A stretch of 49,298 bases of DNA from IMG/VR virus record IMGVR_UViG_3300042946_000728, positions 1-49,298 of that record; one strand, written 5' to 3'. Shown here piece after piece: positions 1 through 49,298 of the stretch. The position numbers and the translations under genes are program-made. Numbering within the stretch: the stretch's first letter is position 1; each line of letters begins with the position of its first letter. The stretch comes from a virus. The notes below the pieces were generated by a model. The model searched no databases. It was not told where the DNA came from and worked only from the letters and a program-made list of their open reading frames with translations.

Positions 1-12
1 GCTTGGGTTCAT
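1..12 (-). CDS. possible start of a further early gene (cut by window edge)
   Basis: Four nt after the stop of the VRR-NUC gene there is an ATG on the minus strand at position 12 that runs off the left edge. The tight spacing fits the early operon continuing leftwards. Only four codons are visible, so neither function nor reality can be judged. Confidence 0.25.
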
Positions 13-16
13 AGGT

Positions 17-562
17 TCAGGTAGGCGTGTTTCCGCGTTTGGCGATTTCGACCGTCCACAGCGATTGGTAGTGCTCGACCTCGTGCTCCAGTGTCTTGAT
101 GCGACGACGAAACGCCCGCACGTCCAGTTGGAGTGCTTCCGTCTCGCGCTGCCGGTCGTCCAGTTCGCGCAAGTGCGCCTGGGCTTCGGCAAGGCTGGTA
201 ATCAGGCGCCACTCGCCCCCTTGGGCCTCGATGCGCTCGCGGGCGTGCGCCTGCTCCGGGCGGAGAGAGCGCAACCACGGGCATTTCACTTCCCAAAACA
301 CCGCGGCGCCCTTGTAAGGAAAGATGAAATCCGGCGCCCCGACCGTGTTCGAGGTCTTCCGGTCCATGCGGCTTTGGACGTGCCACACATTGAGAAGGCG
401 GAGGTAGCCGGCGATTTGCTTCTGGATCTCTCTCTCGTCCTTGGCAATCGCGTCGGCTCTCGCCTCTGTGCTCGACTTCTGGCCAAGCGCGGCGCGGTCC
501 TTCGGGTCCATGCGGTCCACGATGTGTTGCGGCACGAGGCCGGTGATGTTCGCGGGGCTCAT
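17..562 (-). CDS. VRR-NUC domain nuclease
   Basis: A 181-aa protein. Residues about 55-140 carry the VRR-NUC (PD-(D/E)XK superfamily) pattern: a helix beginning EREIQKQIAGYL, then GAPDFIF, then FWEVKCPW, then a helix ending in GGEWRLI. The Asp of APDF and the Glu and Lys of WEVK are the expected metal-binding and catalytic residues. Phage VRR-NUC proteins act on branched or replication-intermediate DNA, as Holliday-junction or flap nucleases. The C-terminal 50 residues form a coiled coil. The start at 562 is chosen because its ATG overlaps the upstream stop (ATGA), the usual junction in this operon. Family assignment is good; substrate is inferred. Confidence 0.8.
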   Translation of the reverse strand: MSPANITGLVPQHIVDRMDPKDRAALGQKSSTEARADAIAKDEREIQKQIAGYLRLLNVWHVQSRMDRKTSNTVGAPDFIFPYKGAAVFWEVKCPWLRSLRPEQAHARERIEAQGGEWRLITSLAEAQAHLRELDDRQRETEALQLDVRAFRRRIKTLEHEVEHYQSLWTVEIAKRGNTPT

Positions 563-864
563 GTCACCGCTCCCGTTCCGCGATAGACAGGGATTGCGCG
601 GGCGTGCGCCTCGGCGCGCTTCGCCCGCACCCAGCCGGTGCGCTCGATGATGCGAGACTTCAACGCGGCCATGAACCGCGCCCCGATGGCGTTCGGACGC
701 GGCGGATCGCCCGCCCACGTCCTTACGTCCTCGGCGGTGAAATCCCGCCCGCTGGCCGCGCACGCCCGGATTACCGAGTCTGCGCGGTCCTTCCAGTCGT
801 CCGGCGTGGCGGATTCGACCGCCGCCATGCCATTGTCTCGGAGTTGTTCGCCGGTCGGGTTCAT
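559..864 (-). CDS. conserved phage early protein, winged-helix-like
   Basis: A 101-aa protein that resembles small phage proteins common in replication and recombination clusters. A helix-rich body has the pattern FTAEDVRTW, then PNAIGARFMAAL, then a basic strand-helix ending GWVRAKRAEAHARAIPVY. That layout suggests a small winged-helix DNA-binding fold, though no catalytic residues are visible. It overlaps both neighbours by 4 nt, so it is probably translationally coupled to the VRR-NUC gene downstream. The function is unknown; the fold is inferred from pattern only. Confidence 0.6.
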   Translation of the reverse strand: MNPTGEQLRDNGMAAVESATPDDWKDRADSVIRACAASGRDFTAEDVRTWAGDPPRPNAIGARFMAALKSRIIERTGWVRAKRAEAHARAIPVYRGTGAVT

Positions 865-1109
865 GCCGCACCGCCTTTCCGCCGCTCGGCAAGCATGGCA
901 TCGGCAGCCTCGTAAGCCACCTTGGCGCCTTCTTGGGTGCCCTTGATGCCGCTTGCGCCGGGATTGGCCGCAAGCCCCGCCAGCGCCGCCGCCGCGAAGA
1001 AGTCGCGGAGAGACATGCCTTTTTGTCCGTCATGCCGCCACCCGTTGGCCCAAAAGGTTGTCGGCGTTGCAAACGCAGGCCCGCCGTCGTCGTTAGGTGT
1101 CGCGCCCAT
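861..1109 (-). CDS. small phage early protein, hypothetical
   Basis: An 82-aa protein with two short conserved-looking blocks, GMSLRDFFAAAALAGL near residue 31 and AYEAADAMLAER near residue 65. The same pair occurs in many small phage proteins of unknown role beside recombination genes. The middle helix is Ala-rich and amphipathic. There is no signal peptide or metal site. The start shares one base with the RecT stop (TAATG) and its stop overlaps the next start by 4 nt. Confidence 0.6.
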   Translation of the reverse strand: MGATPNDDGGPAFATPTTFWANGWRHDGQKGMSLRDFFAAAALAGLAANPGASGIKGTQEGAKVAYEAADAMLAERRKGGAA

Positions 1110-2116
1110 TACTTCGCCCCTCCTTTGATCTTCTCGATGGTTTCCGCCATGTTGAACAAGGCGTCCTCGGCCTCGGCGTCCGTCATGGATGCCACCATGC
1201 GCACCCGCTTGAAGCCGTGCGCCTCCTTCATGTAGGCGAAGAAATCCGCCTCCGTGATACCGGCGTCCGACAGTTGAAGCGCCAGCGTCTTTTGTGGCGT
1301 GTCGGCGGTGTCTTCGGGCGGCGCCTCTCCAGTCTCCGCCGGATCCTCGCCCTGGGCCTGCGTGCTCTCCGGCAGTTCGGCCGGCGCTTGTCCCTTGGCT
1401 TTGGGCATCGAAATCGGGTCAGGCGAGAAGGAAATCCCGCTGGCCGCGTTGTCCGCCTCGATGGCGGCCGAAAGCTCCGGGGCGGCGCCGCTGAACGGCT
1501 TCATGGCGCGGCGCACCACCGTCTTCTTCCACATTTCGCCCTCGTCCGTCTGCCACGGGCCGAAGTTGGATGCCTTCGAGCGCCCGCGGATCGCCGCAAT
1601 CTCGTCGGCGTCCATGACCACGAATCGCTTCGTGTCGTCCGGCAGGACAATGATGCAGTAGGCCGACTCCAGCTTGCCGCGGTCCCCGCGGGACGGCCGG
1701 TGCGTCAGTTTCGGCTCCAGCCCGAGTTCGTAGTCGAACTCATCGTTCTCCTTCACCACTTCAGCGTAGGCGTCCTTGATGCACCCCGCCATCTTGGCCG
1801 CATTGATGAGGCCGCGGTAGTCAGTGATGAACTGCAACTCGACCGTGCCGGCCTTGCGGTTCTCGTAGGGCACCGGCCACGCGCCGCCGGCGCCGATGGG
1901 CTCCAAGCCCGTCTCGGAGCACTTCATGGCGAACTGGAGCACGCTGTCCGGCGTGCATTGCAGGATCTTCGGGTTGCGCATCGTGGCCGCCAGAAGGAGG
2001 CGCGTCATGCGCTCCACCTTCAGATGCTTCGGCGCGACTTCGGCCAGCCTTGGGGCCGCCTTCTCCAGCAAGCCGCGGAGGCTGCTGTTGTCCATCTTGG
2101 TTAGTTCCTTGCTCAT
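1109..2116 (-). CDS. recT: RecT-family single-strand annealing protein
   Basis: A 335-aa RecT/Redbeta-type recombinase that anneals complementary single strands during phage recombination. Residues about 20-225 match the RecT core: a helix with APKHLKVERMTRLLLAA, the block CSETGLEPIGAGGAWPVPY, the strand LQFITDYRGLI, and the KKTVVRRAMK helix near residue 205. The last 110 residues are an acidic, Pro-rich linker and a small helical domain. It lies in one operon with a RecB-like nuclease (3695-4279), forming the usual exonuclease plus annealing-protein pair. The ATG at 2116 begins the conserved core; longer readings upstream are Arg/His-rich and not protein-like. Confidence 0.9.
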   Translation of the reverse strand: MSKELTKMDNSSLRGLLEKAAPRLAEVAPKHLKVERMTRLLLAATMRNPKILQCTPDSVLQFAMKCSETGLEPIGAGGAWPVPYENRKAGTVELQFITDYRGLINAAKMAGCIKDAYAEVVKENDEFDYELGLEPKLTHRPSRGDRGKLESAYCIIVLPDDTKRFVVMDADEIAAIRGRSKASNFGPWQTDEGEMWKKTVVRRAMKPFSGAAPELSAAIEADNAASGISFSPDPISMPKAKGQAPAELPESTQAQGEDPAETGEAPPEDTADTPQKTLALQLSDAGITEADFFAYMKEAHGFKRVRMVASMTDAEAEDALFNMAETIEKIKGGAK

Positions 2117-2139
2117 TGTGTTGTGTGTTGGGTTCAGGG

Positions 2140-2277
2140 TTATTCTTCGGTGATTCGCGGCCACTTCGGGCGGGTGCCTCGGCGGGTCAGGCAAACTTTG
2201 GTCGGATACGACTTCCCGCATTGCAGGCAGGGCCGCACTTCGCGCACCCGCTTCCAGTGGTATTTCTTGAGTTGCAT
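2140..2277 (-). CDS. 45-aa Cys-containing small protein
   Basis: A short ORF between recT and the next gene, with an ATG at 2277 and a TAA stop at 2140. The product is very basic (pI high by eye) and has a CxxCG knuckle (CLQCGKSYP) followed eight residues on by a third Cys, which resembles a partial zinc ribbon. It fills an otherwise empty 160-bp gap in a densely packed operon. The start lies 3 nt after the upstream stop, and the reading frame is open throughout. Function is unknown; a nucleic-acid-binding role is only a guess. Confidence 0.55.
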   Translation of the reverse strand: MQLKKYHWKRVREVRPCLQCGKSYPTKVCLTRRGTRPKWPRITEE

Positions 2278-2280
2278 GGA

Positions 2281-2565
2281 TTAGATGCCGTTGATCGCCT
2301 TGATGACTTCCGCCAGATTCAGCGTCTCGACCGTCTGTTTGAGGATCTCGGTTTCGACTTCCTCCTCGACGGAGCGGTCGGGCAAGTAGCCGCGGATTTC
2401 GCGCAGCGGGTTGTGGGCAAGAAACTTCTGCGCGCTTCCGTAGTGATCCGAGGCGCCTTGGATTTGTTCGTCCGTCCACGGAACCCGGTCCACGACACCG
2501 TAAGATCCGCTCTCGGTCTTGGTGACGGTTTCGACCTTCTTGATGGTGATGATGTATTTGCTCAT
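2281..2565 (-). CDS. hypothetical early protein
   Basis: A 94-aa protein I do not recognise. It begins with a Lys/Thr-rich beta-strand segment (KYIITIKKVETVTKTE) and ends with acidic amphipathic helices (about residues 65-94). There are no cysteines and no membrane segment. It lies 20 nt downstream of the coiled-coil gene and 3 nt before the 45-aa gene, so it is a member of the early operon. Proteins of this size next to recT are often recombination accessories, but nothing here proves it. Confidence 0.6.
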   Translation of the reverse strand: MSKYIITIKKVETVTKTESGSYGVVDRVPWTDEQIQGASDHYGSAQKFLAHNPLREIRGYLPDRSVEEEVETEILKQTVETLNLAEVIKAINGI

Positions 2566-2585
2566 GTCGGTTGTTGGTTGATTGG

Positions 2586-3350
2586 TCAGACGGCTTTCTG
2601 TGCAAACGTGACACCGGGGATGGTCATGGCCGGATTCGCGGCCTTGGCGCGTGCCAGCGCGCTTTCGCGGGCTTCGAGGAAGCCAATCAGCATGCCGGTG
2701 GGGTCGGCGGACACGGCCGCCACGAACGCCGGCATGTCAATCCTTTCGACAGTCCACCGCTTTTGCACGGAAACGGCAGCCTTGGGCGCTTCCACGCGGA
2801 CCACCGGCGCCACCACCGCGGCAGCCGCTTCGAGGCGTTCCGCCTGCTTCTCGGGCGTCTTGAGCTTGGCCGCCTCCTGTTCCAGCTTCTCGCGCTCCCT
2901 GCGGGCGCGCTCGTCGGCCTCGGCCTGCAAGCGCGCTTCCTCGGCGCGGGCCTTGCGCTCCTCCTCCTCCTGCCACTTGATGATGGCTTGCTTGGTCTGC
3001 TTGGCCGCCGATTCGAGCGGATCGAACAGGGCGCGGAAGCCGGTCCACCTTCTGTGCAAGCGGAACAACTTCTCGATGAGCCCGCCCTGAAACCCGTTGA
3101 TGGCCTCCTTGGCGGTCTTGTGCGCGGCGAGCATGGCGTCCCGCCGTTCCGCGGCGCGCTGGGCATCCTCGGCGTTGCTCACGGTCAGTTCGCTCGCGTA
3201 GGCAAGCGCCTCGGGGATGCCCTCGGCAATCGGGCGCAGGGTGGCCGCGATTTCTGCCAAGTCCGCATCGCGGACGGTCAGGCTGTTGGTGTCGTCCACC
3301 ACAAGCGAAAGCTCTGCGATGGGTTCGGTTGGTGTTTTCGTAGCTGTCAT
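2586..3350 (-). CDS. coiled-coil protein of the recombination cluster
   Basis: A 254-aa protein. Residues about 60-185 form a long Ala/Glu/Lys/Arg coiled coil. A C-terminal domain of about 60 residues begins at VQKRWTVERIDMPAF and ends PGVTFAQKAV, a layout seen in phage proteins encoded next to RecT-type recombinases, usually annotated hypothetical. It is probably soluble: no signal peptide or transmembrane segment. The codons for VERID contain the core of the repeated dyad motif (2736-2750), described separately. A structural or accessory role in recombination or replication is an inference from context. Confidence 0.7.
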   Translation of the reverse strand: MTATKTPTEPIAELSLVVDDTNSLTVRDADLAEIAATLRPIAEGIPEALAYASELTVSNAEDAQRAAERRDAMLAAHKTAKEAINGFQGGLIEKLFRLHRRWTGFRALFDPLESAAKQTKQAIIKWQEEEERKARAEEARLQAEADERARREREKLEQEAAKLKTPEKQAERLEAAAAVVAPVVRVEAPKAAVSVQKRWTVERIDMPAFVAAVSADPTGMLIGFLEARESALARAKAANPAMTIPGVTFAQKAV

Positions 3351-3354
3351 AGAG

Positions 3355-3690
3355 TCACTTGGCCAAATGATCCGCCAGCGCCGGCGTCTCGGAATACCGG
3401 TTGTTGAGTAAATCGCTCATGCGATAAATCCGACCATTCCACTCGACCCAATTCTTATTGCTATGAGCGCGCAACCACTGAATGAACCCGGAGATGTGTC
3501 CGAAATACGGCGCTTCCGCGTCCGACGACATTTGCACGTCCTTCGCCACGATGCCGTTTATTTCAATGAACCGGCGCGACTCGGCTTCACGTTTAGCCGC
3601 TCGCAAATCCTCCAGGCGGCGCATTAGCGGCTTCACTTGCGCTTCGAGGTCCGCGATTTCCACCTTTAGTTGTTCAATGCGTATGTCCAT
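3355..3690 (-). CDS. coiled-coil early protein
   Basis: A 111-aa protein of unknown function. Residues 5-45 are a coiled coil with heptad-like Leu/Ile spacing (IEQLKVEIADLEAQVKPL), followed by a compact domain with several aromatic residues (about residues 60-105, including FIQWLRAHS and WVEWNGRIYRM). The ATG at 3690 follows the stop of the nuclease gene by 4 nt. The C-terminal half might be a small protein- or nucleic-acid-binding module; I do not recognise the family. Confidence 0.6.
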   Translation of the reverse strand: MDIRIEQLKVEIADLEAQVKPLMRRLEDLRAAKREAESRRFIEINGIVAKDVQMSSDAEAPYFGHISGFIQWLRAHSNKNWVEWNGRIYRMSDLLNNRYSETPALADHLAK

Positions 3691-3694
3691 AGGA

Positions 3695-4279
3695 TCACTT
3701 GTTCGCGGCCAGCCAGTTGCCGACCGTGAGAAAGGCAAGAAAGGTCTGCTCCGCCCGGCGAAGCTCCGCTTTGGTGAACCAGCGGCATTTGTAGGTGCCA
3801 TCGTCGTGCGTCTTTACCGCCACGGCCTTGTCGCACCGCTTCCACGGACTCTCTTGCAGAAGAAGCGAGTAGGCGCCCATCTGAACTTGGACTTGCGGCG
3901 CCAAGCTGCCTTTCCAGTCGGCCAGCACGCGCACGCCGTCTTCGTCCTCGCCCAAGAAGTCCAACGTTCCGGCGAACCGGTAACGCTTCGAGACAAGCGG
4001 AGTCTCCAGCACACAGAAGGCAAGCCGTGCGTCCCGCAAGAAGTTCATCACCGCGGCCACGCGGCCGGCAATCCGCTCGTCCACGCTGGCCGGATCCAGT
4101 TCGTTCTTGAGCGCCAGCGCCACGGCCGCATGCACGGCCGCCCCGCGTTGCAGATACCATTCGCCAACCTCGCGGTGCGGAGCCAGGGCGCCGATTGTCT
4201 CGGTCACTCCCGGCACGCGCCGGCCGTCCAGCCGGTATTCGTGTGTCTCGGGATCGAATGTCAGACCGCTTGTCTTCAT
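3695..4279 (-). CDS. RecB-like PD-(D/E)XK exonuclease
   Basis: A 194-aa nuclease of the RecB/Cas4-like PD-(D/E)XK class, the probable exonuclease partner of RecT. The core is visible at about residues 95-150: GTLDFLGE, then VLADWKGS about ten residues later, then QVQMGAYSLLL. This gives the Asp, the D-x-K pair and the downstream Gln/Tyr motif typical of RecB-family nucleases. The N-terminal segment SGLTFDPETHEYRLDG with VPGVTE is also common in phage members. The ATG at 4279 overlaps the preceding stop by 4 nt. Expected role: 5'-3' resection of phage DNA ends for RecT-mediated annealing. Confidence 0.85.
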   Translation of the reverse strand: MKTSGLTFDPETHEYRLDGRRVPGVTETIGALAPHREVGEWYLQRGAAVHAAVALALKNELDPASVDERIAGRVAAVMNFLRDARLAFCVLETPLVSKRYRFAGTLDFLGEDEDGVRVLADWKGSLAPQVQVQMGAYSLLLQESPWKRCDKAVAVKTHDDGTYKCRWFTKAELRRAEQTFLAFLTVGNWLAANK

Positions 4280-4446
4280 ATCGAACCTCCGTCCGGCTCC
4301 ATCGTGAGCGCGAGAAGCATCACCAAAAGACGGTCGGCCGCTTCCCGCCGGCGGCAAATCTCGGCCAGCACGTCCGGCGCGATGCACGGTTGCTGCCCCT
4401 TGTCGTCGCGCACGTCTTCGAGACGCTGAAAGGCCCACGCACTCAC
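4276..4446 (-). CDS. small early protein, GTG start
   Basis: A 56-aa protein beginning V(M)SAWAFQRLEDVRDD. A GTG at 4446 is chosen because it overlaps the upstream stop as GTGA, matching the 4-nt overlaps on both sides; an upstream ATG would run well into the previous gene. It is mostly helical with a hydrophobic helix near residues 38-50 and one Cys pair spaced by ten residues. Function unknown. Confidence 0.5.
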   Translation of the reverse strand: MSAWAFQRLEDVRDDKGQQPCIAPDVLAEICRRREAADRLLVMLLALTMEPDGGSI

Positions 4447-4628
4447 GATTTTGCCTCCTCGCGTTCCCACGCCTCCGCCGCCTCAAGATACTCGTTCAAC
4501 GTGCCCTTGGGCACGCCGACCAAGTTGCACTCCAAGCAAATGTCGCTCAGAAGATCGCACCAATCGCGGGCCTCGGTCAGCTTCGCTTTCAGCGCCTCAA
4601 CCTCAGTTGTGTTCTCCTTTTGGCTCAT
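4443..4628 (-). CDS. small early protein, hypothetical
   Basis: A 61-aa acidic helical protein. The N-terminal 25 residues have coiled-coil character (TTEVEALKAKLTEARDW) and there are three cysteines in the middle (one in DWCDLL, two in CLECN). The pair CLEC could bind metal with an outside partner, but a full zinc site is not visible. It is 2 nt downstream of its neighbour and overlaps the next gene by 4 nt. Function unknown. Confidence 0.55.
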   Translation of the reverse strand: MSQKENTTEVEALKAKLTEARDWCDLLSDICLECNLVGVPKGTLNEYLEAAEAWEREEAKS

Positions 4629-4630
4629 GG

Positions 4631-4852
4631 TCAGTTCGGGCCTTGCCCCGGTTGCATGAAGTAAACCGTGCGCTCGGTCGTCTGCTGCGCTTCGAGCACG
4701 CGGCGCAAGTTCTCCTCTTGGGTCGCTTCCTCGCGTCCGGCGCGCTCTCCCAGCCAGCGGCCGAGGCAGAAACCGGCGCCGGCTGCCGCCATGGCGAGCA
4801 ACATCGAATAGAGCGCCATGAGCGCCACGGGGTTGAACTCCTGCGGGCTCAT
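4631..4852 (-). CDS. small membrane protein
   Basis: A 73-aa protein with one strong transmembrane helix (about residues 10-32, MALYSMLLAMAAAGAGFCLG) followed by a basic and acidic cytoplasmic tail. It has a Gly-zipper-like GAGFCLGRWLG end to the helix. The start at 4852 shares a base with the previous stop (TGATG). Single-helix proteins in early operons can act in superinfection exclusion or as lysis regulators; that is only a possibility here, since the known lysis genes lie elsewhere. Confidence 0.55.
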   Translation of the reverse strand: MSPQEFNPVALMALYSMLLAMAAAGAGFCLGRWLGERAGREEATQEENLRRVLEAQQTTERTVYFMQPGQGPN

Positions 4853-5076
4853 CAGGCTGCCGCCGCCTCCGCGGCTTGCTGGCGGGCGAGGCGCCTTGCG
4901 GCGCTCTCCCTCGCCCACTTCAAGATGTCGGCCGAAGTCTCGGCCACCGCGACGGGTTTCGGCTTGGCAATGCCCAAGGCACGCCGGCGGCGCTCCTCGG
5001 CAAAGCCATCCTCTGTCGTCACCGTGCGAAGGCGCTTGCCCTTGCACCATTCCGCAATCTGTTCGTAGGTCTTCAT
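4852..5076 (-). CDS. small basic helical protein
   Basis: A 74-aa protein of unknown function. It starts MKTYEQIAEWCKGKRLRTVTTEDGFAEERRRRALG in content, with a basic middle and an Ala-rich C-terminal helix (about residues 52-74). The net positive charge suggests nucleic-acid or membrane-surface binding, but no family is recognised. It is tightly packed: the start shares one base with the upstream stop, and the stop overlaps the downstream start. Confidence 0.5.
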   Translation of the reverse strand: MKTYEQIAEWCKGKRLRTVTTEDGFAEERRRRALGIAKPKPVAVAETSADILKWARESAARRLARQQAAEAAAA

Positions 5077-5336
5077 CAAAGCGTTGCCTCCGCGGGTTGC
5101 TGCGCTTGCTCGGCCGCCTGCGCTTCGAGGTAGGCAAGCAAGTCCGGCAGATGCACCAAGCGGGTGGCCGACTTCTGCCCCGGTTCGCGCAAGCTCACGC
5201 TGCGCACCTTGGGCTTGTAAGCATTGCGCGGGCTGGGCACGCACAGCTTGTCCATGACGCCGCGCCGAAGGCTGGTGTATGGGCACAGGGCGTTGCCTTG
5301 CGGCATCCGAATCCACACTGGAAGTTGGTCGGCCAT
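5076..5336 (-). CDS. small early protein behind the second operator
   Basis: An 86-aa protein starting MADQLPVWIRMPQG. It is the first gene after the second copy of the 13-bp palindrome (5346-5358), which ends about 9 nt before its ATG. Binding there would cover the ribosome-binding region or transcript start of this gene. It has two Cys, a basic middle (about residues 25-55) and an acidic/Ala helix at the C-terminus. A longer reading beginning inside the palindrome is possible but less likely. Function unknown. Confidence 0.55.
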   Translation of the reverse strand: MADQLPVWIRMPQGNALCPYTSLRRGVMDKLCVPSPRNAYKPKVRSVSLREPGQKSATRLVHLPDLLAYLEAQAAEQAQQPAEATL

Positions 5337-5338
5337 TT

Positions 5339-5494
5339 TCAGGAAGGTGCATTGCACCGTTTGGCCAAAAAAAAGCGCACGAGCGCGCTCGGGGTCATGC
5401 CCCCGGCTGCCGCCTTCTTGTCCAGCGCACGCTTGATGCGCCGATCCACGCTAAAGACCGTGACGACGCTTTTTGAGTTCTGCTTCAATTTCAT
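5339..5494 (-). CDS. ribbon-helix-helix protein 2 (51 aa)
   Basis: A 51-aa ORF read from an ATG at 5494, inside the 3' end of the first RHH gene in another frame, to a TGA at 5339. It fits an Arc/MetJ/CopG ribbon-helix-helix protein: a beta-strand VVTVFSVD, helix 1 RIKRALDKKAAAG, a turn GMTPSALV and helix 2 SALVRFFLAKR. It aligns well with RHH 1 (strand LVVRIE, helix LKRQVQKAAGE, turn ITPTALVNRIL). Its last codons contain the second 13-bp palindrome, so gene and operator overlap. A tract of eight T residues encodes Phe-Phe-Leu near the end. Small size makes the call moderate, but the fold match is specific. Confidence 0.7.
   Translation of the reverse strand: MKLKQNSKSVVTVFSVDRRIKRALDKKAAAGGMTPSALVRFFLAKRCNAPS
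5346..5358. promoter_or_regulatory. palindromic operator copy 2
   Basis: The perfect 13-bp palindrome GGTGCATTGCACC, identical to the copy at 5694-5706. It overlaps the 3' end of the second RHH gene and lies just upstream of the 86-aa gene starting at 5336. A 13-bp exact repeat with dyad symmetry 350 bp apart, flanking two RHH genes, is best explained as an RHH-binding site. Binding is inferred. Confidence 0.7.
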
Positions 5495-5678
5495 CGGCAA
5501 TGATTCGGTAGTCTTGTGGTGTGAGGTCCACGTCCGCCAGTTCTTCGAGCAAAATCCGGTTGACCAACGCCGTGGGTGTGATTCCCTGCTCGCCCGCCGC
5601 TTTCTGAACTTGGCGCTTCAAGCCACGTTCAATGCGGACGACAAGGTTCGTCCGATTGAGACTTGGGGAGTTAGGCAT
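5451..5678 (-). CDS. ribbon-helix-helix regulator 1
   Basis: A 75-aa CopG/Arc-type DNA-binding protein. After a short basic arm, the strand NLVVRIERG is followed by helix 1 (LKRQVQKAAGEQ), the turn GITPTALV and helix 2 (ALVNRILLEEL), then an acidic helical tail that may mediate oligomerisation. RHH proteins bind DNA as dimers through the strand, on short palindromes. It is the first gene after a promoter whose spacer holds a 13-bp palindrome (5694-5706), so autorepression is the simplest reading. An AAGGT ribosome-binding site lies about 8 nt before the ATG. It may control the whole early operon and hence the lysis-lysogeny choice. Confidence 0.85.
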   Translation of the reverse strand: MPNSPSLNRTNLVVRIERGLKRQVQKAAGEQGITPTALVNRILLEELADVDLTPQDYRIIADEIEAELKKRRHGL

Positions 5679-5684
5679 ACCATG

Positions 5685-5713
5685 ACCTTACTAGGTGCAT
5701 TGCACCCCGTCAA
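5685..5713 (-). promoter_or_regulatory. early promoter with operator in the spacer
   Basis: On the minus strand TTGACG (5713-5708) and TAAGGT (5690-5685) are separated by exactly 17 bp. The -35 is a good match and the -10 is weak. The whole spacer centre is filled by the palindrome at 5694-5706, so a bound repressor would block RNA polymerase. The start codon of RHH 1 is 7 nt below the -10, which gives a very short leader. The weak -10 keeps confidence moderate. Confidence 0.55.
5694..5706. promoter_or_regulatory. palindromic operator copy 1
   Basis: The same perfect 13-bp palindrome as at 5346-5358, here inside the spacer of the early promoter. It also lies 52 nt upstream of the divergent plus-strand gene at 5759, so one binding event could affect both directions. 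Confidence 0.7.
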
Positions 5714-5758
5714 CCGCTTTTTCTTGATTTTTTCAATATCCGCCCTGAGCGTCCTCGC

Positions 5759-6352
5759 ATGGTAGTCGCGCTGCTGCTGATTGCTTTTCCAGAAATTGGC
5801 GACGGTTACCCTGAACTCAGCGACAGCTATCGCCCCGGAGGCGGTCTGGAATCTCTGTTTCGCCTCTTCGTCATCGTGGTCATCGGTTACGGCATCTACC
5901 GCTTTTTGGCCGAGCACTTTCGCGCCTTCTCGGAGGCAACGCGCACCGCGGTCACTATCTTTGTGACCCTTGGTATTTCCTTTGGCCTTGCGCACTTGAC
6001 CGATTCGGCTCGCGCCTTCCCGCGCATCAACAAGAAGGAAGTCGAGGAACTCAGCCAATCCCCCATCAACCTGAACACCGCCACGCGCCTAGAGATTGAG
6101 AGCATCCCCGGCGTCGGCCGCGCCACCGCCACGCGCATTCTTGATGCCCGCCCTTTTAGATCGTTGGACGAAGTGCGGATGCTTCGCGGCATCACCCGGC
6201 CCAATTGGGAGCAAATGCGGGACTGCATCACTGTTGGAGACGCGCCCTCGCCGCCGACCGTTGTTGCCACCCCCACTCCGGCCCCCATCAAAGGCATCAT
6301 CCCTTGGCAGGAATACCGCCGCCGCCTGATGGCCGACACCCCCGCGGACTAG
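5759..6352 (+). CDS. membrane-anchored helix-hairpin-helix (ComEA-like) protein
   Basis: A 197-aa protein on the opposite strand to nearly all phage genes. Two hydrophobic segments (about residues 33-50 and 62-82) precede a ComEA-type helix-hairpin-helix domain at about residues 100-155: INLNTATRLEIESIPGVG, then ATRILDARPFRSLDEV, then LRGITRPNWEQM. The domain binds duplex DNA in ComEA and in nucleotide-excision and membrane DNA-uptake proteins. The C-terminal 40 residues are Pro-rich. It diverges from the early promoter, and its stop overlaps the tail-nozzle stop by 3 bp (convergent). Its isolation between the two operons suggests independent expression, perhaps in the lysogen. Role unknown; DNA-entry interference is one possibility. 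Confidence 0.75.
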   Translation: MVVALLLIAFPEIGDGYPELSDSYRPGGGLESLFRLFVIVVIGYGIYRFLAEHFRAFSEATRTAVTIFVTLGISFGLAHLTDSARAFPRINKKEVEELSQSPINLNTATRLEIESIPGVGRATATRILDARPFRSLDEVRMLRGITRPNWEQMRDCITVGDAPSPPTVVATPTPAPIKGIIPWQEYRRRLMADTPAD

Positions 6353-8850
6353 AAGAACATCCCGCCTTCGTTGGCCTGCCGCTCGTAGCCGATGGTCAGG
6401 TCGCGCAGGATAAAGGGGCGGTCTTCGGCTACCACAATCGTCAGGCGGACGCGGATCGCGTTGCCCGACAGCAAGAACGCAACCTTGTGGCGCTCTCGAC
6501 CATACACATCCCCGTATTGAATGAACTGGCTGGCGCCGCCATCCGACTCGACGAACACATTGACCAGCGCACGGGAGTAGCGCGCCGTGCTCCACTCCAG
6601 ACTGTAGAACCCCTTGCGGATGTTGGGCTCGCCCAAGTCCAGCCAATGCGTCTGCATGACGCCAACCGCCGATTTGTCGTAGCTGTAGCCGGTGTTGACG
6701 CTGAAAAGCGGAACGGCAAATTGCACGCGGTTGAACCCGCCTCCAAAGCCGGCCGGACCGGCCGAATATCCGGGCGCCCTGACTGTGAACGGGCCTGAAA
6801 GCGGGAAAAACTCACTGTGCAGGTTGTTCAGGTCCAACATGAGCATGTCGCCAAACTCCGTGATGCCGATATGCCGGTTGTCCGCCGCGTTGGTCGGGCT
6901 CGATGAGTAGAACCGCGGGACAGTGTGCGGCCCGGCCATTCCTCCGGTTTCCATGTCCACCACAAAGCACCCAGGGATTGCCGTGCTACCATAGCCGCTG
7001 TTGAAGCTGGCAACGGTTCCGAGGGTGGGCGCAAAGATTAGCACGAGTTGGTTGGTGGCGTCCGCCAGAACGTGCGCCAACGATGGATCCGCGACCAAAG
7101 CCGGCACGTTGACGCTGCTTCTCAGCAACGGCCATGCGGTCGGCGTGGCCTCGGCGCTCCGGTAATACTGCGTGTTGTTCAGCGTGTAGAGCACGCCGTC
7201 CGCCCCAAGGTAAGGAATCTCCGGCCGGTTCCACGCGGCCAGGCATGACGGGTTGAGGGCGCCGAAGTCGGAACGGGAAACAATGCGATTGAGGTTGTTG
7301 GCGTCAAACAGGGTGATGCTTCTGTCGGTGTGCGCCTGAATCCTTTCTTCCAGCTTGCGGAGCGCCGTAACCCGCGGCCTCGACGGCTCCTCTTTTCGTC
7401 CTTCCACGTCCAAGAAGCTGGTAATGTCGCACCCCTCGGGCGTGCGCTCTAGCTCGGTGGCGCCTTTCGAGAGCCAAATGCGGTCCGGCTGCGCCGCGTT
7501 GCCGGACGCCCACATGCGATTCCCGGCAAACTCGAACATGGTGCAGGGCGGCACACGCCCCTGAGACGGTTCCTCGTCCTGCGTCACCAAAGGCTGAAAG
7601 TCGAACCGGATCCGGTAACTCGCGTTGGTGTTTGGAACGATCAGCACGCGATGCCACCGATAAGGTCCGTCAGGGTCAATCGGATAGGTCGGCCCGATGT
7701 ATTCCCGAAGCCAGATGGATTGATGCGTGAAGCGGCTTTCACCTGTTCTGGCCGCCACCGTGACGAGAATGTCGTTGCTGCCGAGGCTGGCCAACTCCGT
7801 GCTGAGAGCCCCCCGCGGTCCCTCGTAGGACAATGCTTCGCCGCCCACGCCAGGGTCATAGAGGCAGCACGCTACGCGGCACCGGAAGGTTGTCGGGAAG
7901 GTGCCCGCCACTACTTCATTGACGCCGCCGGTCAACGGCTGCATGGCCGCCGTCAGCGTGCCGTTGGCCGCGGTCGCCGCCGCGCTCAGGCTGGCCGTAA
8001 TCATGCCCTGCGCGTTGTAGTCGGCATCAATGAACGCCTTGATGGCGTTGCCGCTGCTCGTCGCGGCGTTGGTGCCAATGGTGATCGTGTAGAGAAACGG
8101 GTCTTCCCATGTTCCCGCGCCCGTGCGCACCGAAGTAATCGGGTTAGTCGTTCCTGAGTTGGCAATGGCCACCTGAATATTGTTGCCCTCAAACCCCGCA
8201 AAGTTGGTCGGATCGGCGGTAAGTGTCAGGGTCGCATCCGCCAGCACAATGGCCCGCGTGGCTTGTGTGGCTGGCGCGGCGGCCGGCTGCGCCACCGCGG
8301 CCACCAATGGCCGAAGCGGCGCAAGGTTCGTCCCAGCCAGCCGCAGTTTCGGGCTCCGCGTCTGCGAGTAGATCATGTTCGGATCCACCCCGTTCCCAAT
8401 CCACACCTCGCGGTAGATGCGGTTGAAGTAGAGACGCTTTGCCGCCAACCCGGTTCGCAACACCGTGTAGGTCATGGTGCCGGCCGTGGTCAGATTGTCG
8501 CCAACCCCCGTTGTCATGTTGACGTTGCCGTTCGTGTCCCCGATAAAGAAAATGCCCAGCGCCTTGCCGGTTGCCATGTGAAAGCCCACCAGCGCCCGCG
8601 TGGTAATGGTCTGCTGCTCGTTGGCAATCTCGACCAGCACGCCATTGTCCGCCGAAGTCAGGCCGCGGGAGGTCAATTCCGTCAGCATGTCCCGCTGGTT
8701 CCAGAAGCGCCGATACACCGGCATGCGTTGCAACGCGCCCTTGGGCCGCGGAATCAGGTTCTCGCACGCGGCCAAGCTGTTGGCCGGCGCCTCCGGCCCG
8801 TCTTCGAGCAAGTGGATGCCAGAAAACGATGGAATCCGATGGTATTGCAT
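6349..8850 (-). CDS. tail nozzle / tail tube protein B-like
   Basis: An 833-aa, beta-rich protein that fits the gp12-like nozzle (tail tubular protein B) class of short-tailed phages. The N-terminus has the usual opening in which a list of loci is declared (NSLAACENLIPRPKGAL), followed by repeated beta-propeller-like strands. The block RMWASGNAAQPDRIWLS near residue 450 with TSFLDVEG is characteristic of these proteins. It is the last gene of the late operon, directly after the adaptor. The ATG at 8850 is preferred over an in-frame TTG at 8859, because it follows the adaptor stop by 2 nt without overlap. Function is assigned from gene order and composition. Confidence 0.75.
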   Translation of the reverse strand: MQYHRIPSFSGIHLLEDGPEAPANSLAACENLIPRPKGALQRMPVYRRFWNQRDMLTELTSRGLTSADNGVLVEIANEQQTITTRALVGFHMATGKALGIFFIGDTNGNVNMTTGVGDNLTTAGTMTYTVLRTGLAAKRLYFNRIYREVWIGNGVDPNMIYSQTRSPKLRLAGTNLAPLRPLVAAVAQPAAAPATQATRAIVLADATLTLTADPTNFAGFEGNNIQVAIANSGTTNPITSVRTGAGTWEDPFLYTITIGTNAATSSGNAIKAFIDADYNAQGMITASLSAAATAANGTLTAAMQPLTGGVNEVVAGTFPTTFRCRVACCLYDPGVGGEALSYEGPRGALSTELASLGSNDILVTVAARTGESRFTHQSIWLREYIGPTYPIDPDGPYRWHRVLIVPNTNASYRIRFDFQPLVTQDEEPSQGRVPPCTMFEFAGNRMWASGNAAQPDRIWLSKGATELERTPEGCDITSFLDVEGRKEEPSRPRVTALRKLEERIQAHTDRSITLFDANNLNRIVSRSDFGALNPSCLAAWNRPEIPYLGADGVLYTLNNTQYYRSAEATPTAWPLLRSSVNVPALVADPSLAHVLADATNQLVLIFAPTLGTVASFNSGYGSTAIPGCFVVDMETGGMAGPHTVPRFYSSSPTNAADNRHIGITEFGDMLMLDLNNLHSEFFPLSGPFTVRAPGYSAGPAGFGGGFNRVQFAVPLFSVNTGYSYDKSAVGVMQTHWLDLGEPNIRKGFYSLEWSTARYSRALVNVFVESDGGASQFIQYGDVYGRERHKVAFLLSGNAIRVRLTIVVAEDRPFILRDLTIGYERQANEGGMFF

Positions 8851-8852
8851 GG

Positions 8853-9785
8853 CTACCAATTCCCTGACACGCGGATTGCCCCCGACCGCGAAGGCTGCGG
8901 CTTCAACTTGGCAAGAAGCTGAAAGGCGTCCTCGTATTGCGCCTTCAAGTCGTTACGGATGGCCGAGGCGTCAAAGTGCTTCCAGGTCGTGAACTGCCAC
9001 CGGAGCATGGGAAGAAAGATGCTCTCCGCGTAAGCCTGCGGAACGGGGATCTGACTGGAGAGGCTGCTGATTCGCGGCGCCTCCCCGCGGGCCTCGAATT
9101 GCACAGTGTATTCCTTGTTCGGAAGCGGACTGAACCGCATGCGCAAAACGGGCTGGCTGTTCACCGTGGCCCGCTCGATGAAGTAGCCGATGGGCACGTC
9201 AATGTCTCGAAGCTCACTGACAAGATGCACGTCCGTCAGACCGTGCCCGGTCAAACGGTTGTGCCCGATGCTCGGGGCGAAGCTGAGAACATCCCGCGGG
9301 GACCGGAGCGCAATCAGTTCATGCTCGCCCAGCACAATCACGGGCGCCTGAACGCTCGCCACGGTCGCCGGAAGGGTCACGGCATCACAATAGGCGGTCG
9401 CGCCCACCGTGCCCGTCGCGCCGGCATACGGAAGCGCCAGCGTGGCAGAAGTCCCGCCGGAATCCCGAGACACAATCTCGTTGTCCTTCGGGTCGCCGTC
9501 CACGCGGATGGCGCATCCGTCCGACCACGCCGGCAGCGTGCCCGCCCCCGGCGTCGTCAGGGTCTTGCTGCCCTTGGTCGCCGTCAGGCCCGCCACCGTG
9601 GCCGGAGCATGCAGAAAAACCCCGTCCGTGGTCGAAGTCCACCACGGGGCCGCCATGGTGTAGAGCTTCTGGAGGGTGGCATTGATGTCCGTCAGGATCC
9701 GCGTGGCAACCTGCGCGGGCGCGAAACTGGCGTTCTCGATGCCAATCAGGCCCAACAGGTCGTTTTGTGCCTCGGTGCCGGTCAT
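8853..9785 (-). CDS. head-tail adaptor / tail tube protein A-like
   Basis: A 310-aa protein that sits between the capsid module and the nozzle gene. It starts with a helical region with the pattern LLGLIGIENASFAPAQVATRILTDINATLQKLYTMAAPWW in content, typical of gp11-like adaptors that dock below the portal. A beta-barrel-like middle follows (about residues 55-130), and the C-terminus is again helical (residues 265-300, FQLLAKLKP). Position and architecture support adaptor function; sequence identity to known adaptors is not claimed. Confidence 0.7.
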   Translation of the reverse strand: MTGTEAQNDLLGLIGIENASFAPAQVATRILTDINATLQKLYTMAAPWWTSTTDGVFLHAPATVAGLTATKGSKTLTTPGAGTLPAWSDGCAIRVDGDPKDNEIVSRDSGGTSATLALPYAGATGTVGATAYCDAVTLPATVASVQAPVIVLGEHELIALRSPRDVLSFAPSIGHNRLTGHGLTDVHLVSELRDIDVPIGYFIERATVNSQPVLRMRFSPLPNKEYTVQFEARGEAPRISSLSSQIPVPQAYAESIFLPMLRWQFTTWKHFDASAIRNDLKAQYEDAFQLLAKLKPQPSRSGAIRVSGNW

Positions 9786-9797
9786 GGCTCGAGTGGA

Positions 9798-10082
9798 TTA
9801 CTTGGCCGCCTTGCGCTTGGGCTTGTCCTCCGTGGGCTCGTCCGCCGTCGCTTCGTCCTCGATTACCTCCACGTCGAAAATCAGAGGGTAGAAACGGTGG
9901 CGAGACGTGCAGAGGTCGTGCTTGGCCTCGCGCCACTCCTCCAGGCTCATGCAAAGGCACATGGCGCCGCGTTTGGGGTCGTAGGTAGCATGCCCGTAGG
10001 TCTTGCCACTCCGGCCGCTGATCGGGTGAACCGCGAAGCTGGTCGCTTCCTCGGCTTCAATGACTACTTGGATCTTGCTCAT
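9798..10082 (-). CDS. small capsid-module protein
   Basis: A 94-aa protein between capsid and adaptor. The ATG at 10082 begins a compact domain (SKIQVVIEAEEATSFAVHP; CLCMSLEEWREAKHD) and the last 25 residues are an acidic then basic tail (VEVIEDEATADEPTED, KPKRKAAK). Small charged proteins here may be minor capsid or decoration proteins. Upstream of it lies a strong stem-loop (10113-10152) separating it from the capsid gene. Confidence 0.6.
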   Translation of the reverse strand: MSKIQVVIEAEEATSFAVHPISGRSGKTYGHATYDPKRGAMCLCMSLEEWREAKHDLCTSRHRFYPLIFDVEVIEDEATADEPTEDKPKRKAAK

Positions 10083-10112
10083 AGATGGTTCCGAGGCCAA
10101 CGCCCCGCTGAA

Positions 10113-10152
10113 GTGTCCGGTGCCGCCCTCCCCAGGAAACGACACCGGACAC
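10113..10152 (-). terminator. stem-loop after the capsid gene
   Basis: A perfect 10-bp inverted repeat, GTGTCCGGTG at 10113-10122 and CACCGGACAC at 10143-10152, with a 20-nt loop. It lies 20 nt beyond the stop of the major capsid gene on the minus strand. There is no T tract, so full intrinsic termination is unlikely. Partial termination, RNA processing or mRNA stabilisation that lifts capsid output over the tail genes would fit its place. Confidence 0.5.
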
Positions 10153-10171
10153 CGATAGCGAGACGCTCGCC

Positions 10172-11659
10172 TTAGCTCACGGTCGGGAAACCGCGGAGCG
10201 GAAGCGCGCACTCGATGAGCGCGAAGCCGCCCGGCTGGCCGTCAATGCGCTGGAAGGCACGCGAACCAAACACGGTTTCCAAGCCAATGGCGTGGTCCAT
10301 GTCGTGGTTGGTGTGCTCCTCCGTGCGCTTGGCGATAGCCGAGGCGCCGTCAATGGAGCCGTGGCCCATGACGCCGGCCATTTCACCGAGGCCGAGCATG
10401 TAGCCGAAGGGCACGCCCCATTCGTTGACCTCGACCACAAGCGAGCCCTCGGCGGCTGCGGTGGCGAGAGTCACGCCACCGTAAGTGCCGGTGCCCCAAG
10501 TGATCTGTCCAAGGGTCGTCACCTGATCGCCGGCAGCGGTGCCACCAAGGCGCTTGAACATGGTCAGCTTGTTGCCGTTGTTCACCTTGAAGGAGGCATA
10601 CATCACCCGCCCAGCATTCGGGCCGGACAGGTTCAGGATGCCGACATACCGCTCGGTGCTGGTGTCCGCGGCAATCTTCGAGCCTTCGCAACCGTTGTAG
10701 GCCGCGTTGTTGAAGTAGCCGAAGAACTGAACCTCCGTGTCGGCCGCGTTGGTCGCGTTGCCGCCGCCAGTGATGTCAACCGCCGTGGTGCCGGCCGTGA
10801 TGGCCGTCCCGAGGAAGGCACGCGGCAGAAGCGGGCAACCGGCCGGAGCCAGGTCTTCCGGGTCTTCCACGTCCCAACTGTAGATGAGGTTGCCATTCCA
10901 CGGCAGAATGTCGCCGGTGAACAGGGAGTTCATCGAACCGCGAACATCGGCGTTGTAGGCCGCTTCGAGGTAGCTGGACGAGTTGCGGAACGACTCCAAG
11001 GCGTGGTTGGCGCCAAGATAGACGAACTGCCGGATCGGGGCACCCGCCGAGGACTTGCCGATGTGCACCGGCTTCGCGCCGAGGCTGGTCAGCGTGTTGA
11101 CGCCGTGCAGAACAGTCGCCGTGTTGAAAACGTCCGCGGTGCGGAGCGCCGACAGACTCGACTTGTTGTTCGGACGGAGGATGTTCCGGGCGGTGGCGCG
11201 ACGGCGAAGCTCCATGAGCATGTCGTCAACCTTCTTGACGCGAAGGTTGCGGCTCAGAAACTCCAGCGCGGCGCGGTCCCACTTGCCGCCGACGATGGTT
11301 TCGTTCTTGGCGACACTGTTGATGGCGAAGCCATCCCACCAGCGGCCGACCTTGAAGCGGAAGGACGCCGGAATGAGCTTCTTCTCCTTGCCGAGACGGT
11401 CGCCGGCACCCTGGACGCCAGGGCCGCGGGCGCCGCCAACGAGGGGAATGATGACCTCGTTGCCAGCCGTGACCTCGAGGTCGGAGTGTTGGATGAACGC
11501 CTTGCCGGAGCCGATTTTGCCGGTGAGGTTGTCGTAGAGAACGCTGTAGTCGTTGCTCTTGCGGATCGCCAGTTCTCCCCATGCGAGCTTCTGTGCGTCG
11601 GCATCACGCGACAGAATCTCAGCGAGAGTCTTGACATTGGGCTTGTCGTAACTTGCCAT
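10172..11659 (-). CDS. major capsid protein, N4 gp56 / DUF4043-like
   Basis: A 495-aa protein, the best candidate for the main shell protein. The segment at residues 40-110 (NLTGKIGSGKAFI, then SDLEVTAGNEVIIPLVGGARGPGV) matches the opening of the N4-gp56/DUF4043 capsid family, an HK97-fold lineage. Later beta-rich segments contain Gly/Ala/Thr-rich loops. It is preceded by the scaffold gene and its own copy of the 21-bp dyad 18 bp upstream, as expected for a highly expressed gene. Its use with an unusual portal and giant internal protein suggests a chimeric or under-sampled podovirus lineage. Confidence 0.85.
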   Translation of the reverse strand: MASYDKPNVKTLAEILSRDADAQKLAWGELAIRKSNDYSVLYDNLTGKIGSGKAFIQHSDLEVTAGNEVIIPLVGGARGPGVQGAGDRLGKEKKLIPASFRFKVGRWWDGFAINSVAKNETIVGGKWDRAALEFLSRNLRVKKVDDMLMELRRRATARNILRPNNKSSLSALRTADVFNTATVLHGVNTLTSLGAKPVHIGKSSAGAPIRQFVYLGANHALESFRNSSSYLEAAYNADVRGSMNSLFTGDILPWNGNLIYSWDVEDPEDLAPAGCPLLPRAFLGTAITAGTTAVDITGGGNATNAADTEVQFFGYFNNAAYNGCEGSKIAADTSTERYVGILNLSGPNAGRVMYASFKVNNGNKLTMFKRLGGTAAGDQVTTLGQITWGTGTYGGVTLATAAAEGSLVVEVNEWGVPFGYMLGLGEMAGVMGHGSIDGASAIAKRTEEHTNHDMDHAIGLETVFGSRAFQRIDGQPGGFALIECALPLRGFPTVS

Positions 11660-11677
11660 AGTGCTTGTGAGTGCCCT

Positions 11678-11698
11678 GTTGCCAAACCTTTCGGCAAC
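11678..11698 (-). promoter_or_regulatory. 21-bp late dyad, copy before capsid gene
   Basis: Arms GTTGCCAA and TCGGCAAC around a 5-bp centre (ACCTT), read on the plus strand. The site ends 18 bp before the capsid ATG. It matches the five other late copies at most positions and is one of the most symmetrical. Confidence 0.7.
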
Positions 11699-11757
11699 CG
11701 AGGGCGGTTATTGGGTTGGTTGTTGCTGTCTGCCGTCCGCTGGACGGGGACGCTGCG

Positions 11758-12777
11758 CTACAGGCGCAAGAGGACCGGCGAACCGGCACCCGCGCCAAGC
11801 AACGCCGCTTCCAAGTCTGCGGTCGGCGTTTCTTTGATCGCCCCGACCACATTGGCCGGGTCAATCGTTGCGGTTGCGGGTTGCGCGGTGCGGGCGCTCG
11901 CGGCCACCGGCAGGACACCGGCCGGCGATTGCCGTGGCGTCTGGACAGTGGCGGCAGGCTGCTCGCCGCTCGGGGTTTGGGTCGCCTCGGCCGGTCGTTT
12001 CAACTCGGCGCGCTGCGCTTCCGGCAACCGGGCATTGGCCAAGGCCAAGAACAACTCGGGTGCCTTCGGATCGTAGAGGAGAGGGTTGTTAGTCCGCTCG
12101 GCCTCCGCGATGGTTTCTGAAAGTGCTTTACCAATCGGCGTGTTTTGGTCCAACGCCTCGGGGCAAGAAGCCGCGGCGCGGGCGTAGGATGCTTCCCGCT
12201 CGGCCAGCATGGCCGCCGTGCGCTCATTGGTGACAGCTTCCTGTTTGACGCGGGAAACGGCCTCCTGCGCGGCTTGCTCGGCCAGAAGGCGAGCATGCTC
12301 TTTGGTCAGGTCCGCCACTTCCTTGGTGAAAAGTCCTTCGTTGGCGCCGGCTTCGTCCATGGCCGCCTCGATAGCCGCAATGCGTTCGGCCAAGGTGGGC
12401 TCCTTCTGCTCGCCGCCCGCGTCCTCGCCGTTGGCCAACTGTTCGCGTGCCATGCCAAGCGCCGCCTCCAACGTCAGGTCGGGATTGCGCCGGCGGATCT
12501 CCAGGGCGCGGCGCTCGTCGTCCGCCATGTTGGCAAACTCATCGGCCGGAGGCTGCTCTTGCTGCTCGGCTGCTGGCGCGGCCGGCGCCTCGGGAGCGGG
12601 CGGAGTCTCGACTTGCAGGGAAGGAGAAGAACCCTGCTCGTCGCTTGCTCCACCCGCGCCGGAAGCGTCAGGCTGCTGTTCGCTATCGGCCGCCGCGGGA
12701 GTCACCCCGTCCAGCAAAATGGCTTCGAGGTCTTCGGTCGAAACGTCCGAAACATCAATGGCGGCTGCTGCTCTCAT
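11758..12777 (-). CDS. scaffolding protein (putative)
   Basis: A 339-aa acidic, Ala/Glu/Gln/Pro-rich protein with long helical and coiled-coil stretches (about residues 125-260). It is low in aromatics and disordered at both ends, which is the usual profile of internal scaffolds. Its place directly before the capsid gene supports this. The ATG at 12777 starts a plausible N-terminus (MRAAAAIDVSDVS); readings that continue upstream run through the intergenic dyad and into the antisense strand of the glycosyltransferase gene. Scaffold function is inferred from composition and order. Confidence 0.75.
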   Translation of the reverse strand: MRAAAAIDVSDVSTEDLEAILLDGVTPAAADSEQQPDASGAGGASDEQGSSPSLQVETPPAPEAPAAPAAEQQEQPPADEFANMADDERRALEIRRRNPDLTLEAALGMAREQLANGEDAGGEQKEPTLAERIAAIEAAMDEAGANEGLFTKEVADLTKEHARLLAEQAAQEAVSRVKQEAVTNERTAAMLAEREASYARAAASCPEALDQNTPIGKALSETIAEAERTNNPLLYDPKAPELFLALANARLPEAQRAELKRPAEATQTPSGEQPAATVQTPRQSPAGVLPVAASARTAQPATATIDPANVVGAIKETPTADLEAALLGAGAGSPVLLRL

Positions 12778-12804
12778 GAAGCGCACTTTGCTACTTCCTG
12801 TAGG

Positions 12805-12825
12805 GTTGTCAATACTTTTGACCAC
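12805..12825 (-). promoter_or_regulatory. 21-bp late dyad, copy before scaffold gene
   Basis: Arms GTTGTCAA and TTGACCAC around TACTT (plus strand), 27 bp before the scaffold ATG. On the other strand it is also 27 bp before the GTG of the divergent glycosyltransferase gene, and contains a -35-like TTGACC 17 bp from TAGCCT in that direction. It may therefore serve both genes. Confidence 0.7.
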
Positions 12826-12852
12826 ATTCTTTTGTGGTGGTAGCCTCCGCCC

Positions 12853-13899
12853 GTGCATTGGATTACCGCCCTTGATCGGGATTTCCGCCTTGCGCACTTG
12901 CATCTTCCCGCGGGCGTCCCCTGCTTGGCCGAGGATGTCAACGTGGGGGAAATCATGGCCTTTTCGCCTGACCGCTTTCACGCCAAGCCATTCCCCGAAA
13001 CGCCAGCCCAAGGGCCGGATCTGCTCTGCTGCTGCCCCGGCGGTTACGGGGACATGCTTTCCTTGGAGCCCATCCTTCGCCACTGGCGCACCCTGCACCC
13101 CTCCGCCCGCATGGCCGTTCTCCGCTCGCCGCATGCCGTGGTTCTCGATGAACTTGAAGGGCTCGACCTTCACACCGTCCCCTACCCCGTCCCGTCCGTG
13201 GTGGCCGCCACCTTTGGGACGCTGTTCTTCTCGGAGCGCCGGATTCAATCCGCGCCCACGCGGCACCCCACCGACATCTTTGCCGAAGCCCTCGGCCTTG
13301 TGCTGGCCGACAAGCGCCCGCGCTACCACGTCACCGAGGATGAGGCCAAGGAAGCCGCCCGCCGCTTCCCCAAGACCGCCCGCCCGCGGATCGGCTTTCA
13401 CGTCCGCTCAACCGCGCTCTGCCGCACTTACCCGCGCCAAGTCGCCCTCCTCGACGCCTTGGTGAGCGCCGGACGCTACCAGGTCGTGCTTTTTGGCGCC
13501 CCCGGAGAAGCCAGGGCGGACGATTCGCCCGACCGCGGGTTGGTCAACCTCTGCAACCACAAGCTCACAATCCGCCAGTCGGCCGCCGTCTTGGCTACCT
13601 GTGACGCCTTCATCTGCCCTGACAGCGGCCTCCTGCACATCGCCGGCGCCCTTGGCATCCCCACGGTCGCCCTGTTCGGATCCTTCCCCGCGAAAGCCCG
13701 CGCCCGCTACTACCCATCTGTTCGAGCCCTGACCGGCCACGCCCCGTGCGCCCCGTGCAATCACCACGTCCGCGCCGACCGCCAATGGCCCGCCGGCCAG
13801 CCCTGCGAGCGTGAAGGGCGTTGCGTGGCCCTCGCCAAGATCGAACCGGCCGCGATTCTGGCAGCCTTGGACTCCCAGCTATCGGCCGCGGGCAAATAG
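12853..13899 (+). CDS. glycosyltransferase family 9 (heptosyltransferase-like)
   Basis: A 348-aa protein of the GT9 (ADP-heptose:LPS heptosyltransferase) class, which moves sugars from nucleotide donors to lipopolysaccharide or similar glycans. The C-terminal signature is clear at about residues 248-283: FICPDSGLLHIAGALGIP then TVALFGS. The N-terminal domain has the GGYGDMLSLEPIL motif near residue 63, equal to the GD..L acceptor-side loop of the family, and the strand PRIGFHVRS near residue 178. A Cys-rich tail (CAPCNHHV and CEREGRC) is typical of some bacterial members. It begins with GTG and is the only plus-strand gene in the late region, which marks it as a probable lysogenic-conversion cargo gene. 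Confidence 0.9.
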   Translation: MHWITALDRDFRLAHLHLPAGVPCLAEDVNVGEIMAFSPDRFHAKPFPETPAQGPDLLCCCPGGYGDMLSLEPILRHWRTLHPSARMAVLRSPHAVVLDELEGLDLHTVPYPVPSVVAATFGTLFFSERRIQSAPTRHPTDIFAEALGLVLADKRPRYHVTEDEAKEAARRFPKTARPRIGFHVRSTALCRTYPRQVALLDALVSAGRYQVVLFGAPGEARADDSPDRGLVNLCNHKLTIRQSAAVLATCDAFICPDSGLLHIAGALGIPTVALFGSFPAKARARYYPSVRALTGHAPCAPCNHHVRADRQWPAGQPCEREGRCVALAKIEPAAILAALDSQLSAAGK

Positions 13900-13991
13900 C
13901 CGCTTGGCCCGCCGCCAATGCTCCTTGCGCACTTCAGCGTCAAGCCACGGCAACGGAACCAGCCGGATGAGGAAGTGGAGCGCGCATCGAA

Positions 13992-14555
13992 TCATTGGGA
14001 ACTCTGGAAGTGCATGGCATCGCGGCCCCAAAACGCGCCTGCGGAAAGCCACCCTTCACGGGCAAAACACTCCATGACCTCAATCGGCATGTCTGATTGC
14101 ACCGGCCAGGCGTCCTTGTTCCCGTTGGTCGAAGCCGCCACGTCAATGGCCGCCCCGTAGGCGTGCAGGGATGGCTTGGTTCCGCCTCTCATCAGTCGGT
14201 CAACGTGGCAGCCGAAATACCGCTTGGCGAAGTTCGGTGCGACTTCGTAGGCGGCATTGAGGGCGCGAAGAAGCGACTCGGCCACCTTCTCATGGCAGGA
14301 GATTTTCGACACCTTCTTGTCCGTGTCGTAGAGGCGGAGCCATGCCGGCGCGTCCACAGTGACGATGACCGAATTGTCGTCAGGGGCGCCGTAGAACGCC
14401 CGGAGGCTGGTCTGATCGGACTTCGGCCAAGGCGACTTCTTGGGCATCAGCTTCCGCAAGTGCGCCTGACAGGCTGCGATGGACCGCGGCCCCCAAAAGC
14501 CGTCCGGCTCGGCGCCAATGCGCTCTTGGAGCTTCTTGATGTTGGCGGGCGTCAT
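13992..14555 (-). CDS. M15-family endolysin (D-Ala peptidase)
   Basis: A 187-aa peptidoglycan hydrolase. Residues 4-35 form a short peptidoglycan-binding-like repeat (IKKLQERIGAEPDGFWGPRSI). The catalytic domain has the M15 zinc motifs: SLHAYGAAIDV near residue 130 (H and D ligands) and GRDAMHFQ near residue 178 (third ligand H). The length is usual for VanY/L-Ala-D-Glu-type phage peptidases. It overlaps the holin-like gene by 4 nt, making a classic lysis cassette. There is no signal peptide, so export would depend on the holin. Confidence 0.9.
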   Translation of the reverse strand: MTPANIKKLQERIGAEPDGFWGPRSIAACQAHLRKLMPKKSPWPKSDQTSLRAFYGAPDDNSVIVTVDAPAWLRLYDTDKKVSKISCHEKVAESLLRALNAAYEVAPNFAKRYFGCHVDRLMRGGTKPSLHAYGAAIDVAASTNGNKDAWPVQSDMPIEVMECFAREGWLSAGAFWGRDAMHFQSSQ

Positions 14556-14923
14556 GGCGTCGGCTTCGTGTCCACCGGCTTGACCACCGTAGCCAGCTTG
14601 GCCAGGGTGCGCGGGCCGGCCACGCCATCCAGTTCGAGCGGGCGGATGTTCTGCGGGATCAGCTTGTTGACTGTCTCCTGAACCTGTTTTGTGCCCGCGG
14701 TGAGATACTTGTTGGTCAGGGCATTAATCCCCGCCATGATGATGGCCACCAGCGTAGCCGTCACGGCCACCTGATCCACCGTGGAAAGCGGTTCGGCCAG
14801 AAACGGAAGGTGCGTTGTCGCCTGAACAATGAGCCAGGATAGGCCGGCGAGAATGATGGGCGTAAGCCAGCCAGCCAAACGGCCGGTCAGCCACGCGATG
14901 ATTTGTGCGGTTGTAGGGTTCAT
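14552..14923 (-). CDS. holin-like membrane protein with peptidoglycan-binding remnant
   Basis: A 123-aa protein with two hydrophobic segments, about residues 17-34 (LAGWLTPIILAGLSWLIV) and residues 48-66. A C-terminal block LELDGVAGPRTLAKLA resembles the PG-binding-1 repeat of endolysins. Its place immediately before the endolysin makes it the holin candidate. The wall-binding fragment fused to a membrane segment is uncommon in holins. Confidence 0.7.
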   Translation of the reverse strand: MNPTTAQIIAWLTGRLAGWLTPIILAGLSWLIVQATTHLPFLAEPLSTVDQVAVTATLVAIIMAGINALTNKYLTAGTKQVQETVNKLIPQNIRPLELDGVAGPRTLAKLATVVKPVDTKPTP

Positions 14924-14931
14924 GGTGTGTT

Positions 14932-15297
14932 TTATTGGTTGAGGCGTTTCTTGAGATCCAGAAGGAGAGCTTCGACGCGGGCGTTCTGGCCGATGGCTAC
15001 GGATTGCTGGCTTTCGAGACGGTCAAAGCGGATTTTGAGTTCCGCCAACTGTTGCGCACCTTGGCGGCTGATCTGCGTGCCTTCACGATCCAGGCGTTGC
15101 AGGGCGGACAAGATTTCGTTGTCCGCTTGCTCAAGCTCGGCGTCCTTTTGTGCAAGCTCGGCGTCCCTTTGCTCGAAAGCCCGCATTCTTTGGTCAAGCT
15201 GGCCTTGGCCAAACTGAAAAGAACCATAGCCGACCGCTATGCCGACAATGGTCGTGGCAATGACGGTAGGTAGTGCTTGGCGGAAGAACGAAATCAT
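14932..15297 (-). CDS. membrane-anchored coiled-coil protein (i-spanin-like)
   Basis: A 121-aa protein with one N-terminal transmembrane helix (about residues 8-28, ALPTVIATTIVGIAVGYG) and a long coiled coil over the rest (FEQRDAELAQKDAELEQ and similar heptads). This topology matches inner-membrane spanins (Rz-like), which span the periplasm. Its stop lies 8 nt before the holin-like gene. An o-spanin lipoprotein partner is not visible nested inside it, so the assignment stays tentative. Confidence 0.6.
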   Translation of the reverse strand: MISFFRQALPTVIATTIVGIAVGYGSFQFGQGQLDQRMRAFEQRDAELAQKDAELEQADNEILSALQRLDREGTQISRQGAQQLAELKIRFDRLESQQSVAIGQNARVEALLLDLKKRLNQ

Positions 15298-15716
15298 GGA
15301 GCGGGTGTCGGTTCAGGTTCAAAAGCGGGCGCCGGAACGGGCTCAACGACTACGTTTGTTCCGTCCCACGTCCAAATGCGCGTTCGCTCGACAGGAGCCC
15401 GAACTCCGCTGCCAGAAGCCGCGAGGATCTGATTGATTCCGCTGGCGCTCGCTTCATAGAGCCCAAAAAGCTGCTCGCTCTGCTGCGGGCCGAGGCGGTT
15501 GAGGGTGAGGCGAAGCGTTTCGTCGTCTCCAATGAAGATTTCCCCGTGCAGGCGGGCAAAGGCTTGGGCGGCAAGCTCGGTGTAATACTGCGTAGCGGCT
15601 GCGGCTTGGGCGAGTCGGGCGACTTGGGCCTCTTCGGGAGTGACCGGGATGAGGCTTTGCGCGTTGACGTTGGCCGCGAGGAACGCGGCGACGAGGAGGG
15701 TGAGGATGGTTTTCAT
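15294..15716 (-). CDS. secreted protein with Sec signal peptide
   Basis: A 140-aa protein. The first 19 residues are a signal peptide (MKTILTLLVAAFLAANVNA then Q). The mature part has an Ala/Gln-rich helix (residues 25-60) and a Pro-rich tail. Its ATG overlaps the coiled-coil gene by 4 nt, so it is in the lysis block. Periplasmic export of a protein encoded between fibre and lysis genes suggests a lysis accessory or exported fibre component. Family unknown. Confidence 0.6.
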   Translation of the reverse strand: MKTILTLLVAAFLAANVNAQSLIPVTPEEAQVARLAQAAAATQYYTELAAQAFARLHGEIFIGDDETLRLTLNRLGPQQSEQLFGLYEASASGINQILAASGSGVRAPVERTRIWTWDGTNVVVEPVPAPAFEPEPTPAP

Positions 15717-15722
15717 AATTGT

Positions 15723-16643
15723 TTAGGGGCTGACTACAACGGACCCATTCGAGTTCCAAAGCACACCCGACACGCCGGGGTTGTTGGTGGGCAGCCCGGA
15801 AATGTAAATAAAGCGATTGGTGTTAGTGGACGGGCCAGATTGCTCTGGGCGAATGAACCCAATGCCGTTGTTGCTCATGCCAATGGACAGCCTTCGATAG
15901 TTGTTGGTCGCCGACCACGTCCCATAAATCTCGGCCCACTGCTCGTTGGTCCCGTTGCGGAATTGTGTCGTCCTTCCGGACCCCACCGGCCGGATGATGA
16001 CGCTGCCAGAGCCAAACGTCCCGGCGCCGACAGTGAGGTCACCGGTGGCGCCCAAGAATGGCGCCAGCACTGACGGGGACGGGTTTCCTGTAAATCCGAA
16101 GGTAATAGGCGTTGCGTTTCCTTGCCCAAAGAACGCCAGCTCCGACGGCACGTTCACATACGTGGCCCCACTAAAGGGCTCGCGGACCAGGAAGTTCGTG
16201 CGGCCATTGACGCTCAAGAACATCAGCCGCGAAGCGTTGGTGTTCGTGGCGTTTGAAATTGTCACTGCAAACCCAGTGAACAGTGCCGCCGCATTGCTCC
16301 AAGTCTGCGAAATCGTGAACGGGCCGCTGTTCGTGATGACGCCGCTTTCGAGGGTGCGCGTGAACGCCGAGGACGATGCGCCGTCTCCCGCGATGACAGA
16401 GCCGCGAACGCTGCTCCCGCTCGGAACGCCCGTCGATGCGCCAACCGCGCCGTTCGTGCCAATGGTGGCGATGCGAGTTGCGGCGTTGGTCAAAGTCCCC
16501 AGCCGCAACCCGTTCGTCAGCGTCAGATCGCCACTGCGCTGCGAAATCACCGTGCCATTGGTGTCAGTCGCCAAGCCTTCGTTCTGCGCGACTGCCACGC
16601 CGCACAGACTCAGGAAAGCCAGAACTGGAAGAAGTCGTTTCAT
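15723..16643 (-). CDS. secreted fibre-like beta protein
   Basis: A 306-aa protein starting with a signal peptide (MKRLLPVLAFLSLCGVAVA, cleavage before Q). The mature part is Thr/Asn/Gly-rich, with repeated short strands of the kind seen in tail fibres (for example TLTNGLRLGTLTNAATRIAT and NFLVREPFSGATYVN). The start at 16643 is taken because it creates the signal peptide; longer readings are Arg-rich. It lies 1 nt after the stop of the 173-aa fibre gene. The pairing of a fibre-like body with a signal peptide is odd for a phage tail protein. Confidence 0.65.
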   Translation of the reverse strand: MKRLLPVLAFLSLCGVAVAQNEGLATDTNGTVISQRSGDLTLTNGLRLGTLTNAATRIATIGTNGAVGASTGVPSGSSVRGSVIAGDGASSSAFTRTLESGVITNSGPFTISQTWSNAAALFTGFAVTISNATNTNASRLMFLSVNGRTNFLVREPFSGATYVNVPSELAFFGQGNATPITFGFTGNPSPSVLAPFLGATGDLTVGAGTFGSGSVIIRPVGSGRTTQFRNGTNEQWAEIYGTWSATNNYRRLSIGMSNNGIGFIRPEQSGPSTNTNRFIYISGLPTNNPGVSGVLWNSNGSVVVSP

Positions 16644-16644
16644 G

Positions 16645-17166
16645 TTATGAGAGAGTGAACGCCAGAGAACGCACCACGTTGTCCGACCCCCGAAGCTTGA
16701 GAATGAGCCGCGTGTTGCTCGCAACTTCGACGGCAACTTGATTGAGTGTCGCCGGATTCAGACTCGCGCCAGAGAGAACCAGCATCCCCGAATTGTCCGG
16801 CGCGCTCACCGTGCGAGTGGTCCCCGTGGCGATCCCCGAGGCATCGAACGCCAACTCCTTCGTGATGTCCGCGTTGTTGATGATGCGGAAGTTGGAGTCC
16901 CGCAACAGGTCCGAGAACACTCCAGCATAGTTCCAGTCGTCCAGGTCGCCGTTGTTCAGTTCCCGAACCCAAATGCCGGCCGGCTTCCGACTCACAAACG
17001 GGATGCCGGACGACTTGCGCACCAAGTAGGCAGAATCCACCGCGGGCGTGCCCACGGTCACGGGCAAGTCGTAATGGTATTCCACTTCTCCATCCACATA
17101 GGCGCCGGCCGAGTCGCCTACTCGGTCGAAGTCGCCCGTGAAAGAATTGAATCTGTATTTGCCCAT
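16645..17166 (-). CDS. tail-fibre-like protein
   Basis: A 173-aa protein beginning MGKYRFNSFTGDFDRVG, an opening common in phage fibre or baseplate-attached proteins. It is beta-rich, with aromatic residues in the first 100 and Thr/Ala/Ser-rich strands later. No chaperone-like or receptor-binding domain is recognised. It probably forms part of a fibre with the neighbouring genes 17179-17484 and 15723-16643. The host-range role is inferred. Confidence 0.6.
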   Translation of the reverse strand: MGKYRFNSFTGDFDRVGDSAGAYVDGEVEYHYDLPVTVGTPAVDSAYLVRKSSGIPFVSRKPAGIWVRELNNGDLDDWNYAGVFSDLLRDSNFRIINNADITKELAFDASGIATGTTRTVSAPDNSGMLVLSGASLNPATLNQVAVEVASNTRLILKLRGSDNVVRSLAFTLS

Positions 17167-17178
17167 GGAAGTTCTTGG

Positions 17179-17484
17179 TCACGTCAGCACAATGCTTTGG
17201 GTGAGCACATCGCCGTCCCCGTCATAGGTGAGGGTTTCGACGCCCACGATTACGCCGGAGGCGCCGCCCAGGCGGTAGGTGATTTCCTTGACGTTCTTGG
17301 CAATGTCATACTCGAAGGAGCGGTAGTCGTGCGCCGGCCGCAAAAATCCATCCGTCTGCACCATCAAGCGCCCCGTGCTTCTGTCCACCAGCAAGGGCGA
17401 AGGCTCGTAGTTCCCTTGGCTGATCGGTCCTCCCGAGTGCGCCAAGGCTACGCGCTGCGCAATTTGGTCGTTGGGTAGCGGCAT
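17179..17484 (-). CDS. small virion-associated protein, hypothetical
   Basis: A 101-aa protein that starts MPLPNDQIAQRVALAHSGG and continues as beta-strands (residues 30-100) with a Gly/Asp-rich turn (YDGDGDVL). It sits between two fibre-like genes with spacings of 5 and 12 nt, so it belongs to the same transcript. It may be a fibre connector or baseplate piece. Confidence 0.55.
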   Translation of the reverse strand: MPLPNDQIAQRVALAHSGGPISQGNYEPSPLLVDRSTGRLMVQTDGFLRPAHDYRSFEYDIAKNVKEITYRLGGASGVIVGVETLTYDGDGDVLTQSIVLT

Positions 17485-17489
17485 GGCTG

Positions 17490-17984
17490 TTACGGAGAGG
17501 TAATCGCGTGGAGTGCGCCGTTGCTGAAAACCAGCGTGTTGGTCAGACGGTTGGTGCCGCTTCCCATGTGGACAAACTGGAAGTTCGTCGTGCGGCCGGC
17601 GGTGCCGAAAAGGTTGGAGCGGGTGGTGGGAGCAACTCCCCCAAACTGCGGGGCCGTCTCAAAAAGCAACTCGCCAGCCATTGCCCAATCTCCAGAAAAT
17701 AGGCCGTTGGGAAAATCAATCCACACGCCGCCGCCGATGGCTTTTTGCAAAACAAGGTCGTTTGTGAAAGTGAGCGCGTTGGTATTCGTCCAGCCCTGAA
17801 CCGTGCCACTGCCGTCAGGATAGAGCGGAGGATTTGCAAGCCCCGCCACTTGAAGTGATTCCATCACTTGCTGGTAGAACGCGGTCTGCTTGATGCTTTG
17901 GTCGGGCGCCGGTTGCGCAATCACAAGGGCGACGGCGACAGTGAGAAGGGCGAGAACGGCGAGGGTTTTGTAGGGCGTTTTCAT
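17490..17984 (-). CDS. secreted protein at the head of the fibre block
   Basis: A 164-aa protein with a signal peptide (MKTPYKTLAVLALLTVAVALVIA, cleavage near QP). The mature chain contains Thr/Asn-rich strands (TNTNALTFTN and TNRLTNTLVFSNG) like the other fibre proteins. It is the third exported protein in this block. Its ATG is placed at 17984 to include the signal sequence; 31 bp upstream lies a copy of the 21-bp dyad. Confidence 0.6.
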   Translation of the reverse strand: MKTPYKTLAVLALLTVAVALVIAQPAPDQSIKQTAFYQQVMESLQVAGLANPPLYPDGSGTVQGWTNTNALTFTNDLVLQKAIGGGVWIDFPNGLFSGDWAMAGELLFETAPQFGGVAPTTRSNLFGTAGRTTNFQFVHMGSGTNRLTNTLVFSNGALHAITSP

Positions 17985-18015
17985 GGTGGGTTCAGTGGTT
18001 ACTCTGATTGTGGTC

Positions 18016-18036
18016 GTTGTCAATCCTTTCGGCAAC
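18016..18036 (-). promoter_or_regulatory. 21-bp late dyad, copy before fibre block
   Basis: Arms GTTGTCAA and TCGGCAAC around TCCTT (plus strand), 31 bp before the ATG at 17984. The left arm and centre match the consensus exactly. Confidence 0.7.
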
Positions 18037-18039
18037 GTG

Positions 18040-18312
18040 CTACGGCGCCTCCTCCTGCTTCCGGTGAATCACGGCTTCCAAGGCCGCGATCTTCTCGGGA
18101 ACGGCATTGGCGAAAGACAGGGCGGTCACATAGCCGGCGCGAACGGTTTCGAGGTTGGGGCCGGTAATGTCCAGCCGCACAAGATCGGCGTGCGCCTTCT
18201 TCACGAACGCCTCTATCGGCTTCTGGACGTGCTCTTGGAACACCGGATCCGCCGCGAGGCGTTTCAGGGCTTCGAGCGTTTCGATCTGCTTGGTGAGGTC
18301 GTTGGGCTTCAT
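18040..18312 (-). CDS. small helical protein after the portal
   Basis: A 90-aa helical protein, with a start at 18312 overlapping the portal stop by 4 nt (ATGA). It is amphipathic throughout, with coiled-coil potential over residues 5-35 and 70-85. No family is recognised. Small helical proteins directly after the portal are sometimes head-completion or packaging partners. Confidence 0.6.
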   Translation of the reverse strand: MKPNDLTKQIETLEALKRLAADPVFQEHVQKPIEAFVKKAHADLVRLDITGPNLETVRAGYVTALSFANAVPEKIAALEAVIHRKQEEAP

Positions 18313-20369
18313 TGGATAACGGCATTGACCGGCAGGGTGTCACTGTCGCCCACCTGTTGCGCCTCGGCTACCACGGGCGGCTTTCCGGCCTGCGCCAAGG
18401 CTTGTGAGGCGCCTTGCGAGAGGCGGGTGTCCGGCGCCTGCGGCTGCGCTCCGGGCTGGTAGCCATCGCCAGGCGGCAGGGCAAGCGGCGCCTGCGCGAC
18501 TTCCTGCAACGCCTTGTCCACGTCCTCAATGCCCATGACGGTGAGAATCTTGGTCACAACGGGCAAGAGGCGTTGCCGGATGTCCGGCGGGAAGGTCAGG
18601 AACTCGGCCAGAATCACATCGGCGTCCTTGCTGGCCGAAAGCTGGAGCTTGCACCGGTAGGGTAGCTGCGTGATGTCCCGATACTTGGCAAGCAAGGTGG
18701 CTTTCTCGGTCCCCATGAGCCGCGCCGCCTCGTCCTCCTCGTAGTTTGTTAGGATGAGGGCAACGGCGTCGTGCAAGATTTCCTCAAAGCCGGTGACGAA
18801 ATCGAACAGGATGTTCTTCAAGAGCACGTTGGCCACGCGGTCCAAGCTCTTGATTCCCGTGGCGAGGCCCGCGGCCGGAAGCCCGGCCATGCCGTGGTCG
18901 CCGGCCGAGACAACGCCAGCCTCCAACTGAGTAACCTGCATGAGCATGTTCAGAAGGTTCTCGCTTGGCGCGGAGTCGTTCGGGATAGGAATCACCTTCA
19001 ACACATCGTCCGGCGTGTAGCCATCGCGGAGCCGATAGGTCTTGGGCGTGCCAAACTCAATCGGTTCACCGGCAAGCCCCTCCTCGGTGGCGTTCGGGTT
19101 CTCGATCTTGATGTTGCCCGACAGGGAGGCGGCCAGGTTGACGCGGTTCAGGAACAGGTCACAGAACCGGTGCCGGTCGGAGAAAAGCTCGTAGAACCCC
19201 GTGCCATACCACCGGTGCGGAACGGGCTCCATGCGGACAACCCGGAGCGGCCGGCGGCCGGTGGGGCTGATGTTGTCCAGGTAGTCGTAGGTCAGAAGTT
19301 GCTCGTTCTCCAAGTCCACCAGCGCCGCAATCTCGTCGGCGCGGCCGTCTGGATCCACCACCACGCGGGCATAGACCTCCGCGAAGGCAAACTTTGGCAG
19401 GGCGTCCAGATGCCGGGGCGTCTCCCCTCGCCACTCGTCCGGCTTCTCTTTCTCCGCTCCGTCTCGGGCGTCCCCTGAATCCGGCCGGTTGCGCAACTTC
19501 GACAGGAACAAGTCCGTCTCGGGCGTCTCAATGCCGGCAAGCATGGCCTCCACTTCGTCAATCTCCAAGTCCACCCGCAACCCGCAGAAGTCGGACAGAT
19601 GGATGCAAGGCTCAGTCGTGGCGCAATAGAAGTCGTGGTGACTGATCGGACAGGCTTCGAGCCCACTGAAAAGCACGCGCTGCATGGGCACGCGCATGGT
19701 CTGCCACACCGGCTTTTCAGGGATCTTCACGCTTGGGTCGCGTGCCAAGAAGAAACTCCCGTCCTCACGCCGCTCGAAGGCATCCCGCTTGGTGACAAGG
19801 TTGCCGTCCTTCGCCACCACGGGCCGGCCGTTGGGCGCAATCAGAACCTCCGTGGTTCTCCAATACCGTTGCACGCTGCGCTTCCATGTCGTCTTCACCA
19901 CGCACTCGCCCCGGATGGCGGCCAGGGTTTCCGATTGGCGCAACACTGACCGAATCTTGGCTTCCTCCAGCTTGTAGGCGGCAAACCGCTCCATGACGCG
20001 GGCGTCCTCCCAATCGTCGTCTTTGCCCTCCACGGTCACGCGAAGCATGGGGGAACTCGTCAGAAGCTCGTCATAGACGCGGGCGCTGGTGATGCGGACA
20101 TACCGCTTCGGCAGGTTGAGCGTCATGTTCGACTTCTCGAAGATGGTCCCCGCCTCGGCGCGGTCGTTGACGTTGCTGCCGTAGTGCTGCATCGCCTTCT
20201 CGCGCTTCTCTTTCCAGCCGTCTCGGCCGTAGCTGGCCTTGGCCGCCCGCAGCCGCTCGATGAAGTGCGCCACCAAGGCGCGCTCTTGTCCGCCGGTCAG
20301 AATCAAGTCACCGCGCAAGGGTGCCTGCGGCGGATCTAGTTCAATGAGTTGCTGCGGCTTGAAGTTCAT
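18309..20369 (-). CDS. portal protein
   Basis: A 686-aa protein fitting a large podovirus portal (P22-like size class). The N-terminal third contains a helix-rich clip and wing region with tyrosine-rich segments (RAAKASYGRDGWKEKREKAM near residue 38), a beta-rich middle (residues 190-300) and a long helix-rich C-terminus with a Gln/Pro/Ala tail. The block PVPHRWYGTGFYELFSDRH near residue 393 is typical of portal cores. It lies after the giant protein and before fibre genes. Its ATG follows a 21-bp dyad by only 3 bp, so any transcript from that site would have almost no leader. Confidence 0.8.
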   Translation of the reverse strand: MNFKPQQLIELDPPQAPLRGDLILTGGQERALVAHFIERLRAAKASYGRDGWKEKREKAMQHYGSNVNDRAEAGTIFEKSNMTLNLPKRYVRITSARVYDELLTSSPMLRVTVEGKDDDWEDARVMERFAAYKLEEAKIRSVLRQSETLAAIRGECVVKTTWKRSVQRYWRTTEVLIAPNGRPVVAKDGNLVTKRDAFERREDGSFFLARDPSVKIPEKPVWQTMRVPMQRVLFSGLEACPISHHDFYCATTEPCIHLSDFCGLRVDLEIDEVEAMLAGIETPETDLFLSKLRNRPDSGDARDGAEKEKPDEWRGETPRHLDALPKFAFAEVYARVVVDPDGRADEIAALVDLENEQLLTYDYLDNISPTGRRPLRVVRMEPVPHRWYGTGFYELFSDRHRFCDLFLNRVNLAASLSGNIKIENPNATEEGLAGEPIEFGTPKTYRLRDGYTPDDVLKVIPIPNDSAPSENLLNMLMQVTQLEAGVVSAGDHGMAGLPAAGLATGIKSLDRVANVLLKNILFDFVTGFEEILHDAVALILTNYEEDEAARLMGTEKATLLAKYRDITQLPYRCKLQLSASKDADVILAEFLTFPPDIRQRLLPVVTKILTVMGIEDVDKALQEVAQAPLALPPGDGYQPGAQPQAPDTRLSQGASQALAQAGKPPVVAEAQQVGDSDTLPVNAVIQ

Positions 20370-20372
20370 GGC

Positions 20373-20393
20373 GTGGTCAATCGTTTCGACAAT
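20373..20393 (-). promoter_or_regulatory. 21-bp late dyad, copy before portal gene
   Basis: Arms GTGGTCAA and TCGACAAT around TCGTT (plus strand). It occupies the whole 27-bp gap between the giant gene and the portal ATG, leaving only 3 bp. The symmetry is mostly kept although two bases differ from the consensus. Confidence 0.6.
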
Positions 20394-20396
20394 ACA

Positions 20397-23300
20397 TCAC
20401 TCGGCAAGGTCTTCGTCCCGATAAATCGTCTGCCGGGGCACGGCCATGAGGTTGACGCCTCCGAAGAATCGAAGCGCCTGCAACCCTCGGGGCTGGTAGC
20501 CCACACTGGCCGGATCGGGAATGGAAAGCATGGTTGTCTTCGTGCCGGTCTTCCTGTTGGTCCGCTCGGTCACGCCGAAACTCTCGCGCCCCACGCCCAA
20601 GCTGGCCAAGGTGCGGATGTTCTGCGCCGAGGGCGTCATGCTGGTTTCCCGCATGTTCATCTTCTCGACCGGCAGCCCCGCGGCGCGGAAGAACTCAACC
20701 TGTTCCTGCGGGGTCATGCTCAGTTTCACGGCCTGCTTGCGAAGGGCATCAATGGCGGCGCTCTTGTCCTCCGGCGAAAAGCCGGTTTTCTTGATGAAGT
20801 TCGATTCCGTCTTGAACCACTGTTCAGCCGAGAACGGCGCGAAGGCGGATTGCTTGCGCGTGCCCGTGCTCGGCACCGTCTTGGAGAGCCCCGGCGTATT
20901 TACGCGGATGGCGTCCAGCGGGCCGGCCTCGTAGCCAAGAGACTCCACCTTGCGCGTGCGCCGCGTCACCGGATCCACCATGCGCGTGGCAAGCTGCCGC
21001 CAGGGCGGAGGCACAATGCCAGCCGTGGCGAGGTCGTAGGCGCCTTCGCCCAGCCGATACGGGTAGCTCTTGCCTTCATCGAAAGAAGACATGGCCCACG
21101 GTGACAGCTTCGACAAGATGCCCATGGAGACGTATTCGCCCGACAGGTCGGTCAACTGCTCGAAGCCCTTGCCCGTCTTCCCCACCATGAAAAGTCCGAG
21201 CATGATGGCCTCCTTGAGATACGGGTAATTCCGGTAGCGCCACCACAAGTCTTTCGACTCGCCGGAACCATCGTCCAAGGTGAAATCCACGTCCCGCATG
21301 GCGCCGTGCGCGAAGATGATGCGCGCCAGCCGCGAAATGTTGATGCGGTTCGCCGTGCGGAAGGCGGCATCCAGCAAGCGCCCTTCTTCGTCCAAGCTGG
21401 CGCCCAAAATCGGGTCGTCGTCGTCGTCCGCTCCGGCAATTGCGGCGCCCAGCGCCACCAAGCCGGCCATGGTCGCCAGATTGGCCATGCCCTCAATGCG
21501 CTGCTGCTTGGTCCGGCCGGCCATGATGGTGTTCAGGGCCGCGTCAAAGGTCAGGCGCTTCAACTGCCGCGCCATGTTGTAAGGCCACTTGGCGAACGGC
21601 AGGAGCGCCCGCTTGAAGATTTGCCCCGTGGCGGTCATGGACTGTTGCGGATCCAGCCAGGCCGGCACGTTCTGATAATCCATGAGGTAGAGCACGGTCG
21701 TCAGATAAACGTCCCGATGAAGATCCGCCGGCGCCGTCTGCATCCAATTCCGCGTCCACGCCTTCTTGTCGGTCCCCGCGGGAATCTCGCCCCGGCGCTT
21801 GGCGTCCGCCCAAGCAACCTGCGCATGCGCCCGGTAGGCCGCGTATGCCATCTGCTGCTTCTGGCCGATGTCAATGCCGCCGTAGTTGACGCCTTGCAGG
21901 AACGCGCCCCCCACGTTGAGCCGCGCCAACTGCTGTTTCACAGAGATAGTCGGGTCAATCTCCATGGCCTCCAGGCCGGTTTGATCCTCGAACAACTCCC
22001 GCGGCACAATGGCGGCAATGCGCTGGCCTTGCCTGCTCGGCATGCGGTCAGTGATGAACCCGCGAAGGAGATAAGCGAACTCCCACCCGCTCAACCGTGC
22101 GGCGCGCACATCGCCGGCGGCCAAGCTCAACACGGCGTAGAGTAGCCGATTGCCCGTGCGCACGGCCTTGATAAGCTCGTTGCTCGCCCAATTCGTGATT
22201 GTGGTGAAGGGCGTTGCCAGAAGCCCCGCGTTCAAACGCTCCAGAAGCCCCGCCAGAATCTTGGTGATGATGTTGTTCGACACCTGACGCACGGCGCCAA
22301 GCATCAGTTCGCGCTCGACCTCCTTGTGAATCATCAGGCCGCGCCCACGGAGTCGGAATGCGTCTCCGAGTAGCTTGGCCATGGCCGCCCCATCCTTCGG
22401 GCTCAAAGCGCCCGTGATGGCCGGGAAAGCGTCAGGATGCAGGCGCTTGGCGAGCTTGATGGCGTCCAAGAGCTTATTGAACGTCTGATCCACCGGAACG
22501 AACATCCCGCGCTCCTCCAGCGGAATGCTGTCCAGAGGCACGGCCGCCGCCTCGATGAGCCGTTGGCGGGTCAGGACGCGGATCTTCTCCCGATGCGCCT
22601 CCATGGCCCGGATGCTGAACCCGTCAAAGAGGTTCTTGATGTTGCCGGAGCGCCGCGCCTCGCCGGCCTTGATCTTGCGGGCGCCGGAACGGAAGCGGTT
22701 CAGGAGGCTGCTGATTACTGCCACCAGCGTTTTCGCCTCGGCCACGTCCGGAGTGTAGCCCTCGACATAGGGCATGTCCTCCAACGGCATGGCGCCGAAA
22801 AGGTCGCGCAACTCCTGCGGCCACTGATTGAACAGGTCGCGCAAGGCGTGCCGGTTGAACTCCGCCGTCATGGTCCCGTTCGGCCCCATGTAGCGCGCTT
22901 CCTCCATGCCCGGCATGATCCAGCGGTCCAGATAGTGCGCCGCTTCTGGATAACTCGCGTGGAAGTCCTCGTAAATCTTCTGCTGCACGTCCGCGGTGAT
23001 GGTCTGCAACAGAAGATGCCGCCCGCCCTCGATCTTCGGCCCGAGGATGAACACGCCTTCCGTGGTCGGCACCGTATCACCCTCGCGCAACTGCATGGCC
23101 CGCGCCTTGTATTCCGACATGGTGCCGGCGCGCATGTTGAACGTCCGAAAGACAAACTGCCCCTCGTCGTCAATCCTTTCGACTTCGAGGCGGGCCGCCA
23201 CGGGTAGGATTTCATCCAAGAACCCCTGCAACCGCTTCTTGTTCTTCTGCCAGAACTTGGGATAGCCAAAGGCGCGGGTGATGTCGTCGCGCATCTGCTC

Positions 23301-26300
23301 CATCATGCCGTTGATGGTCGCGGCAACCAGCGCCTCGTTGCGCCTGTTGTCCAAAATCGCCTCCTTTGCCCCCGGAGCGTAGAACTCCAGCTTGTCCAGG
23401 CGCCCGCGGAGCATGGTCGCGTAGAACTCCTTCGGGTCGGTCGCCATGCGCGCAAGGTTCTCGGCGTCCGAAATGGCGCCGGCAAACGTCCGGCTGCTGG
23501 CCGTCTGTGCCCGATAGGCCGCCACCATTTCCGCGTCATGGTCAATGGACGCTTGCACCTGTTCCACCCGCGGGGCGGACGCGGCGGCCACCGCCACCCC
23601 TTCCGCGGCCTTGTCCGCCTCCTCGTCCTGCATGTCGGCGCGGCGTTCGGCCGAACGGTCGGGAAACTCTTCGCGCACCGCCGGAAACACATCGTCCACC
23701 GATTCAATGCCGCGCCGGCGAAGCTCGGCCCGAAGCGTGTTGCGCGTGGCCTTGGCGATCTTGTGAACCATGGCGCCGGTAATGCCTTCCTCCGCCCCGA
23801 TGTCCCGCATGGACCGGCCGGCAGACAAAGCCTCCCACACGCGCCGCGGACGCGCCGGAAGCGTGCCTACGATTTCCCTGACGGTCGCCAAGTCTTCCGC
23901 GCTCACACGGGCGCTTTCGGGCGCCCGCACGTTGTCTTTCCCGGTCGTGCCGCCGTCCTGCCCCATGGGCGCGTCCAGTTCCCCGCCGCGCCGGCGAGCC
24001 GCGCCCACCGCGCTGCGGAACATGCCGTTCAACTCGTTCTTGATGATCCGCGAGGCATACGCCCCAAAAGGCACCCCGCGGGCCTCGTCAAACGTCTCGG
24101 CCGCCAGAACCAAACCCAGCCGCGCCGCCTGCAAGCGGTCGTCAAACTCGACATTCGGGATGTTGGAATACTTCTCCGCGAAGTAGGTCGCCAACCCCAG
24201 GTTGTCCGAAGTCAGGGCTTCGACACGGCGCCGGCGCTCGGCTTCGTCTTGGCCAGCCTCCGCGCCAGAAACATTACCGCCGATTGGGCGACGGTGGGTT
24301 TCGCTCCAGAGGTCCATGAGCCGCGTTGCGGCTTCGTTGTCTTGGGCGAAGAACTCATCGAAATCAGCATACCCGCGGAGCCGCGCCTGTTCAAGCAACC
24401 AACCCGCTTGCCGCTCCATGTAGTCGCGCATGGCCACCGGAGGCGCCGAGGCGGCGGGCGGAACAGACTCGTCCTCGTCTTCGGCGGCGGCCCTTCCGGC
24501 TTCCGCTTCGGCCGCAAGTCGGCTTGCCTCTTTCTCTGTCAGGTCCGCCAGTTCGGCTTTCAACCGGTCGTATTCCTCCTGATACGGCCATGTGTCCATG
24601 TCCGCCCGGTCCAAAATCTTCTGCTGGTTGGCAATGATGTTGGCCGCCTCTGCGCGGCGCGAAACAACGGTTTCCGAAAGCTCCTCCAGCCGCGAATACA
24701 AGGTCGCGGCGCTGGTCACGCGCCCAAAGTTCAGGTTGGGGTCTTGATCCAGCGCGGTTTGCAGGCGGTAGGACGGAACAAGCTGCGTGATATATCGCTC
24801 CTCGAACCCTTCGCCTTGGTCAGTGGTCTTCTCGCTCAACTCGACGTGAAGCCGGATCGGCACACCGTTGACCGCAATGTTGGTCACAGGCGGCAACTGC
24901 TGCGAGGTTCCGCCGACCGGATTCAGGTCGGCCATGGGAACGCGCAGCGCCTCCGTGATGGCCTCCGCCGCCGCCGTGCGTGTCTCGAACGCCTGCCCGC
25001 CTACGGTGATTTGAATCCCATCAGCCGTGATAGCGCGCCCGAGGGCTTCCATTTCCACCATGGCCGGCTCGTTCCGCTCGGCGCGTTTCACTTCGCGGCT
25101 GAGAGTCTTGGCCGCATATTCCTTGCCCCATCGGCGTGAAGATGCCTCGCGTTCATGCCCTTCCCGCGAGGCGTCCAGTTCTTTCAGGCGCATGCCAATT
25201 TCAAACATGCGCTGACCGAATGGACCGGAAAGCACGGCGCGCTGTTCGGCCAGGGTCATAACCTCGTCGGCCTCCTCCAGTGAACGCCCTGTCACCTTGC
25301 CCGAAAGCGCCATGGTCGTGAACCGCTGCTTGGTTTCGAGTTTCTGCCACAAGGCCGCGTCCAAGGTGTCCTTCATGCCGTAGCGCCAAAGCTCCACGTC
25401 CACACCCATTTCGCCGTGGATGTTGCCTTGCCGGAACACGCGCCCGTCCCGCTGCTCCAGTTCCGCCGGCGTCCAAGGCACGTCCAGATGGTGAGCGGCA
25501 ATCATGCGGCGCTGCATGTTGACGCCGGTGCCTAGCTTTTGCGTGGAACCAATCACAAACCGGATGGTTCCATCGTTCACCATGTCGAAAAGCTGCTGCT
25601 TCTTCTTGTCGTTGTCCCACTTCTTATCGGTGATAACGGCGATCTGTTCGGCCGGCACGCCGCGGGCAATCAGCTTCGCCCTAATGTCGTCGTAGAGGTT
25701 GAACGTGGTCCCCTCACTCTTTTCGGGATCCAGCGGCAACCGAAATGTCCCCGCCACCGCTCGAAAGAGGTCAATCTTGGCGTTGTTGAAGATGTCCCCG
25801 AAAATTACCTGCGTGCCCTTGTAGTCCTTCGTCTGCTGGTAAAGCTCCATGGCGCGGTCCAGCATGACGTTGACCTTGCTGTTGGGCTCGTCCTTGGCGC
25901 GAGGCTCCACAAGCCGGATGTCCACCGCCGCCGCCCTGCTGGCCATGAACGCTTGCATGGGAACGGCGGTCAGGCTCGGGTTGTTGGCAAAGTCGTCGGC
26001 CCCAAGGTCGCCGTAGGCGTCCAGAACGCGGCGGATATACTGCACCCATTGAGCCACCGCGCTTGTGCGGTTGACCGTCACCAACTGCGGCTTTCCGCCC
26101 TTGATGCCGGGGCGGTCTTTCACAACCAAGTCCTCGCCAAGTTTCACATCGGCGGCCAGCCGCAGGAAAGTCGCCCACTCGGGGATGTTGATAACCTCGG
26201 AGAGACGCTGAACCTCTTTGTAGTCGCCGCCGGGAGTCATTTCGGAAGCGGTCGCCACGCGGGCGAACTTGCTGACGAATTGGTCGAAGTGCGTCACCCC

Positions 26301-29300
26301 GTATTCCTGCAACAGACGCGGCGCCACCAGCCGCACCATGTTCCAAATCTCGCCCAAGGTGTTCGTGACGGGCGTGCCGGTCATGGTGAAGACGTTCTTC
26401 CCGCCCATGCGCTCCTGAATGTAGCGCGCCCGCATGAACAGTGAGTAGCCGCGCTTCGAGAAAGAACCGTCAATGCCCTTGGCTTCGAGCTTGGTTGAGA
26501 ACGGCATCTTCTTGAACTGATGCACTTCGTCCACAATCAGGGCGTCCACCCCAAGCTGTTGGAAGTTCAGAAGTCCGGTGTCCGTTTGGCGCTCGGATGC
26601 CTTGGTGATGGCCGTTTCCAACCGCTCGATCTGCTTGACCAAGTTCTTGACGGTCGGCGGCTTCCGGCGCATCGCCTTCGCTTCTTCCAAGCTGTCGAAC
26701 CCTTGGGCGCGAAGCGAATCCAACATTTCGTCAATGAGGCTCGTCATGTGCGCAATCTCGACTTCGGGATCGTCCTCGATGAGTCCAAAGGTAGAGTGCG
26801 CGATTACCACGGCGTCCCAATCGCCGGCCGCAATGCGCATCAGGAACTCGCGCCGCTTGTCGCCGGTAAGCTCGTCTTTGCGGCCGACCAGCACGCGAGC
26901 GGTCGGTGCCATGCGGGCAATCTCCTTGGCAAAGCCTTCCAGCGTGGCGTTGTGAACCACGATCATGGGCTTCTTCGCCATGCCCAGGCGGCGCATTTCG
27001 AGCGCGATGGCGCTGCCGATGATGGTCTTGCCGCCACCAACACCGTGCGCAATCAGTCCAAAGCCCTCCTGAATCGCCCGCCAAATGGTGTTCTTTTTGT
27101 CGGGGTAGATGTCGAAATCCTTGTTGGCCCAAGGGAATTGCAGGAATTGTCCGTCATAGTTGCGCTGCGCGTGCGCGTTGACTTCCTTGTTGTAAATGTC
27201 AGCCAACTCCTGCGAAACGCTTTCCGAGGTTCGAGCCCACTGGATGAAGTGCGCGTTGAGCTTGGTGGCCGCCTCCCGGCTTGCCGCCGTGGCCGCATCG
27301 TCCACTGTCTTCTTGCCGTTCTCGTCCCTGTTCGAAATCTCGATTCGCCGGAAGTTCAGAAGCGAATCCATCATTTCCGGCACGCTCAACCACCGCGTTT
27401 CAAATGCGGCAGCCCCGTCCCCTGAACGGTGCGAGTCTTTCATGTCCACCGTCCACCGGTCGGCGGTCGCGCCATCTTTGCCGGTCATGTAGGTCAGCTT
27501 GGCGCCAACGTAGCCAAGGCTTCTCAAGAACCGCTCGTAGATCTCGGCCGGAACCCATGTTGCGCCGATGGAGAAAAGAATGTCCTCCGTGCCCACCCTT
27601 TCCGGCTGCACGGCCTCCAACAGTCGGACGTTGCGCTCGTAGTCCGGTCCGCTGTTTTGGGCAACCTCCAGCTTTTCGCGCACGTTGCCAGAGAGGTATT
27701 GCTCCCGCGTGAGGATTTGCCCCGTGTCCGGGTCGCGGACGGCAATCTGACGCTCCACCAAAGCGCGCTCGACTTGCTCCGGCGTGCTGCCCGTCAGAGA
27801 AGCAATGAAAGAAGTGTCCACGCGCCCGCGCCACCCCAAGGAGATTCCGAAAGCATCCTCCAGGCTGTCAGCGGTGGTCGGCTCGTTGCGCGGCGCCAGC
27901 ACTCGCTTACGGAAGATGTCCGCCTTGGTGTATTCGGTCTTGCCTCGAAGCGACTTGGCAATGTCCTTCACCGCGGCGGCAATGCCTTTGTCGCGGCCCT
28001 TTTCAACCTCGGCGCCCGCCAGCCGGAAATAATCAGGGTCGTCCACGAAAAGCGCCTTGTTCTTCCGGTCGTGCATCTGACCGTGCTTTTTCACAAAGGC
28101 ATCGTAGGTTTCGTTCAGCGCCTTCCGGTTCTCCTCGATCTCCTCGTCCGTGGCGCTCTCGGAAAGCTCCAAGTCGTATTGACCGTTCAGCGCGTCCCGC
28201 ACTTCCAAGAAGGCGCGCACCCGCGGCGCGTTCTTCGGGTTGTTCAGGTCGGCGTCCGGCGCCTCCTGCCCGTGGAAGTAGAACTTGCCGTCCGTCTCGA
28301 CAATGTTCCCCATCTTGACCACCCCCGCGTAGGTGCGGGCGTCCGAAGTGGAGGCATCGCTTCCAAAGACGTTCTCCGGCAGCAAAGGAAGGGCTTGCGC
28401 CAGCGTAATTTCCGGCGGCCGGTTCGGGTCGCCGTGGACCGTCATTTCCTTTTTGCCGTCCTCGCGCCCGGCGAACATTTCGCCATCGTCGGCCAGAAGC
28501 CCCAAGACGTTGCCGGGGTTGCGCGCAAAGTAGCCGTTGACGCGAATCGGGTCGCCCTTGTGGGTTGTGGAATCGCCCAAGGTGATAAAGTCCTGCGCGC
28601 CCTCGAACGGCCGGCCGTCTTTCTTGCGAAGCACAATGATGTCCGTCACCACGTCCGTTCCCGCGTTGGCCTTGAAGGCGTCATTGGGCAAGCGGTAGGC
28701 GGCCACCATGTCCGCACGGTCGGCCAGCCAGCGCCGAATTTCCGAGTTGCCCTTGTCCATGGTGAAGGCGGACGTGATGAAGACCATCACGCCGCCGGGC
28801 TTCAACTTGGTCAGGGTCTTCCCAAAGAAGTAGTCGTGCAGGTTTTCCACCGGCCCGCCCATGGCCTCCATCGCTCGATCCGCCACCTTCACGTTGGCGA
28901 ACGGCACGTTGCTGATAGCCAGGTCAATGGAGTTGTCCGCAATGTCGGCGTTCTGGAACCCCGCGTTCTGAATGTCCGCTTCGGGATAGAGCGCCTTGAG
29001 GATTTGCGCGGTCAGAGGCTCCAACTCGACGCCGAAAAGTCGGCTGCGGTCGGCCAAGCTCTCCGGCATGAGCCCGAAGAAATGCCCAATGCCGGCGCCA
29101 GGCTCCAAGACGTTGCCGCCTTTGAAGCCCAACCTCTCCGCAATGTCCCACATGGCGGCCACAATCGGCGTGCTGGTGTAGTGCGCGTTGATCGTGCTGC
29201 GCTTGGCGCCGCGATACTCCGCATCGGTCAGGAGACTCTTGAGGGAGTTGTGATACTTGCCCCACTGTTTTTGCCAGCTTTCCAGCTTTTCGGCCTCCTG

Positions 29301-32300
29301 CTCCTCTTTCTCGGCAAGGTCGTTCCAGTAGCTCGATCCGCCCCATGAACTGCCACGCTCGCGGTAGTCCTTGGCCGTTTCCCGATACCGCGTGATGGCG
29401 CCGCCGGCAATCTCGTCCGCCTTTTCATCATCGAAGACTTGCGGCACCGCGCCCCAGCCGGAGAACTGCACCAATTCGGCTTTCTCCTCCGCCGTGGCCT
29501 GCCGGCCCTCGGCGGCCATGGCTTTGACAATCTCGATGGCCCGGATGTTGGCCTTGATCTTGGAAATGGCGCCCCGCGGAGCCAGTTCGGCGCCGCGCTC
29601 AATGACGTGGTTCCGGTCGGGGCTGCCAACCGGCGGGCGTTCCCTTACGCTAGGCTCTCCAGAAGTTGCAGGGCGCTCTTGCGTTCCGCCCGTGTCAGAG
29701 GTGTTTCCGCCTCGATTTCCTCGTCCTCCATTTCCGGCGTCTCCCACATCGGGAGCAGTTCCTTGAGAACTTCCACTTCCTCCCGGTTGTGCAACATCGT
29801 TGCCACTATCAGCGCGTGTGCCTTCGCGTCCATCCACCGGAGAAAGCTTTCTCTTTCGTCTGCGAGCCACTCCCGAATTGCGCTCGGCCTTGCGCTGTCC
29901 AACCAAGCCAGAAAGCAAGTCTCCCAATCCGGCCCCGCTCGAAGTCCCGTCCGCTCTTCCGGGGTTAGCTCTCCGAGAAGAAGCCTTGCGTCCTCGGCGT
30001 CCAGCGGCGGGCTTTGAAGTGTCGCGCTCATTGTCAGTGTCCTCCTTGATACTACTGGCGGCCAAATCATCGTCAACCGCTTCCTTGGGCGCAATGGTGT
30101 CGGTGCCCTCGTTCGTTGGCGCCTCCGGCTTTTCCGCCGGCGCGGTCGCCCCCGCATAGACCTCCGACCACTTCACTTGCTGGTCCGGGTCACTGTTGCT
30201 GCCGTTGGCCCACACTTGAGAAAGCGTCTTCGGGCTGATCCGGCCGGGGAACCGTTCCACCAATGTCCGCGCCAAGGCTTCCGGCGTGTTCACCCCGCGA
30301 CTCCAAAGCCCGTTAGCCAGCCGAGACATGGCCGAAATGGCCTCGGGCGTGTCTGCAACGGCCGCAATCGGGGTCGGCGCCGATGCCGCCGCCACACCCT
30401 CCACCACGCGCACGGGAATCTTCGTCCACCCGGCCAGCATCGCCGCCTGTGCCGTGGCGTTGCCGTCAATAATCGTGAACGTGCCGTCTCCGTTGTCCGA
30501 AACATCCAGCGGCGCCCGCTTCTTGCCGGTCGGGTCGCCCTCGATGTTCTTCAGCATGCCCTTGATGGCCGTTTGCCGCGGGTCGGGCTTCAACCCGGCC
30601 AAGAACCTTGCATCCTGCAACTCGTTCTTGCGGCTGATGAGGCTCGAAAGCGGCACCACGCGCACCCGGCCGTCTACCAAATCCCACTTGTCATAGGCAA
30701 ACGCCTCTTTGATGGCATCCGGGTATTGCGCCAGCCGGCTCGCGTCCACATCGCCCGCGTAGTCGAAAATGTTGTTTTCCGAAATAATCGGTTGGCGGTC
30801 GGACCCCTCGGCGGTAGTGTCTTCTTGTATGGGTAACGACGAAACGAACGCGAAAGCCCTCTCGGTGGCGGATTCCAACTTCCCTGAGCCCCCCGACTTC
30901 CCGAAGGATGTCAACGAAATGGGTGGGGATGATTGGACGGAACTTTCCGCTTGGGCTCCCAAGGCTCGCGCCTTCATGGATGCAGTTGAATCCAGGTTGG
31001 CCGCCGCTTCCGCAAGCTGAGTGACCTTGTAATCGGCTCGGCGCGCCGTTTTCAACAAGGCGGTGCTTCTTGCGTCGTCCGACTCGGTTTTCAGCTTGTT
31101 TACGGCATCCCGCCAAATGTCATACCACTTATGAATGGCAGACTTGGCTTTCAGCATTGCCGGCTGAATCACCAAAACCTCTTTCACGATGGGGTCTAAT
31201 CCTTCCCCATCTTTGACAAACTTCAGGTTGATGTCCTTATAGGCAGATGCGGGGTCGGCGTGCCTGTCGTAGATGCCCGCCACCCCGCCCGGCGAATAGA
31301 CCGTGTAACCCTTGGCCTCCATCGCCCGGATAAACCGCGCTGCCACTTGTCGCGCCGGCCCCGGCCCGCCCGCCGGAGCCTCCACCGTGGCCCGCAACAA
31401 GTCGCTTGGAATCTTGGGCGAGCGGTCAATTTTCGACACGGCCGTTCCCAGCTTCTTGACCGCGTTCCTGAACTGTTCCCGATACGGCCTTGCACCCGCC
31501 TGACGTGCCGCATCCACCAAGTCGGCAAGAAATCCGTCGCGCTGTTTTAGCGCCTCGCCGTGAATGGCGCGCACCGCGTTCTTCAACTGTCCGCGCTGCG
31601 CCATGGGCACCGGAGCCGCGCCAGCCGGAGGCAAGAACTTCTCGAAGTCCGCGAACAACGCCTCAAGTTCGGCGTCTGCGTCTGCCGGCTTTTGGTCAAC
31701 CGCCGCCGGCAAGTATTTCTCCGCAATCTTCTTGGCAATGCCCAAATCGGACACCCTGCTCAACCGGATAGACTTCTGCGGAGAGGCCAAGCGCAACGCC
31801 TCTTTCTGAATCCCCTCCGCAAGAGTCGTCCACTTGCCCGGCGCGGCTTCCACCGCATCAATCGCAAGGTTCAGAACCGCCGCCTCGTCAGAACTCAAGT
31901 TGAAAGCTCTCTCGATCTCCAAAGAGCGGACGTAATCACCGGCGGCCGGGGCTTCCGCTGCCTCGGCCTTTGCGGGCTCCGCCGGCCTCCCCGCCGCCTC
32001 CAACCGCGCAACCTCGGCCTCGATAGCCGCCGCCACACCCTCGAACTCCGCCCGCTTCTCCGAGTCCAGCGTTCCAAGAAGCTCGTCGCGCAACCACCGC
32101 GCCACGTCCCGAAGCACTTCCGCGATTCGCGCCGCCAGCCCCGGATTGCTCGCCGTCACCGCGTCCACGGTCTGCGCCATGCCCACTTGCTCGTTGGTCG
32201 CGCCGTCCAGCTTCGCGGACAGATACATGCGCCAGAACTCCATGCCGAGAACCGCGTCCGGCATGGTCGCCGCCGCCGCCTTCCAGTCGCCCCCGTTCTT

Positions 32301-35300
32301 GGTCAACTCTGCGGCGTGGTAGGCCATGACCACTTGCCGTTGCGCCTCCTCGGGCAATGCCTTCCAGTCGGCCGCCAGTTCTTCCGCCGACCGCACGTTG
32401 GCCGTGGCCCCGTGCAAGACCTCCTCGCGCCATGTCGCCCGAATCTTGGCCTCGCGTTGCCCAGGCTGTAACCCGGCCAAGTTCTGCGCCAGTGTCGCCC
32501 GGTCCACATAGACCGTGCCGCGGAAATACACCATGCCTCCGTTTGGCATCGGAGCAAAAGAGCCGCGCTGCGCCGCCCCCATCTTGGCCAACTGCTCCGC
32601 CGTCACCACTTGCGTCCACTGTTTGTTGACGTGCAGGCGATCCGTGGCCACCACCTTGAGCGGCAGCTTTCCACTGAACGCCTCGGGAACCGCCGCGCCA
32701 AACATGCGCACCGCGGTATTGCCGTTCACGGGCTCGGTAAAGACAGATGGAACACCCTCCGTGTAAGCCGGAAGACCAACTTTTTTCAGCCCTGAAGCCA
32801 GCAAGTTGACCGTCTCGCCGTTGCGAAGATTCACCACCGCCATGGAGTCACCGTTGGTAAACCCAACTACTTGGCCCATCTGCTGCGGACGAATAGAGCC
32901 AACGCCGGGGACAAGCACCATGTCACCAATACCAACCGTGACTTTCTGAGATTTTGCCGCCGCCTTCTTGGCCTTGGGCGCCGCCTTCGGCTTCTTGGCT
33001 TTCGGCGCGGGCTTTGCCTCCTGTGTCGCCGGAGCAAAAACGTAGTCCTTCAGGTCCGTGGGCATCAAAAACGTCTGCCCGTTGGTCGCAAGGTTCTTCT
33101 CCGCGGAGTATTTGTCCTTCCACTTGATATAGACGTTGCCCCGGTTGTCCACCGTGCGAATCACCCCGCGCTCTTTCGGATCGTGGACGTTGTAAATCGT
33201 CCTGCCCCGCGAGTTTTCGACAAACCGCTTCTGGTCGTCCAAGTGCTCGTTGCCAGCCGCCTTGGAAGCCTTGATCCGGTCGTCGCGCTCCTGATTCCAC
33301 TTCTCAGAATCGAAGCCTTCCGCCGGTGCCATTGGTTCAGCCGGCGCTTCTAACAATTTGCTGCCAGTTTCCTGCTGATTAGTAGTTGCGGGTGCCTCGA
33401 CCGGTGCCACCTGTCCACTTTCCGCCGTTTCCTGAACAGGTTCCGGTGTCGTGTTGACCGCTTCGACAGGTTGCGCACTCTCCGGCGCTTGGATCTCTTC
33501 AATGACGACTTCTCCGTCCGCCCCGCGCTGCAAGGACTTCACCCGCGCCCCGAAAAGCCTTTCCGCGGCCTCCCGGCTCGACGCCTGCCCGCTTTGCGTC
33601 ACCGTCACCGGGCGCTTACTCCCCTTGGGTGTGAAAATGATGCGCGCCCGCCACGTCCCAGGCCCGCCAGCCGCCGCGCCACCCTTCACCGGAGCCGCCG
33701 CCGGACCCTCCTCGCCGCCCTGCTGGCCCGCCTGCGTAGTGACCGGAGGCGCCACCACCGGCGGAGTAACCGCCTGCTGAGTCTGCGGCGCGGCCTGCTG
33801 CACCACCGGAACGGGCTGCTTCTTCTCCGCGGCGGGCTTCTTCCCCTTCGCCGGAGCAACCGGAGCCTGCGCTTGCTGCTGCTGCGGAGCCTGCTGCGGA
33901 ACCACCGGAGGCGCCGCAACCATGCCGTCCGCCGCCGCCTCGGCCAACTGATCCGCCTCGGTCTTCCCGAAATACACCTTCGCCGTCTCCGGCGCCACCT
34001 TCGCCACCTTCGCCCGGAAGGAATCCGGCACAATGATCCGATTCCCGCGCACATACGCCCCCACGTTCAGAAGCGCCTGCTCCTGCGTCGGCGTCAAAGG
34101 CGTCAAGCTCACCATGCGAATGGCCGCGTCAATCGCCTCGCGGTCGCCATCAGCCACCCCGCCCAACTCGTTCACCGCACGCCGCGCACCCTCCCCAATG
34201 CCCGCCATGTCGGCCAGGATGCTCGCATATTCGACCATCAACGCCTGCCGCTGCCCAGCCGCCGCCGAAATCTCGGGATTGACCACCTGTTGCGCCGGCC
34301 CGTTCCCAGCCGCTTGCCACACCACCGGCGGCAACGTCTTCAACTTCCGCGCCAACTCCGCGTCTTTCTCGACCACCGCCGCCAGCCGCCCCTTCAAATC
34401 CGCCACCATCTGCGGATTCTGATACTCCTGCATGGTCTTGGCCTGCTCGTAGGTAATCGGCTCCTCGGGATAGCGCGTGTTGTGGTCCTCGACCCACTGT
34501 TTCAGCGCCTTCTCCTGCGCCTTGCGCATCTTCCCGATGTCGTATTGCGCCGCCGCCCAGCCGACCGCCGCGTGCGGCCCGGTCATGCCAACGCCACCAA
34601 TGAATCCCGCGAACGCTTGCGCCACCGCGTCCCCAAAAGTCGCCCCGCTCTGACCAAATGCCGCAACACCTTCCTCCATTGCCTCACCGCCCGCGCTCGC
34701 CCAAAGCTGCTTCGAGAAATCCACGCCCAAATTGCGCGCCTGCTGCCCGACCGTCAGCGTTCCGCCAATCGGCCGCTCGACCTTCCCCAGCTTGAAAAAC
34801 TTCTCCGCCAACCCGTCCAGCCGCGAAATCTCCCGCCCCGCACGGTTCAGCGTCAGCCCCAGGCGCTCCGCGCTCCCCATCCACTTGCCCAAGGTCAGCA
34901 ACTTGCCCGCGCCCACGCCCACCAACTGACTGGCAATCTCAATGCCCATTTCCTGCATCGGCGCCACCTGCCCACCGTAAAACGCCTGCTGCAACGGCCC
35001 AAAGAATGACGACTCCGCAATGGTGTTGTTCTGCGAGGCGTATTCCATCGCCTTGTGCTGAATCTCCAAGTCGAACTGGCTGTTGAGCGCCGCCGCCTCA
35101 AACGCCGCCCAATAACTCGGGCTCAACGTCTGCTGGTAGGCCGCCAACGCCTGCCCCATCTTGCTCCGCGGGTTGAGCAAGTCGTTCTCCCATGTGAACC
35201 GCCCGCCCCCAACAAGCGAATGGTAGTTGTCCAGCGCCGTCTTGATCCGCCCCGCCGCCGCACGCAACTCGGGCTCGGTCATCACCCCGCTATGCAGCCC

Positions 35301-37895
35301 CCGCTTCAATGCCTCGATTTCCTTCTTGAGCGCACTCCCAGCCTCTCCGCTCCACATCTTATCCCGCACCCCACCTAAGTTCCACAGATAGCTCGACGGC
35401 AGCGCCATCAGCAACGCCTCGCCCACACTGTCAGGCATCCGGTCTTTCAGCGCCCGGTTGAAATTGTTCTGCCACGCAATCGTCTGCGCCCCGATCAACT
35501 CGCGTTCCGCATCACTCAAAAGCGGGCTGAACCCATACTTCTGCGCAATGTCGTCGCCCATCAGCTTCCCCGCACCAACCATCACACCCACAGAGGAACC
35601 ATAGGCGTTCTGCAACGTCCCGTTGAGCCAGTTCTTGGCCTGCCCCGCAAAACTCTCGTCTCCAAGCAGCCTGTCCCGCGCCGCAATGAACGCCGGCAAG
35701 TTGAAATCCACCTTCCGCCGCGCCTCCTGCGCATACTCGGCCATGAAAGCCTCCCGCGCCGCATAGTCGTTGACCGCCGCAATGCGCTCCGGCTCGGTCA
35801 ACACCGCTTCTGCCACCATGCGCCCACCCATCGAAGCAAATGCTTCACCCGCCGCCCTGACCAATGCGGCTTTCCACGGGCTCATCGCCGGATTCTCCGC
35901 CTGCGCCTTCCGATACCGCTCGGCCGCGTCACTCGTCCCCGTCTTCGCCCACGCATTGAAAGCATCCTCGACCGACCCCATCCCCGGCTCGGTCCCGTAG
36001 GCCGTCTTCAACAACATCCTCGCGTCCTGCGCGCTCAACTGCCCCGTCTTGTGCAGCCACGCCGCATCCAAGCGCCGCTCCGAAGCCGAAACCCCAGCCT
36101 GCCGCGGGTCAATCTGCGCGATGATGGCCGCCCTTTCCCCGTCCGTGGCCGCCTGCCACTGATCCATCACGTCCCGCAACCTCTCCGCGTCCCACCGCCG
36201 CCCCTCCCAAGCCGCCTCGGCCTCCTTCGCCCAACCCTTCGCGTCCAGTTCCTTGCGAACCTCGGGCACCAAAGGCGTGCTCCCATAGGCCGACTTCTTG
36301 AACGACTCCGCAAAATCCGCCGGCATCCCCACATACTCCGGCATGCCCCGGTAGTAGTTGCCCGCCGCGAAACTCGGTGACTGTTGCGCCAACGGATCCA
36401 ACTCGACATACCCCACCCCGTATCTGTCGAACTTGAACTTGCCGATGGGCTCGTCCACCGTCTTCTTGCTCCACGGCAACGGCACACCCCAAAACTTCGA
36501 GCTTGTCTCTTTCGTCGCGTAGAGGACGCCCCCCTCCAGCTTGTAGCCCGGCGGCGCCTGAATGTCCGTCTGCCCCGCCAGCTTCGCGTTCAATTGCCGC
36601 TCCATCGCCTCCGGCGTGAACCACTCCGGCGGCGCATGCGTGTAGCCCGTCGCCTTCCGCACCTTCTCCGGCAACGCAATCGGCGCCTCCGCGGACAGCT
36701 TGGCCACCGCCTCCGAGGTCCGCCCGCTCATCTTGGCCGCCGTCCACTGATTGACGTTCTTGGCCGACCCCATCGAGTCCACCGCCGCCTTGAATCCCTC
36801 CTCGATTGCCGCCCCCACCGCCGCGTCCTTCGCCTGAAACTCGTTCCAAAGCGTCTCCATCAGGTCCGGCGCCGCCGGCCGAATCGGACTGTTCGACGGC
36901 TCCACCCCCGCCAGCGTCAACGCCAAGTCCGAAATGTAGCCCTGCACCGCCGCCGTCCTCTCCGGCATCCGCCCCGTGTTCGGCAACGTCTCCGTCTCCT
37001 TGTAGATGAGCTTGGCCTTGTCCGCCGCGCTGTCCTTCAAAAGCTGCTCCTTCCACGCCGCTTGATAGCTGACTTCCGCCTTGGCCCGATAGGCATCCAA
37101 CTCGGCCATGGCCTGCTTCTCGACCTTCGCCGCCACCACCCCCTCAAGCTGCGCCTTCTCCTGCTCCAACGCCTCCCGCTGCGCCCCGTCCACCCGGATG
37201 TCTTCCAACTTCCGGTCAATGTCTTTGATGCGCGCCCGGTCGCTGGCAATGTCCTTCCCAATCAGGCTCAACGCACCCGTGGCCGCCGCCGCCTCCTGCT
37301 TCAATACCCGCGTCCGCTCGGCCAAGTTCTCTTTCAACTCGGCGTCCGGCTTCAACTTCGCATCCGGCGCATACCCCGCCCACTTCCACGCCATGCCAGG
37401 CACCACCTTGTAGATATGCCCGTCCTTCTCCACCGTCTCTCCCGTGGTCGCCGGATCCTGCTCGATCAGCTTGCCGTTGTCGTCCCGCACATACGCCTTG
37501 CCAGTCACAGGGTCGAACATGGTGTTCGTCTTGCCCCACTTGCGCATGGGCGCCCCGCTCGGCGCCGTAATCGGAACCACCGTGCCATCAGGCCGCGTGA
37601 AGAATGCCACCGCATCACCCTTGAGCTTCCCGGCCTCCTCCTTGTTCGCCCTCTCCCGGTCGCGCTCCAAGGTCCGCTGCTCGCGCTCCGCCGCCGCCAG
37701 TGACCGCCGCGTCTCAGACGCCGCCCGCCTCTGCTCCGTCTCAGCCCTGCGAATCTCTTTCTCGCCGGCCGCCGTAGGTGTGAACGTCCCTGCGCTGCGG
37801 CTGGCCAACCCGCGGTCCACCAGACTCCGAAGCGTCTTGGAGTCGTTCGAGGCGCCACCGCCGGCAACCCGCATCAGGTCGTCAATGGATGCCAT
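20397..37895 (-). CDS. giant polyvalent virion protein (5,832 aa): ParB-like, MTase, SNF2 helicase and sigma modules
   Basis: A single open frame of 17.5 kb. In order I see: coiled coils (about 45-290); a long alpha-helical region to 1300; a Gln/Pro/Ala linker (1315-1400); a segment with REEVLHGA (about 1823) that looks like a degenerate metallopeptidase; a possible RelA/SpoT-like segment (2130-2270, KDINLKF with EVLVIQPAML); a ParB-like nuclease segment (2410-2490, VVPLSSL and DGNATAQAAMLAGW); a low-complexity linker (2600-2760); an N6-adenine methyltransferase (EPGAGIGHF at 2931, NVPF at 2996); an SNF2-type helicase (GVGGGKT at 3618, DEVH at 3789, QRDGRVFRQGN near 4147); a sigma-70-like domain (4560-4735); and a hydrophobic C-terminal region (5180-5560). 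The methyltransferase-helicase pair resembles DarB-type antirestriction proteins, which are injected with the DNA. Ejection into the host is inferred. Confidence 0.85.
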   Translation of the reverse strand: MASIDDLMRVAGGGASNDSKTLRSLVDRGLASRSAGTFTPTAAGEKEIRRAETEQRRAASETRRSLAAAEREQRTLERDRERANKEEAGKLKGDAVAFFTRPDGTVVPITAPSGAPMRKWGKTNTMFDPVTGKAYVRDDNGKLIEQDPATTGETVEKDGHIYKVVPGMAWKWAGYAPDAKLKPDAELKENLAERTRVLKQEAAAATGALSLIGKDIASDRARIKDIDRKLEDIRVDGAQREALEQEKAQLEGVVAAKVEKQAMAELDAYRAKAEVSYQAAWKEQLLKDSAADKAKLIYKETETLPNTGRMPERTAAVQGYISDLALTLAGVEPSNSPIRPAAPDLMETLWNEFQAKDAAVGAAIEEGFKAAVDSMGSAKNVNQWTAAKMSGRTSEAVAKLSAEAPIALPEKVRKATGYTHAPPEWFTPEAMERQLNAKLAGQTDIQAPPGYKLEGGVLYATKETSSKFWGVPLPWSKKTVDEPIGKFKFDRYGVGYVELDPLAQQSPSFAAGNYYRGMPEYVGMPADFAESFKKSAYGSTPLVPEVRKELDAKGWAKEAEAAWEGRRWDAERLRDVMDQWQAATDGERAAIIAQIDPRQAGVSASERRLDAAWLHKTGQLSAQDARMLLKTAYGTEPGMGSVEDAFNAWAKTGTSDAAERYRKAQAENPAMSPWKAALVRAAGEAFASMGGRMVAEAVLTEPERIAAVNDYAAREAFMAEYAQEARRKVDFNLPAFIAARDRLLGDESFAGQAKNWLNGTLQNAYGSSVGVMVGAGKLMGDDIAQKYGFSPLLSDAERELIGAQTIAWQNNFNRALKDRMPDSVGEALLMALPSSYLWNLGGVRDKMWSGEAGSALKKEIEALKRGLHSGVMTEPELRAAAGRIKTALDNYHSLVGGGRFTWENDLLNPRSKMGQALAAYQQTLSPSYWAAFEAAALNSQFDLEIQHKAMEYASQNNTIAESSFFGPLQQAFYGGQVAPMQEMGIEIASQLVGVGAGKLLTLGKWMGSAERLGLTLNRAGREISRLDGLAEKFFKLGKVERPIGGTLTVGQQARNLGVDFSKQLWASAGGEAMEEGVAAFGQSGATFGDAVAQAFAGFIGGVGMTGPHAAVGWAAAQYDIGKMRKAQEKALKQWVEDHNTRYPEEPITYEQAKTMQEYQNPQMVADLKGRLAAVVEKDAELARKLKTLPPVVWQAAGNGPAQQVVNPEISAAAGQRQALMVEYASILADMAGIGEGARRAVNELGGVADGDREAIDAAIRMVSLTPLTPTQEQALLNVGAYVRGNRIIVPDSFRAKVAKVAPETAKVYFGKTEADQLAEAAADGMVAAPPVVPQQAPQQQQAQAPVAPAKGKKPAAEKKQPVPVVQQAAPQTQQAVTPPVVAPPVTTQAGQQGGEEGPAAAPVKGGAAAGGPGTWRARIIFTPKGSKRPVTVTQSGQASSREAAERLFGARVKSLQRGADGEVVIEEIQAPESAQPVEAVNTTPEPVQETAESGQVAPVEAPATTNQQETGSKLLEAPAEPMAPAEGFDSEKWNQERDDRIKASKAAGNEHLDDQKRFVENSRGRTIYNVHDPKERGVIRTVDNRGNVYIKWKDKYSAEKNLATNGQTFLMPTDLKDYVFAPATQEAKPAPKAKKPKAAPKAKKAAAKSQKVTVGIGDMVLVPGVGSIRPQQMGQVVGFTNGDSMAVVNLRNGETVNLLASGLKKVGLPAYTEGVPSVFTEPVNGNTAVRMFGAAVPEAFSGKLPLKVVATDRLHVNKQWTQVVTAEQLAKMGAAQRGSFAPMPNGGMVYFRGTVYVDRATLAQNLAGLQPGQREAKIRATWREEVLHGATANVRSAEELAADWKALPEEAQRQVVMAYHAAELTKNGGDWKAAAATMPDAVLGMEFWRMYLSAKLDGATNEQVGMAQTVDAVTASNPGLAARIAEVLRDVARWLRDELLGTLDSEKRAEFEGVAAAIEAEVARLEAAGRPAEPAKAEAAEAPAAGDYVRSLEIERAFNLSSDEAAVLNLAIDAVEAAPGKWTTLAEGIQKEALRLASPQKSIRLSRVSDLGIAKKIAEKYLPAAVDQKPADADAELEALFADFEKFLPPAGAAPVPMAQRGQLKNAVRAIHGEALKQRDGFLADLVDAARQAGARPYREQFRNAVKKLGTAVSKIDRSPKIPSDLLRATVEAPAGGPGPARQVAARFIRAMEAKGYTVYSPGGVAGIYDRHADPASAYKDINLKFVKDGEGLDPIVKEVLVIQPAMLKAKSAIHKWYDIWRDAVNKLKTESDDARSTALLKTARRADYKVTQLAEAAANLDSTASMKARALGAQAESSVQSSPPISLTSFGKSGGSGKLESATERAFAFVSSLPIQEDTTAEGSDRQPIISENNIFDYAGDVDASRLAQYPDAIKEAFAYDKWDLVDGRVRVVPLSSLISRKNELQDARFLAGLKPDPRQTAIKGMLKNIEGDPTGKKRAPLDVSDNGDGTFTIIDGNATAQAAMLAGWTKIPVRVVEGVAAASAPTPIAAVADTPEAISAMSRLANGLWSRGVNTPEALARTLVERFPGRISPKTLSQVWANGSNSDPDQQVKWSEVYAGATAPAEKPEAPTNEGTDTIAPKEAVDDDLAASSIKEDTDNERDTSKPAAGRRGRKASSRRANPGRADGTSSGAGLGDLLSGLVGQRKAERNSGVARRRKRKLSPVDGREGTRADSGNDVAQPGGSGSSQGTAPDVGDAGNGGRGNRGGNTSDTGGTQERPATSGEPSVRERPPVGSPDRNHVIERGAELAPRGAISKIKANIRAIEIVKAMAAEGRQATAEEKAELVQFSGWGAVPQVFDDEKADEIAGGAITRYRETAKDYRERGSSWGGSSYWNDLAEKEEQEAEKLESWQKQWGKYHNSLKSLLTDAEYRGAKRSTINAHYTSTPIVAAMWDIAERLGFKGGNVLEPGAGIGHFFGLMPESLADRSRLFGVELEPLTAQILKALYPEADIQNAGFQNADIADNSIDLAISNVPFANVKVADRAMEAMGGPVENLHDYFFGKTLTKLKPGGVMVFITSAFTMDKGNSEIRRWLADRADMVAAYRLPNDAFKANAGTDVVTDIIVLRKKDGRPFEGAQDFITLGDSTTHKGDPIRVNGYFARNPGNVLGLLADDGEMFAGREDGKKEMTVHGDPNRPPEITLAQALPLLPENVFGSDASTSDARTYAGVVKMGNIVETDGKFYFHGQEAPDADLNNPKNAPRVRAFLEVRDALNGQYDLELSESATDEEIEENRKALNETYDAFVKKHGQMHDRKNKALFVDDPDYFRLAGAEVEKGRDKGIAAAVKDIAKSLRGKTEYTKADIFRKRVLAPRNEPTTADSLEDAFGISLGWRGRVDTSFIASLTGSTPEQVERALVERQIAVRDPDTGQILTREQYLSGNVREKLEVAQNSGPDYERNVRLLEAVQPERVGTEDILFSIGATWVPAEIYERFLRSLGYVGAKLTYMTGKDGATADRWTVDMKDSHRSGDGAAAFETRWLSVPEMMDSLLNFRRIEISNRDENGKKTVDDAATAASREAATKLNAHFIQWARTSESVSQELADIYNKEVNAHAQRNYDGQFLQFPWANKDFDIYPDKKNTIWRAIQEGFGLIAHGVGGGKTIIGSAIALEMRRLGMAKKPMIVVHNATLEGFAKEIARMAPTARVLVGRKDELTGDKRREFLMRIAAGDWDAVVIAHSTFGLIEDDPEVEIAHMTSLIDEMLDSLRAQGFDSLEEAKAMRRKPPTVKNLVKQIERLETAITKASERQTDTGLLNFQQLGVDALIVDEVHQFKKMPFSTKLEAKGIDGSFSKRGYSLFMRARYIQERMGGKNVFTMTGTPVTNTLGEIWNMVRLVAPRLLQEYGVTHFDQFVSKFARVATASEMTPGGDYKEVQRLSEVINIPEWATFLRLAADVKLGEDLVVKDRPGIKGGKPQLVTVNRTSAVAQWVQYIRRVLDAYGDLGADDFANNPSLTAVPMQAFMASRAAAVDIRLVEPRAKDEPNSKVNVMLDRAMELYQQTKDYKGTQVIFGDIFNNAKIDLFRAVAGTFRLPLDPEKSEGTTFNLYDDIRAKLIARGVPAEQIAVITDKKWDNDKKKQQLFDMVNDGTIRFVIGSTQKLGTGVNMQRRMIAAHHLDVPWTPAELEQRDGRVFRQGNIHGEMGVDVELWRYGMKDTLDAALWQKLETKQRFTTMALSGKVTGRSLEEADEVMTLAEQRAVLSGPFGQRMFEIGMRLKELDASREGHEREASSRRWGKEYAAKTLSREVKRAERNEPAMVEMEALGRAITADGIQITVGGQAFETRTAAAEAITEALRVPMADLNPVGGTSQQLPPVTNIAVNGVPIRLHVELSEKTTDQGEGFEERYITQLVPSYRLQTALDQDPNLNFGRVTSAATLYSRLEELSETVVSRRAEAANIIANQQKILDRADMDTWPYQEEYDRLKAELADLTEKEASRLAAEAEAGRAAAEDEDESVPPAASAPPVAMRDYMERQAGWLLEQARLRGYADFDEFFAQDNEAATRLMDLWSETHRRPIGGNVSGAEAGQDEAERRRRVEALTSDNLGLATYFAEKYSNIPNVEFDDRLQAARLGLVLAAETFDEARGVPFGAYASRIIKNELNGMFRSAVGAARRRGGELDAPMGQDGGTTGKDNVRAPESARVSAEDLATVREIVGTLPARPRRVWEALSAGRSMRDIGAEEGITGAMVHKIAKATRNTLRAELRRRGIESVDDVFPAVREEFPDRSAERRADMQDEEADKAAEGVAVAAASAPRVEQVQASIDHDAEMVAAYRAQTASSRTFAGAISDAENLARMATDPKEFYATMLRGRLDKLEFYAPGAKEAILDNRRNEALVAATINGMMEQMRDDITRAFGYPKFWQKNKKRLQGFLDEILPVAARLEVERIDDEGQFVFRTFNMRAGTMSEYKARAMQLREGDTVPTTEGVFILGPKIEGGRHLLLQTITADVQQKIYEDFHASYPEAAHYLDRWIMPGMEEARYMGPNGTMTAEFNRHALRDLFNQWPQELRDLFGAMPLEDMPYVEGYTPDVAEAKTLVAVISSLLNRFRSGARKIKAGEARRSGNIKNLFDGFSIRAMEAHREKIRVLTRQRLIEAAAVPLDSIPLEERGMFVPVDQTFNKLLDAIKLAKRLHPDAFPAITGALSPKDGAAMAKLLGDAFRLRGRGLMIHKEVERELMLGAVRQVSNNIITKILAGLLERLNAGLLATPFTTITNWASNELIKAVRTGNRLLYAVLSLAAGDVRAARLSGWEFAYLLRGFITDRMPSRQGQRIAAIVPRELFEDQTGLEAMEIDPTISVKQQLARLNVGGAFLQGVNYGGIDIGQKQQMAYAAYRAHAQVAWADAKRRGEIPAGTDKKAWTRNWMQTAPADLHRDVYLTTVLYLMDYQNVPAWLDPQQSMTATGQIFKRALLPFAKWPYNMARQLKRLTFDAALNTIMAGRTKQQRIEGMANLATMAGLVALGAAIAGADDDDDPILGASLDEEGRLLDAAFRTANRINISRLARIIFAHGAMRDVDFTLDDGSGESKDLWWRYRNYPYLKEAIMLGLFMVGKTGKGFEQLTDLSGEYVSMGILSKLSPWAMSSFDEGKSYPYRLGEGAYDLATAGIVPPPWRQLATRMVDPVTRRTRKVESLGYEAGPLDAIRVNTPGLSKTVPSTGTRKQSAFAPFSAEQWFKTESNFIKKTGFSPEDKSAAIDALRKQAVKLSMTPQEQVEFFRAAGLPVEKMNMRETSMTPSAQNIRTLASLGVGRESFGVTERTNRKTGTKTTMLSIPDPASVGYQPRGLQALRFFGGVNLMAVPRQTIYRDEDLAE
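29645..30031 (-). CDS. gene nested inside the giant gene, other frame
   Basis: A 128-aa protein read in the +1 frame relative to the giant gene, from ATG 30031 to TAA 29645. A perfect AAGGAGG (30047-30041) lies 9 nt before the ATG, the best ribosome-binding site noticed in the prophage. The product looks folded: acidic, rich in Leu/Glu/Trp helices (ARLLLGELTPEER, FLAWLDSARP, FLRWMDAKAHALI). The giant protein in the same DNA is low-complexity linker (Arg/Gly/Ser/Asp), so the nested frame seems the constrained one. Function unknown; family not recognised. It could be an older independent gene swallowed when the flanking genes fused. Confidence 0.75.
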   Translation of the reverse strand: MSATLQSPPLDAEDARLLLGELTPEERTGLRAGPDWETCFLAWLDSARPSAIREWLADERESFLRWMDAKAHALIVATMLHNREEVEVLKELLPMWETPEMEDEEIEAETPLTRAERKSALQLLESLA

Positions 37896-37898
37896 GGA

Positions 37899-38837
37899 TC
37901 AAGCGTAGTCGCCGCGGGCGCGAACCATGACCTTCGAGTTCTTGTTGCCGTAGGCATGAACCATTTTGGGTTGAGCGGCCGCCGCAGATGCCGTCCCGCC
38001 GTTCATGGCCTCCCACTCCTCCGGCGTGTAAAGCGGCTTGCCGTCCGCCGTCTTCGGAATGTTGCTCTTGTTGAAAGTGCTCTCTCCCTTGGCCCCCGTC
38101 TTGGCGCCCGTCTTTCCATCCAAATACTCACCCGTCCGGCTGTTGTAGGGCCGCCCGTCCTTGTAGCCCAAATCATCAATCCCGCCGCCGGATCCGCCCG
38201 CTTTCGAGTCGCCAGGCTTCGGCGTGCTCTTGCTGCCCAAGTAGCTCTTGGGATCGTGGACACCTTCACCCGGCGTCATGACCTCAGTGTTGAGGCCGCT
38301 GTAGCCCTTGGAGTCCATCTTGGCAAAGGTGTCGGCGCCGCCCTTCTTCCTTCCGCCCCCACCACCGCCACCGCCACCGCCACCGCCTTTGGGCTGCGCC
38401 GCTGCGGCTGCCTTGGTTGCCGCCGCCTGCTCGTTCAGCCTCATGTTGCGCTCGGCAAGTTCAAGCTGCTTGGCCTGCGCCTCCTCCTGCAACTTCTGGT
38501 CCCGCTTGGCCTCCTCTTGGGCAAGCATCTGAGTCTGCATGGCGTTGGCCGTCTGCTGCGTGTAGCGCATCTGACTGTCCGCATACTGCTGTTCCTGCAA
38601 CGCCTGATTCTTCGCCGCAAGCTGCTCCGCGAAGGTTGTGGGCTGAATGCCAGTCGGCGCCGCGGGGCCGGCCAAGTTGCCGCCTGCGTCCAGGCCGATG
38701 GTCTTCAGCGTGGCCAAAGCGTTCGAGTCACCAGCCGAGGCTGCGGCAGCCAGAGCGCGTGCCTTGGTCTGGTCCCCTTGCAGGTTGTAAGGGTATTCGT
38801 TGGCGTTTGGAAGCGGGAGAGAGGCGAGCGCACTCAT
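37899..38837 (-). CDS. Ala/Gln/Gly-rich virion protein with poly-Gly tract
   Basis: A 312-aa protein ending 3 nt before the giant gene. Residues 30-150 are helical with coiled-coil potential (many Gln and Ala); then a run of 12 glycines, then a Gly/Lys/Ser-rich disordered region with TPEEWEAMNGG near the end. The start at 38837 gives a normal N-terminus (MSALASLPLPN), whereas the longer reading is Arg/Pro-rich and unlike a protein. Its place before the giant gene suggests an internal or ejected virion protein. That is an inference from order. Confidence 0.6.
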   Translation of the reverse strand: MSALASLPLPNANEYPYNLQGDQTKARALAAAASAGDSNALATLKTIGLDAGGNLAGPAAPTGIQPTTFAEQLAAKNQALQEQQYADSQMRYTQQTANAMQTQMLAQEEAKRDQKLQEEAQAKQLELAERNMRLNEQAAATKAAAAAQPKGGGGGGGGGGGGRKKGGADTFAKMDSKGYSGLNTEVMTPGEGVHDPKSYLGSKSTPKPGDSKAGGSGGGIDDLGYKDGRPYNSRTGEYLDGKTGAKTGAKGESTFNKSNIPKTADGKPLYTPEEWEAMNGGTASAAAAQPKMVHAYGNKNSKVMVRARGDYA

Positions 38838-38844
38838 GGCGGTG

Positions 38845-39294
38845 TCAGTATTGGCGCTTGTGGCGCTTGGCGAGAGGTTTGGCGCCGGAGGATGAGGAAG
38901 ATGCCGAGGAAAGAGGTTTTGCGCCCGTGGTGCTTGCTTGGTCGCGGATGCCGGAAGACTCAGGCATGGTCGGCGCGGCGGGTGCGGGCGTGGCCGTGGG
39001 CGCAACGTAGGCGGGCTTGTAGTAGTCGGGGTTGCCCTCGGCAGGCGTGTAGGCGGGCGTGCGTGGCGCCATGGGAGAGCGAAGGGACGCCAGCGGGTTG
39101 GTGCCGCGCAATGCGGACGGAGGCGAGGCCAGCGGCGACTTGGTAACTGCCAGCGGGTGCGTTCCGCCAATGCCAGATTTCACAGAGGACCGCGTTGGCG
39201 CCGTTTTGGGCTTGGTCTGCTTGGAACCGGATGAGGAAACGGGCTTCGGAACGACTTTCGAGGATTTGACTTGGAAGGGGCTGGAAGTCGTCAT
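38845..39294 (-). CDS. disordered basic protein, hypothetical
   Basis: A 149-aa protein almost entirely of Ser, Pro, Lys, Thr and Ala, with repeated THPLA/TNPLA-type motifs (GGTHPLAV, RGTNPLAS). It has no predicted fold and a basic C-terminus. It is the first gene of the ejection-type block and is preceded by the dyad at 39323-39343. Basic disordered proteins are common inside phage heads, but this role is a guess. Confidence 0.55.
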   Translation of the reverse strand: MTTSSPFQVKSSKVVPKPVSSSGSKQTKPKTAPTRSSVKSGIGGTHPLAVTKSPLASPPSALRGTNPLASLRSPMAPRTPAYTPAEGNPDYYKPAYVAPTATPAPAAPTMPESSGIRDQASTTGAKPLSSASSSSSGAKPLAKRHKRQY

Positions 39295-39322
39295 ACCCGC
39301 GCAATCTCATGCAACCGGGGGT

Positions 39323-39343
39323 GTTGTCAATGCTTTTGCCGAC
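39323..39343 (-). promoter_or_regulatory. 21-bp late dyad, copy before virion block
   Basis: Left arm GTTGTCAA and centre TGCTT are clear, but the right arm (TTGCCGAC) is imperfect. It ends 28 bp before the ATG at 39294 and lies just after the terminase stop. It would drive the block of three virion genes including the giant protein. Confidence 0.6.
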
Positions 39344-39364
39344 AAACTGCCACAATATGCAGCG

Positions 39365-41137
39365 TCAGGAGCACTCGGCCACCCTGCGGCCGGCAGCGTG
39401 CGGGCCGGAGCGCGATGCGTAGTGGTTCTTGCGCCGTTGCTCCCTCGCCAGCTTCGTTTCCAAGGGCTCATAGAGGGTGGCCGCCGGCAGAACATGCGCG
39501 AGAATGGAGAGGAACATGACCCAATCGTCGTGCTCGCCATCCGCGGCAGCCTCGGAGCCGTCAGGGTGCGTGATGAAGGTGCGAATCTCGGCCAGCGCCC
39601 ACGGGCAACGGAGGTCAATCTCCTGCTCGCGGATGAGGGTGGCCAACTCTCCGACAATCTGCCGCTTACTGCTACTGTTGGTCTGGAACCCAGGCACAAG
39701 GACGGTCTTGCCGGTGCCCGCCTTCTTTCTGCTCCAAATGTTGCACTTGTGGCGCCGGAGGAGTTCCACGATGCCATGCAGGTTGTTCACTTCGGGCGCG
39801 ACGAGGCAGTTGCCATACCAGCGGGCGGTGAGCGCGATCCGCTCGGCCACAATGTCCAAGTCCTTGGTGCGGTCGTCGGGAAGGGTGGCGGCCACCAGCA
39901 TAGCGGTATGGTCGGCGTTGTCGGTGTCGGTGTAGCGTGCCCGGCCGATGCCCCAAGCATGGCAATCCGATTCGCGTCGGGATCCGGTGGCCTGCTCGCC
40001 GGTCATGAAGTCCGCGGCGCCGATGTAGCGCCGGCCCTCGGCTGGCTTCTCCCACACTCGCAACCACGATTCAGAGCGGGAAGTCTCGATGAACACGGGC
40101 ACGGCGGCTGTGTCGGGTGCTTCGAGCACGCCATACTTCGGAGGCGCGTGCAGTTCTTGGCCAACGGCGATTGAGGTTGTGCCTTCCGAGTCGAAGCGTG
40201 CGTTGCCGGAGGTCAGGAAGCACGTCACGGGGTCAGACGGGTATTCCTGCATGAACTTCCGCGGGTCGCCGTTACAAGCGGGCGAGTCAATCACTTGGCG
40301 GCGCCATTTCAGCTTTTCGGGTGGAACTTGGTAGAGCGCAACGAGGTCACGCTCGCCAGCATAGCGTGCTTCGCCGTCCAGGCTGTCCATGATGCTTTGC
40401 GCCTCCTTGGGTGTGCAGGGCGCCACCGAGTCATCAAACTCGAACCACGGGGCGAATACGCGAATGTAGTTGTTCCCCACCTTGCCAGCCTTGAAGTCCT
40501 CGAAGTCAACGGCCGCCTGCCACGTTTGGTAGAACACGCCTTGGGCGCCGTTCGGCGTGGATTCCATGACGACACAGGTGTCGGGGAGGTCCGGCACCGA
40601 GTTCATGATGGATTGCATGACGTATTCGCCGGAGGTCTTGCCCTTGCTGCGGTAGTGGGCAGCTTCGGAGGCGAGGAGGAAGTGGATGTCACCGCCCATG
40701 CCGGCGCGAGGGTCGTTGGCCGTTTCCTCGCGCACTTTCGATCCGTGCGAGAACTCGCGCTTGGTCTGCTTCGGGGTGTTTCCCCATGACGGGAACTTGT
40801 CCGTCTCAACGTAGCGGTCCCAGCACTCCATGAGTTTGGCGGTCGTGCCCAAGTCGTCGCCCAGGATGGCGCCATATCCGAGGTAGTTGCGAAGATGGGT
40901 GTAGCCGATGGCGAGGCAAACCGTGCTGGAGCCCCTGCGGCGGGGTTTGAGGATGATGATGCGGCAGGGAATCCGCTGGTCCCGGCAATGGCGGTAGATG
41001 GCCACCACGCGGCGCTGGAAGGTATTGGCGGAGGGGACAATCAGGCGGCCCGCTCGGTTGAGGATGGTGGAGCACGTTTCCATCCAGACAACGGGGTCTT
41101 GGCGGATGAACAGGGCGGCTTGTTGCTCTGGTGTCAT
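39365..41137 (-). CDS. terminase large subunit
   Basis: A 590-aa packaging motor. The ATPase has a Walker A variant (LKPRRRGSSTV, residues about 63-73) and Walker B (DIHFLLASEAAHY near residue 150). The C-terminal nuclease has the expected acidic residues: ADFMTGEQ near 373, PEVNNLHG near 441 and HDDWVMF near 548. The protein length is in the usual range. The terminase small subunit lies 3.2 kb upstream, so the two subunits are separated by eight genes, including an HNH gene. Confidence 0.92.
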   Translation of the reverse strand: MTPEQQAALFIRQDPVVWMETCSTILNRAGRLIVPSANTFQRRVVAIYRHCRDQRIPCRIIILKPRRRGSSTVCLAIGYTHLRNYLGYGAILGDDLGTTAKLMECWDRYVETDKFPSWGNTPKQTKREFSHGSKVREETANDPRAGMGGDIHFLLASEAAHYRSKGKTSGEYVMQSIMNSVPDLPDTCVVMESTPNGAQGVFYQTWQAAVDFEDFKAGKVGNNYIRVFAPWFEFDDSVAPCTPKEAQSIMDSLDGEARYAGERDLVALYQVPPEKLKWRRQVIDSPACNGDPRKFMQEYPSDPVTCFLTSGNARFDSEGTTSIAVGQELHAPPKYGVLEAPDTAAVPVFIETSRSESWLRVWEKPAEGRRYIGAADFMTGEQATGSRRESDCHAWGIGRARYTDTDNADHTAMLVAATLPDDRTKDLDIVAERIALTARWYGNCLVAPEVNNLHGIVELLRRHKCNIWSRKKAGTGKTVLVPGFQTNSSSKRQIVGELATLIREQEIDLRCPWALAEIRTFITHPDGSEAAADGEHDDWVMFLSILAHVLPAATLYEPLETKLAREQRRKNHYASRSGPHAAGRRVAECS

Positions 41138-41210
41138 GGCGCAGTTCTAAAGGAATCCTTAACTACTGGCAGGGCGTGGAGGGGGTTGGACCCTTCGCGC
41201 CCGTGTGCGG

Positions 41211-41807
41211 TTATCCGTTGCGGGCGATTGCGGCGTTGGCCCAAAAGACGGATTCTTCGAGGCTGGTCAGCGCCAGGGATTGCTCGCGGCTGGCGTGGGT
41301 GGTTTGCGCGATGAGAAACGCCAGTTCCTTCGCCTTGTTGCGGAGGGCAACGTAGCATTCAGGCTGCGATCCGCTCGGCGCGTGGTAGGTGAACCGCTTT
41401 TCGAGGTCGGCGCATTGGGTTTCGGTGAGAAGGAAGCGGATTCCCCCTTCGTTCTGCGTGGCCGATTGGGTCACGCCCTGCTTGGTGTTGTCGGTGTCTG
41501 ACATAAAGGTGCGGGCTCGAACGGGAAGACGGTCAATCAACAGGCGTGCGAGGCCGGCATCCACGCCGAAGCAATGCTTCATCACGCGATCCGCGGCTTT
41601 GTTGGCGGACTTGTGCCCGATTCCGGTGTCCATGAGGCAGCACGCGATGTTGCATTGCCACGAGTGGGCGTAGTCCGGGCTGTTTTGCAGGGCTTTGGAC
41701 AGGTCGCGGAGGGCGCGCTTGGTGTTGCGGCACCCGAAGTTGTGCGCCCATACCTTGATGCGTTCGATGATGCGTTGGATGGTAGGTTTCGGTTCCATAG
41801 GATTCAT
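41211..41807 (-). CDS. Acb2/Tad1-type signal-sequestering anti-defence protein with extra N-terminal domain
   Basis: A 198-aa protein. Residues about 124-198 carry the Acb2/Tad1 hairpin pattern: FTYHAPSGSQPECYVALRNKAKEL in content, then SREQSLALTSLEESV and FWANAAIARNG. Proteins of this class bind and hide the second messengers of CBASS (Acb2) or Thoeris (Tad1); which one is open. Residues 1-100 are a separate helical domain with the pattern YAHSWQCNIACCLMDTGIG, a block that recurs in phage ORFs of unknown role. A Met at residue 102 (start 41504) could give the anti-defence domain alone. It overlaps the methyltransferase gene by 4 nt. Confidence 0.75.
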   Translation of the reverse strand: MNPMEPKPTIQRIIERIKVWAHNFGCRNTKRALRDLSKALQNSPDYAHSWQCNIACCLMDTGIGHKSANKAADRVMKHCFGVDAGLARLLIDRLPVRARTFMSDTDNTKQGVTQSATQNEGGIRFLLTETQCADLEKRFTYHAPSGSQPECYVALRNKAKELAFLIAQTTHASREQSLALTSLEESVFWANAAIARNG

Positions 41808-42277
41808 GGCAGAAGAATAAAGGCGGCAATGTGTCGCCCGGTCCCCTTACCCTTGGTTCTGTCCTCGGTTGCCAGCCAGCGCACGTCTCCGAGGTTCCGC
41901 ACGTTTGCAGTTCCCGCGGCCTTAAGCATCATTAGCACCCACTTGTCCACGGGATAGACCACGACCGAGAGCTTGCCCTTGGCCTGCTCCTCGATGGCTT
42001 TGCGCATCCATGCGGTCGGACCTTTCTTCTTCCCTTGGTGTATGATGGAACCAAAGGGAGGGTTCACCCAATTCCGTTGCCCCCACTCGCAAGTCAGGCC
42101 GTCAAACCCTTCCGGCTTTGGGAACGGGCACGGATCGAAGTCGAACGGCCCGAAGTCAGCCACAAGTTGCGCAATAGCGGGCTCCTCCCACGGGGTCAGC
42201 CAGTAGTGTTTGCCGTCCTCGCAATTCCCTTGGTGGAACTTGTTGAGCGGAGGCGCAAGTTGTGATTGGTGATTCAT
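41804..42277 (-). CDS. phage N6-adenine DNA methyltransferase (Dam-like)
   Basis: A 157-aa protein of the small phage DNA N6-adenine methyltransferase family. It has the block TPWEEPAIAQLV near residue 30, FDFDPCP at about residue 47 and the catalytic NWVNPPFGS (a DPPY-type motif) near residue 73. The C-terminal half has VVVYPVDKW. The start at 42277 begins MNHQSQLAPP and fits the ATGA overlap with the zinc-ribbon gene. It probably modifies the phage's own DNA against host restriction; the site is not predictable. Confidence 0.85.
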   Translation of the reverse strand: MNHQSQLAPPLNKFHQGNCEDGKHYWLTPWEEPAIAQLVADFGPFDFDPCPFPKPEGFDGLTCEWGQRNWVNPPFGSIIHQGKKKGPTAWMRKAIEEQAKGKLSVVVYPVDKWVLMMLKAAGTANVRNLGDVRWLATEDRTKGKGTGRHIAAFILLP

Positions 42278-42471
42278 GGCAGCGTCAGTCCGCACGCGAG
42301 GCAGGTTGTGCCGGCCCAAATGTTGTCGGATCCGCAGGACGGGCAGGATTCGAGGGCGATGGGCGGCGCCTTGTGGCGCTCGGGCTTCGGGTGAGGCTCC
42401 TTTCCGTAGTGACGCCGAGGGTTCTTCTGTCGGTCGGGCGCGAAGAAGTGTTTGCGGCGGGTCTTGCTCAT
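42274..42471 (-). CDS. zinc-ribbon small protein
   Basis: A 65-aa protein with a C-terminal zinc ribbon: CPSCGSDN near residue 43 and CLACG near residue 57, giving four Cys. The N-terminus is very basic (KTRRKHFFAPDRQKNPRR), suggesting nucleic-acid binding. It overlaps both neighbours by 1-4 nt. Function unknown, but its place between HNH and methyltransferase genes suggests DNA-related work. Confidence 0.6.
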   Translation of the reverse strand: MSKTRRKHFFAPDRQKNPRRHYGKEPHPKPERHKAPPIALESCPSCGSDNIWAGTTCLACGLTLP

Positions 42472-42650
42472 CAGAAAAGCGTTGGCTGCTGCGGGTTCAG
42501 GAAGCGGTTGAGGAACGCAATCGCCTCCTCGGGATTCCCCACGTCCGCGGGGTCAACGGGGTTGTCGCTCACGATGCCGTTGTCTTGGAGCGCGTTCATG
42601 GTGGCCACGGGGTCTAGCCGGTTGCGGGCGATGTATTCGGGGAGGGTCAT
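42471..42650 (-). CDS. small hypothetical protein
   Basis: A 59-aa protein (MTLPEYIARNRLDPVATM in its first part), mildly acidic, with a helical N-terminus and a C-terminal helix EEAIAFLNRFLN. The start at 42650 overlaps the HNH gene stop by 4 nt, the local pattern; longer readings are unlike a protein. Family unknown. Confidence 0.55.
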   Translation of the reverse strand: MTLPEYIARNRLDPVATMNALQDNGIVSDNPVDPADVGNPEEAIAFLNRFLNPQQPTLF

Positions 42651-43123
42651 GCGGCAATCTGTGAGAGGAGTTCTGTTCGACGCATGTTGACGTGGTGCGC
42701 CGCGTGGCAGGGCACACACAGCCACCGCACTTGCAGGGGCTTGGAATAGTCGTCGTGGTGGGCCTGAACGCGGGGATTGCCGCATTGCTCGCAGGGTTTC
42801 CGCGTGAGTTGTCCCGCTCGAACGGCGCGGCCTACTGCGTGAACCGCTTTCATTTTGTGCAGGTTGCGCAGTTGCCAATTCTTTCGGCATTGCGCCGAGG
42901 GTCTAATATGCACTCCACGCGCCCTACGCTTGCGTTCTTTGAGTCGCTGTCGGTCCCGTTCTTGGAGCTTCCACGCCGCATCGGTGATTTTGGCGTTGTA
43001 TCGGCGTGACGAGTCCGCCTTGGTGCAGGTTTTGCACTTGTTCAGGTGCCCGTCCGCCATTTGTGGGTGCGCGTAGAACTCGGCCAGAGGCTTTGTCTCG
43101 TGGCATTTGAAGCAGGTTTTCAT
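42647..43123 (-). CDS. HNH endonuclease-like protein
   Basis: A 158-aa protein. An N-terminal zinc knuckle (CFKCHETKPL, then CKTCTKAD near residue 36) resembles the DNA-binding finger of phage HNH proteins. The C-terminal HNH-like motif reads CEQCGNPRVQAHHDDYSKPL then WLCVPCHAAHH (about residues 110-145), with His residues placed as in HNH nucleases. The ATG at 43123 begins MKTCFKCH. HNH proteins lying near terminase genes often help packaging or nicking; a homing role is the alternative. Confidence 0.75.
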   Translation of the reverse strand: MKTCFKCHETKPLAEFYAHPQMADGHLNKCKTCTKADSSRRYNAKITDAAWKLQERDRQRLKERKRRARGVHIRPSAQCRKNWQLRNLHKMKAVHAVGRAVRAGQLTRKPCEQCGNPRVQAHHDDYSKPLQVRWLCVPCHAAHHVNMRRTELLSQIAA

Positions 43124-43127
43124 GGCA

Positions 43128-43433
43128 TCAAAACGGGATAGGATCATTGTCGTCCTCCGCGGCGCCGGATTCCTGCGCCCTGGGTGCCTCTGCCCGCGGC
43201 TTTTCCACCGGCCGCGTGCCAACGTGCTTGCCGTTGCCGAGGATCGGCATTTCCACGCGGGCGGCGCGCTCCTCCTTGGTGACTCCCTGCTTCACGATGA
43301 AATCCCCGTAGTCGCTTTCCGGGGTTTCGATGAGCACAAGATCCACAAACACGGCTTTCTCGCCGTTCTTGCGCTTGGTTTCCTTGAAGCGGGCTCGGTC
43401 CAGCCGCGTTACGTCAATGCTGATGGTTATCAT
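43128..43433 (-). CDS. SSB-like single-stranded DNA-binding protein
   Basis: A 101-aa protein. The beta-strand-rich first part (MITISIDVTRLDRARF; FVDLVLIETPESDYGDFIV) and the C-terminus DDNDPIPF match small phage SSB proteins; the acidic tail ending IPF is the classic SSB protein-interaction motif. It overlaps the upstream gene by 20 nt and precedes the HNH gene by 4 nt. Its place in the packaging block rather than the recombination block is unusual. Confidence 0.7.
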   Translation of the reverse strand: MITISIDVTRLDRARFKETKRKNGEKAVFVDLVLIETPESDYGDFIVKQGVTKEERAARVEMPILGNGKHVGTRPVEKPRAEAPRAQESGAAEDDNDPIPF

Positions 43434-43698
43434 GGGTGGGTTCTCCTTCGCTCACGGGCTCGTAGGTGGCCGCAAAGATGTCGGGCTTGCATGGGTAAAA
43501 CTCTCCCTTCACTCCCTTGATGATCCAGTCACCAATGGATGCCGTCATTACGCCTTCAAGCGTGGGGATGAACACGCCTTGCGTGTCGCTGAACGTGATG
43601 CGTTCAAGCCCCATGAATGCGCAGATTTCTGATCGGCTATCGGTCGTGCCGTTGTATTGGATGGCCTCGATGACAACGGGCTTCTTGCGGTATTTCAT
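43414..43698 (-). CDS. conserved phage protein, small beta-rich
   Basis: A 94-aa protein starting MKYRKKPVVIEAIQYNG and ending with GDWIIKGVKGEFYPCKP and DIFAATYEPV. Proteins with this pair of blocks are widespread in phages and prophages but have no assigned function. The ATG at 43698 overlaps the terminase small subunit stop by 4 nt; the 3' end overlaps the SSB-like gene by 20 nt. Confidence 0.65.
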   Translation of the reverse strand: MKYRKKPVVIEAIQYNGTTDSRSEICAFMGLERITFSDTQGVFIPTLEGVMTASIGDWIIKGVKGEFYPCKPDIFAATYEPVSEGEPTHDNHQH

Positions 43699-44339
43699 GC
43701 GGGTTTTCCTTCGTGTTGCTGGTTTCCTGACGCTGGCAGGCTCTCCGGGGCGCTTTCGCCGGCCGGAAGGGCGGGAATGTCTATGACTTCCCCAAACGCG
43801 AGGGCTTCGCGCTGGCGAATCTCTGCGGCCTTGGCCATGAGGTCCGACAGCGGAGTGAAGATCAGGCCGCCGGACACTTCGAGCTTGTCGCCGTATTTCT
43901 TCGGGAACCACTTGGCGAGGAGCTTGAGGCGGGTTTCGATCTGGAGTTTGGCGCGTTGGACGTGGGTTTCGTCGTGGACGGGGCCGCGCAGGGTCAGTTT
44001 CCAGTCGTGGCGCTCGTCGTGGGCGATTTCGAGGCACTCTTGGGCGATGCTCTCCCAGCCGATTTCACGGGCGTGCGCGATGCGTCTATTGAATGCGGGG
44101 TCACGTTCCATCCACGCATAGACGGTGTGAAACTCTGGCATGCCTGGCTCTCGACAGATCACGCGGAGGGGGATTCCGTTGGCCAACTGCAATACAAGGT
44201 GGTCCTCGATTGCTTGGGTCCACACGGTTGGCGGGCCTTTGCGGGGCTGGGTGAGGGTGGACAGCGGGGCGTGCGGTTTGCGCTTGCGGGTGCGCTTGCC
44301 TGATGTCGTTCCGGGCTCTCCTTGCAGGTCGTTGACCAT
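43695..44339 (-). CDS. terminase small subunit
   Basis: A 214-aa protein. After a basic arm (KRTRKRKPH), residues about 40-80 form a helix-turn-helix with the pattern PLRVICREPGMPEFHTVYAWMERD, then helices DPAFNRRIAHAREIGWE and ECLEIAHD, which is typical of phage small terminases (Sf6-like). A coiled region near 130-150 (RAKLQIETRLKLLAKWFPKKYGDK) is also common in this class. It starts the late operon with a dyad motif 15 bp upstream. Confidence 0.85.
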   Translation of the reverse strand: MVNDLQGEPGTTSGKRTRKRKPHAPLSTLTQPRKGPPTVWTQAIEDHLVLQLANGIPLRVICREPGMPEFHTVYAWMERDPAFNRRIAHAREIGWESIAQECLEIAHDERHDWKLTLRGPVHDETHVQRAKLQIETRLKLLAKWFPKKYGDKLEVSGGLIFTPLSDLMAKAAEIRQREALAFGEVIDIPALPAGESAPESLPASGNQQHEGKPA

Positions 44340-44354
44340 GGGAAAAATAAACCT

Positions 44355-44375
44355 GTTGTGAATCCTTTTGACAAG
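44355..44375 (-). promoter_or_regulatory. 21-bp late dyad, copy before terminase small subunit
   Basis: Arms GTTGTGAA and TTGACAAG around TCCTT (plus strand), 15 bp before the ATG at 44339. The centre is identical to the copy at 18016-18036. It is the most upstream copy in transcription order, at the head of the late region. Confidence 0.7.
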
Positions 44376-44457
44376 GAAAAGTCTTGACGTGGGGGTGCGA
44401 AAAACCCCTTAACAATCCCCGTATTTCGGAGTGAGTGTTGGGTGAGAGTTGCCCCTT

Positions 44458-44715
44458 TTACTCGCGGTAGATCCAGAACTCTGCGTCGTGGTCGTAGTCG
44501 CGGCAGCCGTCTTCGGTGGTGAAGGGAGTCACCCGGATTTCGCCGAATAGATCGGCTGGCATCATGGAAGCTGCGAGTGCGTGGGCTTGTTCGAGGGTGG
44601 CGGCCTCGCGGGAGTCGTAGGTAAAGAGGTCGGGGTTGCCGCATGGGGAGGCAGCGGTGACGGATTCGATGCGGAAGCCGGTGGCCAGGGTGATGGCGGT
44701 GGTTTTGAGGCTCAT
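44458..44715 (-). CDS. hypothetical protein with its own sigma-70 promoter
   Basis: An 85-aa protein with no family I recognise (MSLKTTAITLATGFRIESV at the start; EFWIYRE at the end). It is mildly acidic with a small Cys pair. It stands alone between the integrase and the terminase, downstream of a near-consensus promoter (44725-44753), so it is likely expressed from the lysogen. A role in immunity or exclusion is a guess from position. Confidence 0.6.
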   Translation of the reverse strand: MSLKTTAITLATGFRIESVTAASPCGNPDLFTYDSREAATLEQAHALAASMMPADLFGEIRVTPFTTEDGCRDYDHDAEFWIYRE

Positions 44716-44724
44716 GACACCTAT

Positions 44725-44753
44725 ACCATAGCGAACTGTTGGCTAACTGTCAA
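44725..44753 (-). promoter_or_regulatory. strong sigma-70 promoter with repeats in the spacer
   Basis: TTGACA (44753-44748) and TATGGT (44730-44725) with a 17-bp spacer, near-consensus. The ATG of the 85-aa gene is 9 nt below the -10, giving an almost leaderless RNA. The plus strand of the site holds two AACTGT repeats 11 bp apart (one helical turn), which may be an operator. Confidence 0.75.
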
Positions 44754-44840
44754 CCACGAATCGCGTTGTCGTGAAGAATTGAGGCACAATCCCCTTTGTC
44801 TCTCACTTTTGCCCGTTTTTGATACACAACGCCCCTCTGG

Positions 44841-45990
44841 CTACTCCAGCCGGAGCCCTTTCACCGCGGCAGCAAGGGCCGACTCGGGAAGGTGGGTATA
44901 GACCTGTGAGACAGCTTTCGAGGAGTGACCGAGGATTGCCATGGCCACCGATTCCGGCGCTCCGGCGGCCTTGAGCATGGTGTTGGTTGTGTGGCGAAGG
45001 TAGTGGAAGGACACGGCGCCCGCGGCGCGGCGGGCGGCGCGGCCCTTTCCGGTGCCGGCGTGGGTGCGTGCTTCGACCAGGCCGGCGCGGGCGAGGATGG
45101 CGTGGAACTGATTCGAGAGGGTGCCGGTTTTCCCGTGCGCGGCGGCCACGCGGGCGGCGGCCTCGGGGAAAACGCAAGTTCCGCCGGCCAGCTTGCGCTT
45201 TTGGAGCCACGCAACGAAGGGCTTTGCCAGCGGGATAGCCATGGCGGCGCCGGTCTTGCGGGCGGTGAAGCGCCACCAGCCGCGGGAAACGTCCTGCCGG
45301 CGCATGGTGGCGATGTCACCAAGGCGCTGGCCGGTGTAGATGCCGGCAAGGATGATGCCGCGCCACTCGTCCGCGGGGTCGGTCGCCTCGATGATGGCGC
45401 GGATCTCGCGGGCGGAAAGGGCTCGGCGCTCGCCGGCGGCGTCTCGGGCGGCTTTCAGCGGGCGGACGCGGGCGGCCGGATCGGCGGCAATGACACCCTC
45501 GCGGGCGGCCTCGGCAAACGCCCCACGGAGAATCGTGAGGTAGAGGTTGGCGGTCGAGGTCGCAAACCGTCCGGCCAAGGCGTCCCGGTAGCGGGAAACG
45601 TGGGCGGGCGTGATGTTGGCCAGCGGGCCGGCGAGGACCGCGGGGCCGATGAACTCGCGGAAGTCTTCGAGAACTTGCTCGTAGCGGTCTGCGGTCCCCT
45701 GCCCTACCTCGCGGCGTCTCCCGTGCCTCCCACCGGTCGAAGAAGGCGCTGGCGGCCTCCTGCGCCAGTCCGCGGGGGTCTTCGTGGATGCTGCCGAGAA
45801 CATCGGCCAGCAACTTGCGGGCGGCCTCGGCGGTCATGCGCTGGCGGGCGGCGCGCTCCGCGGCCAGGGCAATTTGCAGTGCGGCCGTTTTGTCGGTCGT
45901 CTTGGTGGTCCGCTGGCGGCGGGTGCCGTCCGACAGCCGGTAGCAGGCAATCCAGAACTTCGAGCGGGGGCGACGTTTGATGCTTGCCAT
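44841..45990 (-). pseudogene. int: tyrosine integrase, split by a frameshift
   Basis: A site-specific recombinase next to its tRNA target. The first 97 residues (start 45990, MASIKRRPRSKFW) are in one frame and the rest in another; the change falls near 45700-45712, where ARETPR gives way to EVGQGTADRYEQVL. The catalytic domain is complete: YTGQRLGD (Arg), FHYLRHTTN (His and Arg), LGHSSKAVS (His) and QVYTHL (Tyr nucleophile). Joined, it would be about 380 aa, the usual size. Either the gene is inactivated, the sequence has an indel, or a +1 shift is used. Without it the prophage could not excise. Confidence 0.85.
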
Positions 45991-46003
45991 GGGGTCAGGG
46001 GAT

Positions 46004-46039
46004 GCACACCGGAGCGCACACCAAAGCGCACACAGCTAC
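46004..46039. repeat. three 12-bp repeats between integrase and tRNA
   Basis: GCACACCGGAGC, GCACACCAAAGC and GCACACAGCTAC follow each other directly, starting at 46004. They lie between the integrase start (45990) and the tRNA (46101), where arm-type integrase or excisionase sites are expected. The first two share 10 of 12 bases; the third shares the first six. Confidence 0.6.
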
Positions 46040-46100
46040 CGGTGGTTGATGCTGTTTTTGCTGTGTCATGCCGCTCGTTTCCTCTGTGTGGAAGGGTGGC

Positions 46101-46187
46101 GGTGAGGGAGGGATTCGAACCCTCGGTAGCCTTTTGGACTACGGAGCTTTAGCAAAGCTCTGCTTTCGACCACTCAGCCACCTCACC
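46101..46187 (-). tRNA. tRNA-Ser (anticodon GCT), probable prophage attachment gene
   Basis: An 87-nt tRNA gene on the minus strand: acceptor stem GGTGAGG pairing with CCTCACC, D arm, anticodon GCT in the loop CTTTGCTAAAG, a long variable arm typical of serine tRNA, and T arm GGTTCGAATCC. The 3' end faces the prophage, as expected when a phage integrates into the 3' part of a tRNA and restores it. It is downstream of the GH1 gene on the same strand. The exact crossover core cannot be fixed without the other prophage end. Confidence 0.95.
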
Positions 46188-46226
46188 TGAAATCGACAAG
46201 GAATTTGCCATCGGCCCGGAGCCACG

Positions 46227-47615
46227 TCAACGCCGCGCTCCGCGGGCCGCCAGCACGTCGGCAGGGATGGTCCGCACCCCGCCCCGCCGGATGATGTCGC
46301 GGTAGGAGGAGGCCGACGGCTTCATTTCCCGCGCGTAGGTGCGCGGGTTCATGGTGCCGAGGCCGAACGTGTCGGTAAAACCCCCGTGCCACTCGTAGTT
46401 GTCGAGGAGCGACCAGACGAAGTAGCCGCGCACGTCGTAGCCATCGCGGCGCGCGAGCTGCACGGCGGCGATGTGTTCCTGCAGATACTGTTGGCGCTGT
46501 TTGTCATCGGCCGTCGCGATGCCGTTCTCGGTGACCATCATCGGCTTGCCGTAACGATCCCCGACCAGACGGATCTGCTTGTAGAGCGCCGCGGGGTCGA
46601 TGTCCCATCCCATCATGGTGAAACCTTTACCGCGGTGGCTGTTGGCGGTGAGCGCGGCGATCGGGCCGGCTGTCTGGCTGTAATAGTAGTTGAAGCCGAT
46701 GAGGTCGCAGACATCGGCGATCATGTCCAAATGGTCGAAGTTGAGCCGCATCATGCCGTTGAAGCAGGCCCGGGTCGGGTCGAGCATCCCGCGCTCCCAC
46801 CAAGGGAGGGCTTGGACGGACATCACGATGGCATCCGGCCGCTCGCGCTTGATGATGGCCGCAGCGTCGCGGAACTGGCGCGCGCTGGCGCGGGTCGCGG
46901 CGGCGTAGGTGCCCAAGGCGGCGGTCATGGCCGGAGGCCAGAGGCCGTTGAGGTAGGCGGTGCCGATCTGGCCGTTGGGCTCGTTCTGCGGGGCGAAGAA
47001 GCGGACGTGCGGCTTGAGCGCGGCGACCGTCTTGTTCACGTAGGCGCGCCAGCGTTCATCCATCTGCGGATGCAGCCAGTTGGAATTCTTCGGGTTGTTC
47101 GTGTCGTAGAGCCAGTCGGGGAAGGTGAAGTGCCAAAGGCAGACGACCGGCTCGATGCCGGCGGCCTTCAGCTTCCGCACCATCCCCACGTAGCGACGGA
47201 TGGCCGCCTCGTCGTAGTGGCCGGGCTTCGGCTCGATACGCGCCCACTCGAGGCTGATACGGTAATGCGTGGCTCCGATGCGGCGCAGGGCCTCGACATC
47301 CCGATCAAATTCGCTCCAGCTCATCACCACGGTGTTCCCCCGCGGCGGGGCCTTGCCCTGCTCCATGAGTATATCCCAGTCGGTGCGGAACGGCAGCTTT
47401 CCATCCGGCCCGACGGCACGGTTCTCGTATTGCCAGCTCGAACTGGAGACCCCCCATGCAAACGGCCCGGTGTTGAGCTTCGCGGCCGCCGTGCGTGTTT
47501 GCGCAGGGACGACCGGAGGACGGGGCGGCGTAATGCATCCGGTCAGGACAACGGTTGCGAGAATCGCGGGGAGGGCAACGCGCAGCGCCGCCGGAGGAAG
47601 GTTGCATCTTGGCAT
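46227..47615 (-). CDS. GH1 family glycoside hydrolase, lipoprotein
   Basis: A 462-aa beta-glucosidase-like host enzyme. The signal peptide ends in a lipobox (LPAILATVVLTGC), so it is a lipid-anchored, probably periplasmic or surface protein. GH1 features include FAWGVSSSSWQYE near the start, FFAPQNEPN (acid/base Glu), MMVTENGIA (nucleophile Glu) and WSLLDNYEWHGGF. The start at 47615 is chosen for the lipoprotein signal; it leaves 20 bp to the divergent SelO gene. It hydrolyses beta-linked sugars; the exact substrate cannot be told. Confidence 0.9.
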   Translation of the reverse strand: MPRCNLPPAALRVALPAILATVVLTGCITPPRPPVVPAQTRTAAAKLNTGPFAWGVSSSSWQYENRAVGPDGKLPFRTDWDILMEQGKAPPRGNTVVMSWSEFDRDVEALRRIGATHYRISLEWARIEPKPGHYDEAAIRRYVGMVRKLKAAGIEPVVCLWHFTFPDWLYDTNNPKNSNWLHPQMDERWRAYVNKTVAALKPHVRFFAPQNEPNGQIGTAYLNGLWPPAMTAALGTYAAATRASARQFRDAAAIIKRERPDAIVMSVQALPWWERGMLDPTRACFNGMMRLNFDHLDMIADVCDLIGFNYYYSQTAGPIAALTANSHRGKGFTMMGWDIDPAALYKQIRLVGDRYGKPMMVTENGIATADDKQRQQYLQEHIAAVQLARRDGYDVRGYFVWSLLDNYEWHGGFTDTFGLGTMNPRTYAREMKPSASSYRDIIRRGGVRTIPADVLAARGARR

Positions 47616-47635
47616 GGTCTGCGCACTGTAGCCGG

Positions 47636-49090
47636 ATGTCCGCAGAGAGCGACGCGAAAACAAAAGACGGCTGGCACCTCGACAACACCTACGCACGTCT
47701 TCCTCCCGCGCTCTTCGCACGCGTGGAACCATCCCCGGTTCGCCGACCCCAACTCGTCGTCCTGAACCGCCCGCTCGCATCGTCGCTCGGCCTCAATGCG
47801 GATACCCTCGAAGAACGCGCGGACCTCTTCGCCGGCAACGCGCTCCCTGACGGGGCTGAGCCAATTGCGCAGGCTTACGCCGGACACCAGTTCGGGCACT
47901 TCACGAACCTCGGCGACGGGCGCGCCATCCTGCTCGGCGAGCAACTCACCCCGCTCGGCAGCCGCTTCGACATCCAGCTCAAGGGCTCGGGACCCACGCC
48001 GTATTCCCGCCGGGGCGACGGACGCGCGGCCCTCGGACCGATGCTCCGCGAATACATCATCAGCGAGGCCATGCACTCACTCGGCATCCCCACCACGCGC
48101 AGCCTCGCCGTGGCTGCCACCGGGGAAGCGATCATGCGGGACGAACCGCTGCCCGGCGCCGTGTTGACCCGTGTGGCCGCGAGCCACATCCGCGTCGGGA
48201 CCTTCGAGTATGCGGCCGCCCTCGGCGATGCGGGCCAGCTGCGCGCGCTGACCGAATACACCCTTGCGCGCCACTACCCGGACGCCAGCGCTGCAGGCAA
48301 CCCCGCGCTGGCGCTCTTGGACGCCGTGGTCGCACGGCAGGCGGAACTCATCGCGCGCTGGATGCTCATCGGCTTCATCCACGGCGTGATGAACACCGAC
48401 AACATGGCCCTCTCCGGAGAGACCATCGACTACGGACCTTGCGCTTTCATGGACCGCTACGATCCGGCCACGGTCTTCAGCTCGATCGACCGCCATGGCC
48501 GTTACGCCTACGGCAGCCAGCCGGCCATCGCCCAATGGAACCTCGCCCGCCTCGCGGAGAGCCTCCTTGCGCTCATCGCCGACGACGAGAAGGAGGCGAC
48601 CAAAATCGCCAGTGCAGCCGTGGAAAGGTTCGGCCCGCTTTTCCAGAACCATTGGTTCGCGGGCCTGCGGGCCAAGATCGGGCTCCGCTCCCCGGCCCCG
48701 GATGACGACGACCTCATCAACGACCTGTTCCGTCTCATGCAGGATGCCGGTGCGGATTTCACCAACTCCTTCCTCTCGCTCGCCGACGACGGGGCCCCTC
48801 TCCCGCTGGAGTTCCAGCCATGGATCGCACGCTGGCACGCACGCCTCGACCGCGAGGGCGTGCCGCGCGACACCGCCCTCTCCCTCATGCGCTCGGTCAA
48901 CCCCGTGGTCATCCCGCGCAACCATCGCGTTGAAGAGGCCCTCGCCGCCGCCTCGGAGGGCGATCTCACCGTCATGCACCGGCTTCTTGATGCGCTGGCC
49001 GATCCGTTCAACGCGACTGCCGCCAACCTGCGCTTCCGCGAACCCGGGCCATCGGATGCCGCCCCCTACCGGACCTTCTGCGGCACATGA
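47636..49090 (+). CDS. selO: SelO (YdiU-type) protein adenylyltransferase
   Basis: A 484-aa pseudokinase-fold enzyme of the SelO/YdiU (UPF0061) family, which transfers AMP to proteins. Characteristic blocks are present: LGDGRAILLGEQ, LKGSGPTPYSRRGDGRAAL with LREYIISEAMHSLGIPTTRSL, and IHGVMNTDNMALSGETIDYGP (metal-binding region). The C-terminus ends in FCGT, with Cys in the place of the Sec/Cys of other SelO proteins. The start at 47636 begins MSAESDAKTKDGW, close to the conserved core. It is a host gene and diverges from the GH1 gene. Confidence 0.93.
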   Translation: MSAESDAKTKDGWHLDNTYARLPPALFARVEPSPVRRPQLVVLNRPLASSLGLNADTLEERADLFAGNALPDGAEPIAQAYAGHQFGHFTNLGDGRAILLGEQLTPLGSRFDIQLKGSGPTPYSRRGDGRAALGPMLREYIISEAMHSLGIPTTRSLAVAATGEAIMRDEPLPGAVLTRVAASHIRVGTFEYAAALGDAGQLRALTEYTLARHYPDASAAGNPALALLDAVVARQAELIARWMLIGFIHGVMNTDNMALSGETIDYGPCAFMDRYDPATVFSSIDRHGRYAYGSQPAIAQWNLARLAESLLALIADDEKEATKIASAAVERFGPLFQNHWFAGLRAKIGLRSPAPDDDDLINDLFRLMQDAGADFTNSFLSLADDGAPLPLEFQPWIARWHARLDREGVPRDTALSLMRSVNPVVIPRNHRVEEALAAASEGDLTVMHRLLDALADPFNATAANLRFREPGPSDAAPYRTFCGT

Positions 49091-49135
49091 AGCAGTTGCG
49101 GCCCGCCGATTCGTGCGCTAGAAGACTCCTCGTTC

Positions 49136-49175
49136 GGAAGGGTGGCTGAGTTGGTTTAAGGCACTCGACTCGAAA
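49136..49175 (+). tRNA. 5' half of tRNA-Ser (anticodon CGA), interrupted
   Basis: GGAAGGG acceptor strand, then a D arm and the anticodon stem leading into the loop CTCGAAA (anticodon CGA). After 49175 the sequence no longer matches: the 3' anticodon strand, variable arm and T arm are absent. This is only half a tRNA gene. The break point in the anticodon loop is typical of tyrosine-integrase attachment. Confidence 0.8.
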
Positions 49176-49190
49176 CTGGAAAGTGCCTGA

Positions 49191-49275
49191 TTTGCAAGGA
49201 TTTGCATTATTTGCGCTGCTTTGCATGGCTTTCCACGAAAGGGGTTTATGCGGTCGAGGCTTTGCGCGGATTTGC
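49191..49275. repeat. phased TTTGC repeats beside the split tRNA
   Basis: TTTGC followed by A or G occurs at 49191, 49201, 49210 and 49220, spaced 9-10 bp, and again at 49261 and 49271. About one helical turn apart, on one face of the DNA, they look like arm-type integrase sites at the end of another integrated element. Confidence 0.65.
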
Positions 49276-49298
49276 GCAGATTATCGCCAATTTTCTCG

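Follow-up and report, generated by a model that had tools for sequence, protein, structure and literature searches.

A giant polyvalent phage protein combining a DarB-type core with a sigma-70-family module: a candidate virion-borne sigma factor

A viral DNA of 49,298 nucleotides (IMG/VR record IMGVR_UViG_3300042946_000728, positions 1 to 49,298; hereafter "the window") encodes a 5,832-residue protein in which an adenine methyltransferase–SNF2 helicase core of the DarB type is followed, within the same polypeptide chain, by a complete two-domain module of the sigma-70 family, and this module recurs in no fewer than ten separate giants related to it.

The mechanism towards which we lean, by a slight degree, is that this giant is packaged beside the portal, ejected with the DNA, which it protects, and uses its sigma module to direct the host RNA polymerase (RNAP) to phage promoters. 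The protein would most likely be built into the virion next to the portal; following ejection, the methyltransferase–SNF2 dyad would translocate along the DNA as it enters, methylating it or shielding it against restriction, while the σ2–σ3.2–σ4 array would bind the host core RNAP and bring it to the promoters of the phage ahead of the synthesis of any phage protein. An injected sigma factor of this kind would represent the host-polymerase-using counterpart of the virion RNA polymerase that N4 injects. As to the broader proposition that a phage family delivers both DNA protection and an RNAP-recruiting sigma factor on one ejected polypeptide, i.e., that a virion-borne sigma factor exists, we hold the considerations for and against to be in even balance. 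That the giant is packaged and ejected, that its enzymes are active and that its sigma module binds RNAP and confers promoter specificity are all predictions.

The giant open reading frame and its prophage setting

The open reading frame (ORF) had been placed by a first-pass annotation of the DNA at coordinates that proved exact (Table 1), the window position of residue r being 37895 − 3(r − 1). The frame is coding throughout, since GC3 lies between 0.71 and 0.87 in each block of 500 codons, and it is not an artefact of assembly because other metagenomes yielded related viral contigs in which complete giants are encoded, each in a single ORF (5,885, 6,067, 6,131, 6,235, 6,266, 6,294, 6,469, 5,885 and 8,656 aa). 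The possibility of an assembly artefact, which the same annotation had raised, is ruled out by the uniform coding signal together with the complete giants in independent contigs. The protein is polyvalent in that it is very large and joins several effector domains in one chain.

Table 1. Coordinates of the giant ORF, of its segments and of the neighbouring genes in the window
Feature	Residues	Window position	Strand	Basis or remark
Giant polyvalent ORF	1-5832	20397..37895	minus	5,832 aa; stop codon in coordinates; ATG start
N-terminal region	1-1322	33930..37895	minus	common to giants G131 (49%) and G002 (30%)
EExxH segment	1717-1948	32052..32747	minus	REEVLH at 1824
Probable RelA/SpoT-like (small alarmone synthetase) fold	2090-2330	30906..31628	minus	Foldseek
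Conserved domain (DPRQTAI...DNGDGTFTIIDGNATAQ..MLAGW)	2371-2507	30375..30785	minus	phrog_723 E 0.016; phrog_8071 E 0.019
DarB-like adenine methyltransferase	~2871-3260	28116..29285	minus	phrog_10089; motif I EPGAGIGHF, motif IV NVPF
SNF2-type helicase/translocase	~3590-4280	25056..27128	minus	PF00176 2e-6; PF00271 6e-5
Sigma region 2	4564-4627	24015..24206	minus	PF04542 E 4.2e-8; 1.8e-9 on the excised module
Sigma region 4 helix-turn-helix	4663-4732	23700..23909	minus	TIGR02937; 2h27 superposition; RpoS 3.2-4 alignment
C-terminal virion-type region	4815-5832	20400..23453	minus	profile link to sister C-terminal type
Portal protein		18309..20369	minus	phrog_1216 E 4.3e-6; directly downstream of giant
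Terminase large subunit		39365..41137	minus	phrog_24361 E 1.3e-8; upstream of giant
Major capsid protein		10172..11659	minus	phrog_334 E 1.7e-9
Tyrosine integrase, prophage end		44841..45803	minus	phrog_1 E 2.9e-44
tRNA-Ser(GCT), probable attachment gene		46097..46187	minus	probable host DNA beyond

The giant is thus surrounded by virion and late genes (portal, terminase, capsid), the capsid and tail genes coming after the portal, and in most relatives that extend far enough a portal homologue likewise follows the giant. Because the integrase lies beside tRNA-Ser and bacterial-looking genes are found beyond it, the phage is probably an integrated prophage adjacent to this tRNA gene. An att-type direct repeat was not found inside the window, and the flanking GH1-like gene had no close match in the one phylum sampled (centred on an Opitutus genome). 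The segment 46097–49298, in which tRNA-Ser is followed by genes that are probably bacterial (on visual inspection, one GH1-like and one SelO-like), marks the right boundary of the prophage. Two further genes may be mentioned: an ORF on the plus strand (12853–13899) amid the structural genes of the minus strand, which on visual inspection resembles a heptosyltransferase-type (GT9) glycosyltransferase and is possibly a moron gene, and a RecT-like single-strand annealing protein (1109–2614, minus strand; phrog_148, 2.1e-61).

The DarB-type methyltransferase–helicase core

The methyltransferase and helicase motifs, which the first-pass annotation had described as standing in DarB-type order, are indeed all present in that order: EPGAGIGHF (residue 2931) and NVPF (2996) are followed by GVGGGKT (3618), DEVH (3789), TGTPVTNT (3839), GSTQKLGTGVN (4116) and QRDGRVFRQG (4148), yielding a DarB-like dyad of an adenine methyltransferase with motifs I and IV and then an SNF2 enzyme with the series from Walker A to motif VI. 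Residues ~2870–4560 match the DarB-like family phrog_10089 with E = 0 (profile positions 1633–3290 of 4647), and the profile searches suggested in that annotation gave matches to the DarB-like family, to SNF2 (PF00176) and to sigma factor profiles (PF04542, TIGR02937). By analogy with the DarB family, the dyad would protect the incoming DNA through methylation and/or translocation, as proposed in PMC5512222.

The sigma module

The module comprises residues ~4559–4745, i.e., about 190 aa. In sigma factors, region 2 contacts the clamp of the core RNAP and the −10 promoter element, while region 4 contacts the −35 element and the β flap. Residues ~4559–4725 match TIGR02937 (sigma70-ECF) with an E of 4.8e-12, above the cut-off, and the sigma factor family phrog_351 matches the module at 1e-18. 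A profile made from 13 sigma-module homologues aligns with RpoS (E 2.7e-28) in two blocks corresponding to region 2 and to regions 3.2–4; PF04542 is matched by all 13 homologues and PF04545 by 11 of them, whereas region 4 of the window protein, taken alone, has no Pfam match. The linker between regions 2 and 4 resembles the sigma finger (3.2) (ELDAPMGQDGG...). Since the homologue profile skips RpoS residues ~171–221, that is region 3.0, the module is not filed as a group 1/2 (RpoD/RpoS type) sigma factor.

The structural data are in agreement with the profiles. In the AlphaFold model pLDDT is about 90 in region 2 and about 85 in region 4, and comparison of the model with the PDB gave 54 matches with E ≤ 0.001, the best 50 of which are sigma factors. 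The model can be superimposed on the N-terminal domain 2 of SigE (8b3z) with Z 12.4 and 1.1 Å over 78 residues and on region 4 of SigmaE bound to −35 DNA (2h27) with Z 10 and 2.1 Å over 68 residues. Having both the fold of region 2 and the helix-turn-helix of region 4, the module is a genuine and complete two-domain member of the sigma-70 family; PF04542, TIGR02937, the RpoS profile and the superpositions all bear out the earlier claim that a sigma-70-like module resides inside this chain. With σ2, σ3.2 and σ4 intact, recruitment of the host RNAP would be the expected activity.

Distribution of the sigma module and selection acting on it

Relatives were gathered by using core and C-terminal alignments to scan viral contigs, a back-translated single-sequence search with the sigma part having returned no close relatives. 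A sigma profile built from the first clade members and then run on every locus detected the module in the window and in loci L008, L177 (5,885 aa), L178 (6,469), L179 (6,266), L180, L181 (6,067; L225 is a second locus of this contig), L197 (6,294), L206 (6,131), L012, L013–L016 (one lineage), L017/L171 and L217/L218. In consideration of the near-copies (L008/L178, 98% identical in the core, and L180/L017), these are counted as at least ten distinct related giants, measuring 5.9–6.5 kaa when complete; L017/L171 was left out of the complete giants owing to a frame break where the contig ends join. Wherever a DarB-type core is present, the sigma module is always C-terminal to the helicase.

The remaining matches of the sigma profile were confined to short ORFs (L131, L090 and a 235-aa ORF of L216). 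The last of these (MT838074.1, positions 6–710), from a human faecal phage contig, has 29% identity and is a possible stand-alone relative of the module. No sigma module was detected by this profile in the DarB relatives with ~33% identity from fetched phages and bacterial genomes, and plasmids, which have many DarB-like relatives at about 33%, offered none spanning the sigma part among the matches listed. When whole records were searched independently with Pfam, the split was the same as with the sigma profile, PF04542 being found in seven records and not found in L009/G002, L010, L011/G004, L018, L019, L022 and a Parabacteroides giant.

In a tree of the core, the sigma-bearing rows fall into one clade of 14 rows (SH-aLRT 100) and the more distant L206, a long branch; the fewest changes, as obtained by a quick method, are three. 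Twelve of the 14 rows carry the module, which is therefore not indispensable, given that it was not detected in the other two (L009/G002 and L011/G004).

The sigma module is under purifying selection, with a constraint as strong as that on the core: in close pairs, to which the estimate was restricted since more distant pairs are near saturation, dN/dS is 0.015–0.088 for the sigma module and 0.053–0.092 for the core, with a value of 0.158 for the sigma module of the L217–L218 pair. Between distant members, on the other hand, the module is only 28–39% identical as opposed to 70–77% for the core (77% and 39% for core and sigma, respectively, in L177–L197), a fast divergence that may reflect either replacement or a changing promoter preference. 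Because at least ten giants hold it, purifying selection acts on it and it is kept when the core is replaced (see below), the sigma module is conserved and not a fluke. The idea that it is a functionless, degenerate passenger of domain shuffling appears highly improbable: mosaicism is rampant in these giants and two members of the clade are devoid of a detected sigma, but dN/dS of 0.015–0.158 in close pairs, an intact two-domain structure and a slot that is fixed across the clade speak against it.

A second, weak helix-turn-helix resembling sigma region 4 is seen about 450 residues past the sigma module in L177 (15440–19048; PF04545, 3e-4) and L178 (16400–20041; PF08281, 0.0098).

Module exchange among the giants

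Two relatives illustrate how segments are exchanged within an otherwise recognizable framework. The 8,656-aa giant G002 (L168 + L169 + L170; ORF 4147–30114, minus strand) is 30% identical to the window protein in the N-terminal region, 59% in the core and 57% in the C-terminus, and its sigma slot is occupied by about 2,260 other residues with matches to RadC (7e-29), DarA_C (1e-10) and, below the cut-off, ART-PolyVal. To our knowledge, the only polyvalent proteins from which RadC had previously been reported are those of conjugative elements; in L012, RadC and sigma are found together. The 5,885-aa giant G131 (L229 + L230), belonging to the same phage type and accompanied by portal, capsid and tail proteins that are strongly homologous to those of the window, has an N-terminus 49% identical to that of the window giant and is 63% identical to it over the 1,325 residues of sigma module and C-terminus. 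In place of the DarB-type core, G131 has a kinase resembling zeta/PezT toxins (3.6e-6) and a segment that resembles methylases of other phage types. The sigma module and the C-terminus being retained while the core is replaced, it follows that sigma stays with the virion-type framework and that it is the enzymatic cargo that changes. As a side observation, the N-terminal part of a sigma-bearing giant (L178, 635–10000) has a CysS_C-like match (3.8e-6) and a weak HD-domain match.

These exchanges are relevant also to the possibility, rather unlikely in our opinion, that the sigma module is a tether that contacts host RNAP or promoter-like DNA and thereby either anchors the injected methyltransferase–SNF2 protein or sequesters RNAP, shutting down host transcription. 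The fusion to an SNF2 ATPase, for which RapA, an RNAP-associated SNF2 enzyme, provides a comparison, the absence of σ3.0 and σ1.1 and the quick divergence of the module between distant members would fit such a function. However, a mere tether would need none of the completeness represented by the retention of regions 2, 3.2 (the sigma finger) and 4, and G131 keeps the module in spite of having no DarB-type SNF2 partner.

The C-terminal region and the link to the virion

The last 1,000 residues of the giant have no direct family match in Pfam or PHROGs. Nevertheless, the C-terminal type of the window is linked by hhalign (prob 90, E 1.6e-6) to the sister type borne by the majority of the other members, and of six such C-termini four match phrog_6651, an internal virion protein (best 7.5e-16); through this sister type, the C-terminus of the window giant is related, at the level of profiles, to the internal virion protein family. 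The "hydrophobic look" formerly attributed to this region turns out to be modest (best 19-residue Kyte–Doolittle mean 1.64, at residue 5470), and it is the match of the homologues to internal virion proteins that has been added to it.

As regards characterized DarB-like proteins, gp69 of phage JC1 (4,515 aa) was identified by 51 unique peptides in CsCl-purified virions (PMC9144972), while P1 DarB is a head protein whose first 30 residues suffice for packaging and whose entry into the cell is presumed (PMC9024508). Since the C-terminal relatives match phrog_6651 and both JC1 gp69 and P1 DarB are found in virions, packaging of the window giant is likely, and homology and gene context would also be consistent with its ejection. 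These same data make it improbable that the giant is not injected but acts late or at induction in the producing cell, with its sigma module serving late or structural genes and the rest of the chain serving assembly or acting against competitors; such a role would suit a gene lying inside the structural cluster, with which it would be co-expressed, but is at odds with the presence of the JC1 and P1 proteins in virions and with the internal virion protein match of the C-terminal relatives.

The N-terminal half

The N-terminal 2,000 residues likewise have no direct match in Pfam or PHROGs. By its position, and in comparison with P1 DarB, the region 1–1322 could possibly be the part responsible for virion incorporation. 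A metallopeptidase hub domain with an HEXXH motif is common, albeit not universal, in polyvalent phage proteins (Iyer et al. 2017), and in the window giant its only candidate counterpart is an EExxH variant at residue 1824, possibly a degenerate or variant zincin peptidase site. Most relatives, too, have an EExxH in their N-terminal half (e.g., DEEVAH, SEEVGH, REEVLH), this being a short motif of which chance copies are expected.

For residues ~2090–2330, we lean towards an alarmone synthetase fold. The best 17 rows of a Foldseek comparison with the PDB are small alarmone synthetases or GTP pyrophosphokinases (best E 5.9e-4), the confidence of the underlying model being modest, and the homologue L014 matches Pfam RelA_SpoT with an E of 0.029, below the cut-off. 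An Asp (in SDLLRATV) and a Glu (in KEVL) are invariant in five aligned sequences and occupy what we take to be the expected catalytic positions. A two-sequence profile of the segment found no match in the PDB, so that the fold comparison alone is informative.

Residues 2371–2507, for which a ParB-like identity had been put forward, form a real domain that is conserved in L013–L016, with 47–48% identity to L013, L014 and L016. Its ParB nature is less secure: the PHROG matches have E values of 0.016–0.019, a PDB profile search gave marginal nucleoid-occlusion-protein rows (E 0.37–0.43) with unrelated rows higher, and PF18763 (ddrB-ParB) has no match in the window giant, while being clear in the relative L206 (4.5e-9). 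All in all, the DarB core, the sigma module and the phage structural context of the first-pass annotation stand and its ParB assignment is weakly backed; the minus-strand orientation, the probable prophage location beside tRNA-Ser, the probable RelA/SpoT-like fold and the clade-wide conservation of sigma were absent from it.

Relationship to known systems

The closest comparison is with the DarB-like giants of Bcep22-type podoviruses (BcepMigl, 4,658 aa; JC1 gp69), which share the methyltransferase–SNF2 dyad (32–33% identity) and are likewise single, very large proteins encoded within the virion gene block, detected in virions in the case of gp69. Unlike the window giant, they have no sigma module by the giants' sigma profile in the fetched loci, BcepMigl included. 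P1 DarB is also a head-located methyltransferase–helicase with antirestriction function whose gene is beside that of the portal (PMC9024508, PMC5512222), but it is far smaller (251 kDa) and no sigma module has been described in it.

The N4 virion RNA polymerase, which is injected and transcribes the early genes, and its polyvalent relatives (PMC5512222) are similar in being virion-borne transcription components on very large proteins; however, N4 brings its own polymerase, whereas the window giant encodes only a specificity subunit of the sigma type that needs the host core RNAP. With two-domain sigma factors (ECF-like layout; the closest PDB profile matches are RpoS and SigA) the module shares regions 2 and 4 and the sigma-finger-like linker, differing from them in that it has neither region 1 nor region 3.0 and is embedded in a 5.8-kaa chain instead of being free-standing. 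The sigma factors encoded by phages (phrog_351, phrog_1740), jumbo phages among them, belong to the same sequence family as the giant's module; those of jumbo phages are described as recruiting the host polymerase (PMC7824862), and no polyvalent fusion is mentioned in that description.

The paper on polyvalent proteins covers the N4-type polymerases, and the word "sigma" occurs zero times in its main text (PMC5512222), which agrees, for that text, with the first-pass annotation, to which polyvalent proteins were known but not one with a sigma-factor module in the same chain. In the openly accessible literature searched, no polyvalent or virion protein turned out to have been described with a sigma module, a result that is not proof of novelty. 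The association of a DarB-type core and a sigma module in one chain, clade-wide, suggests a new variant among polyvalent phage proteins.

Implications

The question of how a phage gains the upper hand in the minutes just after entry is still open. The transcription aids known to be carried by virions are either a whole polymerase, as in N4, or a polymerase-modifying enzyme, as T4 Alt. If the reading proposed here is true, a sigma factor within a DarB-type antirestriction giant would represent a third route, one that couples evasion of restriction with immediate early transcription. The giant family also offers a picture of module exchange at defined positions: one member has ART-like, RadC and DarA_C segments where the others have sigma, and a second has exchanged the methyltransferase–helicase for a different methyltransferase and a zeta-like kinase. 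Since the sigma module, at about 190 aa, is small and variable between phages, and its slot is fixed, its promoter specificity is directly testable with purified core RNA polymerase, and the prediction of a virion-borne sigma factor is, therefore, as amenable to experiment as it is surprising.
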